Assembly: GCA_030685235.1 (NCBI GenBank)
Contig: MU839126.1
Span: 246,031-310,030, forward strand
Reading direction: 5' to 3'
DNA: 64,000 nt
Origin: Copromyces sp. CBS 386.78
Taxonomy: Eukaryota > Ascomycota > Sordariomycetes > Sordariales > Sordariaceae
This document shows, in pieces, positions 1 to 64,000 of the stretch. Numbering within the stretch: the first letter of the stretch is position 1; each line of letters begins with the position of its first letter. Position numbers and translations under genes: made by a program. The notes below the pieces were generated by a model that worked only from the letters and a program-made list of their open reading frames with translations, did not search any database and had not been told where the DNA came from.

Positions 1-3000
1 AAGGGAAGAGAAGTTTATTTCTTTATTATTGAATAAACTTTACTTAATTATAATATTATTTTAGGGTTATTATTTTTTTAAAATACTAACGTTTATATAA
101 TTTACAATAAGGGAAGAAAGAATTATATAATTATAATTTTTAAAGGGGTAGTAATCTACGCTACGCTAATTATTAATTTAGAAATTTTAAAGGAAGACCG
201 ATAACGGATTTAATTCCCCTATTATAATTGTATTTTCGAATATTTATAGAGAAAAAGAGGATTTAAAAACATAGGGAAGAAAGGTAATTAAATTATTTAA
301 ATAAATAGAATTTAAAGAGAATAATAAGCGGATTACACTATTATTAAATATAATAGCCGATTAATTATTAGATTTTTTATAAATAAAGAAGGACGGAAAT
401 AAAGAATTACGGGAAGTTTAAGAAAGGATTGTAGGAGACGATTAAGAGGAAGTATAAATTTCTAAGTAGGCTTATCGGCGTATAAAGAAAACTTTAGTAA
501 AATTATTAAAGGAGGTTAATATTTATAGGGAAGGGTTTTTTAAAAGAAGATTAAAAATAATAGTATAGATTTATATAATATATAAGCGGGTAAACTAGAA
601 GGTTAATCTAATCGACAATACGGTTTTTAATAGTTCAAAATTAAATAGGGACCTAAATTAGAAGATAAAGAAGTTAGAAATAATAAAGGAACGGATTACT
701 AATTCGCTTTAAAATTTCAGTTCGGAATAAAATTAATATATTATTTTAAAATTTACAGAGTTAATCCGTAGGTCGAAGTTAATAGAGGAATAATTTTAAA
801 CTATATTTAAAAAAGTTTAAAATATTTTTAACGAAAGAGAAATTAAACTTTTTACTTATATTTTTTATAATAGGGAGTAAATTTTAATTTGGGACTTTAT
901 AGAATATAGTAAATTATATCCCGATATTATCCCCTTTCAATAAATTTATACTATCTCCTATTCCGCTTAGTAATTAAAATTTATTCCGATATTAAAGGCT
1001 CTCTATATTAAAGTATACGATTTATTGAAAGATAGAATTAAGAAAGGGATTCTAGAGGAAAGTTATATAGTATACCGTAATAATTAGTTTTTAATTATAA
1101 AGAAGGATAGGGGTCTACGCCTAGTTAATAATGCCTAGAAAATTAATAAGGTAATATTGAAGGATGCTAACCTACTACCGGGTTGTAAGGAATTTAGTAA
1201 AGCTTTTAGAGGTTATAAAATAATATCCTTACTAGACCTCTTTTCTAGGTACGATTAAATCCCCTTCGAAGAAGCTAATTGTAATATTATTACTTTCGTA
1301 ACCCTTTTTAACTTATTTCGGATAACTATTCTATTATAAAGAAGTACTAATTTTATTATACAATTTATAAGAATAATAATTCGGATATTTTATAATTTAA
1401 TCCCTAATATTTATTAATTATATTTCAACGATATCTATATTAAAGGACTTCGGTTAAATTATAGTAAGGAGCGGATTAATATTAAGGGAGTTAGGAAATA
1501 CATATTAGAATATTTTATAAATATCGATAAAGTATTCTTTAATATTAAATTAGTTAGAAAAACGATTATAATTATTAAATTATAATAGTATTAAAAAGAA
1601 ATAATATTAATTAGGTATTTATATATATTTAAAGGGAGAATATTAAATAAGGATAAAATTATTAAAATTAATGAGTAAACTTATTATAAGGAGGATCCTA
1701 ATAAGAAAGGGAAGGGCGTAAAAGAGGTCCGCTCCTTCCTAAGTATTATAGAGTACTATAGGATTTAAATTAAAGGTTTCGGTATTATTATAATCCCCTT
1801 TTATACGTTAATAAAAAAGGGTATCGAATAGTAATAAACCGAAAACGAATAGTTCGCGATAGAATATTTTTAATATTTAGTTACTACGGTACCGATTTTC
1901 GCTATATTAATTTACGACGACGAGTATTATAAAATAATTTATTTTATAGTAGACGTATTGTTAAAAAGTTAGGGAATAATCTTAAAATAAATTGGCCCCG
2001 ACGGAAAAAGATATTTATATCGCTTTAAGAGTAGGATTTAGTCTAATGCTAAAAAACGTTATAATATTATAAAGAGGGAACTTCGGGGTCTTCTTTACGC
2101 TCTAAAACGGTTGAGAAGGCAATTATTTAGCGTTTATTTCATTATTAAAATTAATACTATAGTTTTAATCTATTAATTGAACGGTATTATTAGCAATATC
2201 TTTAGAATATTATTAATACGGTAGATCGTTTAGATTAAACTTTTTAATTTTAAAATTAAGTATATCCTTAATTTTAAGAATATAGTAGTTAACGGTCTAT
2301 TTTATAAATTATTAAGGCCTTCTAATCTATACGAAAAGGAGTATAAAGAGGATATTAACGACTTTATTAACGCGTAAATCTATTTTAACTAAACCAATAA
2401 ATTTAATAAATTAATTTTAAAAGGAGATTGGTTAAAATAATTAAAAAAGATCGCTAAATATTTAATAACTTTTAAAATATTTATACGTTTAAAAAGTATA
2501 ATTATAAAACGTTAATTCTATAATAACGCCTTTAAATTTATAATTTAAAATAATATTTTCTAATTACAGTTAATTATTCTAATATAAGTTCCCCGACGAT
2601 TTATTAATAATTTAAAGGAGCGCTAGTAGATTATAACCCGCTATTACAACGAAGTAGGCTACTAAAACCGTAAAGGAATATATTAGCGTATTATTAAATA
2701 TTATTATTAGAAAGGTATATATACTTAAATTAAAGAAATAATCCGCTTTTACCCCTAATATTAAATATTTAGCTTAAAACGTTTTAAAGACGGCTACCGC
2801 TAGTCTTATCCTAATTCCTATCCCTTTAGGAAATAGACGTTAGATATTTAATACCTTCTAAGACTAAACGATAAGAAAATTCCCTTTTTAGAGGCCCGAA
2901 ACGACTTTACAAGCTATATTGAGGCGACCCTTCTTCCTAACGCTATATTTACAAAGGTGAAAATATTGTTTAAACAATTATTCTTAAAGTGGGGATACTT

Positions 3001-3990
3001 TCTTACAATTTTAATAAATAGCGGTCCAAAGTTCTAAAAAGTTATAACAAAATATTTATTCTAATTTAGGATCCCTAAAGAATATATTACGCCTTATAAT
3101 TCTAGGGCTAATAATATAAACGAATAGGGGTACGCAATAATCGCCTCTTTATTAATAAAAATAACCGATAGTAAAAATACTGATTAAAAAAAGTATTTCC
3201 CTTATATCCTTTTCGCCGACCGTACAACTATTAAAAGAAATTATAAATATATACCTTTCTAATTTATATACGGTTATAACCCTATTTCCCCTATTAAATT
3301 TAATTTACTATTATAGCGGGTTACTAATTAGAAAAACGATAATAAGCAAATAATTAGGGAGGAGTTAATTTATATAATTATTAAAATATATAAGGATATT
3401 AAGTATAAATTTATTTAAGTAATAGAAAAAGTCGTTGTAATAAAAGAAGTAGCAGCTAATTACCGTAATAAGTAGGACTAGCGAAAAATACGACCTAAGA
3501 ACGCCTAAATTGAAATTAACGATTTAGTTTTAAAGTACGATAATATTCGTAAAATCGATATAAATTCTATACGGAAATTATTTTATCGCTAGTAAAAACT
3601 TTATTATATATATTAAATTTCCGCTTTAAGGAATATATATTATATTAATACTTTTAATAGAATATTATTTAATAAATTTATAAGCATTAGGAAGATTAAA
3701 AAGTTCATATTTAAGGAAAGAATAATATTAAACGCTATAGAACCGAATTTAAAACTTAGAAGGGAGCGGATTAGCCCCGTAAAAAATATGAAGGAGTCTA
3801 ATTTAGAAGATAATAAATTAATTGTAGAAGAAATATTAAGGCGAATATTATAGGAGGAATTTATATTTTAAAAAGTCGAGAAGAAGGAGAAGGAGAAGAG
3901 GAGGATATAAAATATTATTTTTAAAGATAAGATGAATCGTAATTTTAGGAAATTAAAAATTAAAGTTATAATATTTAGGGGGAGGCTACC
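1..3990 (+). mobile_element. RIP-degraded Ty3/gypsy retrotransposon, pol region
   Basis: Translated piecewise on the plus strand, with stops every few codons, this block still reads as a Ty3/gypsy polyprotein. A reverse-transcriptase core lies at about 1,080-1,600, including a KKD-G-LRLVN-type block near 1,100 and a YFND(I) version of the YxDD box near 1,425. RNase H follows at about 1,850-2,350, an integrase zinc-finger and core region at about 2,600-3,450, and a GPY/F-like tail at about 3,520-3,760. A purine-rich tract near 3,975 is a candidate polypurine tract, so an LTR probably starts just after it. The upstream part (1-800) would be gag/protease, and the 5' LTR lies outside the window. 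TpA is very frequent and CpA rare, as expected after RIP. The element cannot be active. Confidence 0.8.
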
Positions 3991-5460
3991 GGGAGTATAA
4001 GCTTCAACGGAAAATTAATTATTAATTACATTAATCCGTACTTCGTTTATAAATGGATTTTTCCTTTGTACTTTATTTATTTTATTATTTATTTCTATTA
4101 CTCCTTTTACTTTTCCTTTATTTTTATTTATATATTAATTAATTAAGGGAAATTCCCCCTTAATTCTATAATATAAAATTCCTAACCTATTCTTTATTAA
4201 AAGGAATTATATTTTTAAGTAGGAGCAAATTTAAATTAAATAATTAAAATACTAATATTCCTATTATATATTATATTGCCCTTTTCCTTTTTATATTTTC
4301 TTTTCTTTCCATTTTATTATTATTATAATTTAGGTTTATTATTACGAAAGTAGTCGATTAGTATTTATGTACTTTCGAAAGGAAGACTAAAATACTAAAT
4401 AATTAAATATAAATCTGTATTAAAGGAAGAAAATATTAAAGGAAGACTTTTATTCTATTATCGGAAAATTTTTCACGATCGTTTCTTTTTATTATTCTTT
4501 TATGTATATATAGGAAATACCCCTAATTCCTTCAATATTCTTATATTACCCCAATTGCTAATAGAAGGGATTTTCGCTACTTTTTATACTTAATAATCTT
4601 CTTAGGGCGTAATTTAAAAGCGTTAGGTTCTTTCGCTTTTACAATTTTCGCCTTCGCTTTAATTAATTCCGCCTTTATACTACTATTATCGCTATTACTA
4701 TTAAAACCTTCGTTAGAATCTTCGTCGCTTACAGAGGAAATCTCCTTCCTTTTAGTAGATTCCTTAAGGGTATTTTGTATATCCTCCCAAAATTTCTTAA
4801 TAATATAATTCTCTCTATAACTTTTATTACGTTATTATTATTATTATTTTTAATTTTATTTTTATATTCTTTATTAATAGAATAAGGGATTTCCGCTTCG
4901 CTATTATCTTTACCGGTATTACTTTTATCGTCCTTATTATTATTTCCTTAGAAGGAGGTCTTCTTATTAAAGTCCCATTAAAAACGATAATTATTTTTAA
5001 ATGCGAACCCCTTCCCTTTAAAACTAAGTTATTAATATTTAAATAAAATATAATTAATTTAAAGCTTTTTACTATAAAGGATACATTAATTAGTACAACC
5101 CTATTTTAATTAAGGAATACTATTAATCGTTAAGAAATCGCCGCCCTAACTATGATTATTCTTTATAATTTTAAAGATACTCTTTATTTTAAATTACCTT
5201 TTAATAAAGATTTTAAATTCTTATAAATTAATTATTAAATAAGTATATTCATTAACCTATTTAATATCCTAGGCGTAATTACTATAAATCCCCCCCTTTA
5301 CGCTACTTAATATAGAGATATAATTAATAAACGGTAATTAAACGTTTATAATCTCCTATTAATTATTATTAGAAAAAACGGAGGTAAATAACTTTTACAC
5401 TTTAATAAGGTAGTAAGAGTAGGGATATTTATTATTAAAAGAAAATTAATAAGGGAAGAG
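3991..5460. other. AT-rich RIP'd stretch, probable LTR plus unassigned relic
   Basis: No intact gene is present. The first few hundred bases follow the gypsy polypurine tract and are probably its mutated 3' LTR, but no second LTR copy in the window allows a boundary check. Between 4,577 and 4,820 the minus strand has an 80-codon run without stops. It encodes a charged, Ser/Lys/Glu-rich sequence, unusual for such stop-rich DNA, and may be the end of a degenerate element ORF. The family is not recognised. Confidence 0.45.
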
Positions 5461-8400
5461 ATTAATAATAATAAGGAATAGATCCATATAGAAGATTAAG
5501 GGTTTAAATAAATAAATTAAGAATACGTTCCTTTTTAGTACGTATATAAGCGTTATAATACCCCTAAAGCTATACCCCTTTCTTTTCGACGAAGATTCGC
5601 TATATAGGGTAGGTATTAAAATCTTGAACGTTAATATATTATTCTAATATAGATTTATATTAAGCGGCGAAATAAAAAGTATTAATAAATTTAATAAAGT
5701 CCTTCCTATTAAATAGAAGAATTTATTCTATATATAGACGGTTAGTAAGGATAGGTCTAATTAGGGTAAAAATCCGTACCTTATTCGTAAAGACTTTACT
5801 ATTTTTATTGTATTTAATACTTTAAAGGGTATTAGGAAGGGCTAGACCGGTAATTAAATTTACGTAAACTTTTAATAAAAGTTATTTTTTACTATTATAG
5901 TATTTATTAAAGTACGAAGGGTTATTATTAGTTTTAAACAGGTAAGCGGAGATTGGGAATACTTTTAGAACAATAAGAAAATCTTTAGTAAAAGAGGATA
6001 GGGTTACTATATCGATATTAGGCTACAGATTATCGCCTTCCTAGCCGAGGGGTAAATTATTGCGTTAGATAATTTCCTAAATTAAGTTAACCTAGGATTA
6101 AGAGCCATTATTAGATATAATAAAAGATTAGCTATTACAAAGAAAAATAGAATTTGGGTTATAGAAATAAAGAGTTCGTAATAATTACGGAGGAAATATA
6201 GGAAGAGAGAGGAAAAAAAAGAGGAGGAGCGGATTTATTACGAAAGAAGAAAGTATAGGAATTGTAGGCGCGGATTACGGTATAGATAATAAGGAAACGT
6301 ATTATTTAAGTAATAAAAGTAGGAAGGTTCTTAAGTAGAAATAAGAGGCGGATAAATATTTATAGGAATAAAATAATTGGGATATAAGGTATTTAGCGGG
6401 CGGATTTATACCGAAAGGGTATTTAAAGGACCGACGACGATTATAAAATAATATTATATTATTAAAGTACAATACGTCTATATCTTTCGAATATTAAGAA
6501 AGTTTTTTTTTCGAAGAATATAAATAATAAGCGTACGTTATTACGGAAGTAAGTTACAACCCTTTTTCTTTTTAAAAAATAATTACGAACGGATTAAAAC
6601 CTTTTTTTCAAATATTAAATAAAGATTATAGTACGATATTATAAGCGTAAAAATATAAGCGACGGAAAATATTTATGCAAATATTAAATTAGAAGATTAG
6701 GGATTAAATACCGAATATAGTAGAAGGCGATAAATAAGAGAGGCCGAAATTTAGAGTAATATTAATATTAATAAAGGCGAAGTCTATCTTCTTCGTTTAG
6801 AAGAATTTAGAAATCTATTGCTAATTATAAATTGGCGGTTCTTAAAATATAAACTAAATAGAACGCTAGACGAAAAAAACATATTACTTTTCGAAATATT
6901 ATTTTATAAAATAAATATCGCTACGTATAATTTTATTTTTGGAGTAAATTTATTCCCGCTTAACAATTAACCAATAATATTAAACTAATTTAATTATATA
7001 ATTTAGTACGTTTATATATTCGGTATAATAAATTTGTAGTATTATATTAATACCGAATAATAGTTAAATAGTATTTCGGTTTGTATAGCGCTAATATAAA
7101 TATTGAGAAAGTTCGGCGATTAAGTCTATACCCTCCTAAATACCGAAATATTAATAAGGATAGATTAGAAATTTATAGTAATAAGTAAAGGTATTGAAGC
7201 CTTTTTATTAATAATACAATAGTGGTACTTACCTATTTATTATAATAATTACTTTTCGCTAACTATTTTTAATTAGTTAGAATACGTATAATATTATTAT
7301 AATTTTAGTTATTTTAAGGAGAGGGTCCGGCGGATCCGCTCCGCGTATATAGATTTCGCCCGTATAAATTATAGATATTTCGATATAGATTTGAAGAGAG
7401 TACGTATAGAAATAATATAGTTAGATATAGTTTTTTTAAAGTAAGAAATAACGTAGATTTACAGACTTTAAATTTTAGAAGTAATTAAGATATTCTTTTT
7501 AGAAATTGGACGAGTGGATTAATACTTAATTAGTAAAAATCCTCCTTACGTATTATTAATCCCCTAGAAAAATAGAAAGTATTAGCAACTATAAATATAG
7601 TTTAATAATTTCGAATAGTTAGAGTTCATTATAGTTCGGTAATAAATAAAGGTGGCCTATAATTATATAAGAATAAAATAGGAGAATTCTACGGAAAAGT
7701 TAATAAAAAAGAAGGAATGCGCGGATCTATATTATAACCTATTTATATCGATTAAAAAGACGTATAGGATTATTTTTAATAAAGAATTAAAAATATTAGT
7801 TTATACCGGGCTAAATATTAAAATTAGAAAAATAATTCTTATTATTAACGATTGGAAGGACGAAACTACTTTATATAACCTCCTAAACTAAGGATTTACC
7901 CTTATTATTAAAATTTCTTTTACGCTAAAGGAGAAAGAAGATAATTCCGAAAAGGATTTTTCCGATAAAAAATATATTAATTATTCTAACGCCCTTCGAA
8001 CGCTAAAAGCGTAAACGACCACTACCGAAACTACTCTACCAAATATTTTTAAGAAGCTAAAGTTGAAAAAGAGGCTAAAGAAAGAGAAAAATAAAGAGCG
8101 GATCCGCGTATTAATAGACGAAGACCGGTTTTTAATTAATTATTTCGTATTACTAATTAAGCGTAAAGTTAAACCGCTCTTATTTATTTTCGGCTTTACA
8201 AAAGACCGCCCAATAGTAATAATAGAAGAAAGGTATACGCTAATATATAGGCTACGGATTAAATAGCGATTACCCTTCCTAATTAAATTTAATATAGTTA
8301 GGGTTTAGGGCATCCTAAATCGAATTCGTCCGAGGATTAAGGAAATAATAAAGAAGGAAGCGGATAAAAAAGCAATTATTAAAAAGGAAAAGAAGACAAA

Positions 8401-8480
8401 GGAGTGCTTAGCGAAATAGTATATAAAGTATACGAAGAAGGTATGGAAGTGAAGGTAGCGAATAAGTTATAATATTTAGT
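5461..8480 (+). pseudogene. RIP-degraded ORF of unrecognised mobile element
   Basis: The plus strand keeps long semi-open reading frames interrupted mainly by TAA and TAG, as expected where CAG, CAA and TGG codons were hit by RIP. The best stretches are about 5,930-6,280, with a basic Lys/Arg/Glu-rich tail, and about 7,640-8,430. The second includes an uninterrupted 67-codon run at 8,063-8,266 and ends in a Lys-rich region. No reverse transcriptase, integrase or DDE signature was recognised. It may be a gag-like or accessory ORF of an element between the gypsy and copia relics, but that is inference. Confidence 0.4.
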
Positions 8481-9149
8481 AAATTAATTATTTATATCCT
8501 TTAACTTTTTTGCGTAGTATAAATCGGCGCCCTTATTTTATATCCCTCGTCTTTCTTTTCCTTTATCGAATATTTAAATTTATAGTACGGAAGTAATTCA
8601 ATATATTTTCACCACTTCCGAAGGGAAAATTTGAATTAGGGTATTTTTATTAAAATAAATATCGGGATATTTATAGAACTACGATATTAAAGAGCGGATT
8701 TACTCTAGGGCTAAATAGAATTAAAGATAGAAAAGTATAAGAAGGATAGTATTCCCTTTTAAACTATAGATAAGTAAGTAAGAAGAAAATAACAAATTAA
8801 ATACTAATATTCTTAAAATCTTTATAATACTCCCTTTTAAAATCTTTAATTACATTCGTAAAGTACCTTCTATCTTCTTTAATACCGACTTCCAAATCCG
8901 TACTTCGCTATCTTGAAAAAAGTATAGAAGTAAAGTTCTACTTCACTTTCTATCTTTCTTTTTAGTAGTTTTATAACTATAATTTGACAACTCCATCCAA
9001 TCCTACGGACAAAATCATCAGCTCTAGATCTACTCCTCGCCATACAAATTTATATAGTGTAGCCCCGTTCCTTTATTGGTATAGTTTTACTCCATTTCAA
9101 TATTACCTATAGAACAACTTTCTAAATTAGTAGGGCGTATTAAATTAAA

Positions 9150-12100
9150 GAGGAAATTTACCCCTTGAAAAATTCAACGATTTTCGATTTTAATAGTTCG
9201 CTTTATATTTTTAATAAAATTATTTATTTCCTTTATTTTCGTTATATTAATTTAAATAATTATATATAGGCTAGAAATACTTAGGTAGTAATTAAAGGGT
9301 TTAAGGAAGTTAACGTTATTATTAGAAGAAAGAACGGTCCTTTAAAGCTATAATTAAAAGAGGTCGCTTTCTACCCTAATTTCGCTATTAATTTCGTTTC
9401 TTATATTTAATTACGAAGGTAAGGTTTTCATTAGGATTATTACCCTCCTAATAATTATTCAAAGAAAGTTAATAAATTATTCTTTTATTATCTAAATATT
9501 ATTTATAATTAAACAGTTATAGAAATTATTCCCCTCTTGTTTATTAAAACTTTATTCGTAATACGTTAATACGAAATCATTTCCTATATTTAACGCCCGT
9601 TTAAATAAATAATAAATATCTAGTATTTACAATTCGGGTATTTAAGACTATAAATATTTAACTATTTATAAAACGTTAACGGGGTACGGATCCGTAGTAT
9701 ACTATTAATTAAATATAACGCGTATACTATAATAAAGATTAAGCGATAAGTTTACTATATACTTAGGGATTACGGCTATAGATTAAGGGAGAAATTCGTA
9801 ACGGATTTCCTCGAATTTAATAAAGGAAATAACGGGGTTAAATATCTCTTCCTTATTATATACTGCTAATTTAATTATATTTAGGACTACTATTTATTAA
9901 ATTGTTAATCGATTATTATCGTTATTATACTAGTATCTTATATCGATATATTTAAATAGTAGTATAATAATTAAATTAAAACCTTCGAATTCGATAATGA
10001 ATTTATAAATAACGAGATCTAATAAAGGTTATTATAACGAGGAACGATAATTAAACCCTTTATTCCTAATATATAAGTATAAAACGGCGGGGCAAAGCGT
10101 TTAAGGGGTATAGTTAAAGAAAGATATAATACTATATTAATAAATTCGAAATTTCCAATCGATTTATAGCTAGAAATTACTACCGCAATTATTTATTTCA
10201 TTAATAAATCCCTTTGGTACCTTTATAATTAGAAATCTCTATTTGAACGGTTTCATACCTATATCGTTCAATAATATAATTATTAAAAGGCATACAAACT
10301 AAATCTAAATTACCTTAAAATCTATAAATATAAAGCTTTTATAATAATGAGCACTACTTAGAAGAAAGAGAAGCGGCGTTAGAAATATCTACTTAAGGCG
10401 TAGATAAATTTCTTTATTAGTTATTTAACAACTTCAATCTACTGTATATAGAATCCGTATATAAACCGGATTATTTAAATTAGAAATATAATTTTTAACG
10501 AGGAAATTATATATAATCTAAATTTTAAAAAGTTAAAAGAGGACTTACAAATTAATAGTAAGGAGCTAGCGGATTTGTTTAATAAATTCGACGAATTGTA
10601 TAATTAATTTTCGAGGGTATTCGAACTATTAGAGAGAAAAGGCTACGGCCTATAAAATAATATCGATAATATTAATATTAAACCGTTATTATCGAATCTT
10701 TTAAATAGAAATTATAAATAGAATTAAAATATTTCCTAGGAGGAAGATAGTTAACTATAAGAAGGAGTTAATCCGTACTATATTTTAAATAAAATATTTA
10801 TCGAATATATTATAGGTATGTATTTATCGCTTCTATTAATTCCGCTGGCAATACTTAGCGTAGGTTATATAATAGACTGAATAATTTATAAATATTTATA
10901 TTAGTAAGAACCCTAGGAAGTTATATTCAACGTTAGGAAATTATTCTAATTAATTTTTAAGACGATAGGGAAAATTATTACCAAAGCGGAGGTATATCGG
11001 CTAATTACTAAACTAAACCGATTTAATAGAATTTATTAATAAAATTTACCCCCCGTACCCAAATATTATAGCAATTTAAATAACTATTTACTAGGCCAAT
11101 TTTTTAAAAAAGTAGAAAAGACCTATTTATAAAATTATAAAAATATAAAGATGTAAATTGAAGTTAGCGGGGATATATTATAGTTATAAAGTAAATAAAT
11201 TTTCGATTATATATAAATATACATCTATAAATTCAATAAAAATAGGACGCTTAATAAATATAAAGTACGGCTCGTTGTAAAAAGCGATTAATAAAGTAAG
11301 AATAGTATAAATACGTACGCCTCTACTTTAGTAAAGAGGTCGTTTAAATCTATTATTACTCTCGCCGCAAGATTCAATTTTGAACTAATTTAATATAATA
11401 TAATTAATACCTTCGTTAACGTATACTTCGATAAGGAAATCTATATATAAATACCTCCCGGGTATTAAATCCTTAATAAAGTTCTTAAATTAATTAAAAT
11501 ACTATATAATTTACAACGAATATTTCTATTATAGTAAAGGGAATTTAACGGTACGTTCAAATTTATAAGCTTTAAAATAATCCCTAAAGATCCGTATATT
11601 ATAAAGAAGAATAATATCCTTATATTTTATTACGTTAATAATATTATATTTATATTTAATAAAAGTAAAATAGAGGAGGTTAATAAAAATATTATAGAAC
11701 TATAATTAAAATATTACTTTACGGGAGGAAACGAGCTCTAATAGTTTTTGGGCATTAAAATTATCCGTAATCGAGATTAGAGAAAGATTTGGCTATTATA
11801 GGAAGCTTATATTGAAAAGATTTCTAAGTTACTTAAATTTAATTTTTAACTTACTCTAATACCTATAGGGTATATAGAATTAATCCCTTATAAAGGCATT
11901 ACTAATTATACGGAGATCCGCTCTTATTAAATTAATATAAGTTTACTATTCTACGTAGCGGTTAATATTCGACTAGATATCGCGTTCCCAGTAAGTAGAT
12001 TAGTACGATATAATTATAATCTTAGTCCGGCTTATTTAGTAATTAGCGAAAAAGTAATACAATACTTTTAAATTATTAAGATTTGGGTATTATACTTCGG

Positions 12101-12745
12101 CGGTAACGACCGATTGGAAATAGCTTTAAATACCTCGTTTATAAATAATTCAAGCGATCGAAAGAATTTATAGGGTTTTACGATTAAGCTTTGTAGTAGT
12201 TTAATTTATTAGGGTATAATTAAATAGATTATTATTACGACTTCGACAATAGAGGTAGAGTTATACGTAATTGAAAAGGTGGTTAAAGAAACCCTATTTA
12301 TAATACGGTTAATATCCGCTCTAGAGGTAAAACTATTGGAAAATCCTATCCCTACTCTACAATACGATAATAAGTAGACTATTAGGGCGCTCACAAAAGA
12401 GACTCCTACCTTCAATACTAAAATGAAATATATAAATATTTATAAATATTAGCTAAGGGAAGAGATCCTTACTAAGAAGACGCTTAAAATCGAGTATTTA
12501 AATACGAAATTAATACTAGTAGATAAATTAATAAAAGTATTGGATATTTTAAAGTATAGGAAGTTTAGAGAGTTTTTAGGTATAGTAGAGAGACTACCCC
12601 GGAAAAAGGATAATCCGGGATTAAAGGAGATCGATCTAAACGATCTAAATAAGAAATTAAATTTAAATATATAAGAAATCTATAAATAACTTCACTTTTG
12701 ACTTTAAATAAGCAAAAGAGGTCTGTAAGTAAGGGGGTATATTAA
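9150..12745 (+). mobile_element. RIP-degraded Ty1/copia retrotransposon, pol region
   Basis: Plus-strand translation gives the copia domain order. A protease-like segment starts near 9,180, followed by the GAG-pre-integrase region and integrase to about 10,500. Reverse transcriptase lies at about 11,270-11,900 and RNase H at about 12,000-12,620. The RT keeps an NTFVN-type block and a PPGY motif near 11,455. The YVDD box reads YVNN near 11,630, which fits G-to-A change of the catalytic Asp codons. The FLGIK-type block (near 11,750) and the RNase H segments around 12,190-12,400 are also recognisable. A purine tract AAGTAAGGGGG at 12,728-12,738 is the likely polypurine tract, so the 3' LTR should start near 12,739. 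Many in-frame stops show the element is dead. Confidence 0.82.
12209..12415 (-). other. Antisense open stretch inside copia RNase H
   Basis: A 68-codon open frame on the minus strand overlaps the copia RNase H relic. It has no independent support and is best read as antisense to the plus-strand RNase H region. It is recorded only so it is not mistaken for a gene. Confidence 0.15.
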
Positions 12746-15700
12746 ATTGTAGGGTGGAGATCTCGACTAGATAAAGCGAATCCCAGTCACCTAATTAAGG
12801 TCTTGGCATTTCCGGGATACCCGAACACCCCCCAGACCTTCTGGAGCGGATCAGTCACACAGCCAGTTTCTAGACAGTTCAATCAACCAGATCACACACC
12901 AGTAAATCTGACACAATCTGCATTTTGAATTTCATTTTTTCAAGAGGGGAACGGCATTCGACCGAATATGCCGACGGATATGTGTTTTCGATGGTTTGAG
13001 GGTTATGGTTGTTGGTGGTGGTCTTCATCGACGGGTTCCGAAGGCGTTGTTTTCAACTCGACTCTCCTCGGCCGTTTGCAATGGCGTCCATAACACGGCA
13101 TGTCGTACGCCATTGCCGGTAGGAGGTGGGGTTTGGATGAAGGGCCTCTCCCGCTCTCCGTTCCTCCCGAGTGAGCATTCTCGGTATGGATGGATGGATG
13201 GATGGATGTGTGGACAGATCAACCAACTGATTGTCTTTGTCGGCTTTCTTTGGACCGAAAAGAATAAGGGTTGATTACCTGTGGTGGTGTTGCCATGTCC
13301 GCGATTGCAACTGTGATGACGAGCGGCAGCTAGCAGAACAAAGAAGCAAAGCTGGAGGATACGGGATTCATCCCCGATACTCTCTACCTTATCCTATCAA
13401 ACGCTACAATCTCTGTCGTCCATGCAAAAACAAACAGACGCCCAACACATGTGTGTGTGAATCGTTCGGGCCTTTAAGGCGGCCGATGGATGGGATTCCG
13501 GCGAGATCCCAGCACCACAGCCTGGAAGTTGTGTGTGCCTTCAGCTGCAGCTGGGTACACTGAAAGGACATGACCAATTGTCCGACTCTCTTGTGGCTTG
13601 TTTCAGCCGAAGCTTATTTCACAGCTTCTCACATATCAGAAGCCTATGTCAGCCATTCGAGTTCACCGCTCCACGCCATGAAACAAAGTGGCCGTATAAA
13701 ACGGACGTCGTGATACACTGTGGTAGGCGTGGTACAGGCTGAAGTCGAACACATTCAACACACCCACTACCAAGCATCGTCGGCTCTTATTTTTGCAGTC
13801 CAAGACAGCACTAACACTTGCATCGACGGACATATCGAAGAGTGTGGAAACGATATGCATAGCGATCCTCTCAGGGACCCGGCGCACCGGCTCAGCATGG
13901 GCAAAGCACCGAATGGCTTCTCGAAAAGGGTGGCATCGCGTGCCATGGCTCACAGCATGGCTCATGGGAATGGCCTCTGTGGTGGACTGGTGGGGACCAT
14001 GGACTCGAATGCGCCATGGGGGAGTGTCGATCACTACCTCTTTCAAATTGCAAACGACTGATTAGAAAACTTGAGCGAGAGTGAAGCGCCACTGGCCATC
14101 GGAAAACATGGCAACTCGGCCAGCTTTTTGCTTAGTCCAGAAATAGGCAGATCGTGGAGTCCTGCCCATCTCGCCGCCGCCGTCTCTCTTGCGTTGATCC
14201 GACTGCACTGCAGCTTCCCACCCGATGACGCTTGGAAACAAACAAAGGGGGAGGCCGGCCATATGGGGAAGAAGAGGGGCACACAGACCGAGGAAAGGAA
14301 AGGGAAAAGAGGCAAGAGGCTAGAATGATCGATCGTGAATGTCCCCCCTTCTTGGCCGGGCGGGTGGATGTGGATGTGCCAGAAAACCGACCGTCAACGA
14401 GATGGTGTGTGGTCCAACAAAAGTCTCGGATACCCCCCTGGCCTCTGATAATTGCCCATGCTTGCTAGCGGCCTATAAGTATAGGATACCCCGGCGGCTG
14501 GAAGCTGGAATTGGTCCCGGGACCCCGGACAACCTCAAGATGCCCAGACGATACTACCCCTGACCGGCTCCCCTAAAAGTGCAGCAGACACATGGCAGGC
14601 ACACAGCACTCTTGCAGCAGCGCTAGCGTTGGATGGACCTGGATTTGGTTCAAATTGTCCATTGAGATGCCACTGGGGGGGTACCATTGGCCCTCCACCT
14701 TAATTCCCGGGCCCCGGTCTTTTTGCGTCTTTTGCTTCTTCACTCAACCGACAAGAGTCCCAGTGAGAGATGCTGCTCAGATGGGTTCAGTTGTCGATGG
14801 GCCGCCCCCTCCTTCATCAAAATCGCCTGGCTGCAGCCCGGAGTGCATGCTGCAGGCGATAGGTACCTACCTTATGCAAGGCCAATGTTGCACCTGCTGT
14901 GCAGGACACTGCGCTTTGCCTCCGTTGGCCTGGCGTTTTGACATTGGCATTGCATTCTGGTGGACTGTATCCCCAATCTCCTTTCTGTTTTCACTTCATC
15001 CCATCTCCTGGTGCTTCCATCCCGTCAAACAGAGACACTTTGAGGTAATCTGGGGAACGGGACATCAAGAGAAAAGAGATGAAGGCCATGTGGTACAGCA
15101 CAGTAATACACCCGTTGTCGTTGTCGTCGTTGTCGTTGTCGTCGTTGTCGTTGTCGTTGTCGTCGTTGTCGTTGTCGCCGACACCAGCAACACGGAAAAA
15201 GACAAGAGACCGAGAGACCAGACGAACCCCTGTTGGCTCTAAAAGTCCTCCTGTGGGCCCCCCCATATTGACCTCATTCCGTCCAGACTCTCAATCAGGT
15301 CCAATCCAATCCAATCCCATCCTCGCTTCAGGTGGCCCCATCACATTTCCTTTTTTCTTCGTTTCCCCCCCCCTGCTCATTGCCAGAGTGCTCGGTCCTT
15401 TGCACTTTCAGCTCACTCCTGCGATTGCTGCGACTCTGCCGGCTTCCTTTTGTCTCTGCCGTCCCCGTCCTTTCGCGTGCGTGGAATCCTACACCTTGAC
15501 TCCTCCTCCTCCTCCACTTCCTTCTCTCTCCGCTCCCAAGCTTCAGGTCCGCCCTTCTTTGTTGAAAGGAGTCCCCTGGTAGCCTTGTTCGACTGCGCGA
15601 CTGTGTTGTGCAGCTGGTGCCTTTTTCCATCCAGACTCTCTCGTATGTCTAGACACTAGAGAGCCTTCCACCAACACGGCCAACCTCCCAGTCCCTCGGA

Positions 15701-16147
15701 GCAAGTTCCTAGGTTGTTGTTGCCCTTCAGGTTTGTGTGTCTCGCCAACCTCCAAGGTGCTCCCGTCCACCGTCAATCACTCCCTGGTCCAGCTTGATGT
15801 GTGTGCGTTGCCCATCACCATCATCGTCGTCGTCGCCGTCGTCAATCTCTACTACCAACACCCTCACTCTCGCTACCTTTTAGTACGGCAATCGGTGTAG
15901 CCGCTTCACTTTCTCTTCACTCACAACCCACCACCTACTCTCCTTTTCATCACCCAACTTGGCAAGTCCAGCGATCGGCAGGAGGAAACAAGGCAGTCCC
16001 CGCCGGTAGTGGCTGCCCACGTTATCGATCCGATCAACCATAGAACTTCATCTCTTCGATAGATACCGTTCGTTGTTTCCACATTTTCTAAACCAACACG
16101 CCGTCGGCCTGAACTCAGCCGTCCCTTTGGGACATTAAACCGACACC
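12746..16147. other. Long gene-free interval and pyrimidine-rich leader of DENN gene
   Basis: This 3.4-kb interval has normal base composition, so the RIP domain ends sharply near 12,740. Short frames on both strands look random, and no domain was recognised. The last 1.2 kb (15,000-16,147) is strongly C/T-rich and full of CTCTC and TCCTCC runs, as is common in Neurospora promoters and 5' leaders. It probably contains the promoter and a long 5' UTR for the DENN gene. Simple repeats include GGAT at about 13,187-13,208 and GTCGTT at about 15,115-15,178. Confidence 0.5.
15115..15178 (+). repeat. GTCGTT/GTT-type microsatellite
   Basis: A run of mixed GTTGTC and GTCGTC units about 64 bp long sits in the interval upstream of the DENN gene. 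It makes a poly-Val frame in one direction and Asp/Asn-rich frames in the other, which explains the artificially long open frames across 14,990-15,580. Confidence 0.85.
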
Positions 16148-19008
16148 ATGCCTTCTTTAAATACCCACGCCTCCTTTCAGCGGCCACGGACCGGCGACCG
16201 TGATGCCCGTCCCGTCACCCGCGACCAAGCCGACGTCAATCCCGCCATCCCCAGCCGCAGCTCGTCCCTTCACTCCCGCATCACTCAACCAATGCCCAAC
16301 TCGCTCAATGGCAAGCCTCAGCAGCGCACCCCCAAGACTTTGACTCATGCCTACATGGTGTGTGGTGTCGGCCGTGAGCCTTCACAATGGGTCAAGGCTC
16401 CTGCTCCGGCTCAGGGCAAGATCGGCCACATGAAGGGCGCTGTTGGCCAATTCTGGCTTCCTGAGATCTTGGGTAGCAGTCCGAGGTTGGAACAGGACAA
16501 TGAGATTGCTCGCGCTCTTCACAACGCCATGAGGGTAAGTTCCTCATGTTCAGCTTATCTGCGTGTTTACTAACCAGTACTTGTCAGGCTTGCTTCCCTC
16601 ACGACGTCGAAATTTGCACTGGCCGAAGTCAGCCACACTGCGTTCACCACGCCTTCGTTCTTCAGCAGGATTCCTCCCACACCTTGTACGGGATTTGCTT
16701 GCGTGTCTGGTCCCGCGCCGACGAGAAGAGAGCCGAGACGATCCGCGAACTCAGGAGGAGAACCGAACCCGATTTTTTCGACAACCCGGATGAGCAGTAC
16801 TGGATCCCTTACTGCTTGTCTTTCCTTTCTCGCTACCCGCTTTACAACTTGCTCGGCGACTACCTTCGTGGCATGTGGATTCACTGGAACAAGGCTACTA
16901 ACCTTTTCCACGCCGAGGAGGTATCACGGATTCTCAGCTTCCCTGCTCCTCGCCTGAACGACCTGGTCCGCATCGACATGAAGGATTACGCTCTGTGCTA
17001 CCAGTTTCCCTCGTCGCCCACTGGCTTCCAAAACTTTGCCATGTGGCCGCTGTTCAACTGCTTGTCTATTCCCAATATCGTTGGTGTTATCGAGGCGGCT
17101 ATCTCACCGACTCGCCGCATCATCTTTGTCAGTCACTACCCGGCCATGTTGACAATGGCTGCTGAGACTATTCGCTTCGCTGTGCGCGTTTATGAGTGGA
17201 GTGGTCTTTATGTGCCCATCGTTCATGCCCGTCATGCTACTCAGCTCGTTGAAGAGCCTGGTCCGTATATCCTTGGTATTACGGCCGAGTGTAGGTCGCT
17301 CTTCACGCCTCCCGCGGATGCGCTGGTTGTGGATCTCGACCGCAACTTTGTTCTCACTTCGAGCCCACCCACCGCCCTTTCCGTCAGCCAGCGCAATAAG
17401 TTTGTGACCCGTCTAACTCAAGCTCTCAACGGGGACGTCACGCCTTCCGGCGTTCCTCCCCACCTTCGCTCCGCTTATGGCGGTGGAAAGCTGATCCCCG
17501 CTGGTCAGATTATTGTCATGCGTGGAGAGGTCGAGTCGATCCAGGACCCCGACTGGTGGAACCAGGATGCCGTTATGTCTGTCATGGATCATGTGTGCGA
17601 GAAGATGGGCCGCAACACCGGCATCAAGGCCGTCTTTGGTGGTTCCGCCAAGAAACCTCTGATGACAAAGGTGTCTATGAGACACCTGAACGAGATTGTT
17701 CGGGAGCGGAACCAGTACTCGCGCGATGCGATGGAGGCTTGGCAGGATTTCATCAACCTCAAGGGCCGTATGGAGACGGAGCTCAGCAAGGTCACCAAGA
17801 GGAACAACTACCTTAACGATGAGTTGGAGAGCTGGAAGCAGCAGTTCCTCAAGTTCCAGACCTTTGCCGAGACCCTCACCAAGGAGACTCAGGACCTCAA
17901 GGCCAAGATCGAAAAGCACAAACGCGAGAACCATCGTCTGGGCAGCCTTATCGAGGAGCATAGGAGCGACTATAACCGCCTACAAATGCGCCTTCAGGGT
18001 ACCGAGAAGCAGCGTGATGACGCCCTCGAGGCCCTTGTGCTTCAACAGGAGATTGCCGAGGAGTTGGAGAGGGAGCGTAAGAGGAACAGGAAGGAGCTTA
18101 ATGCCCTGCAACACACCAACAACACCATTACCCGGCAACGCGACGAGGCCCGGCGCGTGGTGCTTCACCTTCGCAGCCTGATTTCCGGCCAACACCATCA
18201 CATGGAGCACATTGTCAAGACCATGACCTCCCCCCAGGAGTTGGCTGCTGAGATTGAAGCTGGCTTTGTAGCAGCTGCGCAGGAGGCGGAGGAAGCTACT
18301 GGTAAGCTATTATTTGTCTATTCAGACTATTGTGAAGTGGATGCTAACCTTTCTACAGCCGGCGAGGAGCCCAATAACGAGAGGTTCATCAAGAACCTTA
18401 CCCTGGCGAGCAAGCGCATCTCGTCGCAGACCTTTGTCGACGTGGCGGACCGTCATCTCAAGGACAAGACCGATGCCATCGCGCATATCATCCGTAACAT
18501 CGCCGAACAGTGCCAAGCGGCGGTAGACGGACTCCAGCTGGCGCAAGACGCCGAACTCGGCACACACCACGAACCACTCTCGGCGAAAGGGGCCGGGATG
18601 TATTCAAAAAGCAGGAGAGGGAGTAATCTCTCAATTGCCCACAGCGATGACGGCGCCTCGGTCGCGACCACCGAGGCCGGCGACGACTCTTTTCTCCATC
18701 CCGGTGCTAGTGGACGGGTCTCCAGCATCCCGCCCACACCGGATCTCATTCCCAACCGCAGCAGCACTAGCATGTCAATCGCTAGCACGGCGACGACCCC
18801 TGAGCGCACCTCCCAACACTATAGCCTGGGGCACCACGACATCCCCACAAGAATCCTCGAAGACGACGAGGATGAGCTCGCCGGCGAACGGAGCGAGAGT
18901 GAGAACCCCATCCCGCATGAGCCAAGCACTTTCGTCGGCAAGCACGCAGAGTCCCTGATCCACCGTCCTTCGGGTGCGAGGATCAGCGCTTTGGGTGGCT
19001 CTCGTTAA
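16148..19008 (+). CDS. DENN (AEX-3) domain protein with long coiled coil
   Basis: Predicted exons are 16,148-16,534, 16,588-18,301 and 18,359-19,008, giving 916 residues. Intron 1 (53 bp) has a GTAAGT donor and a CTAAC branch site. Intron 2 (57 bp) has GTAAGC and GCTAACC. Residues 130-430 read as the tripartite DENN fold: a uDENN part containing SFLSRYPLYNLLGDYLRG, then a central DENN part with FAMWPLFNCLSIPNIVGVIE, FVSHYPAMLTMAAETIRF, ITAECRSLF and DALVVDLD. Residues about 495-665 form a long charged coiled coil, and the tail is Ser/Thr-rich and disordered. DENN proteins are typically guanine-nucleotide exchange factors for Rab GTPases on membranes; the substrate Rab is not evident here. The start is the first ATG before the conserved region, after a C/T-rich leader. 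Confidence 0.85.
18302..18358 (+). other. 57-nt in-frame intron in DENN gene
   Basis: The segment has a GTAAGC donor, a GCTAACC branch site and a CTACAG acceptor. Its length is a multiple of three and it has no in-frame stop, so both spliced and retained forms stay open. Retention would insert 19 residues just after the coiled coil. Splicing is the preferred model because all three intron signals are canonical. Confidence 0.7.
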
Positions 19009-20207
19009 GTTTGAGTCAAATAAAGAGTGAAAGGACCGATCTATCTATCTATCTAGTGCAAGGAACTGGCAGTTTAGTTGTTGATCCGAAAGTTTAATTG
19101 GATACACACACACAAAGGGACATATCATGACGACGAATTAGGATAAGGGCGTGTTGTTTTGTAGTTGATCCAGAGATATCCCCCATACTTCATGTTGATT
19201 TACTTTTTTTTATTTACTGCCTCCTTTTGTTATGTATCCATCCACACCTCCATTGTCTATACCATCATCATCATCATCATATACCACTATCCATCTAACA
19301 TCTTCTTTTGCTTTTATGCACATGCAAAAGGCAAGGAGTGTTAGATAAAAACGTGGGAGGAAGGGAAGAGGGGAGAACCTAGGGAGGAAGGTGGAAAGGG
19401 AGAAGAGAAAAGATGAGAGGAGGAAGAGACGGTGGAGGAAGGAAAGGAAGGAGGAGAGGGAAAGGAAGGACATCTGGTCTCTTTTTTCGTTTCATGTCAT
19501 AGTCACACTCACGGCCGCCCACACAAACATATGTTCTTACGAATTCCGTGGCGTTATTCCCTTTTTGACAGATATCAAGTTTTATTTTCCCTCGCCTACC
19601 AAAGTCCAAGCTAGTCAAATAACGACCCTCACTCATGCTGCTCTCAAGCGGTTAACATTGCATATCACACCAACGTCCAGATACGACCGTCTTCATTTTC
19701 TTGTCTTTCTTTAAGCCACGTTTTACGTACGATATTAGGTAGTTAGTCTAATTACACCGAGAGGGCCGTCATGAAAGGAGCCTGGTCTAACTAATACCCT
19801 TGTACTTTGCAACTTGACTGTTGACTGTTACGATAATTGGTTACCACACTGCGACTCTGGCACTATGCCTGCCTGACATGAAGGGCCAAAAAAAAAGAAA
19901 AGAAAAAAAAAGAACCCAAGGAAACGCAGCAGGCAAATACAAGACCTTCTCACATCGAAGCAACAAAGATGCATAAATACACACGACGCAGTAAGGGTGT
20001 GTTCGGCAAACCTGAAAATGGCTTTCTGAAATGAAACTTTCAGTGGGTGCTGCGCGGGCTGTCCTGAATCTGGGCTAGGAATTGTTTTTGTGGTTATCAG
20101 CACATCGCATATGACACTGCTGTTATATTACACCGTCTTCCGGGAAAGACGAAGGGCCTCGCGGCTACTCTAAAGCATCAGAGCTAACTACTCTCCCAGA
20201 GACCTCT
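19009..20207. other. Intergenic region between convergent genes
   Basis: This region holds the 3' flanks of the DENN gene (+) and the 661/694-residue gene (-). It contains ATCT repeats near 19,040, a CAT run near 19,265, a purine-rich GGAAGG/GAGAAG stretch at 19,350-19,475 and an A-rich tract near 19,890-19,915. No gene was recognised. Confidence 0.5.
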
Positions 20208-22292
20208 CTATGTCGTTAAGCGTCTCCCACAACTGTCATAATCCTCAGCGTCCCCCACAACTGTCAAAAACGATCCCTTTCCTGTAGCCCATACCATCTT
20301 ACCGCTTCTGCCTCTGATAAGCTTGCGGCGGAGATATCTCAACCCCCACTCCTCCTTTCTCGGATATACCCCCAAGTACTCCCTTTCCTCCTCCGGTACA
20401 TGATCCCAATCGGTATACATTTGGTACAGATTTCGCCACTCAAAACCCTCTGGTACCATTCTCTTCACCTCGTCCATTGCCGCCACGTGCAACAAGATGC
20501 CTTGTACGCCACAGTGTCGGTCGAAGTCATTGGGCTGTCTGGGGTCGGCGTGGGGGTCGGCCTGTGCAGCCCAATCCTCAAACTCCTCCTCCGTCATGAC
20601 TCGGATGTAAGTCCCGTCGCTGAGCTCATCGAATCCCGTCATCTCTGTCTTGACCTCCCGATACAAGTCCAACGCTTGAGGCGGTTTATCCTCAACATCG
20701 AGCATGTGCGTAAGCCACGCCAAATCTTCTTCCTCCTTAACCTCGTTTTCAGCCATCTTCGTTAACTCATAAAGCCACTCCGCGAAATACGAATAGTTCG
20801 GGTCATCAGGGCGCTCATTGATGTTTCTTGTCCCCCATTTTTCCTTGGCCTTCTTTTCAATATCCTCCAAAAATTTCTTTCCCACGCCCTCAAATAATCC
20901 TGACGCCTCTTCTTTGCGTTGCCGGCTTTGAGCTTCATAGTACTGGGTCCTGTCCGGGCCCGCGCCCAGCTTCTCATACCCTTCGTAATCGCCTATGGCG
21001 ATCAAGGCCCTCGCGCACCGAAACTTGGTTCTTCCCGTCGGCCTCATCTGCGCCATGGCCAAGTACGTGCTCTGATCCGCATGGTCCGGAACCCACATGA
21101 TAGTCGGCATGTCCTCCTCGGGCGTATCCTCCTTTAACCAAGAGAGATCGTTGTGCATGACAAAGCGTGCGTGGATAAATGGCATCAGGTTGATGCCCAG
21201 CTGTTTCTGGACTGCCAGTTGCTCTGGGGATGCCCACCACTTGGCAAAGAAGACCGAGTGGTAGATGCCGCGCACGATGCACTGCAATTCGCCAGGGATG
21301 ACGACACCAGGCCGCCGGAGACGCGAGTACCGCTCAATGTTGCTGGACCAAGCGGCCATGAGGATGAGGAGGTTCTTGTCGGCTATGGAAGCGGCGTGGG
21401 ACGGGAGATCTAGCGGGAGCGGGGCGTACAAGAGCCGGAGGGTATCTTCGGAGACGGGGATCTGGGAGGGGCGGGGAGCGTTCTTGTCAGGGGAAAGGTT
21501 GCGGTCCTCGGTTATGTCGAAGATCGGGGCCGGGATTGTGTGAGGGTTGAAGAAGTTGCCGGGGGGCATGAGGTACTTGGCAAGAGTTTGACGGGTGCAT
21601 GTGTTTCCCATGAGGAAAGCTCCCGGCCTGGGATCTTCCGTCCGGATCTTGAGGGCGTAGTCGTCCATGATGGAGTAACGGGTTGGTTGGCGCATGATGG
21701 ACTCGTAAATGGCTTTGCTTCCTGGTGTAGAGCTATCGCGGGCTTCCTCTGCAATAGCCACCTCGGGCAAAAGATCGAGCTCGTCGTACAAAGCAGTGTA
21801 GCCGGCCATGGCACACACACGTCCAACTTGATACCGGATGGCTGGCCGGGTCTCTCCATACCGGGCGATAAGCTGCCGGAGTGTTTGCTCGCTGGGCAGA
21901 TCAGGGTGCCAAAAGCAGTATGGGAATTCTTCCTCCTTCTCCATCTGCGGGACTTCGCCGCTCATGATGGCGCGCGCGTTGAGCGCTCGGGTGATGGAAG
22001 GGAGCTCTGGGGTGCCGTGCAACTCAGTGGCGAAGCCGGGGTGGTGTCGGATGCCGCGTATCAGACACCACTGGGTGACTTCGGAGGCTAGACCGTGGGG
22101 AATGTTTTGACCGTTGAATGCAGCTTCATTTTCGGCGCCGTCGTCGACTGAGAGGTGCATCCTCTCCATGAGGGAAGCGAGAGAGCCTGCCATGACGGTA
22201 TTACGGCCAAGTGGTGTAGGGTTGAAGGAGAACTCAGATGAATGCCAAAGGCCCGTTCGGGTCCGCGTTAGGGATTTTAAGAAACAAACCAT
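20208..22292 (-). CDS. Uncharacterised large soluble fungal protein
   Basis: One uninterrupted frame encodes 694 residues from the upstream ATG at 22,292, or 661 residues from the ATG at 22,193 (MAGSLASLMERM). The shorter start is favoured because the first 33 residues look like leader sequence and the second ATG opens the conserved-looking part. No signal peptide, membrane segment or familiar domain is visible. The protein is acidic, rich in Trp, Tyr and Pro, and has a Lys/Glu-rich segment near residues 470-550. It resembles lineage-restricted hypothetical proteins of Sordariales, but that is an impression. The extreme C terminus is encoded by an imperfect direct repeat (about 20,222-20,266). 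Confidence 0.75.
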   Translation of the reverse strand: MVCFLKSLTRTRTGLWHSSEFSFNPTPLGRNTVMAGSLASLMERMHLSVDDGAENEAAFNGQNIPHGLASEVTQWCLIRGIRHHPGFATELHGTPELPSITRALNARAIMSGEVPQMEKEEEFPYCFWHPDLPSEQTLRQLIARYGETRPAIRYQVGRVCAMAGYTALYDELDLLPEVAIAEEARDSSTPGSKAIYESIMRQPTRYSIMDDYALKIRTEDPRPGAFLMGNTCTRQTLAKYLMPPGNFFNPHTIPAPIFDITEDRNLSPDKNAPRPSQIPVSEDTLRLLYAPLPLDLPSHAASIADKNLLILMAAWSSNIERYSRLRRPGVVIPGELQCIVRGIYHSVFFAKWWASPEQLAVQKQLGINLMPFIHARFVMHNDLSWLKEDTPEEDMPTIMWVPDHADQSTYLAMAQMRPTGRTKFRCARALIAIGDYEGYEKLGAGPDRTQYYEAQSRQRKEEASGLFEGVGKKFLEDIEKKAKEKWGTRNINERPDDPNYSYFAEWLYELTKMAENEVKEEEDLAWLTHMLDVEDKPPQALDLYREVKTEMTGFDELSDGTYIRVMTEEEFEDWAAQADPHADPRQPNDFDRHCGVQGILLHVAAMDEVKRMVPEGFEWRNLYQMYTDWDHVPEEEREYLGVYPRKEEWGLRYLRRKLIRGRSGKMVWATGKGSFLTVVGDAEDYDSCGRRLTT
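20222..20266 (+). repeat. Short direct repeat at the 3' end of a CDS
   Basis: The motif GTCTCCCACAACTGTCA recurs about 27 bp later as GTCCCCCACAACTGTCA. Both copies lie in the last codons of the minus-strand gene, so a local duplication may have extended or altered the C terminus. Confidence 0.7.
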
Positions 22293-23114
22293 AGCGCGCC
22301 ACCCGACTTCTAAAAAAGGGTCTTGGGTATGATTTTACAGTTTCGAAATATCTTGGTAGGAAATTAATCAGGTAATCAATTCTAAAAAAAAGTTGACAAA
22401 CTATAAAAATTCGTCATTTAGATACCTCTAATGGACGTATTTAGTATTAAAAGACGGTTAAGTACAATTATGTTAATATCATAAACATTCAGTAAAAGAA
22501 TTAATATCCAACTATATCTATTATATCGTTACTAGATTAGCTTGCCCAGAACCTTGATACGTGTTTGTCTGTATGTTTTTCGATATGTCCTTTTAGTACT
22601 TGTTTTTTTATGGCTTTTTGTTTTATGGCTGGCTGTATGTACGTGTATTCGGTGCTCTGTTATCAGATACACCAGAACTACGGTCCATCTTTTGCCTTTT
22701 GCAAGAGTATGGTGTCACGGTTCCTGAGTTGTACCCAGGCCCGGCGATTGATATGGGTTTGTTTTGGTACGTTTCCCTTCATTTTGGTTTCTTTCCTTTT
22801 CATTTCCTGGGGGGTGTGACGAACAGGGGAATTTTGCCTTCTTCAAACGCCCTTCCCGCTTTCTGTGCCTTGGGCCAACCAGATGACGCTGAATGGGTCT
22901 AACCGTTCCGTTGCTGCGTCTCCGTTACATTGGCTGCCCTGCTTTGGGCTGCACTTCATCACGCCCAAATTGATCTTCCTGATGTTGAGGCTTTTGCTCT
23001 TTGCCTTTGTTTCTCCGAAAAAAAGTCTGGTAGGCCCCTCCCCACCCTTCGACCCTTCGATACAGCTCCTTCATGACCGCGCGACTTTCTCGAATTTCTT
23101 AACCTGAGCCTTGG
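22293..23114. other. Divergent intergenic region with AT-rich patch
   Basis: This lies between the start of the minus-strand gene and the HET gene. Bases about 22,335-22,540 are markedly AT-rich and TpA-rich, unlike the flanks, and could be a small RIP'd relic. The rest has ordinary composition. Several overlapping short frames at 22,540-22,900 share no recognisable domain and are not called genes. The segment probably carries both promoters. Confidence 0.45.
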
Positions 23115-25882
23115 ATGACCACGCCAGCTATGGACACGACGGACGAAACTGCCGAATCGTCCCGCTCGGCGGAGACAAGCCATCGCCCTTCTGCTCTTCC
23201 GGAAGTCAGCAAGCCGAATTCAGAATCACCATGGCCTTCAGCTTTGCCACCATATCTCAGATCGTATGAAGCATACATTGAATATTGTATGGCTAGATTC
23301 GAACATGAAGGGGTACCCAAAGCAGCGTATGAACGCTTGTGCGCGAGTTGTACAGCGGCGTTCAAGATATTGTCCGAAGCTTTTGTTGATTGCAATTGGA
23401 CAGAAAGCTGGAATAAAGAAGTTCCCTTCTGCAGCGTCAATCAGTTCCTCAGATCAGCTTCTGAAGGAAACTGCCATGTTTGTCATTCCCTCATGGCTAA
23501 AACCCTTGGAGGCAGAAGTAACTCACTGGATACGCATTTTAAGCACCATATTTTACGTGCTGAGAGTGGGGAATCAGATGTCGATACACCCGAGCCGGGT
23601 GACGCGGCGTTACGCTTGCAAATTATTTCAGGCAATGGTTTAGCAGAACCTCCTTTAACGGGTAGTCTGTACTTACATTGCGTGGGACGTGGCAAGGGGA
23701 AGGTGACGCTCGCGAATATTGGCATTGAGGTCAAGGATGAGCATTACAGCGGAGGTAAGTAAGGTATTTTCTTACGACGCTGTCAGATAAACACTACATA
23801 CGCGTTAAAGCTATATGACACGGAGGATTAGCTAAAATTAAACATGGTTTTCTAGCCCGTGGTTCCCCAACTTCAGTCATTACGGCAAGGGACGGAAGCT
23901 GGAATCAAGCGATCAAATGGATGGAAAACTGCCGCTCGCACCCCCTCTGTAACGCGGTACAGACGACTTTGCAAGATAAATGGCCTGCTCGGCTGGTCGC
24001 AGTGGGAACCCCTGGAGATACATACGTGAGGGTTTGCGAAACAAGTCGAGATGGTTTTGCGAAAGAACCATACATGACACTCAGTCACTGCTGGGGCAAA
24101 AACGGAGTACCTATTCGGCTTTTGGAAGAAAATTATGCTAGGTTCTTGGACGGCATTCAACTTCGCGAGCTGCCAAACACGTTTCGAGATGCCATCGAAC
24201 TTACTCGAAAACTAGAGATCCCCTACATTTGGATTGATTGCCTCTGCATCATTCAGGATTCACCGGGAAATCAAGACTGGACTCGAGAATCAGCCAAAAT
24301 GCAAGAAGTCTACCGGAATTCTTTTCTCAACCTGGCCGCTGGTGCCTCATCCGATTCCAACGGTGGCCTCTTCAAACGACGATATCCGCTCTCGGTAGTA
24401 CCTTGGTCAGTACCAGTGGCAGAAAACGTCTACTTAACCAGCATGTATACCAACGAACATTTCATATATGGGGTTCCGAAGCTCATCCTCTCCACCCGCG
24501 GATGGGTACTTCAGGAACAACTCCTGGCACGGCGAGCCCTTACATTTGGGCAAGCTGAACTACATTGGGAATGCTCAACGTGCCAAGCGAGTGAATCCTT
24601 CCCAGATTCCTACGAAAAACATGTATTCACGAATCTCTGGATGATGGAAACTGGCATATTCCGGCCTGCCTGGGAGAACCTCCTCAATGGCAAGCTAGTC
24701 GACACGGACCGACAAAGGGCATGGAATCGGCTAATAAAAACATACACTAGGAGGTCTCTGACCATGCCCTCAGACAGGCTTGTGGCTATTTCTGGCCTTG
24801 CAGAGCAGTTAAGCAGCAGATGGAGTGGCATAACGTATCTTGCCGGACTGTGGTCATATCGCCTTATTCATGGGCTTTTGTGGTATAACGAGGCCAAAGG
24901 TCAAAGCATAAGAGATATGGAGGTAGCCCCTTCATGGTCTTGGGCTTCCCTTATTCACGAGCGTCAACTGAAACGGCCGTTGTACGGATTGAAAGGACAT
25001 GAAGACAGATTAGAATGGATCGATGTCCTGGCGGAGGCTCTGGACGCTTGTGTAACGCCAAAAACTACAACCAACCCCTTTGGCCCCGTTGCTTGCGGGG
25101 GAAGCATCAAGCTCCGGAGCCCAATAATTCGAGGTAAACTTGCTAGAAATTACCAGAGGTACACATGCAATCTTGCAATCGAGGACAACGGTAACTTGGG
25201 TACCTCTACGCTTCTGATCAAAGATGTGGAGGTGAAATGGGACGACATCAACGATGGCAAGGCTGATTTAGAAGAGGTGTACATTGCACCATTCGAGATT
25301 GTAGCCCACGACAGCTATGACTGGGCGGTGGCCCATGGATTGGTTTTCTTGAAGACAACAGTCCCCTTGCTTCCCGGAAGAACGCAGTGGCGGCTTCGAA
25401 GGGCTGGGTATTTTGAGCTCGGCGACGATTATTTTTGCGTACACAGCGAGGATTGGTTTATGAAGGGTGATGAACGACTTTCTTCTGATTATGACTCTGA
25501 CAATGGCTGTCATGACAATGGATCCGACAGGAATAGAGCCGACGTTCTGTATCGTGCGATGCGCTGGAAAAGAGATATCGACAAGCTGAAGAGGAAAGGC
25601 CTATTCCGACATTTGGACTCATGGTTTGCTGGAAAGGTCGGAGATTCACCGGAAGAACGAATGAATTATCTGAGGAGAGACCCGTATTTTAACGGCCCTC
25701 CGTTGAATACTAATCTGGAGAATCGTTACCCCCCCAAGATGTGGAAACGCCTTTTCCCTCACATCTCACATTTTCTGGAGACTATCGCCCAGGTGGCCCG
25801 GAACAACAAGGCAAACGGGACTCCGGACCCGGTGCTCGGGTTGGGGGAAGGGAACGGGTATTACACATACGAGATTGTGTGA
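23115..25882 (+). CDS. HET-domain protein (heterokaryon incompatibility family)
   Basis: Exons are 23,115-23,754 and 23,856-25,882, giving 888 residues. The 101-bp intron has a GTAAGT donor and a TTTTCTAG acceptor, and joining restores one frame across the junction. The HET domain starts near residue 280. It shows YMTLSHCWG, LPNTFRDAIELTRKL followed by IPYIWIDCLCIIQD, the block SAKMQEVYRNSFLNLAAG, and GWVLQEQLLARRALTFG. In characterised cases, HET proteins trigger growth arrest or cell death when genetically different hyphae fuse. The N-terminal 213 residues, with a CASC and CHVC Cys pattern, are a partner-specific region common in this family. There is no NACHT or repeat domain, so this is a stand-alone HET type. 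Whether it acts in allorecognition here is unknown. Confidence 0.9.
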
Positions 25883-26523
25883 AAGCTGAAGAGCTCAGGC
25901 GTCGTTAGTGTGTTTTCTTTTTTCTTGTTTTGTTTCCTTTCTAGGGATCTAGTGGTGGAGTATATTACGATCCGTGAGACACGTGCATCTTGAGTTTGCG
26001 CTTTCCTTTAATTATGTATTCATCTCCTGTTAAATTTCCTAACAAATTACCTACGAATGCAATGTACCTTCACTGTACGGCTCCCGCAGACAGTCAGGCA
26101 ACCACATGCTTCTGACTTCAGTATGCGTCAACTTCAGGTCCTCAACCTCCTGGGACCCGCCCCACATCTCTCTGTCATTTATCGGGTCACAACTTGATGC
26201 TGGTCTCATCTCCAGCAAAAACTCCTCCGTCTTGGGAAGGATGGCGACGATAAGAAGAGTGGTGGTGAGATTTTTGGTTAAAGGAGGAAGAAAGAGGAGG
26301 AAAGAAGAAAGAAAGGTAGAAAGGGGATGTTAAGCACCTCTTTCCATCTTATAATCAAAGTCTTGGCCTACTTTAACGCTGCCTTAATGTTGCAGGATTG
26401 CAGCTGCGGACCATGCACGTTAACACGTTTATTTCCCAAAACCCCTAACGCGGACCCGAACAGGCCTTAAATGTATCAGCATGACTTCCCTTTCATATAA
26501 TTATCCAATCATCCATTCAAATC
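25883..26523. other. Intergenic region between convergent genes
   Basis: This holds the 3' flanks of the HET gene (+) and the HxxHC membrane-protein gene (-). There is a purine-rich AAGGAGGAAG stretch near 26,280-26,330. No gene was recognised. Confidence 0.5.
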
Positions 26524-27426
26524 TCAATGCCCACCATGGGCCCCCTCATGCCCCTTATGCCCCTCCCCCGTACCCATCTCAAACCCACTGCTCAACCGAA
26601 CATCAACCTCCAACAACATCTCCCTCGGCGGCGCATCCCTCCTCATCAACAACCCATAACAATGCTTCGCATGTGCCCACCCATCAAACCTCCTCTCCAT
26701 AACCGCTCCCGTATCCCTCATCCGCACCAGCTTTTGCCAGTAAAAAAGACAATGGGCTAGATGCCATTCTCTTGTTGCCCAAAAGACATTTCCTCCCTTT
26801 GCTTGGTTATCTGCTAAAAGGGAGATTTGGTGAGCATTGAGACGGACACTGCCGTTTTTGTCGGCATAATAGTGCCATGAGCCCCCGTCACCAGGTCCGG
26901 AATGGTCGAAAATGGTGGTTAGTTCCGGGTCCCGGCAATGCGGTGGGAGCCAGGCGGCTGCCATGCTGTCGTAGACGCAGTTTAGAGAGGCCGCTTCGTT
27001 GGTGGAAGAACCGCAGGAGCAGAGGTCGTAAGAGGGGGAAGGGTAAGTGGAGGGGCGGTAGACGTCCATGTCTTTTGTTGTGGTGCTGCTTGTTTTTAGC
27101 GTTGATTGTGACTGGGGATGAAAATGGTAAGAGGGGAAGATAGGTGTTATGGGAAGCACCAGTTGGGCTAGCTGAAGAATGAGGGAGAGGAATCCCCAGA
27201 TGGCCAAGAGGTAGAGGATTAAGTCTGGACACGAGCGGGAGAGGAGACGTCGGAGGGAGGAAGGCGAAGGCCTGCGGTGTGGCCGTGGACGTTTGTGGGA
27301 TGTGCTGTCAATGGCGTCTTCGAGGTCGACGTCTGTTGTCGACGAGTTTTCTGCTTCTTGATCTTCTTCTTTGCGGTCCTTCTCGTGATTTTTCTTCGGG
27401 AGAAAGGGGGTCATGGATTGGCTCAT
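26524..27426 (-). CDS. Single-pass membrane protein with paired HxxHC motifs (UstYa-like)
   Basis: The frame is open from 27,621, but the ATG at 27,426 (MSQSMTPFLP) is the likely start, giving 300 residues. A basic, Ser/Pro-rich cytosolic N terminus is followed by one membrane segment at residues 68-92. The outer part has CSCG (136-139), further Cys residues, then HLAHC (222-226) and HAKHC (252-256). Two HxxHC motifs about 25 residues apart after a single N-terminal membrane helix is the layout of the UstYa/DUF3328 family, whose members oxidise or cyclise RiPP peptides. The flanking sequence differs from typical UstYa, so this is a distant or merely analogous member. The tail is Gly/His-rich. 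It lies 1.9 kb downstream of a clear UstYa gene on the same strand. Confidence 0.7.
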   Translation of the reverse strand: MSQSMTPFLPKKNHEKDRKEEDQEAENSSTTDVDLEDAIDSTSHKRPRPHRRPSPSSLRRLLSRSCPDLILYLLAIWGFLSLILQLAQLVLPITPIFPSYHFHPQSQSTLKTSSTTTKDMDVYRPSTYPSPSYDLCSCGSSTNEAASLNCVYDSMAAAWLPPHCRDPELTTIFDHSGPGDGGSWHYYADKNGSVRLNAHQISLLADNQAKGGNVFWATREWHLAHCLFYWQKLVRMRDTGAVMERRFDGWAHAKHCYGLLMRRDAPPREMLLEVDVRLSSGFEMGTGEGHKGHEGAHGGH

Positions 27427-29298
27427 GTTGTGAGTCGTAGTCCCTTTAGGACGTGATTTGGAGGTTGTGTAGATGGTTGGACATGAGTAAATGAAGAGAG
27501 ATGGGCGAAGAGCATTTTGATGGATGTAACGGCTAGCCTGACAGTTTGCCATTACAAAAAATGGATGCTTATGAATGAAATAGCATGGGGTAAGTGCAAC
27601 TGGTGAGAGTATCGAAAACAAAATGTAACCCTATTTTCATTTGGGGAACTGAAGGATCTCGGTTGTCCGGTCAATACCACAGACCGGTGACATTGACACC
27701 AGACACTCAGTCGGTAGCTCCTGGGCACATGTCTGATCTCTCTTACCTAAGGCCGGATGGTCTGAACGCAGTTTCCTATCAAAGCGTGTGCTAGGGATTG
27801 CCAATGCGCTTTACGAAGAAGCCATTACGACCTGCAACGCCACGACAAGTCTTTCCGCTTTGATGTATCAGCACAAGTAAACACACAACTGAACCTTTGA
27901 CAAAGCACGCAACTAACGCACCGAAACCCCTCCCGCCCACTTTCCGTTCTTGATCAACCATCGCGTGCTCAACCCCTCACGAACTTCACTCGCCTTACCT
28001 GGCTCGTTCCTTGTTCCCGATCAAGCTGCGACTGGCTGCCTCAACCTTCACCCGACGTTCCTTCAAACGGATATCTTTCAGCTGTCATGCTGAAACCCCT
28101 CTTCCTCAAAAGGCAGGTAGCCTTCAACGAAAGTCGGAAGCATGACGATGTCGTAGCAGTGCATCTGTGATCGCTGTTCAAGACGCGCTTCTGGCTATGT
28201 GATGGTGAAGGGCGAGGTCGGAGGTGATAGTCACGACACGGGATTGGAACGAGCCGAAAGTTGGCGACATGATGTTTGCGACTTCCCGACAGCATGTTGT
28301 GGTATTGGCGGTTGCAAAATCCTAAAACGGCGATGATGAGGTGAGGTGTGAGATGTGAGGTGGTAGTGAAATCGTTCGGAGCTTTGTGTCAGTCCAAAAA
28401 GGGGAGCTGTCATTGTCCTGTCGAGACCTGGGATATGGGTATGCAAATCGACTCGGGCGCGGAAGCGAATAGACTGAAACGCTTTTGGGTTCTAGATCCC
28501 CGCACGCGATGATCAACGTAGCTTCATGATAGGATTGAAACGGAAGAGCAGTAGGATGCTTCCATGGTCCAGTCCCTCTGATCTGATCTGGGAATGGAGT
28601 GCTGAATATGGGATATCGGCAGACTGAAGATGCCCCCTTCTCGTGCGGAACCCCAAAGGAGATAGTCAGCCACCATCTCATTAAGATCGGTGACATATCT
28701 ACTCAAGAGTTGGGACGAACCTCCCGTCTCCGACTTTGATACCACGATTGGCGCCGCGGGCCGAACCGTGGCCCCGTCTCGAGCCCGTCTCTCGTCAGAA
28801 CCATCTTTTCGCATCTAGTCATCTCGTCTCGTTTAGGTCGCACTGCATCAATCACGATCGATAGTCCATCTTGGCTTCCACCTGACCACCCCAGATGAGC
28901 TTGCATGCATTTTCGTGCTGAGTAGGTGACAATCTTGGTAACAATAGTTTGACTGAAATCGCATGAGGCCAACTAGCCTCATATGATACCAACCGGAATG
29001 TCGTGATGAATATGGTTTCCTAGGTTGTGTTTATCTTCTCTTTCCCTAGTTTCTCCGCACTTTGAGGGAACGAGGCGGCGGTGCAGTCGAAATAAGGATT
29101 GGAGCGATGTTACCGTGCCCATGTGTCAACTAAACTGGGGGGGGCGGCACGACATCTGGACGATCCTGTACGTGATGATAGCTTCGTTCCCGGATAGGAA
29201 AGTAACAAGCAATTTGGACAAAAGAGGAGGAAGATTGGCTTGGCACGATAGTTCTAGGTTGCGATGTGGTTAGGTCGTTGCTTGCTTATCTGCATACC
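27427..29298. other. Gene-poor interval inside the candidate RiPP locus
   Basis: About 1.9 kb of ordinary composition with overlapping short frames, mostly on the minus strand (28,040-28,970). These share no recognisable domain and do not splice into a convincing product by eye. A small multi-exon gene cannot be excluded. The left part should contain the promoter of the HxxHC membrane-protein gene. Confidence 0.4.
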
Positions 29299-30549
29299 TC
29301 ACGAATGCGAATGTGATTGACCCTTTTCGCTACTCTCTTTCAACGTGCCATCCTCATTCAGATGCAGAATCCCGCCTGCCTCTGTAAGCCCCACATTGAC
29401 GTGGTGGTGAGAGGCATTTCGGTCATACGGATCGCCTGTTTGTGATTGTCTGTGTCAGTCGCAAAGAGCGGAAAGCATGGAGACGAATGTCGTAGCTCAC
29501 CGAAGATGGGATGCATCAAAATGCCTGGCTCAAAGGGATCAAAAGAGTTCTCCTTCACCCAGTCAAAAATTGAGTCCCAGTTTACACATGTGTGCTTTCC
29601 CCGGCCTTGGGAAACAGGCTTTGGATCGCTGTGGAATATCGATGTCAGTAATCATTTTAACTGTGAAAATGCGAAACAAAACTTACTCGGTCGTCCACTC
29701 CATAGGAAGAAGAGTCGTGTCGGCATTGCACTGGAGATACTGCAAGAAGTAGTCGATGCAATGCTCTGTATGCTTCAGCAGAGCAATGGCTTGCATCTCA
29801 CTAAGGTCCGGATAATAATGGTCCTTGTAGATGTATTTCCGCAGTCTCTCAACACAGTGAAGCCCATGGAAGACTGATACAGTGAAGTAGTAGGACCCGT
29901 CTGTCAGGCGAATGACAGTGTCATCGTCCTGGAACTGGCCCATGTCTTTTCTGGGGATTCGAACGTTCTGAACTGTTTCAGCGTGTTAGAATCTTCGGGA
30001 ACTTGACAACAACGTTAGAAACAGAAGAACTTACAGCGGAGAAGGTCATCCCAAGCGTTTTCCAGCTCTGGTCTGGGTGGGCCATTGAAGTCGATGTTTC
30101 CCTTCTGTGTGTTCAATGACATGTTTTTGCCCAAGCCATAGATGGCTCCCATATCAAACGCCCTTTGTTCATATTTCACCACGGAACGGAACGGAGCTAC
30201 ACATCTGCCAGTCAGAGTCATCCTCTAGAGAAGCCGCAGGATGGGTAAGGAACGGTGAAGATGGGAGAAACTTACTTGGCTCGTGCTGAGGATCGGTATA
30301 ACGAACGGGAACAATGACCCCTTTCGTGTAGGCGATGAAGAGGAACAAGTTTGTTGCTATGAGCAAGGCATGGACGGTAACAGAGCGCCAGTGTCGTTGA
30401 ATCCATGAGCCTTTCGAGCCCGCCCAGCGTGCTGATGGAGTGGTTGAGAACTCACCAGACTCCTCGTCACTGCCGTCAGACTCGCGTTTTGGGGAGTATG
30501 AATCTTCCCCGTCAACTGGGAGATACTTGGTGGGCTTGAACTTGTCCAT
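29299..30549 (-). CDS. UstYa-family (DUF3328) oxidase-like membrane protein
   Basis: Five exons on the minus strand: 30,549-30,276, 30,196-30,035, 29,972-29,687, 29,628-29,501 and 29,435-29,299, giving 328 residues. Introns are 79, 62, 58 and 65 bp with GT-AG ends, and all phases join correctly. Residues 57-75 form the single membrane helix. Then come KYEQRAFDMG, FNGPPRPELENAWDDLL, HGLHC (181-185) and HTEHC (213-217) followed by YFLQYLQC, and a late HTCVNWDSIFDW block. These are the defining UstYa/DUF3328 motifs, with paired HxxHC thought to bind metal. Family members act in oxidative cyclisation of Kex2-released peptides (ustiloxin, asperipin pathways). The gene is head to head with the repeat precursor at 31,362, 0.8 kb away. 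The last intron could be retained, giving a different C terminus ending at 29,358. Confidence 0.88.
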
Positions 30550-31361
30550 TTTGAAGAACTCAATGAGTAAAAGGCAGACACAGAAACCGGCTCTGGCAGG
30601 CTCCTGAGAAACGAAACGAAAATGAATGTCGAGGTTGTGAAAAGGATAACAAACAACCCGACTAGAATTCGGATGTATTAACTGGCTAGGGAGTATTGCA
30701 TAATCCCATAACAGACACAATGCAAATCACAAGGATAGCAGGCAGAATGGGGGTAATGTTGCAGTGGTTGATATCCGGCCGATATCGCATCAGACTATCC
30801 TTCCCCGACTGCAACCCCATGTGTAATCCAGAAAGCCTCTTGTTTAACGGCGTAGGACCAACTCTCAACATCACTTGCAGTTCCTCTGGTGACTATCAGA
30901 GGATCAAGGTATGATCGGCCTTGCATCAACATGATGCCCAGAGAAAACGAATACCAGCTTCCTCTTCCGGCCAAACTTGCACCATCTTCGTGCCCATGAT
31001 GTTTGTAAAGCGATATCTAATGCAATCCAAAGTGCTTGATGAATGGATTCAGCTGACAAGATTGCGCAAGTATCTCCGTTACAAGAGCAGCATGATCAAA
31101 AGTGCTTGTTGCCAAGTGAGGGGGTCAGTCGGGCGCCGTTCAGGTCCGCCCTCTGTGTTCGTCCTGGAGTATTGATTGGGCAAGAAAGGAAATCGGCAGT
31201 ATAAGCGGTGATGGCGAGATATCAGGCAGCGATGACCAAGACCGCTCAAGTTGATAGAAATAAATAGACCAGATATCCCGTCCTGTGAGCTTCATCAAAG
31301 CCAAGTCAAGCACTTGCCCCCATCATCCACTCACCGCTGATTCTCCCTCCTGTTTTTCAAG
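30550..31361. promoter_or_regulatory. Shared divergent promoter region of UstYa gene and precursor
   Basis: This 0.8-kb interval separates the starts of the UstYa gene (-) and the repeat precursor (+). A TATA-like AAATAAATAG at about 31,256-31,265 sits about 100 bp before the precursor ATG. Short frames here show no domains. Co-regulation of the two genes is an inference from the head-to-head layout. Confidence 0.4.
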
Positions 31362-31884
31362 ATGCACATCACTCAGACCTCCTTCATCATTGCCTTCCTG
31401 GCCATTGGTGCCATTGCCCTCCCAACTCCTGGTAAGCATCTCCGGAAGGATGGATCGCCCGAAAGCTGGCACTAACAGAAATCTAGGCAAGTCAGACGAG
31501 GCCTGGACCCAGATTATCAACAAAGAGCCTCTCCATGATGATCACAACGAGGCCAAGAGATCCAACGATGAGTCCTGGACTCAGATCATCAACCCCACGA
31601 CCAAGAGAGCCAACGACGAGGCTTGGACTCAAATCATCAACCCCACGACCAAGAGAGGTGAGGAGGAGAGCTGGACTCAGCAGATTGGCAGGGACAACAA
31701 GGAGGAGAGCTGGATCCAGCAGATTGGCAAGCGAGCTGAAGAGGCTTGGAATGTCGACCCTCCTCCTCCTGCCAAGAGGGCTGATGAGGCCTGGATCGTT
31801 GATCCTATCCCTCCCGCGACCAAGAGAGGTGAGGAGGAGAGCTGGACTCAGCAGATTGGCAGGGACAACAAGGAGGAGGCCTGA
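31362..31884 (+). CDS. Secreted Kex2-processed repeat precursor, probable RiPP precursor
   Basis: Exons are 31,362-31,431 and 31,487-31,884, giving 155 residues. The 55-bp intron has GTAAGC, ACTAACAG and TCTAG signals. Exon 1 supplies a signal peptide, with a hydrophobic core at residues 8-19 and ALP at the likely cleavage site. The rest is eight Trp-containing units (Trp 30, 54, 70, 86, 99, 111, 126, 143). Lys-Arg Kex2 sites lie at 47, 63, 79, 105, 120 and 136. Units run acidic spacer, Ala or Ser, Trp, then a variable core such as WTQIINPTT, WTQQIGRDN, WNVDPPPPA or WIVDPIPPAT. This is the architecture of fungal KEP/dikaritin precursors, and the UstYa neighbour supports that. A longer frame starting at 31,285 across the intron is less likely because it lacks the signal peptide. 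The product and any activity are unknown. Confidence 0.85.
31646..31878 (+). repeat. 62-bp exact direct repeat within precursor gene
   Basis: A 62-bp segment at 31,646-31,707 recurs without change at 31,817-31,878, 171 bp (57 codons) downstream and in the same frame. It encodes the TKRGEEESWTQQIGRDNKEE unit. Identity at silent positions indicates a recent duplication or gene conversion between units. Confidence 0.9.
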
Positions 31885-31990
31885 ACAAGTATATCACAAA
31901 GCGGTCTGATCCGGAGGCGTGGACTCGGATTATTAACCCCACGACCAAGAGTGCGAACGATGAGGCCTGGACTAACTTAGAGTCTTCTGA
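31885..31990 (+). pseudogene. Out-of-frame continuation of precursor repeats after the stop
   Basis: Directly after the TGA at 31,882-31,884, repeat-unit coding sequence continues in another frame (from 31,887). It includes a Lys-Arg, PEAWTRIINPTTK and NDEAWT. The stop coincides with the position where other units have a TGG Trp codon, which points to a one-base loss there. The annotated gene is therefore probably a truncated allele that has lost two or so terminal units. A sequencing error is the main alternative. Confidence 0.7.
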
Positions 31991-32707
31991 AAGGATATGG
32001 GCTCGTGTTTCGTGTCTTTTGTTTCTTGAGAATTGGGTTTCACACGTAGTGAGGAGTCGGGCCTGTTGTTAAATGAGGTGTTAGCTTGATGATTCCAGAT
32101 ATGAATGCGTTGACATTTTCTCAGTAAGCCACTCTTGGAATTCCTGCTCGTGCTTACTCAGAAGCCACTCTTTAACGGCCACGTTGTATTGATAAGGTGA
32201 CTGTAAGTTGATATCACCACCACCAAACTGTGAATAGTTGTCTTGTTGGTGAGGCAACGAAGCCTTCGTGACACCCCAAGTCTGCCAAGACAGGCTGTTC
32301 CGAGCTCAAAAGCTTGACGTGCCGTCTGCTTTGAAATGAGTGTCTTCCATTTCTGGTAAGCCCTTTATCGGATGTGCCAAATGGTTGCTTTGTGGTGGTG
32401 TTTCAATGGCAGGTGGCCAGGGATTTTGGCGTCTTGTCTTGCCGTCCCAAGTTGCCTCGGTAACTGGGGCGTCCCCGCACTTGGCTCTGGCGAAAACGTG
32501 GGGAAGCGGGCCCATCACCGTCACCGGAACAGGGGCGCTAACTGTTTGAAGGCATGAACCTTGCCGTCACCACGAACGATAACGTTCTCACTCCGTCCCT
32601 CTTACCGTAGTTTGTAGGTTCTTGCTTTCAGCCTCTTCTCGCTCCCCTCGACCATCGACTATCCAACTGCTCACCAGTTCCGAAGATAGCCATACCGACC
32701 TTTCACA
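31991..32707. other. Intergenic region before the thiolase gene
   Basis: This contains the 3' flank of the precursor and the promoter of the thiolase gene. Short frames at 32,300-32,560 have no support. The last 120 bp are C/T-rich and lead to a favourable start context (CACAATGGC). Confidence 0.5.
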
Positions 32708-34136
32708 ATGGCCCCCAAGCAGAAGAAGCCATGCTACGTCCTCGGCGTGGGCATGACCAAGTTCATCAAGCCCAGAGGCAAGGTCGACTATACCGAGCTT
32801 GGGTTCGAGGCCGGTGTCAAGGCGATGCTCGATGCGCAGATTTCCTACGACGACGTTGAGCAGGGTATCGCATGCTACTGCTACGGCGACTCGACATGCG
32901 GCCAGCGCGTCTTCTACCAGTTCGGCATGACCCAGATTCCCATCTACAACGTCAACAACAACTGCTCGACCGGCTCGACAGGTCTGGCCATGGGCCGCAA
33001 CTTCATTTCCAGCGGCGCCGCGGACTGTGTGTTGGTAGTAGGCTTCGAGAAGATGCAGGCTGGTAGCTTGCAGAGCCACTTCAACGACAGAGAGAGCCCT
33101 CTCGGAACGACGTACAAGATGATGGCCACCACCAGGGGAGTCACCAAGGCGCCTGGTGCCGCGCAGATGTTTGGTAACGCCGGCCGGGAGTATATGGAGA
33201 AGTAGGTCCAAGGACACTGGATGAGAGACATGATGACTGACCGTATCTAATAGGTATGGCGCCAAGCCCGAGGACTTTGCCGAGATCGCTCGCATCAACC
33301 ACGCCCACTCGGTCAACAACCCCTACTCGCAGTTCCAGGACGTATACACCCTCGACCAGATCATGCAGTCACCCAAGATCCACGAGCCCTTGACAAAGCT
33401 TCAGTGCTGCCCGACGTCCGATGGTGGCGCCGCCGCAGTGTTGGTTTCGCAAGAGTTTCTGGACGCCCGCCCACATCTCAAGGACCAGGCCATCCTCATT
33501 GCCGGACAATGCATGGCCACTGATGCGCCCAGCCTGTTCTCCAAGAGCTCCATCGACTTGATGGGCCGCGAGATGACCCAGCACGCCGCGCGCGTTGCCA
33601 TGAAGGAGGCCGGTGTCAAGCCCAGCGACTTTGCTGTGTGCGAGCTCCACGACTGCTTCAGCGCCAACGAGATGATCTTGATTGACGCTTTGGGTCTGTC
33701 CGAGCCGGGCAAGGCGCACGAGTTTGTGCGCGGCGGCAACATCACATATGGCGGCAAGGTCGTCATCAACCCCAGCGGAGGTCTCATCTCCAAGGGCCAC
33801 CCGCTAGGAGCCACTGGTATCGCTCAGTGCGCCGAGTTGGTATGGCACCTTCGTGGATGGGCCAACAACCGCAACGTGCCTCACACCAAGTATGCGCTCC
33901 AGCACAACCTTGGGCTTGGAGGTGCCGCTGTGGTTACCGTGTACAAGCGCGCTGACGGCAAGGAGGCCCCGGTGATTGACTCGGCGACGGTTGGCAAGCT
34001 CAACAAGCTGGGCTATAACCCGGCGGTGGAGGCCAAGGGCTTTACGGCCGAGCAGGTCAAGGCTGTTCGCAGCAAAGACAAGGTGAACGAGTGGGCGTTG
34101 CAAGATACCCTGACCAAGGTCGAGGCTCGCTTCTAA
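32708..34136 (+). CDS. SCPx-type thiolase (sterol carrier protein x thiolase domain)
   Basis: Exons are 32,708-33,201 and 33,254-34,136, giving 458 residues. The 52-bp intron has a GTAGGT donor and a CTAATAG acceptor. The protein is a thiolase of the SCPx/SCP2 class. It has the nucleophile loop NNNCSTGSTG (Cys86), the HDCFSANEM block (His297, Cys299) and NPSGGLISKGHPLGATG with catalytic His347. Such enzymes cleave 3-ketoacyl-CoA with CoA in peroxisomal oxidation of branched or sterol side chains and fatty acids. No SCP2 lipid-transfer domain follows; the last 60 residues are a Lys-rich tail. The C terminus ends in ARF, not a classical PTS1, so peroxisomal targeting is uncertain. The length suits a stand-alone thiolase domain. 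Confidence 0.92.
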
Positions 34137-37100
34137 GTTGCGTGTCTGTTTCCAGCATATAGTTACTAATACACTCATTTGTTAAGCACAATCTTATGGT
34201 CAGACCATGCAAAGCACCGAGGAAGGACATACCCTACCGGTTTGAGTGACTGATGATTCGAGGTTTTGCTTTGGTTGGAATTAGGAAGGCAAAGCAACGA
34301 GATTCAAAGAATGAAGGCAAGCAAGAGCAAACGAGGGAAATGGAAGTCACGCAAGACGCCTCTTGCCTCTGTTGACTTTTCGTCGCGGATTTTTTGGGAT
34401 GAGTCGCACCTTCCATGCGAGACCTTTAACTCGCTGAGCACGCAATGAACAGACAAGGAAGATCTTGCGTTCTGACTCAAACCCACTGTAACCGTATAGC
34501 AGCTTTGTGAGGGCAATTTCCGCGACACATGCTGATAGCCAGGAACGACGATATTTCAAGAACTGCGCAGAAAGGTACTAAAGTGCTTCGCTTGTCTTGT
34601 TATACTTGACCCCACGCAATGAGTGTTGGGATCAATGTAGGCATGGCCGGTCCCTTGCTTTAAGAGCTTGTCAATTGGATCAGTGACCAGTAATTCGATG
34701 TCTCGTTTTGCAGGACCACATCCGTCACTGTCCCATCTGTTTGGTTTGGGCACTTGCACATGTCAATCGAATACCCCGTTTCCAGAAAACATTCTACCGC
34801 CTCATTTCCATTCCAGCGGAAACCCTCCGCGCGGTGGGACGGTCCGCCATAAACACATGCTCAAGGGTATACCTTGTTGTTGTGAAATGTTGAGTCGCAA
34901 ACCGGAGATACAAGGCTTCGTTCGAGCTTGACATAAGTCCGATTGTCGATCATCATCGCCGGATAGGTCGACCAACAAGTTAGACAAGTCAACAACATAT
35001 CGCAGTCGGATTTCAAGCTCCTTCCCAGGTGGTGAAGAAATGGAAGTTGCAGGTTCCCGCTTATTGTTGGCTTGACATGCTCCCTATCTTATGAAAATTG
35101 ACCCCGACGACGAGATAAAGTAGAGTATGAGGTTACCTATGTTACGGGGTTGCAAGTGGCAAGTCTCTACATTCCTACATGTGAAAGTGGCATGACACAG
35201 GCCATCCCTGACAACCAATCACGCCAATGCTCTTAAGGGGTTAGCGCTTGCTTTATTGAATGGCGGACCCCTTGGATCCATGCCGAAGGTACACCCGCAA
35301 CCCTAAAAACATGTCAGCCCCTGGTCGTCGTCGAAATGTTTCCGAAACTGAAATTGACATCTTTCATGATCTTTCAACGGGGTCGACTTTGACTCTTCAA
35401 TTGGACCCCACGGTGCACGTGGTGGCGCGTACGATACGAGTCCATGTCCAAAGTTGAAGCTCGTTTGTGTGGGCTCTGTAAGGCCTTTGTGAAGGAGCCA
35501 ACTGGAAAGCCTACCACAGCACCTTAACCACACACAGTTGGTGCTGCGAGGCAACACTGCGTGCTGCATTACTTGCATTGCTGGCTGTAGTCGAGCCTGA
35601 CGCCCGCTGAGCGAAAATTGCTTCCGGTGCAGCCGAGGAGGTTGATTGATTTTCAAAGATCATCAACCGTTGAAAACGCGAAATTGAACTTGTGCGACCG
35701 AGACCTTCATCCTCCAAACTTGGCGCTGGGAATCTGGGTTACAACCTCGTACGGACGATGAACCGGCGGCAACGGGTAGAGATGGCGTGGCGTGTGGGTG
35801 GGTGGGGGGGGGGGGTGTGACGGTCATTCTTCCCATTCGTTCTGAGCCTCTCACCGGTTGTCACACAAGGATGATAGCTTGAGTACAAAAACAAAAACGG
35901 CTGACGGCGGGGGAAACTGCGTCCGAAACCTCAAATCCGCGGAGCAAGAACCCCGCCTGGGATGATGCATGTCATTTTATCTCGTCGTTCCTGAAAATCT
36001 CCCTTACCTTCCTCTTCTGAGAGAATGATGTCACGGAATGATAAGGGATTTCACGTTCAAGTCGTTAGAGGTAACTGTCAAGTCTCCAGTTGAGCATCCA
36101 ACACCCATCTCTTTCATCTCCATCTTGTCGAGTTTGTCTTTGACGGCCTTGTGCGACACCCAGGCAATTCCGTCGGCTGTTTCCCTCCAAGGTGACTGAA
36201 TTGGATCAATCAAACCCCGGTGGTGATCCTGACATGAGGGTGATGTTTACGTTAGTTTAGTTTCAGGGATATTTGGCTTGTGAGCTTTCACATGTCAGAA
36301 GGAGGGGTTGCCACTTTCTCTCTTCCTTCGTTTTGACTGGCTGGCAGCGCTTGCTTTGACAGTCTGGGCAGGCCGGGGGTGTTGGCCGCGCGACGCATGC
36401 AGCCTTGAAAACGAGGAGCCCCACCACGTTCTTATCAGGGCACTTCGATTGTTCGGTTCATCCAAGAAAGAACAGGGGTCGAGAGGTCTGTTCAATGATG
36501 TGTTCAAGCCCACTTTGGGCATCCACACCGAGAATGCACCAAGATTTGGATTCGGTCATGGAAGACGAGAGCGATCCTGGGTCACTGCTGAACGAAACCA
36601 CAAGTGGAAGTATCTGCCGTGTATCGCTCAAAGATAACCGGCGGGGAGGCAAAACGTGCTCGGCTTCCACGCAGTACAGTAGCTGCGTCTTAACATGGGA
36701 GATGCCATCTCCATCAGCTTCCCGCATGGACTCTCGCTGCTGAATACTGCATACACTGTTAGTAATTTGCGTCACATCACAGCGGGTTCTGACAAGCTCT
36801 CTTTCATGTGCGTCTACCAACCTGTCTCAGCAAGTAGCGCAAGGTACGAGGGAATGACACCGATGACGAGGGAGGGGTGCCCCGAGAGTTACCTCTCCAC
36901 TACCTAGCAGCTTCGAGCTTCTTGTGTTCTGTTCCTGCCAGTGGCGTGCGCCGGCTGGGCTACCAAATCTGTGAGCTTTCGCCGGAGTGGAAACCTCAAG
37001 ACGTCTTTCACCCCTCCACCCCCTCTCCTTCCTCTTGACACAGGCAGTTGCCATTTTCATAATCCGTCTCCTTCCAAACGAAACCGCCTTGCCAATTCCT

Positions 37101-37313
37101 CTGCTTGCATCATTTTCTCCCACCTTCTGGTCTCGACTGTCCCGAACTCCGATTACCACCTCATCTTGGAAAGACCCTTCCAATCTCACGCTCAGTTCCA
37201 CCTCTCTATCCTCTCTGGAAATCATACAAATTGTAGAGTCCTCCCGTCTCAACTGTCCTCAACTCCTGATCCTTCTTTCATCCTTCGTGGCACTATACTC
37301 TCCAGCATCTAAC
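34137..37313. other. 3.2-kb interval without recognised gene
   Basis: Composition is ordinary and there is no RIP signature. Short frames of 60-140 codons occur on both strands (for example 36,308-36,637 and 36,827-37,252), but none has a recognisable domain or plausible splice partners. A G-run of about 12 lies near 35,804-35,816. The last 350 bp are C/T-rich and probably form the leader of the perilipin-like gene. Confidence 0.45.
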
Positions 37314-37956
37314 ATGACTCACCAGAAGAAGACCAAGATGTCCAGCAGCAACAGGCAGGTTAACGGCGATGTTGCCCACAACTCGGCGGTCATCGAGGTA
37401 AGCTCATGATGCCCCCCGTTATCCCGAGTGTGCTCCATGTCCAAAGCTAACATGTCAACAGCATTTGCTCGCATACCCCATCGTCGAGTCCGGCATCTCA
37501 ACTGTCAAGTCCAACGCCTATGGCCAAAGACTCCTCGAGGTCACGGAGAAGGTGTACCGGACCTTTGGAGCTCCCTTCCTCGGCTACCTCCAGGGCCCAT
37601 ACCAATACGTCTCCCCATACGTCCAGAAGGCCGACGACTTGGGTGACAAGACTCTGTCGAGGCTCGATGAGAAGTTCCCCATTGTCAAGAAGCCAACCGA
37701 TGAGCTCGTCCACGATGCTCAGTCCATCATTCAGTTCCCCATCGGCCTTGCCCAGAGCGGCAAGGAGCATGTTCTCAGCACCTACAACAACGAGCTCGAG
37801 AAGGTTGGCGGCCAGGGCTTGACTGCTTACTACAAGGCTGCTCTCACCACCACCCTCACCCTCGGCACCGAGACCTATGCTACTGCCGCCAGCTTCCTCA
37901 ACACCCAGAAGGAGAATGCCAAGCAGCAGACGGCTAAGGGCACGGCCAACAACTAG
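37314..37956 (+). CDS. CAP20-type perilipin-like lipid-droplet protein
   Basis: Exons are 37,314-37,397 and 37,462-37,956, giving 192 residues. The 64-bp intron has a GTAAGC donor, GCTAACATG branch and AACAG acceptor. The protein contains HLLAYPIVESGISTVKSNAYG, then GYLQGPYQYVSPYVQKADDLGDKTLSRLDEKFPIVKKPTDEL, the PAT-like signature of fungal perilipins related to Colletotrichum CAP20 and Metarhizium MPL1. These coat lipid droplets and influence lipid storage and turgor in infection structures or spores. There is no membrane segment; the C-terminal half is amphipathic and Ala/Thr-rich. A second Met at codon 9 could also serve as start. Flanks show no functional partner. Confidence 0.88.
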
Positions 37957-38810
37957 AGGCTGGTCAAACCACGGTTGCTAGCTGACCAAGAATCGACTGC
38001 GTTACACCATTCGGACATGGTGACTTCCCAACAAACGGTCGACGCAGCTGGCGACGAGACCGCGCCCCGGGCAGTTGAGAGCTCACCAGCCTCGCTTTCG
38101 GGCATGGCCTTTGGTTCTTGCGACTGATACGACTGCAAAGCCGTTCCTTTGGATTTGAGACGCAGTCATACACTACGCTTGGCTTTTCTCACCCCTACAC
38201 CGACGTCGGAGGCGTGGCTGAGCGCTCGTTGAGAGCATGAGCATGGGGCTGAAGCATACGAAAAGCATGCTTATCAAACAAACATATAGGAATAACGGAT
38301 GATATCACTTTTGGGAGGGTAAATGGGTGCAATTAGGTTTTCTATCTTTTCATCATGGCCATTGTTTAGACGTCGAGTTATGTTTTCTCTTTGGAATTTT
38401 TGTGTTGTCGGCTTGGCGTGGGTTGCGTACTGGTGGATAAAAGAAGAGAAGCAGGGAAGATGATGTTGATACCAGAGAGGAGCAACTTGCGAGTGCGTGG
38501 TTCTGAACGCTTGATACCTTCCTAGCTGAGATCACAAGCCAGGTGGTATCACTTGCACTGCCGCGGCTGTCAATAAAGAAGTCAAAACCATTGCTGTTTC
38601 ACGCACCTGTGATCTGTTTTCTCTTATCTCAGTAATCAGACCATCATCTTTTTTAGGCAGGGGGCGACCTGCGGCCGCCAAGGATTGGGCCTGCGGCCCG
38701 TGCGCTGCGCGCACTGGGTTTCTCAATTGAAAGTTTCTAAAGTTTCTAGTTCGTGGTCCGTACACCGTTTCTTTCAGTGTATTTGACGGTATTGATTGAG
38801 AACGCCTAAA
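37957..38810. other. 3' flank of perilipin gene up to RIP boundary
   Basis: No gene was recognised. A GC-rich patch at about 38,660-38,720 (GCGGCCGCC, GCGCTGCGCGCACTGGGTTT) precedes the RIP block and may be the edge of a dispersed repeat. The change to AT-rich, TpA-rich sequence occurs just after 38,820. Confidence 0.4.
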
Positions 38811-38830
38811 AAAGAGGTCTGAATTCCCAA
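38811..38830 (+). repeat. Left inverted repeat of RIP block 2
   Basis: A 20-bp sequence around GAGGTCTGAATTC matches, with three differences, the reverse complement of 45,221-45,240. Weaker similarity continues about 16 bp inward. Confidence 0.55.
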
Positions 38831-39199
38831 CTGGGATTAAATGCTCAGATATTTAGGCGCCCTATACAAATGTATATATATGGAGAAATATACTATATAA
38901 TATATCTAGCAAAATAAAACCTTTTGAAGATATAATAGATATTATGATAATGTATTCGACAAGACGGTTTTAATAGTGTAATTAGTTTTTTAATACGATT
39001 ATTAAAAGTATTAATTTTAAATAAAAATATAAAAAAAGTTACGTATTAATATAGGACTATGGCAGATTTAGGAGGCTATTATAACCTTAATTTTCATTCC
39101 AACTCTTTAAAACTTTATAAGTATAGAAATTATACTATTATTAATTATACCTTATATTTTTTTTTTACCCGCGATGCATTTTTCTTCTTCTTAGAATTA

Positions 39200-41930
39200 A
39201 TACCTATTAATTAATACTATAGACGACCCCGACGACTTTATTAATGCCCAGTGCGTATTGAGGGTAATGTAAGATATTATTGGCGAAGGCCGATAATTAA
39301 GGGATGGCTAGGTTTAAACGGTAGTATAGTTAGTAATTGAGAAGAAAGATACAATATTAGTGGCCGCGATTGGGTATAGTAAAAGTATTATACTTTATAC
39401 GTTTTTAGCTTTGTGTAATAAAATTATTATATAAATTGTACCCCTTACGAAGCTGGGAGAAAGTTAGTGTGACGATATTATTATAAAGGTTCCTGGTTTA
39501 CGGCTAGTTTGGATAGATAAAGATGTAGTTCTTCGTATAAGCTTTATCTTTTATATATATATATATATACTTAGTTAATAACCGTATAGAATAGGAATGT
39601 ATAGGATTAAGTTACTGCCGGAAATTATATTTATATTCTTCTAAGCCTAGAGCTTGTAATTAGTGCGAAATTTAAGGCCGTATTGAGATTGCTAGAGTTT
39701 TATAAAAAGATCGGTCTTTTTACTATCGACGAGTTGTATTGCGTGTTAGAATAGCGCGATTTCCGTAAAGAATTCTAATATTTATATACTTTACGCCCTC
39801 TCCTTCTTAACTGTATACTGTAGTTCGGTTGTACGGTTATATTAGTTGGCATTTATTAAGACTTTATTATTAAAAAGGCTAGGTTTGATATTAGAAACTT
39901 TAAGATTATTAGAACTTTGGTAGATAGATTAGAAATCTCTATTATTATATAGCCGTTACTTTGTAATTGTATTGGAGATTTTCGTCGTCTTTTTTTTCTT
40001 GTCGATAACTATACTCCTTCGACTAGATGGGATATTTTAAAAACTATTATTTATATCGATAACTGTAATAGTTTAGCTATAGTAAGAAATACGTTAATTA
40101 ATTACCTTTATCGGTAGGGTTTTAGTAAGGAGATAGGCTGTAAAATCGTTAGAGTATATAATTCTTTAGTTCGGCCAACGGATAAAGATATTATATATAA
40201 AGATTTTGCTGTTGAGTCGACGGATTGTTGTATATACTTAGCTATGATATCTTTAGGCATGGGGATAGATCTCTTAGATGTCGTTCGAGTTGTATAGTTC
40301 GGAATACCCCCTACTCCTAATATTCCGGATATTTGGCAGCGCTTTAAAAGAGTAATACGGAAACTAAGGAATAATAATTTGTAGGGAGAAGTATACTTTT
40401 TTATACTATACTAGGTATTTAATTATCTTAGTTTAGGAGAAAAATAACCCAAACGATAAAGATAATAGTAATAATAATAATAATAGTTTCGTTAGCTATA
40501 TTAACTAAGAGTATCTAATAGGTTTATAAATGTTATTGTATTAGTAGACGAAGAAAATAATATAGATAACGATAGCGATAACGAGAATAATAATAAGGAC
40601 GATAATGAGGGAAGGGGAAACGGATAGGAAAATATTAATAATAATAAATTATCGCTAAATACTAGGAATTTTTATTCTTTATATAAGTTTGAGTATAAGG
40701 TTAAATAGTCGAAACCTAACGATAAAGTTCGCGCTAAGTATTAAAAGTAGGACTTACTTTTTATAGAATTTTTTAACGCACCCTACTTTCGTAAAACTAT
40801 TTTTAATTATTTTTAAAAACCTCCTAATAAAGATCTTAAGTATAAACGGCCTATCCCTACTAGAAAATATTATAATAGTAGTGGTTATATTCCTTTACTT
40901 GGAAGAATCCTAGTAATGTTAGAGCGTAACCGAAATAAAGTATTTAATAAATTAATAATAGGGTTATTAGTAGACAAAGTAGTATTGTATATTAATAGTT
41001 GGTATAAGGGGAAAGTATAAGAATTTATCCTTAAAGCGAATTGAATATTCGAAATTACACTAAAAATACTAATGCCAAACCGGCTACAATATACGGTAAT
41101 ACGTCTTTTTACCGATAATTCGAACGTTCGCCGGAATAAGGTACTTCCTTTTATAAACGTTAATAGGCTGGAAGAAAAGCTCCCTACTATACGATAATAG
41201 GAATATAAAGAGGATTATATCGAAAATCTTATTAAATTTTGCTTATTATTAATTACAAAAATTCATAAAAATTAAAATAAAGAACATCCCCGACCTCAAC
41301 GCCAAACCTAGCCTCGATCACGTACTAATATAACAATAGCAATTACAACTCCTTCGACTCCTATTCGTTAATATATAGCCTCTCTTTTGGCCAACACCTT
41401 AAATCGCGCTGCTATTACTACAATTGCTCCTTAATTGGAAGCTCCTCAATTAGAAGCTAGAGAGCCTTTAAACTCTTTAGTAATATCGGAGGCAGTAATA
41501 CCGGGGGAGCAATAACAAAAAGTAGAGTAAGGCGATAAAAATAAAGTTCAAAATAAAGAGGCTAAAGTGGGGCCAAACGAAAATCCGTTAATACTACAAC
41601 AATAACAACAATAAAAAGGATAGGAGGAGACTAATCGTATTATAATAAAATTTGCTAAATCTCTACTAGCGACTCCCCAACGTCAAAATAATAATAGGCC
41701 GCCGTCGCCTTTCGTTACTCTTATATAGTAATATAGCAATTAAAGACTTGCATTATAAGGACGAGGAAATTTGCAGGTAGTTACAACGGATTTACCAAAA
41801 GGCCGAATAGCTATTAAAGCAGCTTAAGCATTACTATTAATTAATAGGGGAAAGAAAAAACAAAGTAGGATTCTAATTATTAGATTACCAATTTATAAGA
41901 GGTAAATATAGATACTTTAAATATATAAAA
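39200..41930 (+). pseudogene. RIP-degraded RecQ-like superfamily 2 helicase
   Basis: Plus-strand translation keeps an ordered set of helicase motifs despite many stops. These are a QLRDGQ-like motif 0 near 39,300, a Walker A relic VAAIGYSKS at 39,360-39,386, VPLTKLRE-like Ia near 39,440, IDELYCVLE (motif II, DEAH type) at 39,725-39,751, and SLGMGIDLLDVVRVV followed by FGIP and QRFKRVIRK (motifs V and VI) at about 40,250-40,360. The arrangement matches RecQ-family helicases, especially the large fungal forms found in repeats and near telomeres. The Walker A and DEAH boxes are in different frames, and a TA-dinucleotide run near 39,557-39,572 lies between them, so indels add to RIP damage. A long charged, Gln-rich tail region continues to about 41,930. 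Confidence 0.72.
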
Positions 41931-42229
41931 TTAATTTTGTATAAATATTTAACAGCCTGAATATTCACGCCTCCTCCGAAAAACTCCGAAAAACGCCGAG
42001 ATATCTATCGAGAGTAACAATAATATCCGAAAATAAATTCGGATTTACCTACTTATTATTATTATTATTATAAATATCTTTAACCCTATTAATAGTTATA
42101 TCCTAGAAGTTTTTAGTACTATCCTCAAATAACCGCCCCCCTTCTTTACTATAATTAACAATACTATTTTAAGTAGCGAATTCGGTTATACTAGGAAGAT
42201 ATTTCTAGTTAACTATATTTATTAGGAAT

Positions 42230-44950
42230 AGGATAACCTTATTCTAATTAGCTAGTTTCTCTATAAGGTTTTACTATCCTAAAATATATATATTTAATAT
42301 ATTAAACCCTTTAAAATTAGGTATTATCTTCCTTTTTATTATACTATCCTTATATAGTTTAAAGGTATAAGAAATAATATTAATAAAAGGATTACTAATT
42401 ATGTAAATACCCCTAATAGGACGCCCCCAAAATCTTTCCGTACCCTTTCGAATAATAGTAAGAATATTAGAATTAAGAATAAACTGTATAAGCGTAACTT
42501 TAATATTATAAGTAGAATTCTTATTATTTTTAATATTAATAGCGTATACTTTGTTCTAATATTCGAATATTAGGTCGATGGGTTTGTATTTGTTATTAGC
42601 GGTGATTAAACGAATTAAGTTACTTTTTAGAATAGTATTACGAAGTATATTATTTAAAATATTTTTATATAGAAGCTATACAAAATACAATATTTCTAGG
42701 CTATAATTCTATAACTTTCTTCTATAGAAAATAATAGGTAAAATAGGGATAATTTTACGAAGAAAGCTATAATTGCCTACCCGGATTGCTTTGTAGATTA
42801 ATAGAAGAATTAATACTATTTGTATTAATTTATAATAGCTTAGAAATTTAATATCGATTTTTAAGGCTAAAGTGGGTCCGGCTTCTATAGGTCCTTCTCT
42901 ACTATCGATATTAATATCGCCTTCCTTATTAACGTTTATATTTGGATATTTTCTAATTTAGCTGTGTATAGAAAATATTATATCCTAAATTCGATTAAAT
43001 ATTTCTTTTATACTTTATCCGTTGTATTAGCCGTTAGATTCTTCGGTATATAGCGTTTTTATTATTAATTTAATACTATTAATAGTAAAATTATCGAAAT
43101 TTCTATACTCGACTAGCTCTCTAATAAGAAAAGCAAGGATTCTTATAATAAAACTATATATAATAAGAGGTATTATTTAGTAATATTTGATCTTTTCTTT
43201 CTTAATGTTCTTTAAACGTTGGAAAAAGAAAATATTAGAAGATATAGTAGCCGTAGAAAAGGCTATATCTTTTCCCCTATCTTAAAAATACCGGAATAGT
43301 ATTTCGATAAAATTAATTTCGATATGAAAAAAGGTAAGTATTAGAAGCATCTATTTTTTTTGCTCCTACTATTCGCTAGCTTCGATCTCGTAATATTAAA
43401 TACGTTTAATAAAAGACGTTATTTTTTAGTCTCTATATATAAGAATTAGGCGTTAAATTAGGGCGAATTTGTCGAATATAAAACGGTTATTCTATAATTC
43501 TTTATAAATACGGTAAATACCTTTAAATTTCCCTTCGTCTTCGTAGATAGTACTAATTTGGAGGTTTAGTAAGTCTATATACTTTACTTATTTAATAACA
43601 GGAAAATTAGGCAACTTCTTCTTTATTATAAGGTTATTAGTTGTATAGGAAAATAATAATTTAAAGGTAAAGTCTATAAGCTAATACGTAGCCTTATTAA
43701 TATTTAAACGCTTGGGAAGGAGGTAATTTACAATTATTTTTATTATGAATTTTTTAGTTCTATTAAAAGAAGATTGGAAAAGAGGGCTATACAATTCTAG
43801 GTATAATACTAAATTAGCCGTTATAAGATTAACTATTTAATTTTATTTTCTATTTGCCAATTTACGAACGGTAATTTTATAATTGAAATTATTGTATATA
43901 ATAATACCGTTAGGATTATATACCGCTCGTTTAATATTGCGTTTTACTTGTTCGGCTATATTATTAAATAGTTTATTAAGTATCGTATACGAAGATATAA
44001 TACTTATATTAGATAACGTTTAGATTACTCTTTTTAATATTCTAGTTGTTAATAAATAAAGATTAAGAACATTATAAAGGAAAGTACTAGTCTTTTTAGT
44101 ATATCTAAATATTAGAAGGGAAATAATAAGAATAATACGGCTATAGTGATCTTCGTTGACGCTATTATGTTCAATTTTATTATAAGTCTTGAACTATGTA
44201 ATAATTAATTATTTATAACTATTATAGTATTTCTTTACGAATATTAACCTAGTTAATTATAAATTAGTTTATTAATTCTATTAACGTAGGAGTAATTAAT
44301 TTGAAGGATAGTTAAGTTTACTTTAGAGTGCCCTCTAATTAAGAGGAATTATTTAAGTTAATAATAGTAGCTTCTTCCTCTCCTTAATAGACCTTTTTAA
44401 CTTCAAATTAGTTAAAAGATAATTCGTCGAATAATAACCGCATTTTATTGCGTAGTTTAAAGCTATAGTAGTATAGCTTATTTTAAGTACGAGTAATAGT
44501 GATGTTAAGGCTATAGTCGTTTTGAAGACGCTTCTACATCTTTTTTTATATTATAATATTCGAAAATTCTATAGTTTTGTAGCTGTATTTTATCTATTAG
44601 TATATAAAGATCTTAAAGTTATACTTCTTCAACCGGACCCTACCTTGCTCTGCTATATTTATACGAGAATAAGCCTTTAAACGAAGGCGCGCAAAGAGAT
44701 CTATAATTTCTTGGATAATATTATAGTCTTTATTATTAAAATTTTCTTGATCGGAGTCGTTATCCTCCTCGTTCGTTAGTTATACTTTTCCTTACTATAT
44801 TTAATATAGATATTCTAGTTTATTTGCGAATGCTTCTTATATATGATCTGGAAGTTCGGTATCGGTAAAAGGATTAAATATTAAACCCGAGGTTATTATT
44901 GAGAAGGGACGAATTATTAAAGAGGTACGATAATGGCCGGGATAGGAGGT
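42230..44950 (-). pseudogene. RIP-degraded DUF6589-like fungal element protein
   Basis: Reverse-strand translation gives long semi-open frames with the order seen in DUF6589 proteins. An N-terminal part lies near 44,500-44,700. A segment at about 43,850-43,950 contains IIIYNNFNYKITVRKLANRK, like the YDNFN-x-VR block of the family. Next come LITANLVLYLEL and LLPKRLNINKATY at about 43,690-43,860. A downstream core at about 42,540-43,140 includes LALKIDIKFLSYY, IRVGNYSFLRKIIPILPIIF and FILNSNILTIIRKGTERFWG. DUF6589 is widespread in repetitive fungal ORFs, and its biochemical role is not established. Recognition is from memory of the family pattern, not a search. Confidence 0.62.
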
Positions 44951-45220
44951 GGGAGGTCGTTAAGGTTATTATACTATTTAAGAGCGATTCTAATAATATT
45001 GTAGAAATAGGTACGCGGGGAGATTGCAAATGGATTGCGCATCCTTATTTTGGGACTTTTCGTCTATGTTGGCGATAAAAGGATAATACCGTTGGATAGA
45101 GTTGGGTTACGCGATTATAAATCTACCGAAATAATCGTAATACAATATGATTTGATGAAGTTATGGTATTGAGAGTTGGCGATTGGGTGGTTTGTGAAGG
45201 TTTGTACGGTTTGAATCGAA

Positions 45221-45349
45221 TTGTGAACTCAGACCTCCTTGAGCGGAGTGCAAAATATTGCCTAGATTGGTAGAAAAAATTAATTTATCGATAAAATATT
45301 AAAAGTGCGGTAACGGAAACATTGGCACGTGAGCTCAAGGTGGTCTGAG
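45221..45349. repeat. Inverted repeats at the right RIP boundary
   Basis: 45,221-45,240 is the partner of the left inverted repeat at 38,811. In addition, 45,228-45,244 (CTCAGACCTCCTTGAGC) is the reverse complement, with one mismatch, of 45,333-45,349 (GCTCAAGGTGGTCTGAG). The two arms enclose an 88-bp AT-rich spacer and could form a cruciform or be the ends of a small terminal-inverted-repeat relic. Confidence 0.6.
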
Positions 45350-46084
45350 CGCTGAGATAAGTTTTCTCGTGCATTTTGATGGAGGCGCAGTCCACAGATG
45401 AGTACGGTTATGCACTGCTGGGTAGTTGGGAAATTTGACGTGTTTTAGCATGCGAGCACTCAACCAGCGGACCTTGTGCTTCAGTCAAGCTTGAGAGATC
45501 ACCGTCGTTTCCATTCTGACCACAACATTGGGCCTCGCTCGTGATAGCCTCATTCGGGAATCGGGAGTGACCGAGAGAAATGCCACGCACATTGGTGGTC
45601 AAAGCTTTCTCAATCCCAAGGTGATGACCGACTTTGACGTAAGCTATGAGGCTAACCGTATTAGGTAAGGCGCCTCTTTGTGCTTCCCTTGAAGCCCCAC
45701 CCAAGCTCTCGGCTGTTTCCAGCTTTGTAATCATTTGTCGGAACCTCTCTTTTTTCACAGTCACTGCGACAAGTGAGTGTCGATGGGCTATACTGCCAAC
45801 AGCTGAGATCAGTGGCGGAAGCGGATGAGCAAGCAATTGGAGAGACTGACTGATCTGGCAAGGGCGGAAGTTTCACGATAGTTGTATATGATATTGACAA
45901 TTCCAGACTCCTTTCCTGACTACTCTTCTCACCCTGATTTCTAGTTGCTTACGTTGACCTTGATAATCTTTTAGACCATCAACAGGTGGACGACAGATTC
46001 CAACAAAGTTGAACAAGCTAGACCCAGCACCACTTATGGATTCGATCCTATAAGTATCCATCCTTTACTTTCAACTCCTAGGTC
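45310..46084. other. Intergenic region upstream of pirin gene
   Basis: Normal base composition returns after about 45,310. Short frames on the minus strand (45,408-45,900) have no recognisable domain. The segment should hold the pirin promoter. Confidence 0.45.
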
Positions 46085-47236
46085 ATGAAGAACTTTTTTC
46101 TCGTCGCCATCATCTCCATTTTTGTTGGCATCTGTTCCATCTTCCTACTGCGCGAACGCATCGACATCCTACAAGTCGCAAACCTCAACCTAAAAAACAT
46201 ATCTACACTCACAAACCAACTCCTCAACACCTACCTCACCAATCAACAACCCTCAGATACCTCTACATCAAACCCAACCACAACACACATCATCATCACC
46301 ACCAACCCCCAAACCTACAACATGTCCATCCCCCGCCTTATCCGCAAAATCTTCCTCGCCACGGAACAAGCAGAGGGAGCCGGCGCCCGCGTCCGCCGCT
46401 CCATCGGCACCGCTCAGCTGCGCAACTTCTCCCCCTTCCTGATGCTCGATCACTTCTCCATCCGGCCCGGCGCCGGGTTTCCCGACCATCCGCATAGAGG
46501 TCAAGAAACCATCACCTATCTTCTGCAAGGCGGAGTCGACCACGAAGACTTCGCCGGCAACAAGGGCACCATTGAAGCTGGCGACCTGCAGTTCATGACT
46601 GCCGGCCGGGGAATCATGCACGCGGAGATGCCGCGCCAGAACCCGGATGGGAGCGCGAACGTGGGCCTGCAGCTTTGGGTGGACTTGCCCAAGGAGTTGA
46701 AGTCTTGTGAGCCGCGGTACAGGGATCTTAAAGCTGAGGAGGTGCCGGCTGTTGAGACCGACGAAGGGAGGGTGAAGATCAAGGTGATCAGTGGGAAATC
46801 GCATGGGGTCGATAGTGTCAAGGACCTGGCGTACACGCCCGTGTGGATTTTGGATGTGGAGGTTAAGCCTGGTGGCAAAGTGGTGCAGGAGGTTCCCGAA
46901 GGGTGGAACGCTTTTGTTTATACCCTGGAGGGCACCACCATTTTCAGTTCGGGGGAGGGACAAGAAAAGAGGACGGTGGAGCAATACCATAATGTGGTGT
47001 TTGAACCACAGGGGCAGGCGGTTTACGCCGAGGTGGATGCGGGCGCGGAGAAGAGCGGAAGGTTCGTCCTGATTGCGGGAACGCCCCTCGATCAGAAGGT
47101 GGTGCAGTATGGCCCGTTTGTCCTGAATAGTCAGGAGGAGGTGTATCAGACTTTTGTGGATTATCAGACGCATACTAATGGGTTTGAGAGGGCGAAGGGG
47201 TGGAGGAGCGAGATTGGAAAGTCGATGACGCATTAG
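46085..47236 (+). CDS. Pirin-family protein with unusual N-terminal extension
   Basis: A single frame encodes 383 residues from 46,085, or 304 residues from the in-frame ATG at 46,322 (MSIPRLIRKI). The core is a typical bicupin pirin. Counting from the second ATG, the metal ligands are His56 and His58 in FPDHPHRG, His100 in GIMHAEMP, and Glu102. Pirins are iron-binding proteins acting as nuclear cofactors or quercetinase-like dioxygenases. The core start matches the usual pirin N terminus. The extra 79 residues begin with a hydrophobic stretch (residues 4-22) that looks like a membrane anchor or targeting signal, followed by Thr/Asn-rich sequence, which is atypical. The upstream start could be genuine or may just be open 5' UTR. 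Confidence 0.9.
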   Translation: MKNFFLVAIISIFVGICSIFLLRERIDILQVANLNLKNISTLTNQLLNTYLTNQQPSDTSTSNPTTTHIIITTNPQTYNMSIPRLIRKIFLATEQAEGAGARVRRSIGTAQLRNFSPFLMLDHFSIRPGAGFPDHPHRGQETITYLLQGGVDHEDFAGNKGTIEAGDLQFMTAGRGIMHAEMPRQNPDGSANVGLQLWVDLPKELKSCEPRYRDLKAEEVPAVETDEGRVKIKVISGKSHGVDSVKDLAYTPVWILDVEVKPGGKVVQEVPEGWNAFVYTLEGTTIFSSGEGQEKRTVEQYHNVVFEPQGQAVYAEVDAGAEKSGRFVLIAGTPLDQKVVQYGPFVLNSQEEVYQTFVDYQTHTNGFERAKGWRSEIGKSMTH

Positions 47237-47655
47237 TAACCGACCGAAGAAGGGGGATGGGGATGGGGGAGTTGAGAGATACCACATTTTTTTCTTTTGC
47301 TATAGTAGGGTTAGCTGGCAAGAATATGTCATGATGCGTTTCCCGAACTTCGCATGGTCTAGTTGCTGTGATGCTATATCCAAGCTCTTTGAGGAGGTTC
47401 ATGCTTCAAATGTTAAAAATTGACGTGAAAACAACTTTATTGTAAATGTAAATAGGTATCCCCTAACCAAACCAAGCCATGTTCAACCGAGCAACCCAGA
47501 TTCGTTGGTATGCCGAATGCAATCCTTCCTCCAACACCGCCTACTTCCTCTTGTTCTATTCCATGTCGTGTGTTCGTCCAAGCACTATTTCGGGCGTGGC
47601 TCTGTCCCTATCGTCTTCCATATTCGTGTGTATCGTTCCCGTCTGCGCCCCCCTT
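47237..47655. other. Intergenic region between convergent genes
   Basis: This holds the 3' flanks of the pirin gene (+) and copper-chaperone gene (-). No gene was recognised; frames here are short. Confidence 0.5.
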
Positions 47656-48094
47656 TTACTTCTTGGCCACTATCTCCTTGATCTGGTCTTTATCCCATGT
47701 AACAACACCATTTTTCTCGCCAGAGGTGATCTCCTTGCCTGGCTTGGCAACTGTTTGGATGACGTCCTCGTCGGAGAGAGGGGACTTCGGATCGACGACG
47801 ACGGTGGCGGTCCCGGCCTTGGCGTTGTCGTCGAAGGTGACATTGATATCTGTGACGCTTTCTTGCTTGGCTGGTTATATATTGTCAGTTTAGTTATGCA
47901 TGCTTCTTTGGGATATCGCGGCGGCGCGCGATTGAGATTATGTATGCCGTTTGGAAAGGAGAGGAGTAGCTTGGATGGGAACGACCGAACGAACCTTTGA
48001 ACGTCGTGAGGACCCTGTTGACGGCGTTGTAGCAGCCGCTGCAGCTCATGCTGATGTTGAACTTGTAGGTCACGGGTTCCTCGGCGGCGGACAT
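47656..48094 (-). CDS. ATX1-like copper chaperone (heavy-metal-associated domain)
   Basis: Two exons on the minus strand, 48,094-47,995 and 47,870-47,656, give 104 residues. The 124-bp intron starts GTTCGT and ends AACCAG, and the phase-1 junction restores the frame. The HMA motif MSCSGC (residues 16-21) with Cys18 and Cys21 is the Cu(I)-binding MxCxxC site. Ala-Lys residues and TVVVDPKSPLSDEDVIQTVAKPGKEI follow the betaalphabeta fold of ATX1. The protein is expected to carry copper in the cytosol to the secretory-pathway P-type ATPase (Ccc2 type). It is longer than yeast Atx1 by about 30 residues, mainly in the middle and C terminus. The donor GTTCGT is not the preferred GTAAGT, so the junction deserves transcript support. 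Confidence 0.88.
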
Positions 48095-49138
48095 TTTGGC
48101 GGTTTGGCTTCGTTTGTTATTAAGGTTTAGGTATAGCCTGGTATAGTCGAAAAGGTTCAGATGGCAGTTGTTGATGTGCAGTTGTCAACGGATGCGGTCG
48201 ATGGAATGCAATGTGATGCGGGGCAGTCGGGTTCTTTAGAGACGTGCCAAGTGTTCTTGGAGGGGAGGGGGCCGAGGGGCAGCACTTTAGGTAAATTGAG
48301 CTCCGCGACAGCGTGCTATGAGCCAAAACGGGAGAAGCGGAACTTGGAACAACTGAACCTTAACAACAACCTTGCAAGCGAGTCGCGGACAGCAAGAAAA
48401 GAGAACAGATTGCAATTAAAACGCAATGACCAACATGGGAAGAGCGAAGAGCATTAATAATCTGCTCACTACATACCTCGTGCTCCCACTATCAGGCACG
48501 TCAGGTACCGCTACGCCGCTCTGTTCTCAGATGATCCCGCCATGGTGTCAGGGGCTCCGTGTCAACCTGCGCAGCGGAGGCGGAGATCTCCCAGGAGGGA
48601 TTCATGTGAGACCTTGTGCGATGGCGTCAGAGAGCTTTCGCACTGGGCTGCTTTTGCGAGAATTGTCACCTTGAAGGAAGCTATTCACAGTGCGGCGCAA
48701 ACTGTAACGCTCACTCCCCGGTGTCTCCGCCACGCGTTTACTCGGAGGTGTAAGCGACGGACTGGCTGGCTGCCGCACCCTGGAAGCTTGAAACTTGCTC
48801 ACCGAGACTGTCTCATATTTCCATTGTCTGAATATCCTGGAGGTTCTCAGATCGACCCAAACCGAGCACAAAACCTATGTTGTTCGTTTGGTAGAGCGTT
48901 GGCTCTCTATACGCCTGTTCAGGGGCTTCGGTCTAATGCCACGCGAGAAAGATATGTAGGTGCTTCACGAAATGCTTTGAATTTGACCTGCACGGAATGT
49001 CAAGGCAGATCTCTCTATTCAGCATTTGTGTCAGAAAGACAGTAACTCCGCTCTAGCTACTTCGCTACACGGTCCAAGACCGTGGTCTTCCGAAACCCCA
49101 TTTCCCCTTTTCCCTCATAACACTCTCGCGGGGGGGAT
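48095..49138. other. Intergenic region between same-strand genes
   Basis: About 1 kb of ordinary composition. A 167-codon plus-strand frame at 48,542-49,045 has no recognisable domain and a composition typical of chance frames, so it is not called. The first part should contain the promoter of the copper chaperone. Confidence 0.45.
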
Positions 49139-51346
49139 CTACCTCCGAGCAGCCTCCTCTTCATCGCTATCATCCGCATCTTCAACCGTCGCCCTCCTAT
49201 TCGGCGTTCCACCCGGTCCAAACTCCAGTTCGAGCTCAGGATCAAGCTGGTCCTCATACCAGTGATCCTCCCCATCATCAAAGTCATCATCGCCCCATCC
49301 CTCATCGAAATCATCTTCCCAACCTCCAGGCATGACATCACCTCTCTGTCTACCCTCACCTTCACCTCCTTCCTCCGCAACGCCTCCTCCTGCTCCGCCT
49401 GTCCACCCTTGACCCGTCAAAATATCCACCATCCTCTGCCACACCCCGCGCTGCACCTCGTCGGCTTCAGGATCATCGATTCTAGCGCGAGCTTCGTCGA
49501 CCGCGGCGCGGAGCTGTTCTTCATTCAAACGGCCTCTAACCATCTGCAGCGCGGCTTCTTCGCGCAGCCTCGTCTGTCTGTGTTCGCCATCGCCCTCGGA
49601 AATCGCCCACGGCATCTTCTGCGTCGGGCTGGAAAAGATGTTTTCCTCCTTCGGAGGCGGGAGCGGGTCAAAGTCGAAGTTGGGAGAAGCTGTGTGCAGG
49701 ATCTTGCGCGGCACGGCCGACATGAGCTCAGGCGTGTTGTCCAGGTAGACAAAGCGGGCTGTGGCGAGCGAGACGACCGGGCTGGGAGGCAGGCCAAAGA
49801 AGTCCACCTTACGAGCAGCGTTGGCGGCCTCGTTCAGAAGCAAAGTAGCGGCCGGGTTATTCCAGAGATCCTTGGCCAGGTGGACGTAGAGCTTCGTGTG
49901 TAGCGCTTCCTCGTCGTCCCGGGGCTGGACAGCCCAGACGGAGCGTGGGGTATCGAGGTTGAGGGCGCTGAAGAGGGCGCTGAAAAGCCATGGGAGTCGC
50001 TCAATGCTCTCGATAGCGGCAGCGCGGGCCCCGGCGTGATCCTTCAGTTGAAGCTTGGCCAAGGGCATGGTAGCCTTGAAGTATGGACCAATATCCTCAT
50101 TGGCAATCAAAGGTGAGTTGCACAGTTCGATAAACCATTTGGCCTCGTATGCGCGGATGGCTAGAACGTGAACCCAGTTCAGCACGCCATAGGGGTCGTC
50201 ATGGTTGACGCTGAGGACGAACTTGGCCCATTCCAGAGCCGTGCGATAGGTTCCTTTGAGGACCAAGTTCTTGATCTGGTTGTAGCCAGCCAAGAAGAAC
50301 TGCCTGTTCTCGGGTCGGTTGAAGTCCAGTCTTGCGGTGCCCTCTCCCAACCGCTTGCGGAAGTCGCTCAAAGTGGCCCTGCCAAAGGTAAAGAGGGCTC
50401 TCTCGATGAGGTCGTGGGCTAGGTACGAGTTTTGGTCGTTGTGGGCAACCTTGCTCACTTGGATGAGCGACGAGACGTGGTAGGGGTACCTGGCTAGGAA
50501 GTAGACGAGCTGCATGGGATCGTACATCTGGACCAGACCGTAGAAGTTGCCCTCGAGGGCGTCGTATGTCTTGTCATGACTAAAGGCAAATTCGGCGACA
50601 CCGGGCTCACCATCGCAGGACTCGGTGACACGCACCATCTTAAGGCCGCGAGTAGAGTCCCTGGGCCAAGTCTTCTTCCCCTCGATAAAGGGATTCGTGC
50701 GCAACACAGTCTCAAACATGCTCCTCTTGCCCAGCCGCTGCTGAACTGCTGGCGGGACCGAGAGGAAGGTCTCGAGGTCAACATTCTGCCGGGCGGCTCC
50801 TCTCTGCTGTTGACGGCTGTTAGCCTCAGCAGCCTGTTCCGCACGTGCTGCTTCGATGGCACTGCCAAACAGCTTCCGCATTTCGTTGAGAGCCTTGAGA
50901 TGCTGAAAGTTGACGCGCAAGAGCTCGTTAATTTGACCGGTCGACCTGGCAGCATTGGAAGTGGCGGTATCTGAGGCAGAATTCTTATTCTCCTTAAGGT
51001 TGAGCTCCTCAAGAACGCGATCTATCTCGTCCAGATCATCCTCTTCAGGTGCAGGTGATTCGGTCTTCTTGCCCTTCTTCTTCTTCTTTTTGGACTTTTT
51101 GCTCTTACTGGCAGGGGCTACCGGTTTGGGGGCTTCTTCGACTTGTTTGGTTTCTTCCTCGGTGTCTTGATCGTCGTCGTCATCGTCGTCTCCTCCTCCA
51201 AGAGCGGCAAAGCCTGCAAAAGCATTAGGCCTGGGCTTGGTAACAATGGGCTCGTCCTCGGATTCGTCATCTTCCCGATCTGCTTCGCTTTGCAGCCTAA
51301 GAAGCTCCTGCTGCTTCTGCAGCTTTCGCATTTGCCGTGTCGCCAT
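49139..51346 (-). CDS. Rqc1/TCF25 family, ribosome quality control subunit
   Basis: One intron-free frame encodes 735 residues, starting MATRQMRKLQKQQELLRL. The N terminus has an acidic run of Asp (about 52-60), followed by a Lys-rich block (SKKSKKKKKKGKK), typical of Rqc1/TCF25 (NULP1). The middle (about 200-560) is the conserved TCF25 region with PFIEGKKTWPRDSTRGLKM, LVYFLARYPYHVSSLIQVSKV and FFLAGYNQIKNLVLKGTYRTALEWAKF. The C terminus is Asp/Glu-rich. Yeast Rqc1 works with Ltn1, Rqc2 and Cdc48 on 60S subunits to promote ubiquitination and extraction of stalled nascent chains. The length agrees with fungal family members. The upstream neighbour is the divergent Scd6 gene. Confidence 0.92.
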   Translation of the reverse strand: MATRQMRKLQKQQELLRLQSEADREDDESEDEPIVTKPRPNAFAGFAALGGGDDDDDDDQDTEEETKQVEEAPKPVAPASKSKKSKKKKKKGKKTESPAPEEDDLDEIDRVLEELNLKENKNSASDTATSNAARSTGQINELLRVNFQHLKALNEMRKLFGSAIEAARAEQAAEANSRQQQRGAARQNVDLETFLSVPPAVQQRLGKRSMFETVLRTNPFIEGKKTWPRDSTRGLKMVRVTESCDGEPGVAEFAFSHDKTYDALEGNFYGLVQMYDPMQLVYFLARYPYHVSSLIQVSKVAHNDQNSYLAHDLIERALFTFGRATLSDFRKRLGEGTARLDFNRPENRQFFLAGYNQIKNLVLKGTYRTALEWAKFVLSVNHDDPYGVLNWVHVLAIRAYEAKWFIELCNSPLIANEDIGPYFKATMPLAKLQLKDHAGARAAAIESIERLPWLFSALFSALNLDTPRSVWAVQPRDDEEALHTKLYVHLAKDLWNNPAATLLLNEAANAARKVDFFGLPPSPVVSLATARFVYLDNTPELMSAVPRKILHTASPNFDFDPLPPPKEENIFSSPTQKMPWAISEGDGEHRQTRLREEAALQMVRGRLNEEQLRAAVDEARARIDDPEADEVQRGVWQRMVDILTGQGWTGGAGGGVAEEGGEGEGRQRGDVMPGGWEDDFDEGWGDDDFDDGEDHWYEDQLDPELELEFGPGGTPNRRATVEDADDSDEEEAARR

Positions 51347-52750
51347 AATGTAATGTGAGAATGCTTTTCAAAATCAGATGATAAAGTGGCTGGATTGTGG
51401 CCGCGGGGCAAACCGAAGGCTTTATAACCCCACCAGACGAAAAAGTCTTGATAATGCGACTGCCGAGTGAGTGACCTGCCACGGGTTGAATATGGTAGAA
51501 TACAATGTGAGTAAGGCTGGGTTCTGGCAAACGGAATTTTCCGAAGGTTTTGTTCATCGAAAGAATGGAAGTTGGGTGGCCGATGGAGTCATCTTCCCGG
51601 GCGAGCATTGGAATAAAAGTGGGCCCTGCCAAGCCCGTGATGTCGACGACGGTCGCTTTTAACAATGCCCCGGACCTTCCAACACTGCATATACATGCGT
51701 TTAGGGCTACTATCACCGGACACGGTTCTTGATGTATCCTGCTTGCCATTCCTCGAAAGTCTTGGGATTTCCCAAGTACTTCTTGGCGACATGATACAAG
51801 AAATAACAAGTGGTTTCACTCGACAGCATTGCGACTTCCATGGAAGCTTCGGGAGGTGGACAGGTTTGCTCAAACAAACAAGGCCAGGTCACAGGTAGCA
51901 GATGGCAGGTGTAGGTTGTAGCGGGTAGGTTGCAGGTTGCGGGGGACGACGGCTTCAAGCTGTCTGGCCGTGCCACTCTTGCAGCATATACCTATGCATA
52001 CCGCATGGTTCAAATGTTGTTTTGCAGGGCAGCCGAGAGCTATTTCAGATATATGAAACATACTTGGAATCATATATATATCATACAGAGCTCGACGATA
52101 AGGTGCGCTTGTGATCACAAAACACCTACGACATCCAAATAAACATGCGACCACTGTCAAGAGTGATGATCCCATGGTCCATAAGATGGATTAACTGGGC
52201 AGCTGGTAGGGCTGGCATTGACACTGACGAGAGCCAGTATATCAGACGGGCCTCGGGAGGCATTCACTAAGCTCGTCGCCAACCCGGACTGAGAACATCA
52301 TGGCACGGCAAGGTTCGGGTCGACCCCCGTTATTCAGCCTCCTGCCCTCCACCGTGGCGGTGCACGGATGCCGGAGAACAGACGCCGAAGGCTGCCAAAG
52401 TGGTGACGACGGGCGCAATGTGGGGTCACAACACCCACGAAACAAGGAGGCTGAACTAGTCGAGTTTTCGCTGGTTGGCTGCCTTTTTACCTCGATCCCT
52501 CCCGCCAATCCTTCCCTTTCTTTCTTCTTCCTCCTTCCTCCATGCGAATTATGAAACCCCCGCCATGACAACTCTGCGCACACTTTCCTGTCGCCGCCTT
52601 TTACTCCCTTTCCACGTCTAAGACTCGCGCTCTTTAATTCCTTCTTTTCCATTTTCCAGTCGATTCAATCTGCGTCGCTTTTCTTCTCTTCACTGCATAT
52701 CACGCGCATACTGCATTTAACACCGCTGTTGCAGCCAGAGCGCTTTGCCA
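51347..52750. other. Divergent intergenic region between Rqc1 and Scd6 genes
   Basis: This 1.4-kb interval separates two divergently transcribed translation-related genes and must contain both promoters. A run of related GTAGGTTG/GCAGGT motifs occurs at about 51,890-51,940. The final 250 bp are C/T-rich, like other leaders in the window. No gene was recognised. Confidence 0.5.
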
Positions 52751-54896
52751 ATGTCTGAATTTCTTGGGTGCGTTTGGCCACATCTCCCCCCTCCCCGCCA
52801 TCACCTGGAGTGGTGCTAGTCACCTCTCCTCTCCTCTCCCTCACCACCGACAATGCTTCATAGGCTAACGCATCACCCATTTTACAGCTCTCGGATATCC
52901 TTGATATCGAGGAGCGACATCCGGTAGGCTCTAGCCTCTGCATCCTGCTAGGCTTGGCAGCCCCGCTGACCGTCATTTCAGCTATGTCGGTACCTTGCAC
53001 AACATCAACTCGGAGGAGTCTACCGTCTCCCTAGAGAACGTCCGGTCATTCGGAACAGAGGGTCGCAAGCACAATCCTGATGAGGAAGTGCCCGCCTCCG
53101 ACCAGGTCTACGAGTATATCGTTTTCCGCGGCAGCGATGTGAAGGATCTCCGCATAGAAGAGGGGCCTTCGGCTCCCAAGGAGAACAAGCCTCCGATGCC
53201 CGATGATCCCGCAATCCTCGGCGTAAGTCTCCATTCCCGCCATTCATCCCACCTACCAAGCCCACATCATGATGAAATATTTCCGGATGTAAAATTACAT
53301 TTGTCTGAAAAGCGCAAAAACAATGTTGAGATTTCCGTTGCCTTCCTTCTGATTTGTGGTTCAACCTTGCCCTTCTTTTCACCCTCATCACACTGGCTTC
53401 CACAGTTGCTAACATGGAATGCGTAGGCTCGTCCTCGTCAGGCCAATGTCGCACCTGGCCCTCCTGGACCTCCGGGCCCACCCGGTCCTCCCCTCGGTCA
53501 AGTCGGTGCGCCCGGCCACCAAGGCCCGCCGCCGCCTCCTGGCGCCCCTGGCTTCGGTTACTATCCTCCTCACATGGGTGGTTGGGGCCGCGGTGGTGCT
53601 CCTGGTGCTCCTCCCAATGCGTTCGGCGGCATGCCGTATCCCCCTCCTCCCGGATGGTTCCCTCCCGGTCAGGAGTTCCCCATGGGCCCCGGTCCCGGTC
53701 CATGGAACAACTACCCCTACCCTCCTGGTCCTGGTGTCGCTCCGGGTGGCGTTCCGGGCCAGGGAGGTCGCCAGTCTGCGAACCAGACCCCGAGCAACCA
53801 GGCCCCTGGCCCGAAGCCTGCGCCCATTGGTCCCGCGGGAGACAAGAAGGTGCCGTCTACTCCAAATCAGCCTCAACAGCAACCTCAGCAGCACGAGCTG
53901 TCTGCCGATGTGCCCAAGTCCTTTGGTCAGCAGCCTCCTGCCGGCGCCCCCTCTTTGCCCAACGATTCAAAGCCCACTGTTGAAGAGGTCAAGGCCACTG
54001 CCGCGTCTCTGAACAGTGCTGCTCCTGCTGGTCCCGCCTCCCAACAGAAGAACATCCCTACTGGTCCCAAGGGCAACACTACTCGTCCCACGCAGATTCT
54101 TCCTGCTGTCCCCCTACCCGCTGCCCTTACTGCGAGACCCGTTCAGCCGACGGCTGGAGCTGCCAAGCCTGCCGGTGAGGCTGGAAGCGGACCGATGAGC
54201 GCGGCCCAGTTGCGTGACGCTACTCAGCAGGCTAGAGCGGCCGTCGCTGCTGCTATGGCTAACATGGTCAAGCTGGATGGCCAAGTCGCTACGCAGCAGC
54301 AAGCAACCGCCGCTGCTGTTGACAATCTCACCAAGCGGGTTAACGAGATGAATGTCAACGCCGCTGCGTCTGCTTCCGCCCCTCGCGTCCCCATGAGCCA
54401 CAACCCCGCCGCTACCAACCGCGGTGGTCGGGCTCGTGGTCCTCGCCCGGCCAAGGTTGAAGTCCCTGACTCTGACTTTGACTTCGAGTCCTCTAATGCC
54501 AAGTTCAACAAGCAAGAAATTGTTAAGGAGGCTATCGCTGGTTCTCCCCTTCATGAGGAGCCGGCAATTGAATCGGCAGCTCCGGAAGTTGTTGCCGATG
54601 TCTCCGGTGTCGCCCAGCAAGCCTACAACAAGAGCAAGTCATTCTTTGACAACATCTCAAGTGAGGCAAAGGACAGGGCTGAGAACAATGGCCAGAAGCC
54701 GGGTGGTCGCGAGTGGCGCGGTGAGGAACAACGCCGCAACATCGAGACCTTCGGTCAAGGCAGTGTTGATGGTGGCTACCGTGGCTATCGCGGTGGCAGA
54801 GGTCGTGGTCGCGGCGGTCGCGGCCGTGGTTTCCGTGGTGGAAGAGGTGCGAGCAACGGCTTTCCTCGCCGTGACGCGCCGGCCGCTGCACAGTAA
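52751..54896 (+). CDS. Scd6/LSM14 family mRNP translational repressor
   Basis: Exons are 52,751-52,767 (17 bp), 52,888-52,923 (36 bp), 52,982-53,222 and 53,427-54,896, giving 587 residues. Introns are 120, 58 and 204 bp, and all phases fit. The tiny exons rebuild the N-terminal LSm14 fold: MSEFLG, then SRISLISRSDIRYVGTLHNI, ending near VFRGSDVKDLRIEE. A collagen-like Pro/Gly-rich linker follows. Then come the FDF motif (DSDFDFESSNAKFNKQEI, near 446), the FFD box (SFFDNISSEAKDR, near 503), the TFG box (RNIETFGQGS, near 539) and an RGG/RGRG tail. This is the full domain order of Scd6, Sum2 and RAP55, P-body proteins that bind Dhh1, Edc3 partners and eIF4G and repress translation. Confidence 0.94.
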
Positions 54897-57744
54897 TTTC
54901 GCTTTTCGTGACTTGCCCATATTTTGACGGGCTCTGTGGCGCTGTGAACGAACATTTCCTTTTTCGAGGCCTCCAGGTTTGGGACTGAGCATGATTTTTT
55001 ATTGAACGGCGGCAAAGGCTTGTAGCCCGGTGTTTCTTTGGGAGTTGTGGCATGATGCTATGAATTGGGACGACCCAGGGCAGGCGATATAGCGAGAGTG
55101 ATTTTCCAGATTCTAATCAAAGGGATAGCGGGAGTGGACAGCACTCTCGTTGAGACTGGCCGCAGCACGGCCAACTGCCGCTAAACGGCGCAACGTCTTT
55201 TACGCTCCAGCCATGACAGCATGGAGGATGATAATCACTGGATAGATGCGACCAGAGGCATCACCTACCTTGATTGGTATTTTATTATGCACACAAATCA
55301 AGAGCAGCATGGTCTGTATGGGAAGGATTTGCCCTCGAGATGGAAGCGCAGCGGGACTGGAGTCGAACAGACACGAGGCAAGCTGCTGCCCTACAGACAC
55401 ATGAAACCGACGAATTCGGAGGACATAACCATCAAGTTGACTTAAGGACGCCTTTGCTGCGCCGGGATAATCAAAGCCATCAAACCCTCCCTACCTCACC
55501 AACACGTGCAATCAATGGGCCCTCTATGATGCAAGACTTGAGACCATATATATCATTTGATGTCTTGGTGCAGATTTGGCGCCTTGTTCTAGACAGCATC
55601 ATACGTATAGTATTCTAAATGAAGTCAACTACCTTGTCTTGATCCTCATGATTTGTCACTCGGCGTGAATTGCACCGGTGTATGTTCAAGCCATTGTGTG
55701 TTCAACTTCACATCGTGGTCCACCGATGTTGTTTCTGTTGTCCAGTTTCTGCCAATGCCCCCGTGAAGTCAACTTCAAGATGTTGGGTCCCTTCCTCGGT
55801 GAAACTCTCAGCTGCTTATGAGATCATTGTGTATTGACTGACACTGGCTCCGGATCTTCACGAGTCCACGAGAAGCCGTTTGAACTTGTTGTCCGTCATC
55901 TCCACAACGTGAACAGTGAACACAACGCTGTGTGAAACGTCACTCGGCGTGGAGTACATCTGTTCATGACCGAGTCGATGTACACAGCCTCTAATCGTAA
56001 GTGATGTGCAGTCTCCCATTGTCCAGTTGTATATTTCTTCCAATATCCAGCAGAAAGGATGTAGGACGTAAGATAAGATCCACGGTTGTTGGTATATAAC
56101 ATATGTCAGTTCCAAACTTGGAACATCCATTCATGAAGCCCAAAAGAACCTGTATCGTACCGCACCGAACTGGATTCTGTATCCTGTCACCACAGTCCAA
56201 CCTTTTTCATAATGACCGAGGGCGAGGGGTAATCAACCCACCCATACGTAGGTGATTTCGAGCAATTCAACATCCAAGGTACAAAGAATGGCAAATAGGT
56301 ACTTTGGAAACAAGTGAAGTGTATGGAGTTTGGTCGAAAGGGAAGGAATCGAAAAGGACATCTCAGATTATTTAAAGAGAGCCAGAAAGGAAGAGATATG
56401 GACAAGAAAAGACACTGGATCATAACATAACGTTGAGAGCCAAAAAAAAAAAAAAAAAAGGGGAAATCAGAAAAGCTGTCTAGTATCAAAAGGGGAAGGA
56501 AGGATAAGTAGGGAAATCGGGAAAAAAAAAAGACATACAACACCAGGGATTCGCTGGTCGTCACCGACCCAACTACTAGTCTGGCCCTCACTGGCTTATC
56601 TATGGGAGAGCGGACGGGATCCCGAGTTTTCCAGTGGGTATGGTCGTATGTGCTAAGTATGAGCGAAACAAAAGCTTATGAAAGCACAATGACAATAGTC
56701 GTGCGGGAGGAAAGCAATGAACTAGAAAAAGGAATAAAAATGAAAAAAAGCAATCTGCTCCCTGATCCTCGTGACCGTGCACGTGCATATCCCCTGGCCT
56801 CTGACACCAGTCTCCGGCCGATGTCCACTCCACCTGCTGCCAAGCCTGCTAGTACACTGACACTGCCCGCTCCCCGCCTGCATTTCCAAAAACAAATCGC
56901 GATCACCGTGTTACCACTTCCAACGACATCCCTCGACCTCACCAAATCCGACCCTCCCACGGCGGCCCAGACCCAAAGCCACCACACATTTCGACTTCCG
57001 CAAGGCTTTCAATGAGCGTTCTCCGCCAAAGTCCGTCACCGATACGATGACTACTAAGCGGTTGTCGAACTCGACGGTTGCTCTCCCGCCCGTCAAATAA
57101 TAACCTGACAGCTGTATACAGTACTCATTTTATACACCGGTCCCGTCCATTGGCCGGTGGCTCTTTGCCTGGCCGCGTTTCCCGCTCTTAGTCTTCTTCC
57201 CGTCACTCCGTCAGGCGTCCGTCAAAATAGCCCCTCATATTTCAGCGCCAGCATCGAGTGGATGCAGGTCGTAGCAGAAATGGAAGGACAGCAGTGTCGC
57301 CTGCATTCGACCCTGGCGAGTGAGAACAACACAAGTTCAAGAACCCATGCCTCGCTGGGCGGACGGTTAGCATAGGCACTGCAGCTCCTTGTCCTCCACT
57401 CCTCCTCATTCTGCCCCTGGAGCCCAATCAGAACGGTGCTGCCTTTGGCCCAAGCTTTTTCCAAGTCAGCTTTTAGCTCTCCCTCTGATGGACGCTCGTT
57501 CACTTGTGCTTACTTCTTTGAGTAAGGTCCTTTTCAGCCCATCAAGCCCTCCTCCACGGTCGCGATCCTGGCCCGTCTTGTTCTTACTGGTTCTACAGGG
57601 CACAGGCGTTGGGATCTGTAAAAGCATTGGGGTTACCTGCTTCCCACAGGCTCCTAAACCTCGTCCTTTCTTCTCTTCTCATCTTCCCCTACTACTCATA
57701 ACCAACAAGCCTCTCCACATCCTATTCCTACTTGCACAAGCACA
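54897..57744. other. 2.8-kb interval without recognised gene
   Basis: This begins with the 3' flank of the Scd6 gene. Two loosely related copies of a segment containing GTCACTCGGCGTG and TTGTCCAG lie at about 55,655-55,765 and 55,945-56,050. An A-run of 18 lies near 56,442-56,459. Frames at 56,600-57,100 on both strands lack domains. 57,130-57,740 is C/T-rich and probably the leader of the next gene. Confidence 0.45.
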
Positions 57745-58626
57745 GTGTTCAACATGCCCGTATCGTCAGACGTCTACCGATACTTCGGGTTTTCTTGCCC
57801 AAGGGCAGGCAATTTCTACATCTGTTCGGACAGCCCAGTTGAATTCTTCGGTTGCTGTTCCATCGATCCATGCACTGAAGCGGCAGGCGGTTTCTGCCCG
57901 GACGATAAAGTTGAATACGCCAGTTTTTCGGCCGACAAATGGTACGAGATTCCTGGACAGCAATGCTTCAGGCCCAATGAAGGAGTATGGTGGGCGTGCA
58001 GGCAGATCAACACCCCATTCTTGGGCTGTTGCACAACCAACCCGTGTGCGGAGGAAGGCTGTCCGCTAGAGAACATAAGGCCCGCGATTCTCAGCAACCA
58101 AACCTACGAGCATGACCAGATCCTCTACCCCAAAGGCAGCGGCATTGTTCCGCAGCCCTCGGAAACCAGGGCTGGAGACGGCGGGGACGGGGGACTCTCA
58201 AAAGGCGCGATTGCCGGCATCGCCGTGGGGGCTGTTATTGCAGCTCTCATCATTTTCGCCGGAATCATGTGGAAGTGCGGATGGCTTCCAGGGAAAAAGA
58301 AGGATGACGGGAATCAAGAGGCGGAAGCACCTCAGGGGTGGGGATATATGGATGAGACGGGGCACGGCTTCGACCCCACGTACGGCTACAGTGGTTATCA
58401 TAACAACGGCCTCGGGCTAGGCACAGTCTCTGAGGTTCCGGTTTCCGAGAGCGCACACGAACTGCCGGCGGGGAACTATCCCTCGATTGAGATGGACGCC
58501 GGCCCTGGGGCTGTTCCGACACCACAAGGCGAAAATAAACAGCAACACAACCTACAACAAGGTAACCAGAAACAAGACGGTCAGCCAAAGACAATTAGCA
58601 CGGCGAAGAGAGAGAGAATTGATTGA
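57745..58626 (+). CDS. Cysteine-rich single-pass membrane protein of filamentous fungi
   Basis: One frame of 293 residues from 57,745; an ATG three codons later (MPVSSDVYRYFGF) is the likelier start. The outer part has two Cys-rich repeats: FYICSDSPVEFFGCCSIDPC and WWACRQINTPFLGCCTTNPC, each with a CC pair and a trailing PC. A Gly-rich linker precedes one membrane helix at residues 154-175 (GAIAGIAVGAVIAALIIFAGIM), then a Lys-rich stop and a Pro/Gln-rich cytosolic tail. No classical signal peptide is present, although the helix orientation suggests the Cys-rich part is outside. The pattern occurs in many Sordariomycete proteins of unknown role, often named after wall-anchor-like features. A wall-sensing or wall-associated role is only a guess. 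Confidence 0.8.
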   Translation: MFNMPVSSDVYRYFGFSCPRAGNFYICSDSPVEFFGCCSIDPCTEAAGGFCPDDKVEYASFSADKWYEIPGQQCFRPNEGVWWACRQINTPFLGCCTTNPCAEEGCPLENIRPAILSNQTYEHDQILYPKGSGIVPQPSETRAGDGGDGGLSKGAIAGIAVGAVIAALIIFAGIMWKCGWLPGKKKDDGNQEAEAPQGWGYMDETGHGFDPTYGYSGYHNNGLGLGTVSEVPVSESAHELPAGNYPSIEMDAGPGAVPTPQGENKQQHNLQQGNQKQDGQPKTISTAKRERID

Positions 58627-59470
58627 CAAGGAAAATGAACAGAAAAACGGAGGAATGGGCTTAGATCTCATCATGTAGAGGGCTATGGAAGGAGATGAAG
58701 TTATGGAAATTCAGGAATAACCACAGCGTCACGGCGAAGAACGGCAAGGGGCACTATAGATGTATTGTATACACTTAAACCGGAGCCTTAATCCAGATGT
58801 AAATCTTCAATGCATCTGCATACTATTCTTTGCTTTAATACGTTCCTATATGCATCGTAAGCCACTTCCTACTAGTAACTATATATATATATATACTCGT
58901 AACTATCCTCTATTATTCACCTTTAACTACTCAAGCTATTCGGTCTTTTTATTCCTTCTACGACCAATTCTTTATTCTTCAACATGTCTATTACTTACTA
59001 AGTCTGAGACTTTACTAATAGACTATTAAAGGGAATTTATACTACTCTTAAACTCGTCGAACTATTATATCCAACCGATATTATTCCTAGCCAAACCGAT
59101 AGTAATAATAATTATTACGGGGCAAGGCGAACGTTAGGTATCTATAAAGATATTTGTAATTGTACGAGGAAGAGGAAGCTATTTAGGGGAGCCCTAATAG
59201 CTATTTATATATAGTAAGTATATAGCCCGTACAGCCTAGTCGTCCTATAGATTATCCTATAAGCTAATATAATTTATATAGCCTTAGCGACAGGGGTAGG
59301 CTAATAACCGCAGCCAATTAAATATTAAATGCGTTTAGCCGTATCTACTATACTAGGTTTCTATAGCCAATTAGAGCATACTATTAACCTAATAACTATT
59401 ATTGTAGTGAAAATAACGATATAGGACAATTAGTTAATTATAAATAACCTTATAATATTTCCCTCGCTTA
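58627..59470. other. Gene 3' flank running into RIP block 3
   Basis: The 3' flank of the membrane-protein gene grades into AT-rich, TpA-rich sequence after about 58,790. No domain was recognised in 58,800-59,470. It may be LTR or neighbouring relic sequence of the gypsy element that follows. Confidence 0.4.
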
Positions 59471-62400
59471 AAATACCCTTAAAGTAAAAAATTTAATATA
59501 CTTCCCTTTTTAATCTCCTTTATAATATTTATTATTTACCTTTTTATATTATTTTTACTTTTTTTTTTTAAACTATTACCTTACCCTTTTAATAACGGGG
59601 TAATCGTTATATTATTAATATTATATTTATTTTTCCCAGCGGTTAATCCGTCCTAACGGCCTTTTTTAGAGCCTTTTTAACTTTATAGCAACATTTTTCG
59701 TTCGCGATCTATTGTAGTAATATTAATACGTTTAAATTATTATCGTAAAATTTTCTAAGGTCGTCAATATAATATTCCATATTTTTCTATAGTTACTAAG
59801 TAGGATTATAAAGGCTTCCCCAAATTACCCAGTATTCCTATCTACTATTTTCTATATTAAAACGGTAATTATTAATAATTTCATAAAATTATTTAATTAC
59901 GTTTTTAATATTATTTATTCATTTTATAATCCGCCCATTATTTATTTGGATATTTTAGGTTTTATCCTACCCAGAGATCCCTTAATAATTTTAAGGTTTT
60001 ATTATATTAATATAGAAAGTACAGCTATATTTTATATTAACGGGGAATTTTAGCGTAACGTAATAACTATTTACTTTTACAATTTTAAAAGGCCCTTCCT
60101 ATAATAGCGTAAGTTTAGCTTACGGGCGGCCTAATACGAAATTAATTATATTAAATAAGATTTTATCGCCGATATAGTATTTCAGCATATTAAACCGTCT
60201 TTCATTAATAATTTCCTCGTACTATATTTAACTACTCCTAATTATAGCAATAATTTTATTTAATATTATATTAAACTAATTAGCAATTTCATTAACTTTG
60301 AAATATTTTGCCCGCTATATTTTAAAAAGCCTTAATAAGTATAGCTAGGCGGGCTCAATTCCTATCCGAAGGTAAAAATTATAATTTACAAAAAATAAGG
60401 ATATACAAGTATTATTTAAATATATATTATTACCCGCGAATTCTATTAAGAGTAATTAATTAACTTAATCGTCCTAAGCCTAATTAATATAAGTATAAAG
60501 GAAACGTTCTAATTTAATATTAATACGTTCAGTCTAACTCTTAATTTCTTTATAGAAAACCGATAATAATTTTAGGGTAATTCCTAACCTTTTAAATAGA
60601 GCCTTCTAAAATTATAAAACGAATTAAATATTATAATTAGAAACGATAATATTTAATAGGTTATAAAGGGCGTAAATCTTCTAAATAAATCAATTAACGA
60701 ATTCCTTTATAATTAATATTTCGATTAGGATATAGTACCTTATTTTCGTTAAGCGGTCTACTATTATAACGATATATTTATATTTTCAACCTCCCTAAAC
60801 GTAGGGCGTTATGGGGGTAATATAATCGATAGTGATATCCTTCTATAGGGCGAAGGGTATTAGTAGAAATTTTAAAAATCCTATTAATACGTATTATAAT
60901 ACTTTCGTCTTTACGTATTAGAGGTAAGCTTTATGATAAACTTTAACGGCTTTATTTATATTTAATTAATAAAATAAATAATTAAAAGTAATAAATATTT
61001 TATCCTAGCCTTAGTAGCCTACCGGTACAAGTTTATAATACCTTCATATAAAATATAATTATAATATAATATCTTCTAAATCGACTATAAACATTGAACG
61101 TTAGTATACTTTGCCGTTAATTGTGTAATATTTTGCAAAAACTATTTTTCTTATACTTTTCTTTAGTACTTTAGGCTATACTCGACAGTTTTCGTCTATG
61201 AGGACGGTTATTAAATTTTAATAAAAAATTAAATTATAATAATTAGCGTCGATTAATTTATTTATAAATAATTCTTCTAGGTTAAATTCGTAAGCGTAAA
61301 TATAATTTATAAAAATAAAAAGGTTAAAAAATACTTTATAGCGGGCTTTTAACCGGTTATTATTTATATCCTTCGGTATATTTTCTAATTTCTTATTTAG
61401 GGTATTAGGACGAACTTAAAAAATGCCCGGCCTATATTTAATAGTAAAATTAAATTTAAATAGGAAATTAAACTACTATATATATTATAGCGTAAATTTC
61501 TTATTCTCTATAAAGGTTTATAAGCCCTTATAGTCAGTTAAGATTTTAAATAATTTTTAAGCGTTTTATAATGAGAAAGTCTTTTCGGACAATCGAAAAT
61601 ATCTTCCCACATAATCGCCCCACCCACTTATACCCTTCCCGCGCGCTAATATACTCTAAAATTTTTAAGCCAATCAAATCGCTCGTATCCATTTAAATCT
61701 CTACACTTAGCTTAGCAACGGTATTCTTTCATAGATTTCACACTAGAAATCTGGGCATTACATTCTTTTACAAAATATTACATACCTAGCCTAAATGTGC
61801 GCCCAGATCTATACCTAAATCTATACCTAAATTAGCTATTTTACAACGCACTTTATAGCGTATTTAGTGGTACGGTCGTATATTACACGGTCGTACATCG
61901 TTTAATTGAGTAATTAATTAATCGCATTCAATCTATATTAATTTATACAATAATAATTTATCTAATATTTATCGTATAATCGAATACTCCAAACCGCCAG
62001 CGAAAGCTCTAGAATCTCCCTCCCTTATTAGCCTTATATACTAACTATACGTATACTACACCGTATACCTTACGTACCAGCTAGAATATTAGTTAGCGTA
62101 CTTCCCTTACCCTATATAAATTTACTTCCTCTCTCTTCTCTTCCTCTTCTACCTCTCTATATATTACTACGAAAGCGGCCTTATCCCTTCGTCTATATAT
62201 TAGTTAGACTACGGCGGTCAACCTTATTAACTTATTTAAAATCTATACCCTCCTATATAAATATATTTTGCTAAATAAATAACACTATTTATATTAAAGT
62301 AATAAAGTTTCAGCCTACCTTAGGCTAGCGGCCGCGGCTAAGCTACAAGCGAAGCCTTTTTTAAAGTTATAATATTACCGCTTAGAATTAAACTAACGCA

Positions 62401-63285
62401 ATTAAGGGAAGAGGGGCTTAGGTATTAACTAGCGCAATTAATCGGAGAGCACAAAGTTAGAGTAAGCGCTATAATTACATACGCCCGTCGGCTAAGTCGC
62501 TATATCAGCTATCTACATTACAATTAACTCGGGAAATATATAGAAAAAATAACAGATTATTTCTTACTATTAATAAATACCAACGTTTTATTTACTTAAT
62601 AATATTTCGTAATATACAATATAGTAGATTAATTTCTCGTAAATAAGGGTAATAATATAAGAGGTTTAATAGAAGAAGCGATGCGATATAACGATACAAA
62701 TCGTTAAATATAACGATTATAAAATTTAGCCTATATAGGGGTTTGAATATGTAATAGGCTGTAATCTGGGGGCTTGGCGGGCGCGGTACAGTTTACTAAC
62801 GCTAAAAATAGGAGCTGTAGATCACGATTTGGATACGAGCGATTTAATTAGGTCAAATTTTTTTGGAGTACATTAGTATACCTTAGCGCGCGGGAAGGGT
62901 GGGGCGACTGTGTGGGAAGACATTTTCGACTGTCCGAAAAGACTTTCTCTTTATAATTCCGGTCCCTATTTTTCTAAGGCTTTAATAATTATAAATAATT
63001 CCTTATTATAAATATTATAATTATATTCCACGGCGGAATATTTTTATAAAAAATATATAATTAGGCGTAAAATACCTTCGTCGTTATATTAAAATAATAT
63101 ATTACTTATAACCTAATTAAATATATTAGTTTCGACTATAGTTGGGCGGGACTAATCGTAAATTCAAAGGATAAAACCTATAGTAAAAGCTTTCTTTAAC
63201 TCTTTAAAAGTTCTTTAATAATTTTCTATTTAACATTATTCAGCTAATTTCTTTATAAGGTTATATAATAGAATAATTATAATTG
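59471..63285 (-). mobile_element. RIP-degraded, 5'-truncated Ty3/gypsy pol relic
   Basis: Minus-strand translation starts abruptly at 63,285 inside pol. RNase H segments follow: LKELKKAFTIGF, then a YNDEGILRPI block and YNIYNKELFIIIKALEK near 62,965-63,060. After the inserted element at 61,573-62,949 the same frame continues with ILTDYKGL, the FTIKYRPGI tether motif near 61,430, and the integrase (RLGITLKLLSVFYKE and similar) at about 60,380-60,760. The reverse-transcriptase domain is missing, so the relic is 5'-truncated. The opposite end is lost in low-complexity AT-rich sequence near 59,470. Stops are frequent and TpA is dominant. Confidence 0.78.
61573..62949. mobile_element. Nested terminal-inverted-repeat element with 8-bp target duplication
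   Basis: A 1,377-bp insertion interrupts the gypsy RNase H region. Its ends are inverted copies beginning GAGAAAGTCTTTTCGGACA. The first 53 bp match except for five or so transition-type differences, and looser similarity extends to about 130 bp. The insert is flanked on both sides by TTTATAAT (61,565-61,572 and 62,950-62,957). Removing the insert plus one TTTATAAT restores the gypsy reading frame. An 8-bp duplication fits hAT-type transposons, while the long inverted repeats are more Mutator-like. No transposase was recognised inside, so it is probably non-autonomous. Confidence 0.82.
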
Positions 63286-63470
63286 AAAAAGAGAAAATCT
63301 ATTCGCACGGTCACGATTGTCTATTTGAACGGTGATCCACTTTTTCCCTCATACTTATCCCTAACTCTACTATCCCCTTCCCGCCAGCACCAGTCTCGCT
63401 CGTACCGCGACCGCCAAGCTCCCAGATTACAGCCCAGTACACCCTCCTGCATAGCACACGTATCATTAAT
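63286..63470. other. Unmutated strip between gypsy relic and satellite
   Basis: About 185 bp of ordinary composition abuts the truncated gypsy end. A 74-codon plus-strand frame across it runs into the satellite and is not considered a gene. Confidence 0.5.
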
Positions 63471-63885
63471 AGCCGTGACAGTCGCTGACAGCTGTGACAA
63501 TTACTGATAGCTAATTGCTAATAGCCGTAATAGTTACTAATAGCCGTAACAATCGCTAATAGCTATAATAGCCGTAATAGTTGTAATAGCTGTAATAGTT
63601 GTAATAAGTCGTTGATAGCCGTAATAGCCGTAATAGCCGTAATAGCCGTAATAGCCGTGATAGCCGTAATAGCCGTAACAGCCGTAACAGTTGTGATAGT
63701 CGTTGATAGCCGTGACAGCCGTGATAGTCTTTGATAGCCGTGTTAATTGCTAATAGCCGTAATAGTTGTAATAATCGCTGATAGCCGTAATAGCCATAAC
63801 AATCGCTAACAGCCGTAACAATCGCTGACAGCCGTGGTAGCCGTGATAGTCGCTAATAGTTGTGATAGCCGTAATAGCCGTGACA
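63471..63885 (+). repeat. Degenerate 9-bp satellite, consensus CCGTAATAG
   Basis: About 415 bp built from variants of TAATAGCCG/GATAGCCGT/CAATCGCTAA. The unit period is 9 bp, with occasional longer units. Most variation is C/T or A/G (for example TAACAG, TGATAG, TAATAG), so RIP-like transitions are a plausible source. In frame, it would read as repeated short Ala/Val/Ile units, but there is no open coding context. Confidence 0.85.
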
Positions 63886-63904
63886 GGTGTATATCTGGTT
63901 TGGG

Positions 63905-63975
63905 CACTGCGGTCTAATGTCACGCATGAAAGAATGGTAATACCCAGATTTCTGGGCGAAATTTTCGAAAGAATA
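63905..63975. repeat. Less-mutated fragment related to the nested element
   Basis: About 47 bp around AATACCCAGATTTCTGGGCG align with the reverse complement of about 61,728-61,775 inside the nested element. Many of the differences are transitions, and the copy here looks less mutated. The copy runs towards the window edge, so a further element may start here. Confidence 0.5.
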
Positions 63976-64000
63976 CATGTGATATTTGTGGCCGCGCGAG

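Follow-up and report, generated by a model that had tools for sequence, protein, structure and literature searches.

A candidate three-gene dikaritin-like locus in Copromyces sp. CBS 386.78 with a tryptophan-repeat precursor, a UstYa gene and a second double-HxxHC protein

We analyzed a stretch of 64,000 nucleotides of Copromyces sp. CBS 386.78 (hereafter the window; positions 246,031 to 310,030 of contig MU839126.1, assembly GCA_030685235.1) and found at 26524-31990 a three-gene locus for a repeat precursor, a UstYa protein and a second protein with paired HxxHC motifs. We think it probable that these genes form a dikaritin-like pathway, in which a Kex2-cut precursor would supply Trp-centred peptides, UstYa would oxidise them, and the second HxxHC protein would be the likely partner. 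The locus is a dikaritin pathway under the looser definition (a DUF3328 gene plus a precursor) and not under the older five-gene one, which includes a tyrosinase and a methyltransferase (as told in PMC12048977). The genome carrying the window measures 49.8 Mb in 273 contigs. Within the window, the locus lies in an island of 47-56% GC at about 14-38 kb, which is flanked by AT-rich stretches of 24-27% GC at 1-12 kb and 25-37% GC at 38-46 kb. The features of the locus are as follows.

26524..27426, minus strand: gene of the second HxxHC protein, 300 aa (from its motifs; no Pfam family above cut-off)
29299..30549, minus strand: UstYa/DUF3328 gene, exons 30549-30276, 30196-30035, 29972-29687, 29628-29501 and 29435-29299
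30550..31361, no strand: intergenic region of 812 bp between the divergent genes (from the gene models)
31362..31884, plus strand: precursor gene, exon 1 31362-31431, intron 31432-31486, exon 2 31487-31884 (from the sequence and gene model)
31896..31979, plus strand: block-like sequence past the precursor stop, in another frame (71% identity to the blocks, E=1.1e-6)

The repeat precursor and its relative

The precursor gene begins with an ATG at 31362, has an intron with GT..AG ends (31432-31486) and closes with a stop codon that ends at 31884. It encodes 155 residues, and the hydrophobic N-terminus is likely a signal peptide, judging from its sequence. The protein contains eight Trp and six Lys-Arg pairs and lacks Tyr and Cys; both of its Phe sit in the hydrophobic start. 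Each of the eight Trp is preceded by [DE][AS]. This repeat architecture is beyond chance: when the mature part was shuffled, 0 of 100,000 sequences had six Lys-Arg pairs and 0 of 100,000 had eight [DE][AS]W motifs. The gene model and these counts bear out an earlier note on this DNA, which had claimed a 155-residue precursor with eight Trp-containing units and Lys-Arg sites; its eight units stand as Trp blocks, but the Lys-Arg-bounded segments that Kex2 would release number seven, because two blocks occupy one segment without a Lys-Arg between them.

The residues that follow Trp are TQIIN (three times), TQQIG (twice), IQQIG, NVDPPPPA and IVDPIPPAT. Ile or Val occurs within four residues after Trp in all eight blocks, a pattern recognised post hoc that 5 of 20,000 shuffles equalled. 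The computed [M+H]+ values of predicted units in unmodified form are 1573.749 for ANDEAWTQIINPTT, 1392.643 for AEEAWNVDPPPPA and 1494.747 for ADEAWIVDPIPPAT; those of the predicted cores, likewise unmodified, are 1073.563 (WTQIINPTT), 992.484 (WNVDPPPPA) and 1108.604 (WIVDPIPPAT).

Among 81 candidates drawn from a protein database of 5.8 billion, the sole relative of the precursor at E up to 10 was P0001 of Neurospora intermedia, a protein of 106 aa (E=8.9e-26, 58% identity over 72%). The two are identical at 26 of their first 29 residues, and P0001 carries [DE]EA-Trp spacers at 6/6 Trp, as in the window precursor. Its cores are mostly WTQNVG (four), and Ile or Val lies within +4 of Trp in 5/6 cases. 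The lack of precursor relatives elsewhere says little, because short repeat genes often go unannotated.

The out-of-frame, block-like stretch at 31896-31979 may reflect erosion, splicing or an assembly error, and it was left unjoined to the precursor model. It is the one feature that speaks for a decaying locus, in which the end of the precursor has been lost and the system is out of use in this strain. We consider such decay improbable: the 155 residues form an open frame with eight regular blocks, and the UstYa gene has kept an intact frame for a protein 94% identical to that of Neurospora tetraspora (P0002, 326 aa). The precursor also shares its general build (a hydrophobic start, repeats, Lys-Arg sites and acidic/Ala spacers) with alpha-pheromone precursors, and a pheromone gene might lie near UstYa by chance. 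This candidate was rejected, and its probability is very slight: the precursor has no Cys, which the repeated pheromone of filamentous ascomycetes contains, and three repeats on another contig, C17, match the alpha-pheromone pattern of Neurospora crassa.

The UstYa gene and its surroundings

The UstYa gene lies head to head with the precursor gene, 812 bp away. Its five exons are joined across four GT..AG introns and encode 328 aa, with one hydrophobic stretch and, after it, both HxxHC motifs (HGLHC at 181 and HTEHC at 213, 27 residues apart). A hand-spliced draft of 327 aa, one residue short, matched PF11807 with 188.9 bits (curated cut-off 25; E=1.5e-55) over profile positions 8-220 of 220. 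The proposal of a five-exon UstYa/DUF3328 gene head to head with the precursor is thus confirmed. The intergenic region at 30550..31361 likely holds both promoters; no convincing shared repeat was found in it. We found 26 relatives of the UstYa protein, and the named ones are from ascomycetes, including Hirsutella, Ophiocordyceps, Trichoderma, Xylaria, Apiospora, Aspergillus and Epicoccum. A family search of the genome itself gave 16 matches on five contigs.

To survey the rest of the island, 19 stop-to-stop frames of at least 150 aa at 14-38 kb, three of them entered from an internal start codon, were scanned against Pfam. The frames matched DENN, HET, thiolase, perilipin and thiolase-related ketosynthase models; UstYa was matched through the spliced protein. 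None of the 19 frames matched a tyrosinase, methyltransferase or transporter, in agreement with the absence claimed earlier, and short-exon genes could escape a scan of this kind.

The setting bears on whether the Trp peptides are modified at all. They might be released by Kex2 and secreted as unmodified linear peptides with a signalling, toxic or surface role, with UstYa and its companion acting on another substrate or on none. A survey of Kex2-processed repeat proteins (Umemura 2020, PMC7329392) lends this reading some support: DUF3328 genes accompany 1758 of the 7878 proteins and the other 6120 have none nearby, and the share of repeated sequences that contain Trp is 20.5% in DUF3328-accompanied precursors vs 24.5% in the others. 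This absence of enrichment means that Trp alone is no mark of association with UstYa, and the precursor lacks Tyr. Against it stand the head-to-head position of UstYa at 812 bp in a genome with 16 UstYa matches on five contigs, and the finding of the same survey that DUF3328 gene counts are highest at the position adjoining the precursor gene. We regard unmodified linear peptides as unlikely and prefer a precursor that would be the substrate of its UstYa neighbour.

A second double-HxxHC family associated with UstYa

The second gene is 1872 bp from the UstYa gene. Its product has one hydrophobic segment, HLAHC at 222 and HAKHC at 252, with 25 residues between them, as expected from the earlier claim of a second single-pass protein with paired HxxHC motifs 1.9 kb away. 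A start further upstream, at about 27552, is possible and would lengthen the product to 342 aa; P0028, the protein predicted in the window itself, begins at about that position, and its N-terminus is common to the four relatives inspected (P0029, P0032, P0033 and P0034). The second protein is 76-79% identical to its Neurospora and Sordaria relatives P0032-P0034.

Comparison with the DUF3328/UstYa profile, which the earlier note had suggested, gave a divided result: the gene at 29299-30549 passes the cut-off, but for the second protein PF11807 was not among the Pfam matches with E up to 1, and no family exceeded its cut-off. The paralogues in L016 and L017 did not match PF11807 at E up to 0.01 either, and none of the 81 proteins found with the second protein (P0028 included) has an entry in the precomputed Pfam column. 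The six HxxHC motif positions of this family keep the motif residue in 78/79 to 81/81 sequences, and four additional Cys (C136, C138, C150 and C164) are invariant in 29 aligned members. P0057 of Sarocladium strictum joins the second-family domain to a methyltransferase-like domain. So far, the family lacks a Pfam model and a name, within a literature approached by the HxxHC motif only.

The second family keeps company with UstYa genes. A search of the genome found it in five places. UstYa matches lie 1.3-2.3 kb away from four of these, one of them the window protein, on contigs C48, C121 and C139; none is near the fifth place (C28, E=0.04). In Apiospora marii, the UstYa and second-family proteins bear consecutive locus tags (PG991_009170 and PG991_009171) on a contig of equal size. 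Proteins P0004 of Ophiocordyceps camponoti-leonardi and P0017 of O. camponoti-saundersi consist of a UstYa domain followed by a second-family domain, the latter recognised by eye, in one predicted polypeptide. These are either true fusions or neighbouring genes merged by annotation, and the two families are adjacent in either case. Both families are recorded on a contig of equal size in N. tetraspora and Truncatella angustata, and on contigs of unequal size in Aspergillus sclerotiicarbonarius and A. tubingensis. Altogether, linkage is supported for 5 of the 26 UstYa relatives (P0002, P0004, P0014, P0017 and P0019), the two Aspergillus species are against it, and the rest are uninformative.

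In a profile comparison, hhalign matched 80 columns of the second family to UstYa and brought both motifs into line, with a score of 29.1, E=0.004 and a probability of only 8.4%. The best of 100 column shuffles scored 25.6 (0/100 as high), and a reversed profile gave E=0.58. Masking the motif columns reduced the match to 18 columns, in an unchanged register (E=0.0099). In these comparisons, the second-family set comprised the window protein, 78 of the 81 proteins (minus P0028, P0057 and P0105) and two paralogues (C121 and C139), and the UstYa set comprised the window protein and 20 of the 26 relatives (minus P0004, P0017 and P0024-P0027). Smaller alignments gave E=0.023 and a probability of 2.1%. 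Alignment A1 holds the window second protein and 28 of the 81 relatives, A2 the window UstYa and 19 of the 26, and A3 those 19 alone. On the sequence evidence, common ancestry of the two families is possible to likely; the case for an association of the second family with UstYa genes is the stronger one. Taken together, these results indicate that the second HxxHC protein is likely a partner of UstYa.

What kind of partner it may be can be judged against CctR, a DUF3328 hydroxylase that needs copper, oxygen and electrons; two coppers are proposed to sit in its double HxxHC(x)nHxxHC motif, whose His and Cys are needed for activity (PMC12435403). CctR and other DUF3328 copper enzymes resemble the window proteins in having a single transmembrane segment followed by this motif (PMC12435403). 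In contrast, CctR acts on a nonribosomal peptide and as a homodimer (PMC12435403), whereas the window locus encodes two different double-HxxHC proteins, one of them without a Pfam match. The second protein could be an accessory of UstYa (for copper delivery, electron transfer or as a structural heteropartner) and itself no oxidase. The proximity or joining of its family to UstYa, its four extra invariant Cys and the postulate by the CctR authors of an accessory protein delivering Cu(I) or electrons (PMC12435403) are all consistent with such a role. However, it keeps both full motifs, which are required for activity in CctR (PMC12435403), and its motif spacing is near that of UstYa (25 vs 27 residues). 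We give a purely accessory role some weight but regard it as less likely than not.

Proposed pathway and relation to known systems

By analogy with the DUF3328 enzyme CctR, the predicted signal peptide would bring the precursor into the secretory pathway, where both HxxHC proteins would bind copper. UstYa would oxidise or cross-link the Trp-centred blocks, and cleavage at Lys-Arg by a Kex2-type protease would release the peptides, which would lose their acidic spacers by trimming. The Trp side chain may be bonded to a nearby Ile or Val; this is the weakest step, because it is based on the post hoc Ile/Val pattern, which is reminiscent of ustiloxins and phomopsins, where the side chains of Tyr and Ile are joined (PMC7329392). 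No tyrosinase was found in the scanned frames, and the second HxxHC protein stands out as the candidate for a missing activity or a heterodimer partner. The minimal Trp-centred cluster of the earlier note fits the sequence as far as the Kex2-type repeat precursor and UstYa are concerned; the processing, cyclisation and product that it named are predictions.

The locus shares with the dikaritins ustiloxin, phomopsin and asperipin-2a a repeat precursor with a hydrophobic start and Kex2-type sites and an adjoining UstYa/DUF3328 gene. It differs from them in that its cores have Trp where dikaritins have Tyr, its island has no tyrosinase or methyltransferase match in 19 frames, and it adds a second HxxHC protein, which the Pfam model does not match. 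Paired HxxHC motifs have been suggested to mark RiPP-related DUF3328 proteins (as reported in PMC12048977). Trp-containing precursors accompanied by DUF3328 are on record (PMC7329392), so a precursor of Trp type near a UstYa gene is nothing new in kind. Type P-3 of that survey, likened here by description alone, has Trp with Pro in its repeats and a DUF3328 gene near, but the genera tabulated for it do not include Neurospora (PMC7329392). The earlier view that the Trp cores are unlike known ones consequently holds only in part: Trp is present in DUF3328-accompanied repeats at the frequency given above and in type P-3 (PMC7329392), but a search of the literature, with most subscription journals outside it, found no chemically characterised Trp-core dikaritin and no report of this locus.

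Closer to hand, Neurospora occurs in three of the abundant precursor types tabulated in the same survey: one made up mostly of pheromones, one for the most part lacking DUF3328, and the POI2 type (PMC7329392). A survey of N. crassa clusters names RiPP once, for the cluster with poi-2 (PMC9239088). POI2 of N. crassa, a precursor of ustiloxin type that plays a part in sexual development, is a repeat precursor of the same general class as that of the window, and its type is mostly DUF3328-accompanied (41/45; PMC7329392). Cores of POI2 type read YxIx (PMC7329392), whereas Tyr is absent from the window precursor.

The greater novelty of the locus lies in the partner family, so far without a name. 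Tentatively, and with doubt outweighing confidence, we suggest that it is a widespread family of dedicated UstYa partners, which would form a heterodimeric copper oxidase with UstYa or load and reduce its copper; here the pair would cross-link Trp, rather than Tyr, to neighbouring Ile or Val without a tyrosinase. With two candidate copper proteins, one Tyr-free substrate and defined masses, the locus isolates the question of how UstYa/DUF3328 proteins choose their residue and obtain Cu(I) or electrons, and the Pfam-less partner family would provide a second marker for UstYa clusters in genome mining.

Start and domain context of the second gene

The earlier note placed the start of the second gene, which encodes a single-pass protein with paired HxxHC motifs, at position 27426 of the window. 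The in-frame stretch immediately 5' of this start (27427–27552, minus strand) is conserved at the protein level in the four relatives inspected, and the true start therefore probably lies upstream. In the 500-aa protein P0057 of Sarocladium strictum, a domain of the same family is joined to a methyltransferase-like domain, and this two-domain build may represent either a fusion or merged neighbouring genes.

Block-like sequences and a further repeat precursor

Beyond the stop codon of the Trp repeat precursor, block-like sequence continues out of frame (31896–31979, plus strand). Elsewhere in the genome (G000), contig C145 carries a further repeat precursor of seven units at 91175–91786 (L026, a stretch of this contig: 1175–1786, minus strand). 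Its units, six AYVWGSRGTN and one ADVWGSRGTN, terminate in Lys-Arg or Arg-Arg, and approximately 1.7 kb separates it from the first UstYa match of that contig.

Genomic surroundings of the cluster

Neighbouring genes in the window (beyond 45 kb, 7 of the 24 long frames were scanned)
23921–25882, plus strand: HET-domain (heterokaryon incompatibility) gene, E = 6.4e-28, adjoining the cluster
46082–54893: Pirin, Tcf25 and FDF-domain genes, within the GC-rich island that follows

Such gene islands (approximately 50% GC) are flanked by AT-rich stretches of 24–39% GC (1–12000, 38000–46000 and 58000–64000), a pattern that repeat-induced point mutation would be expected to leave in a fungus of the Neurospora type.
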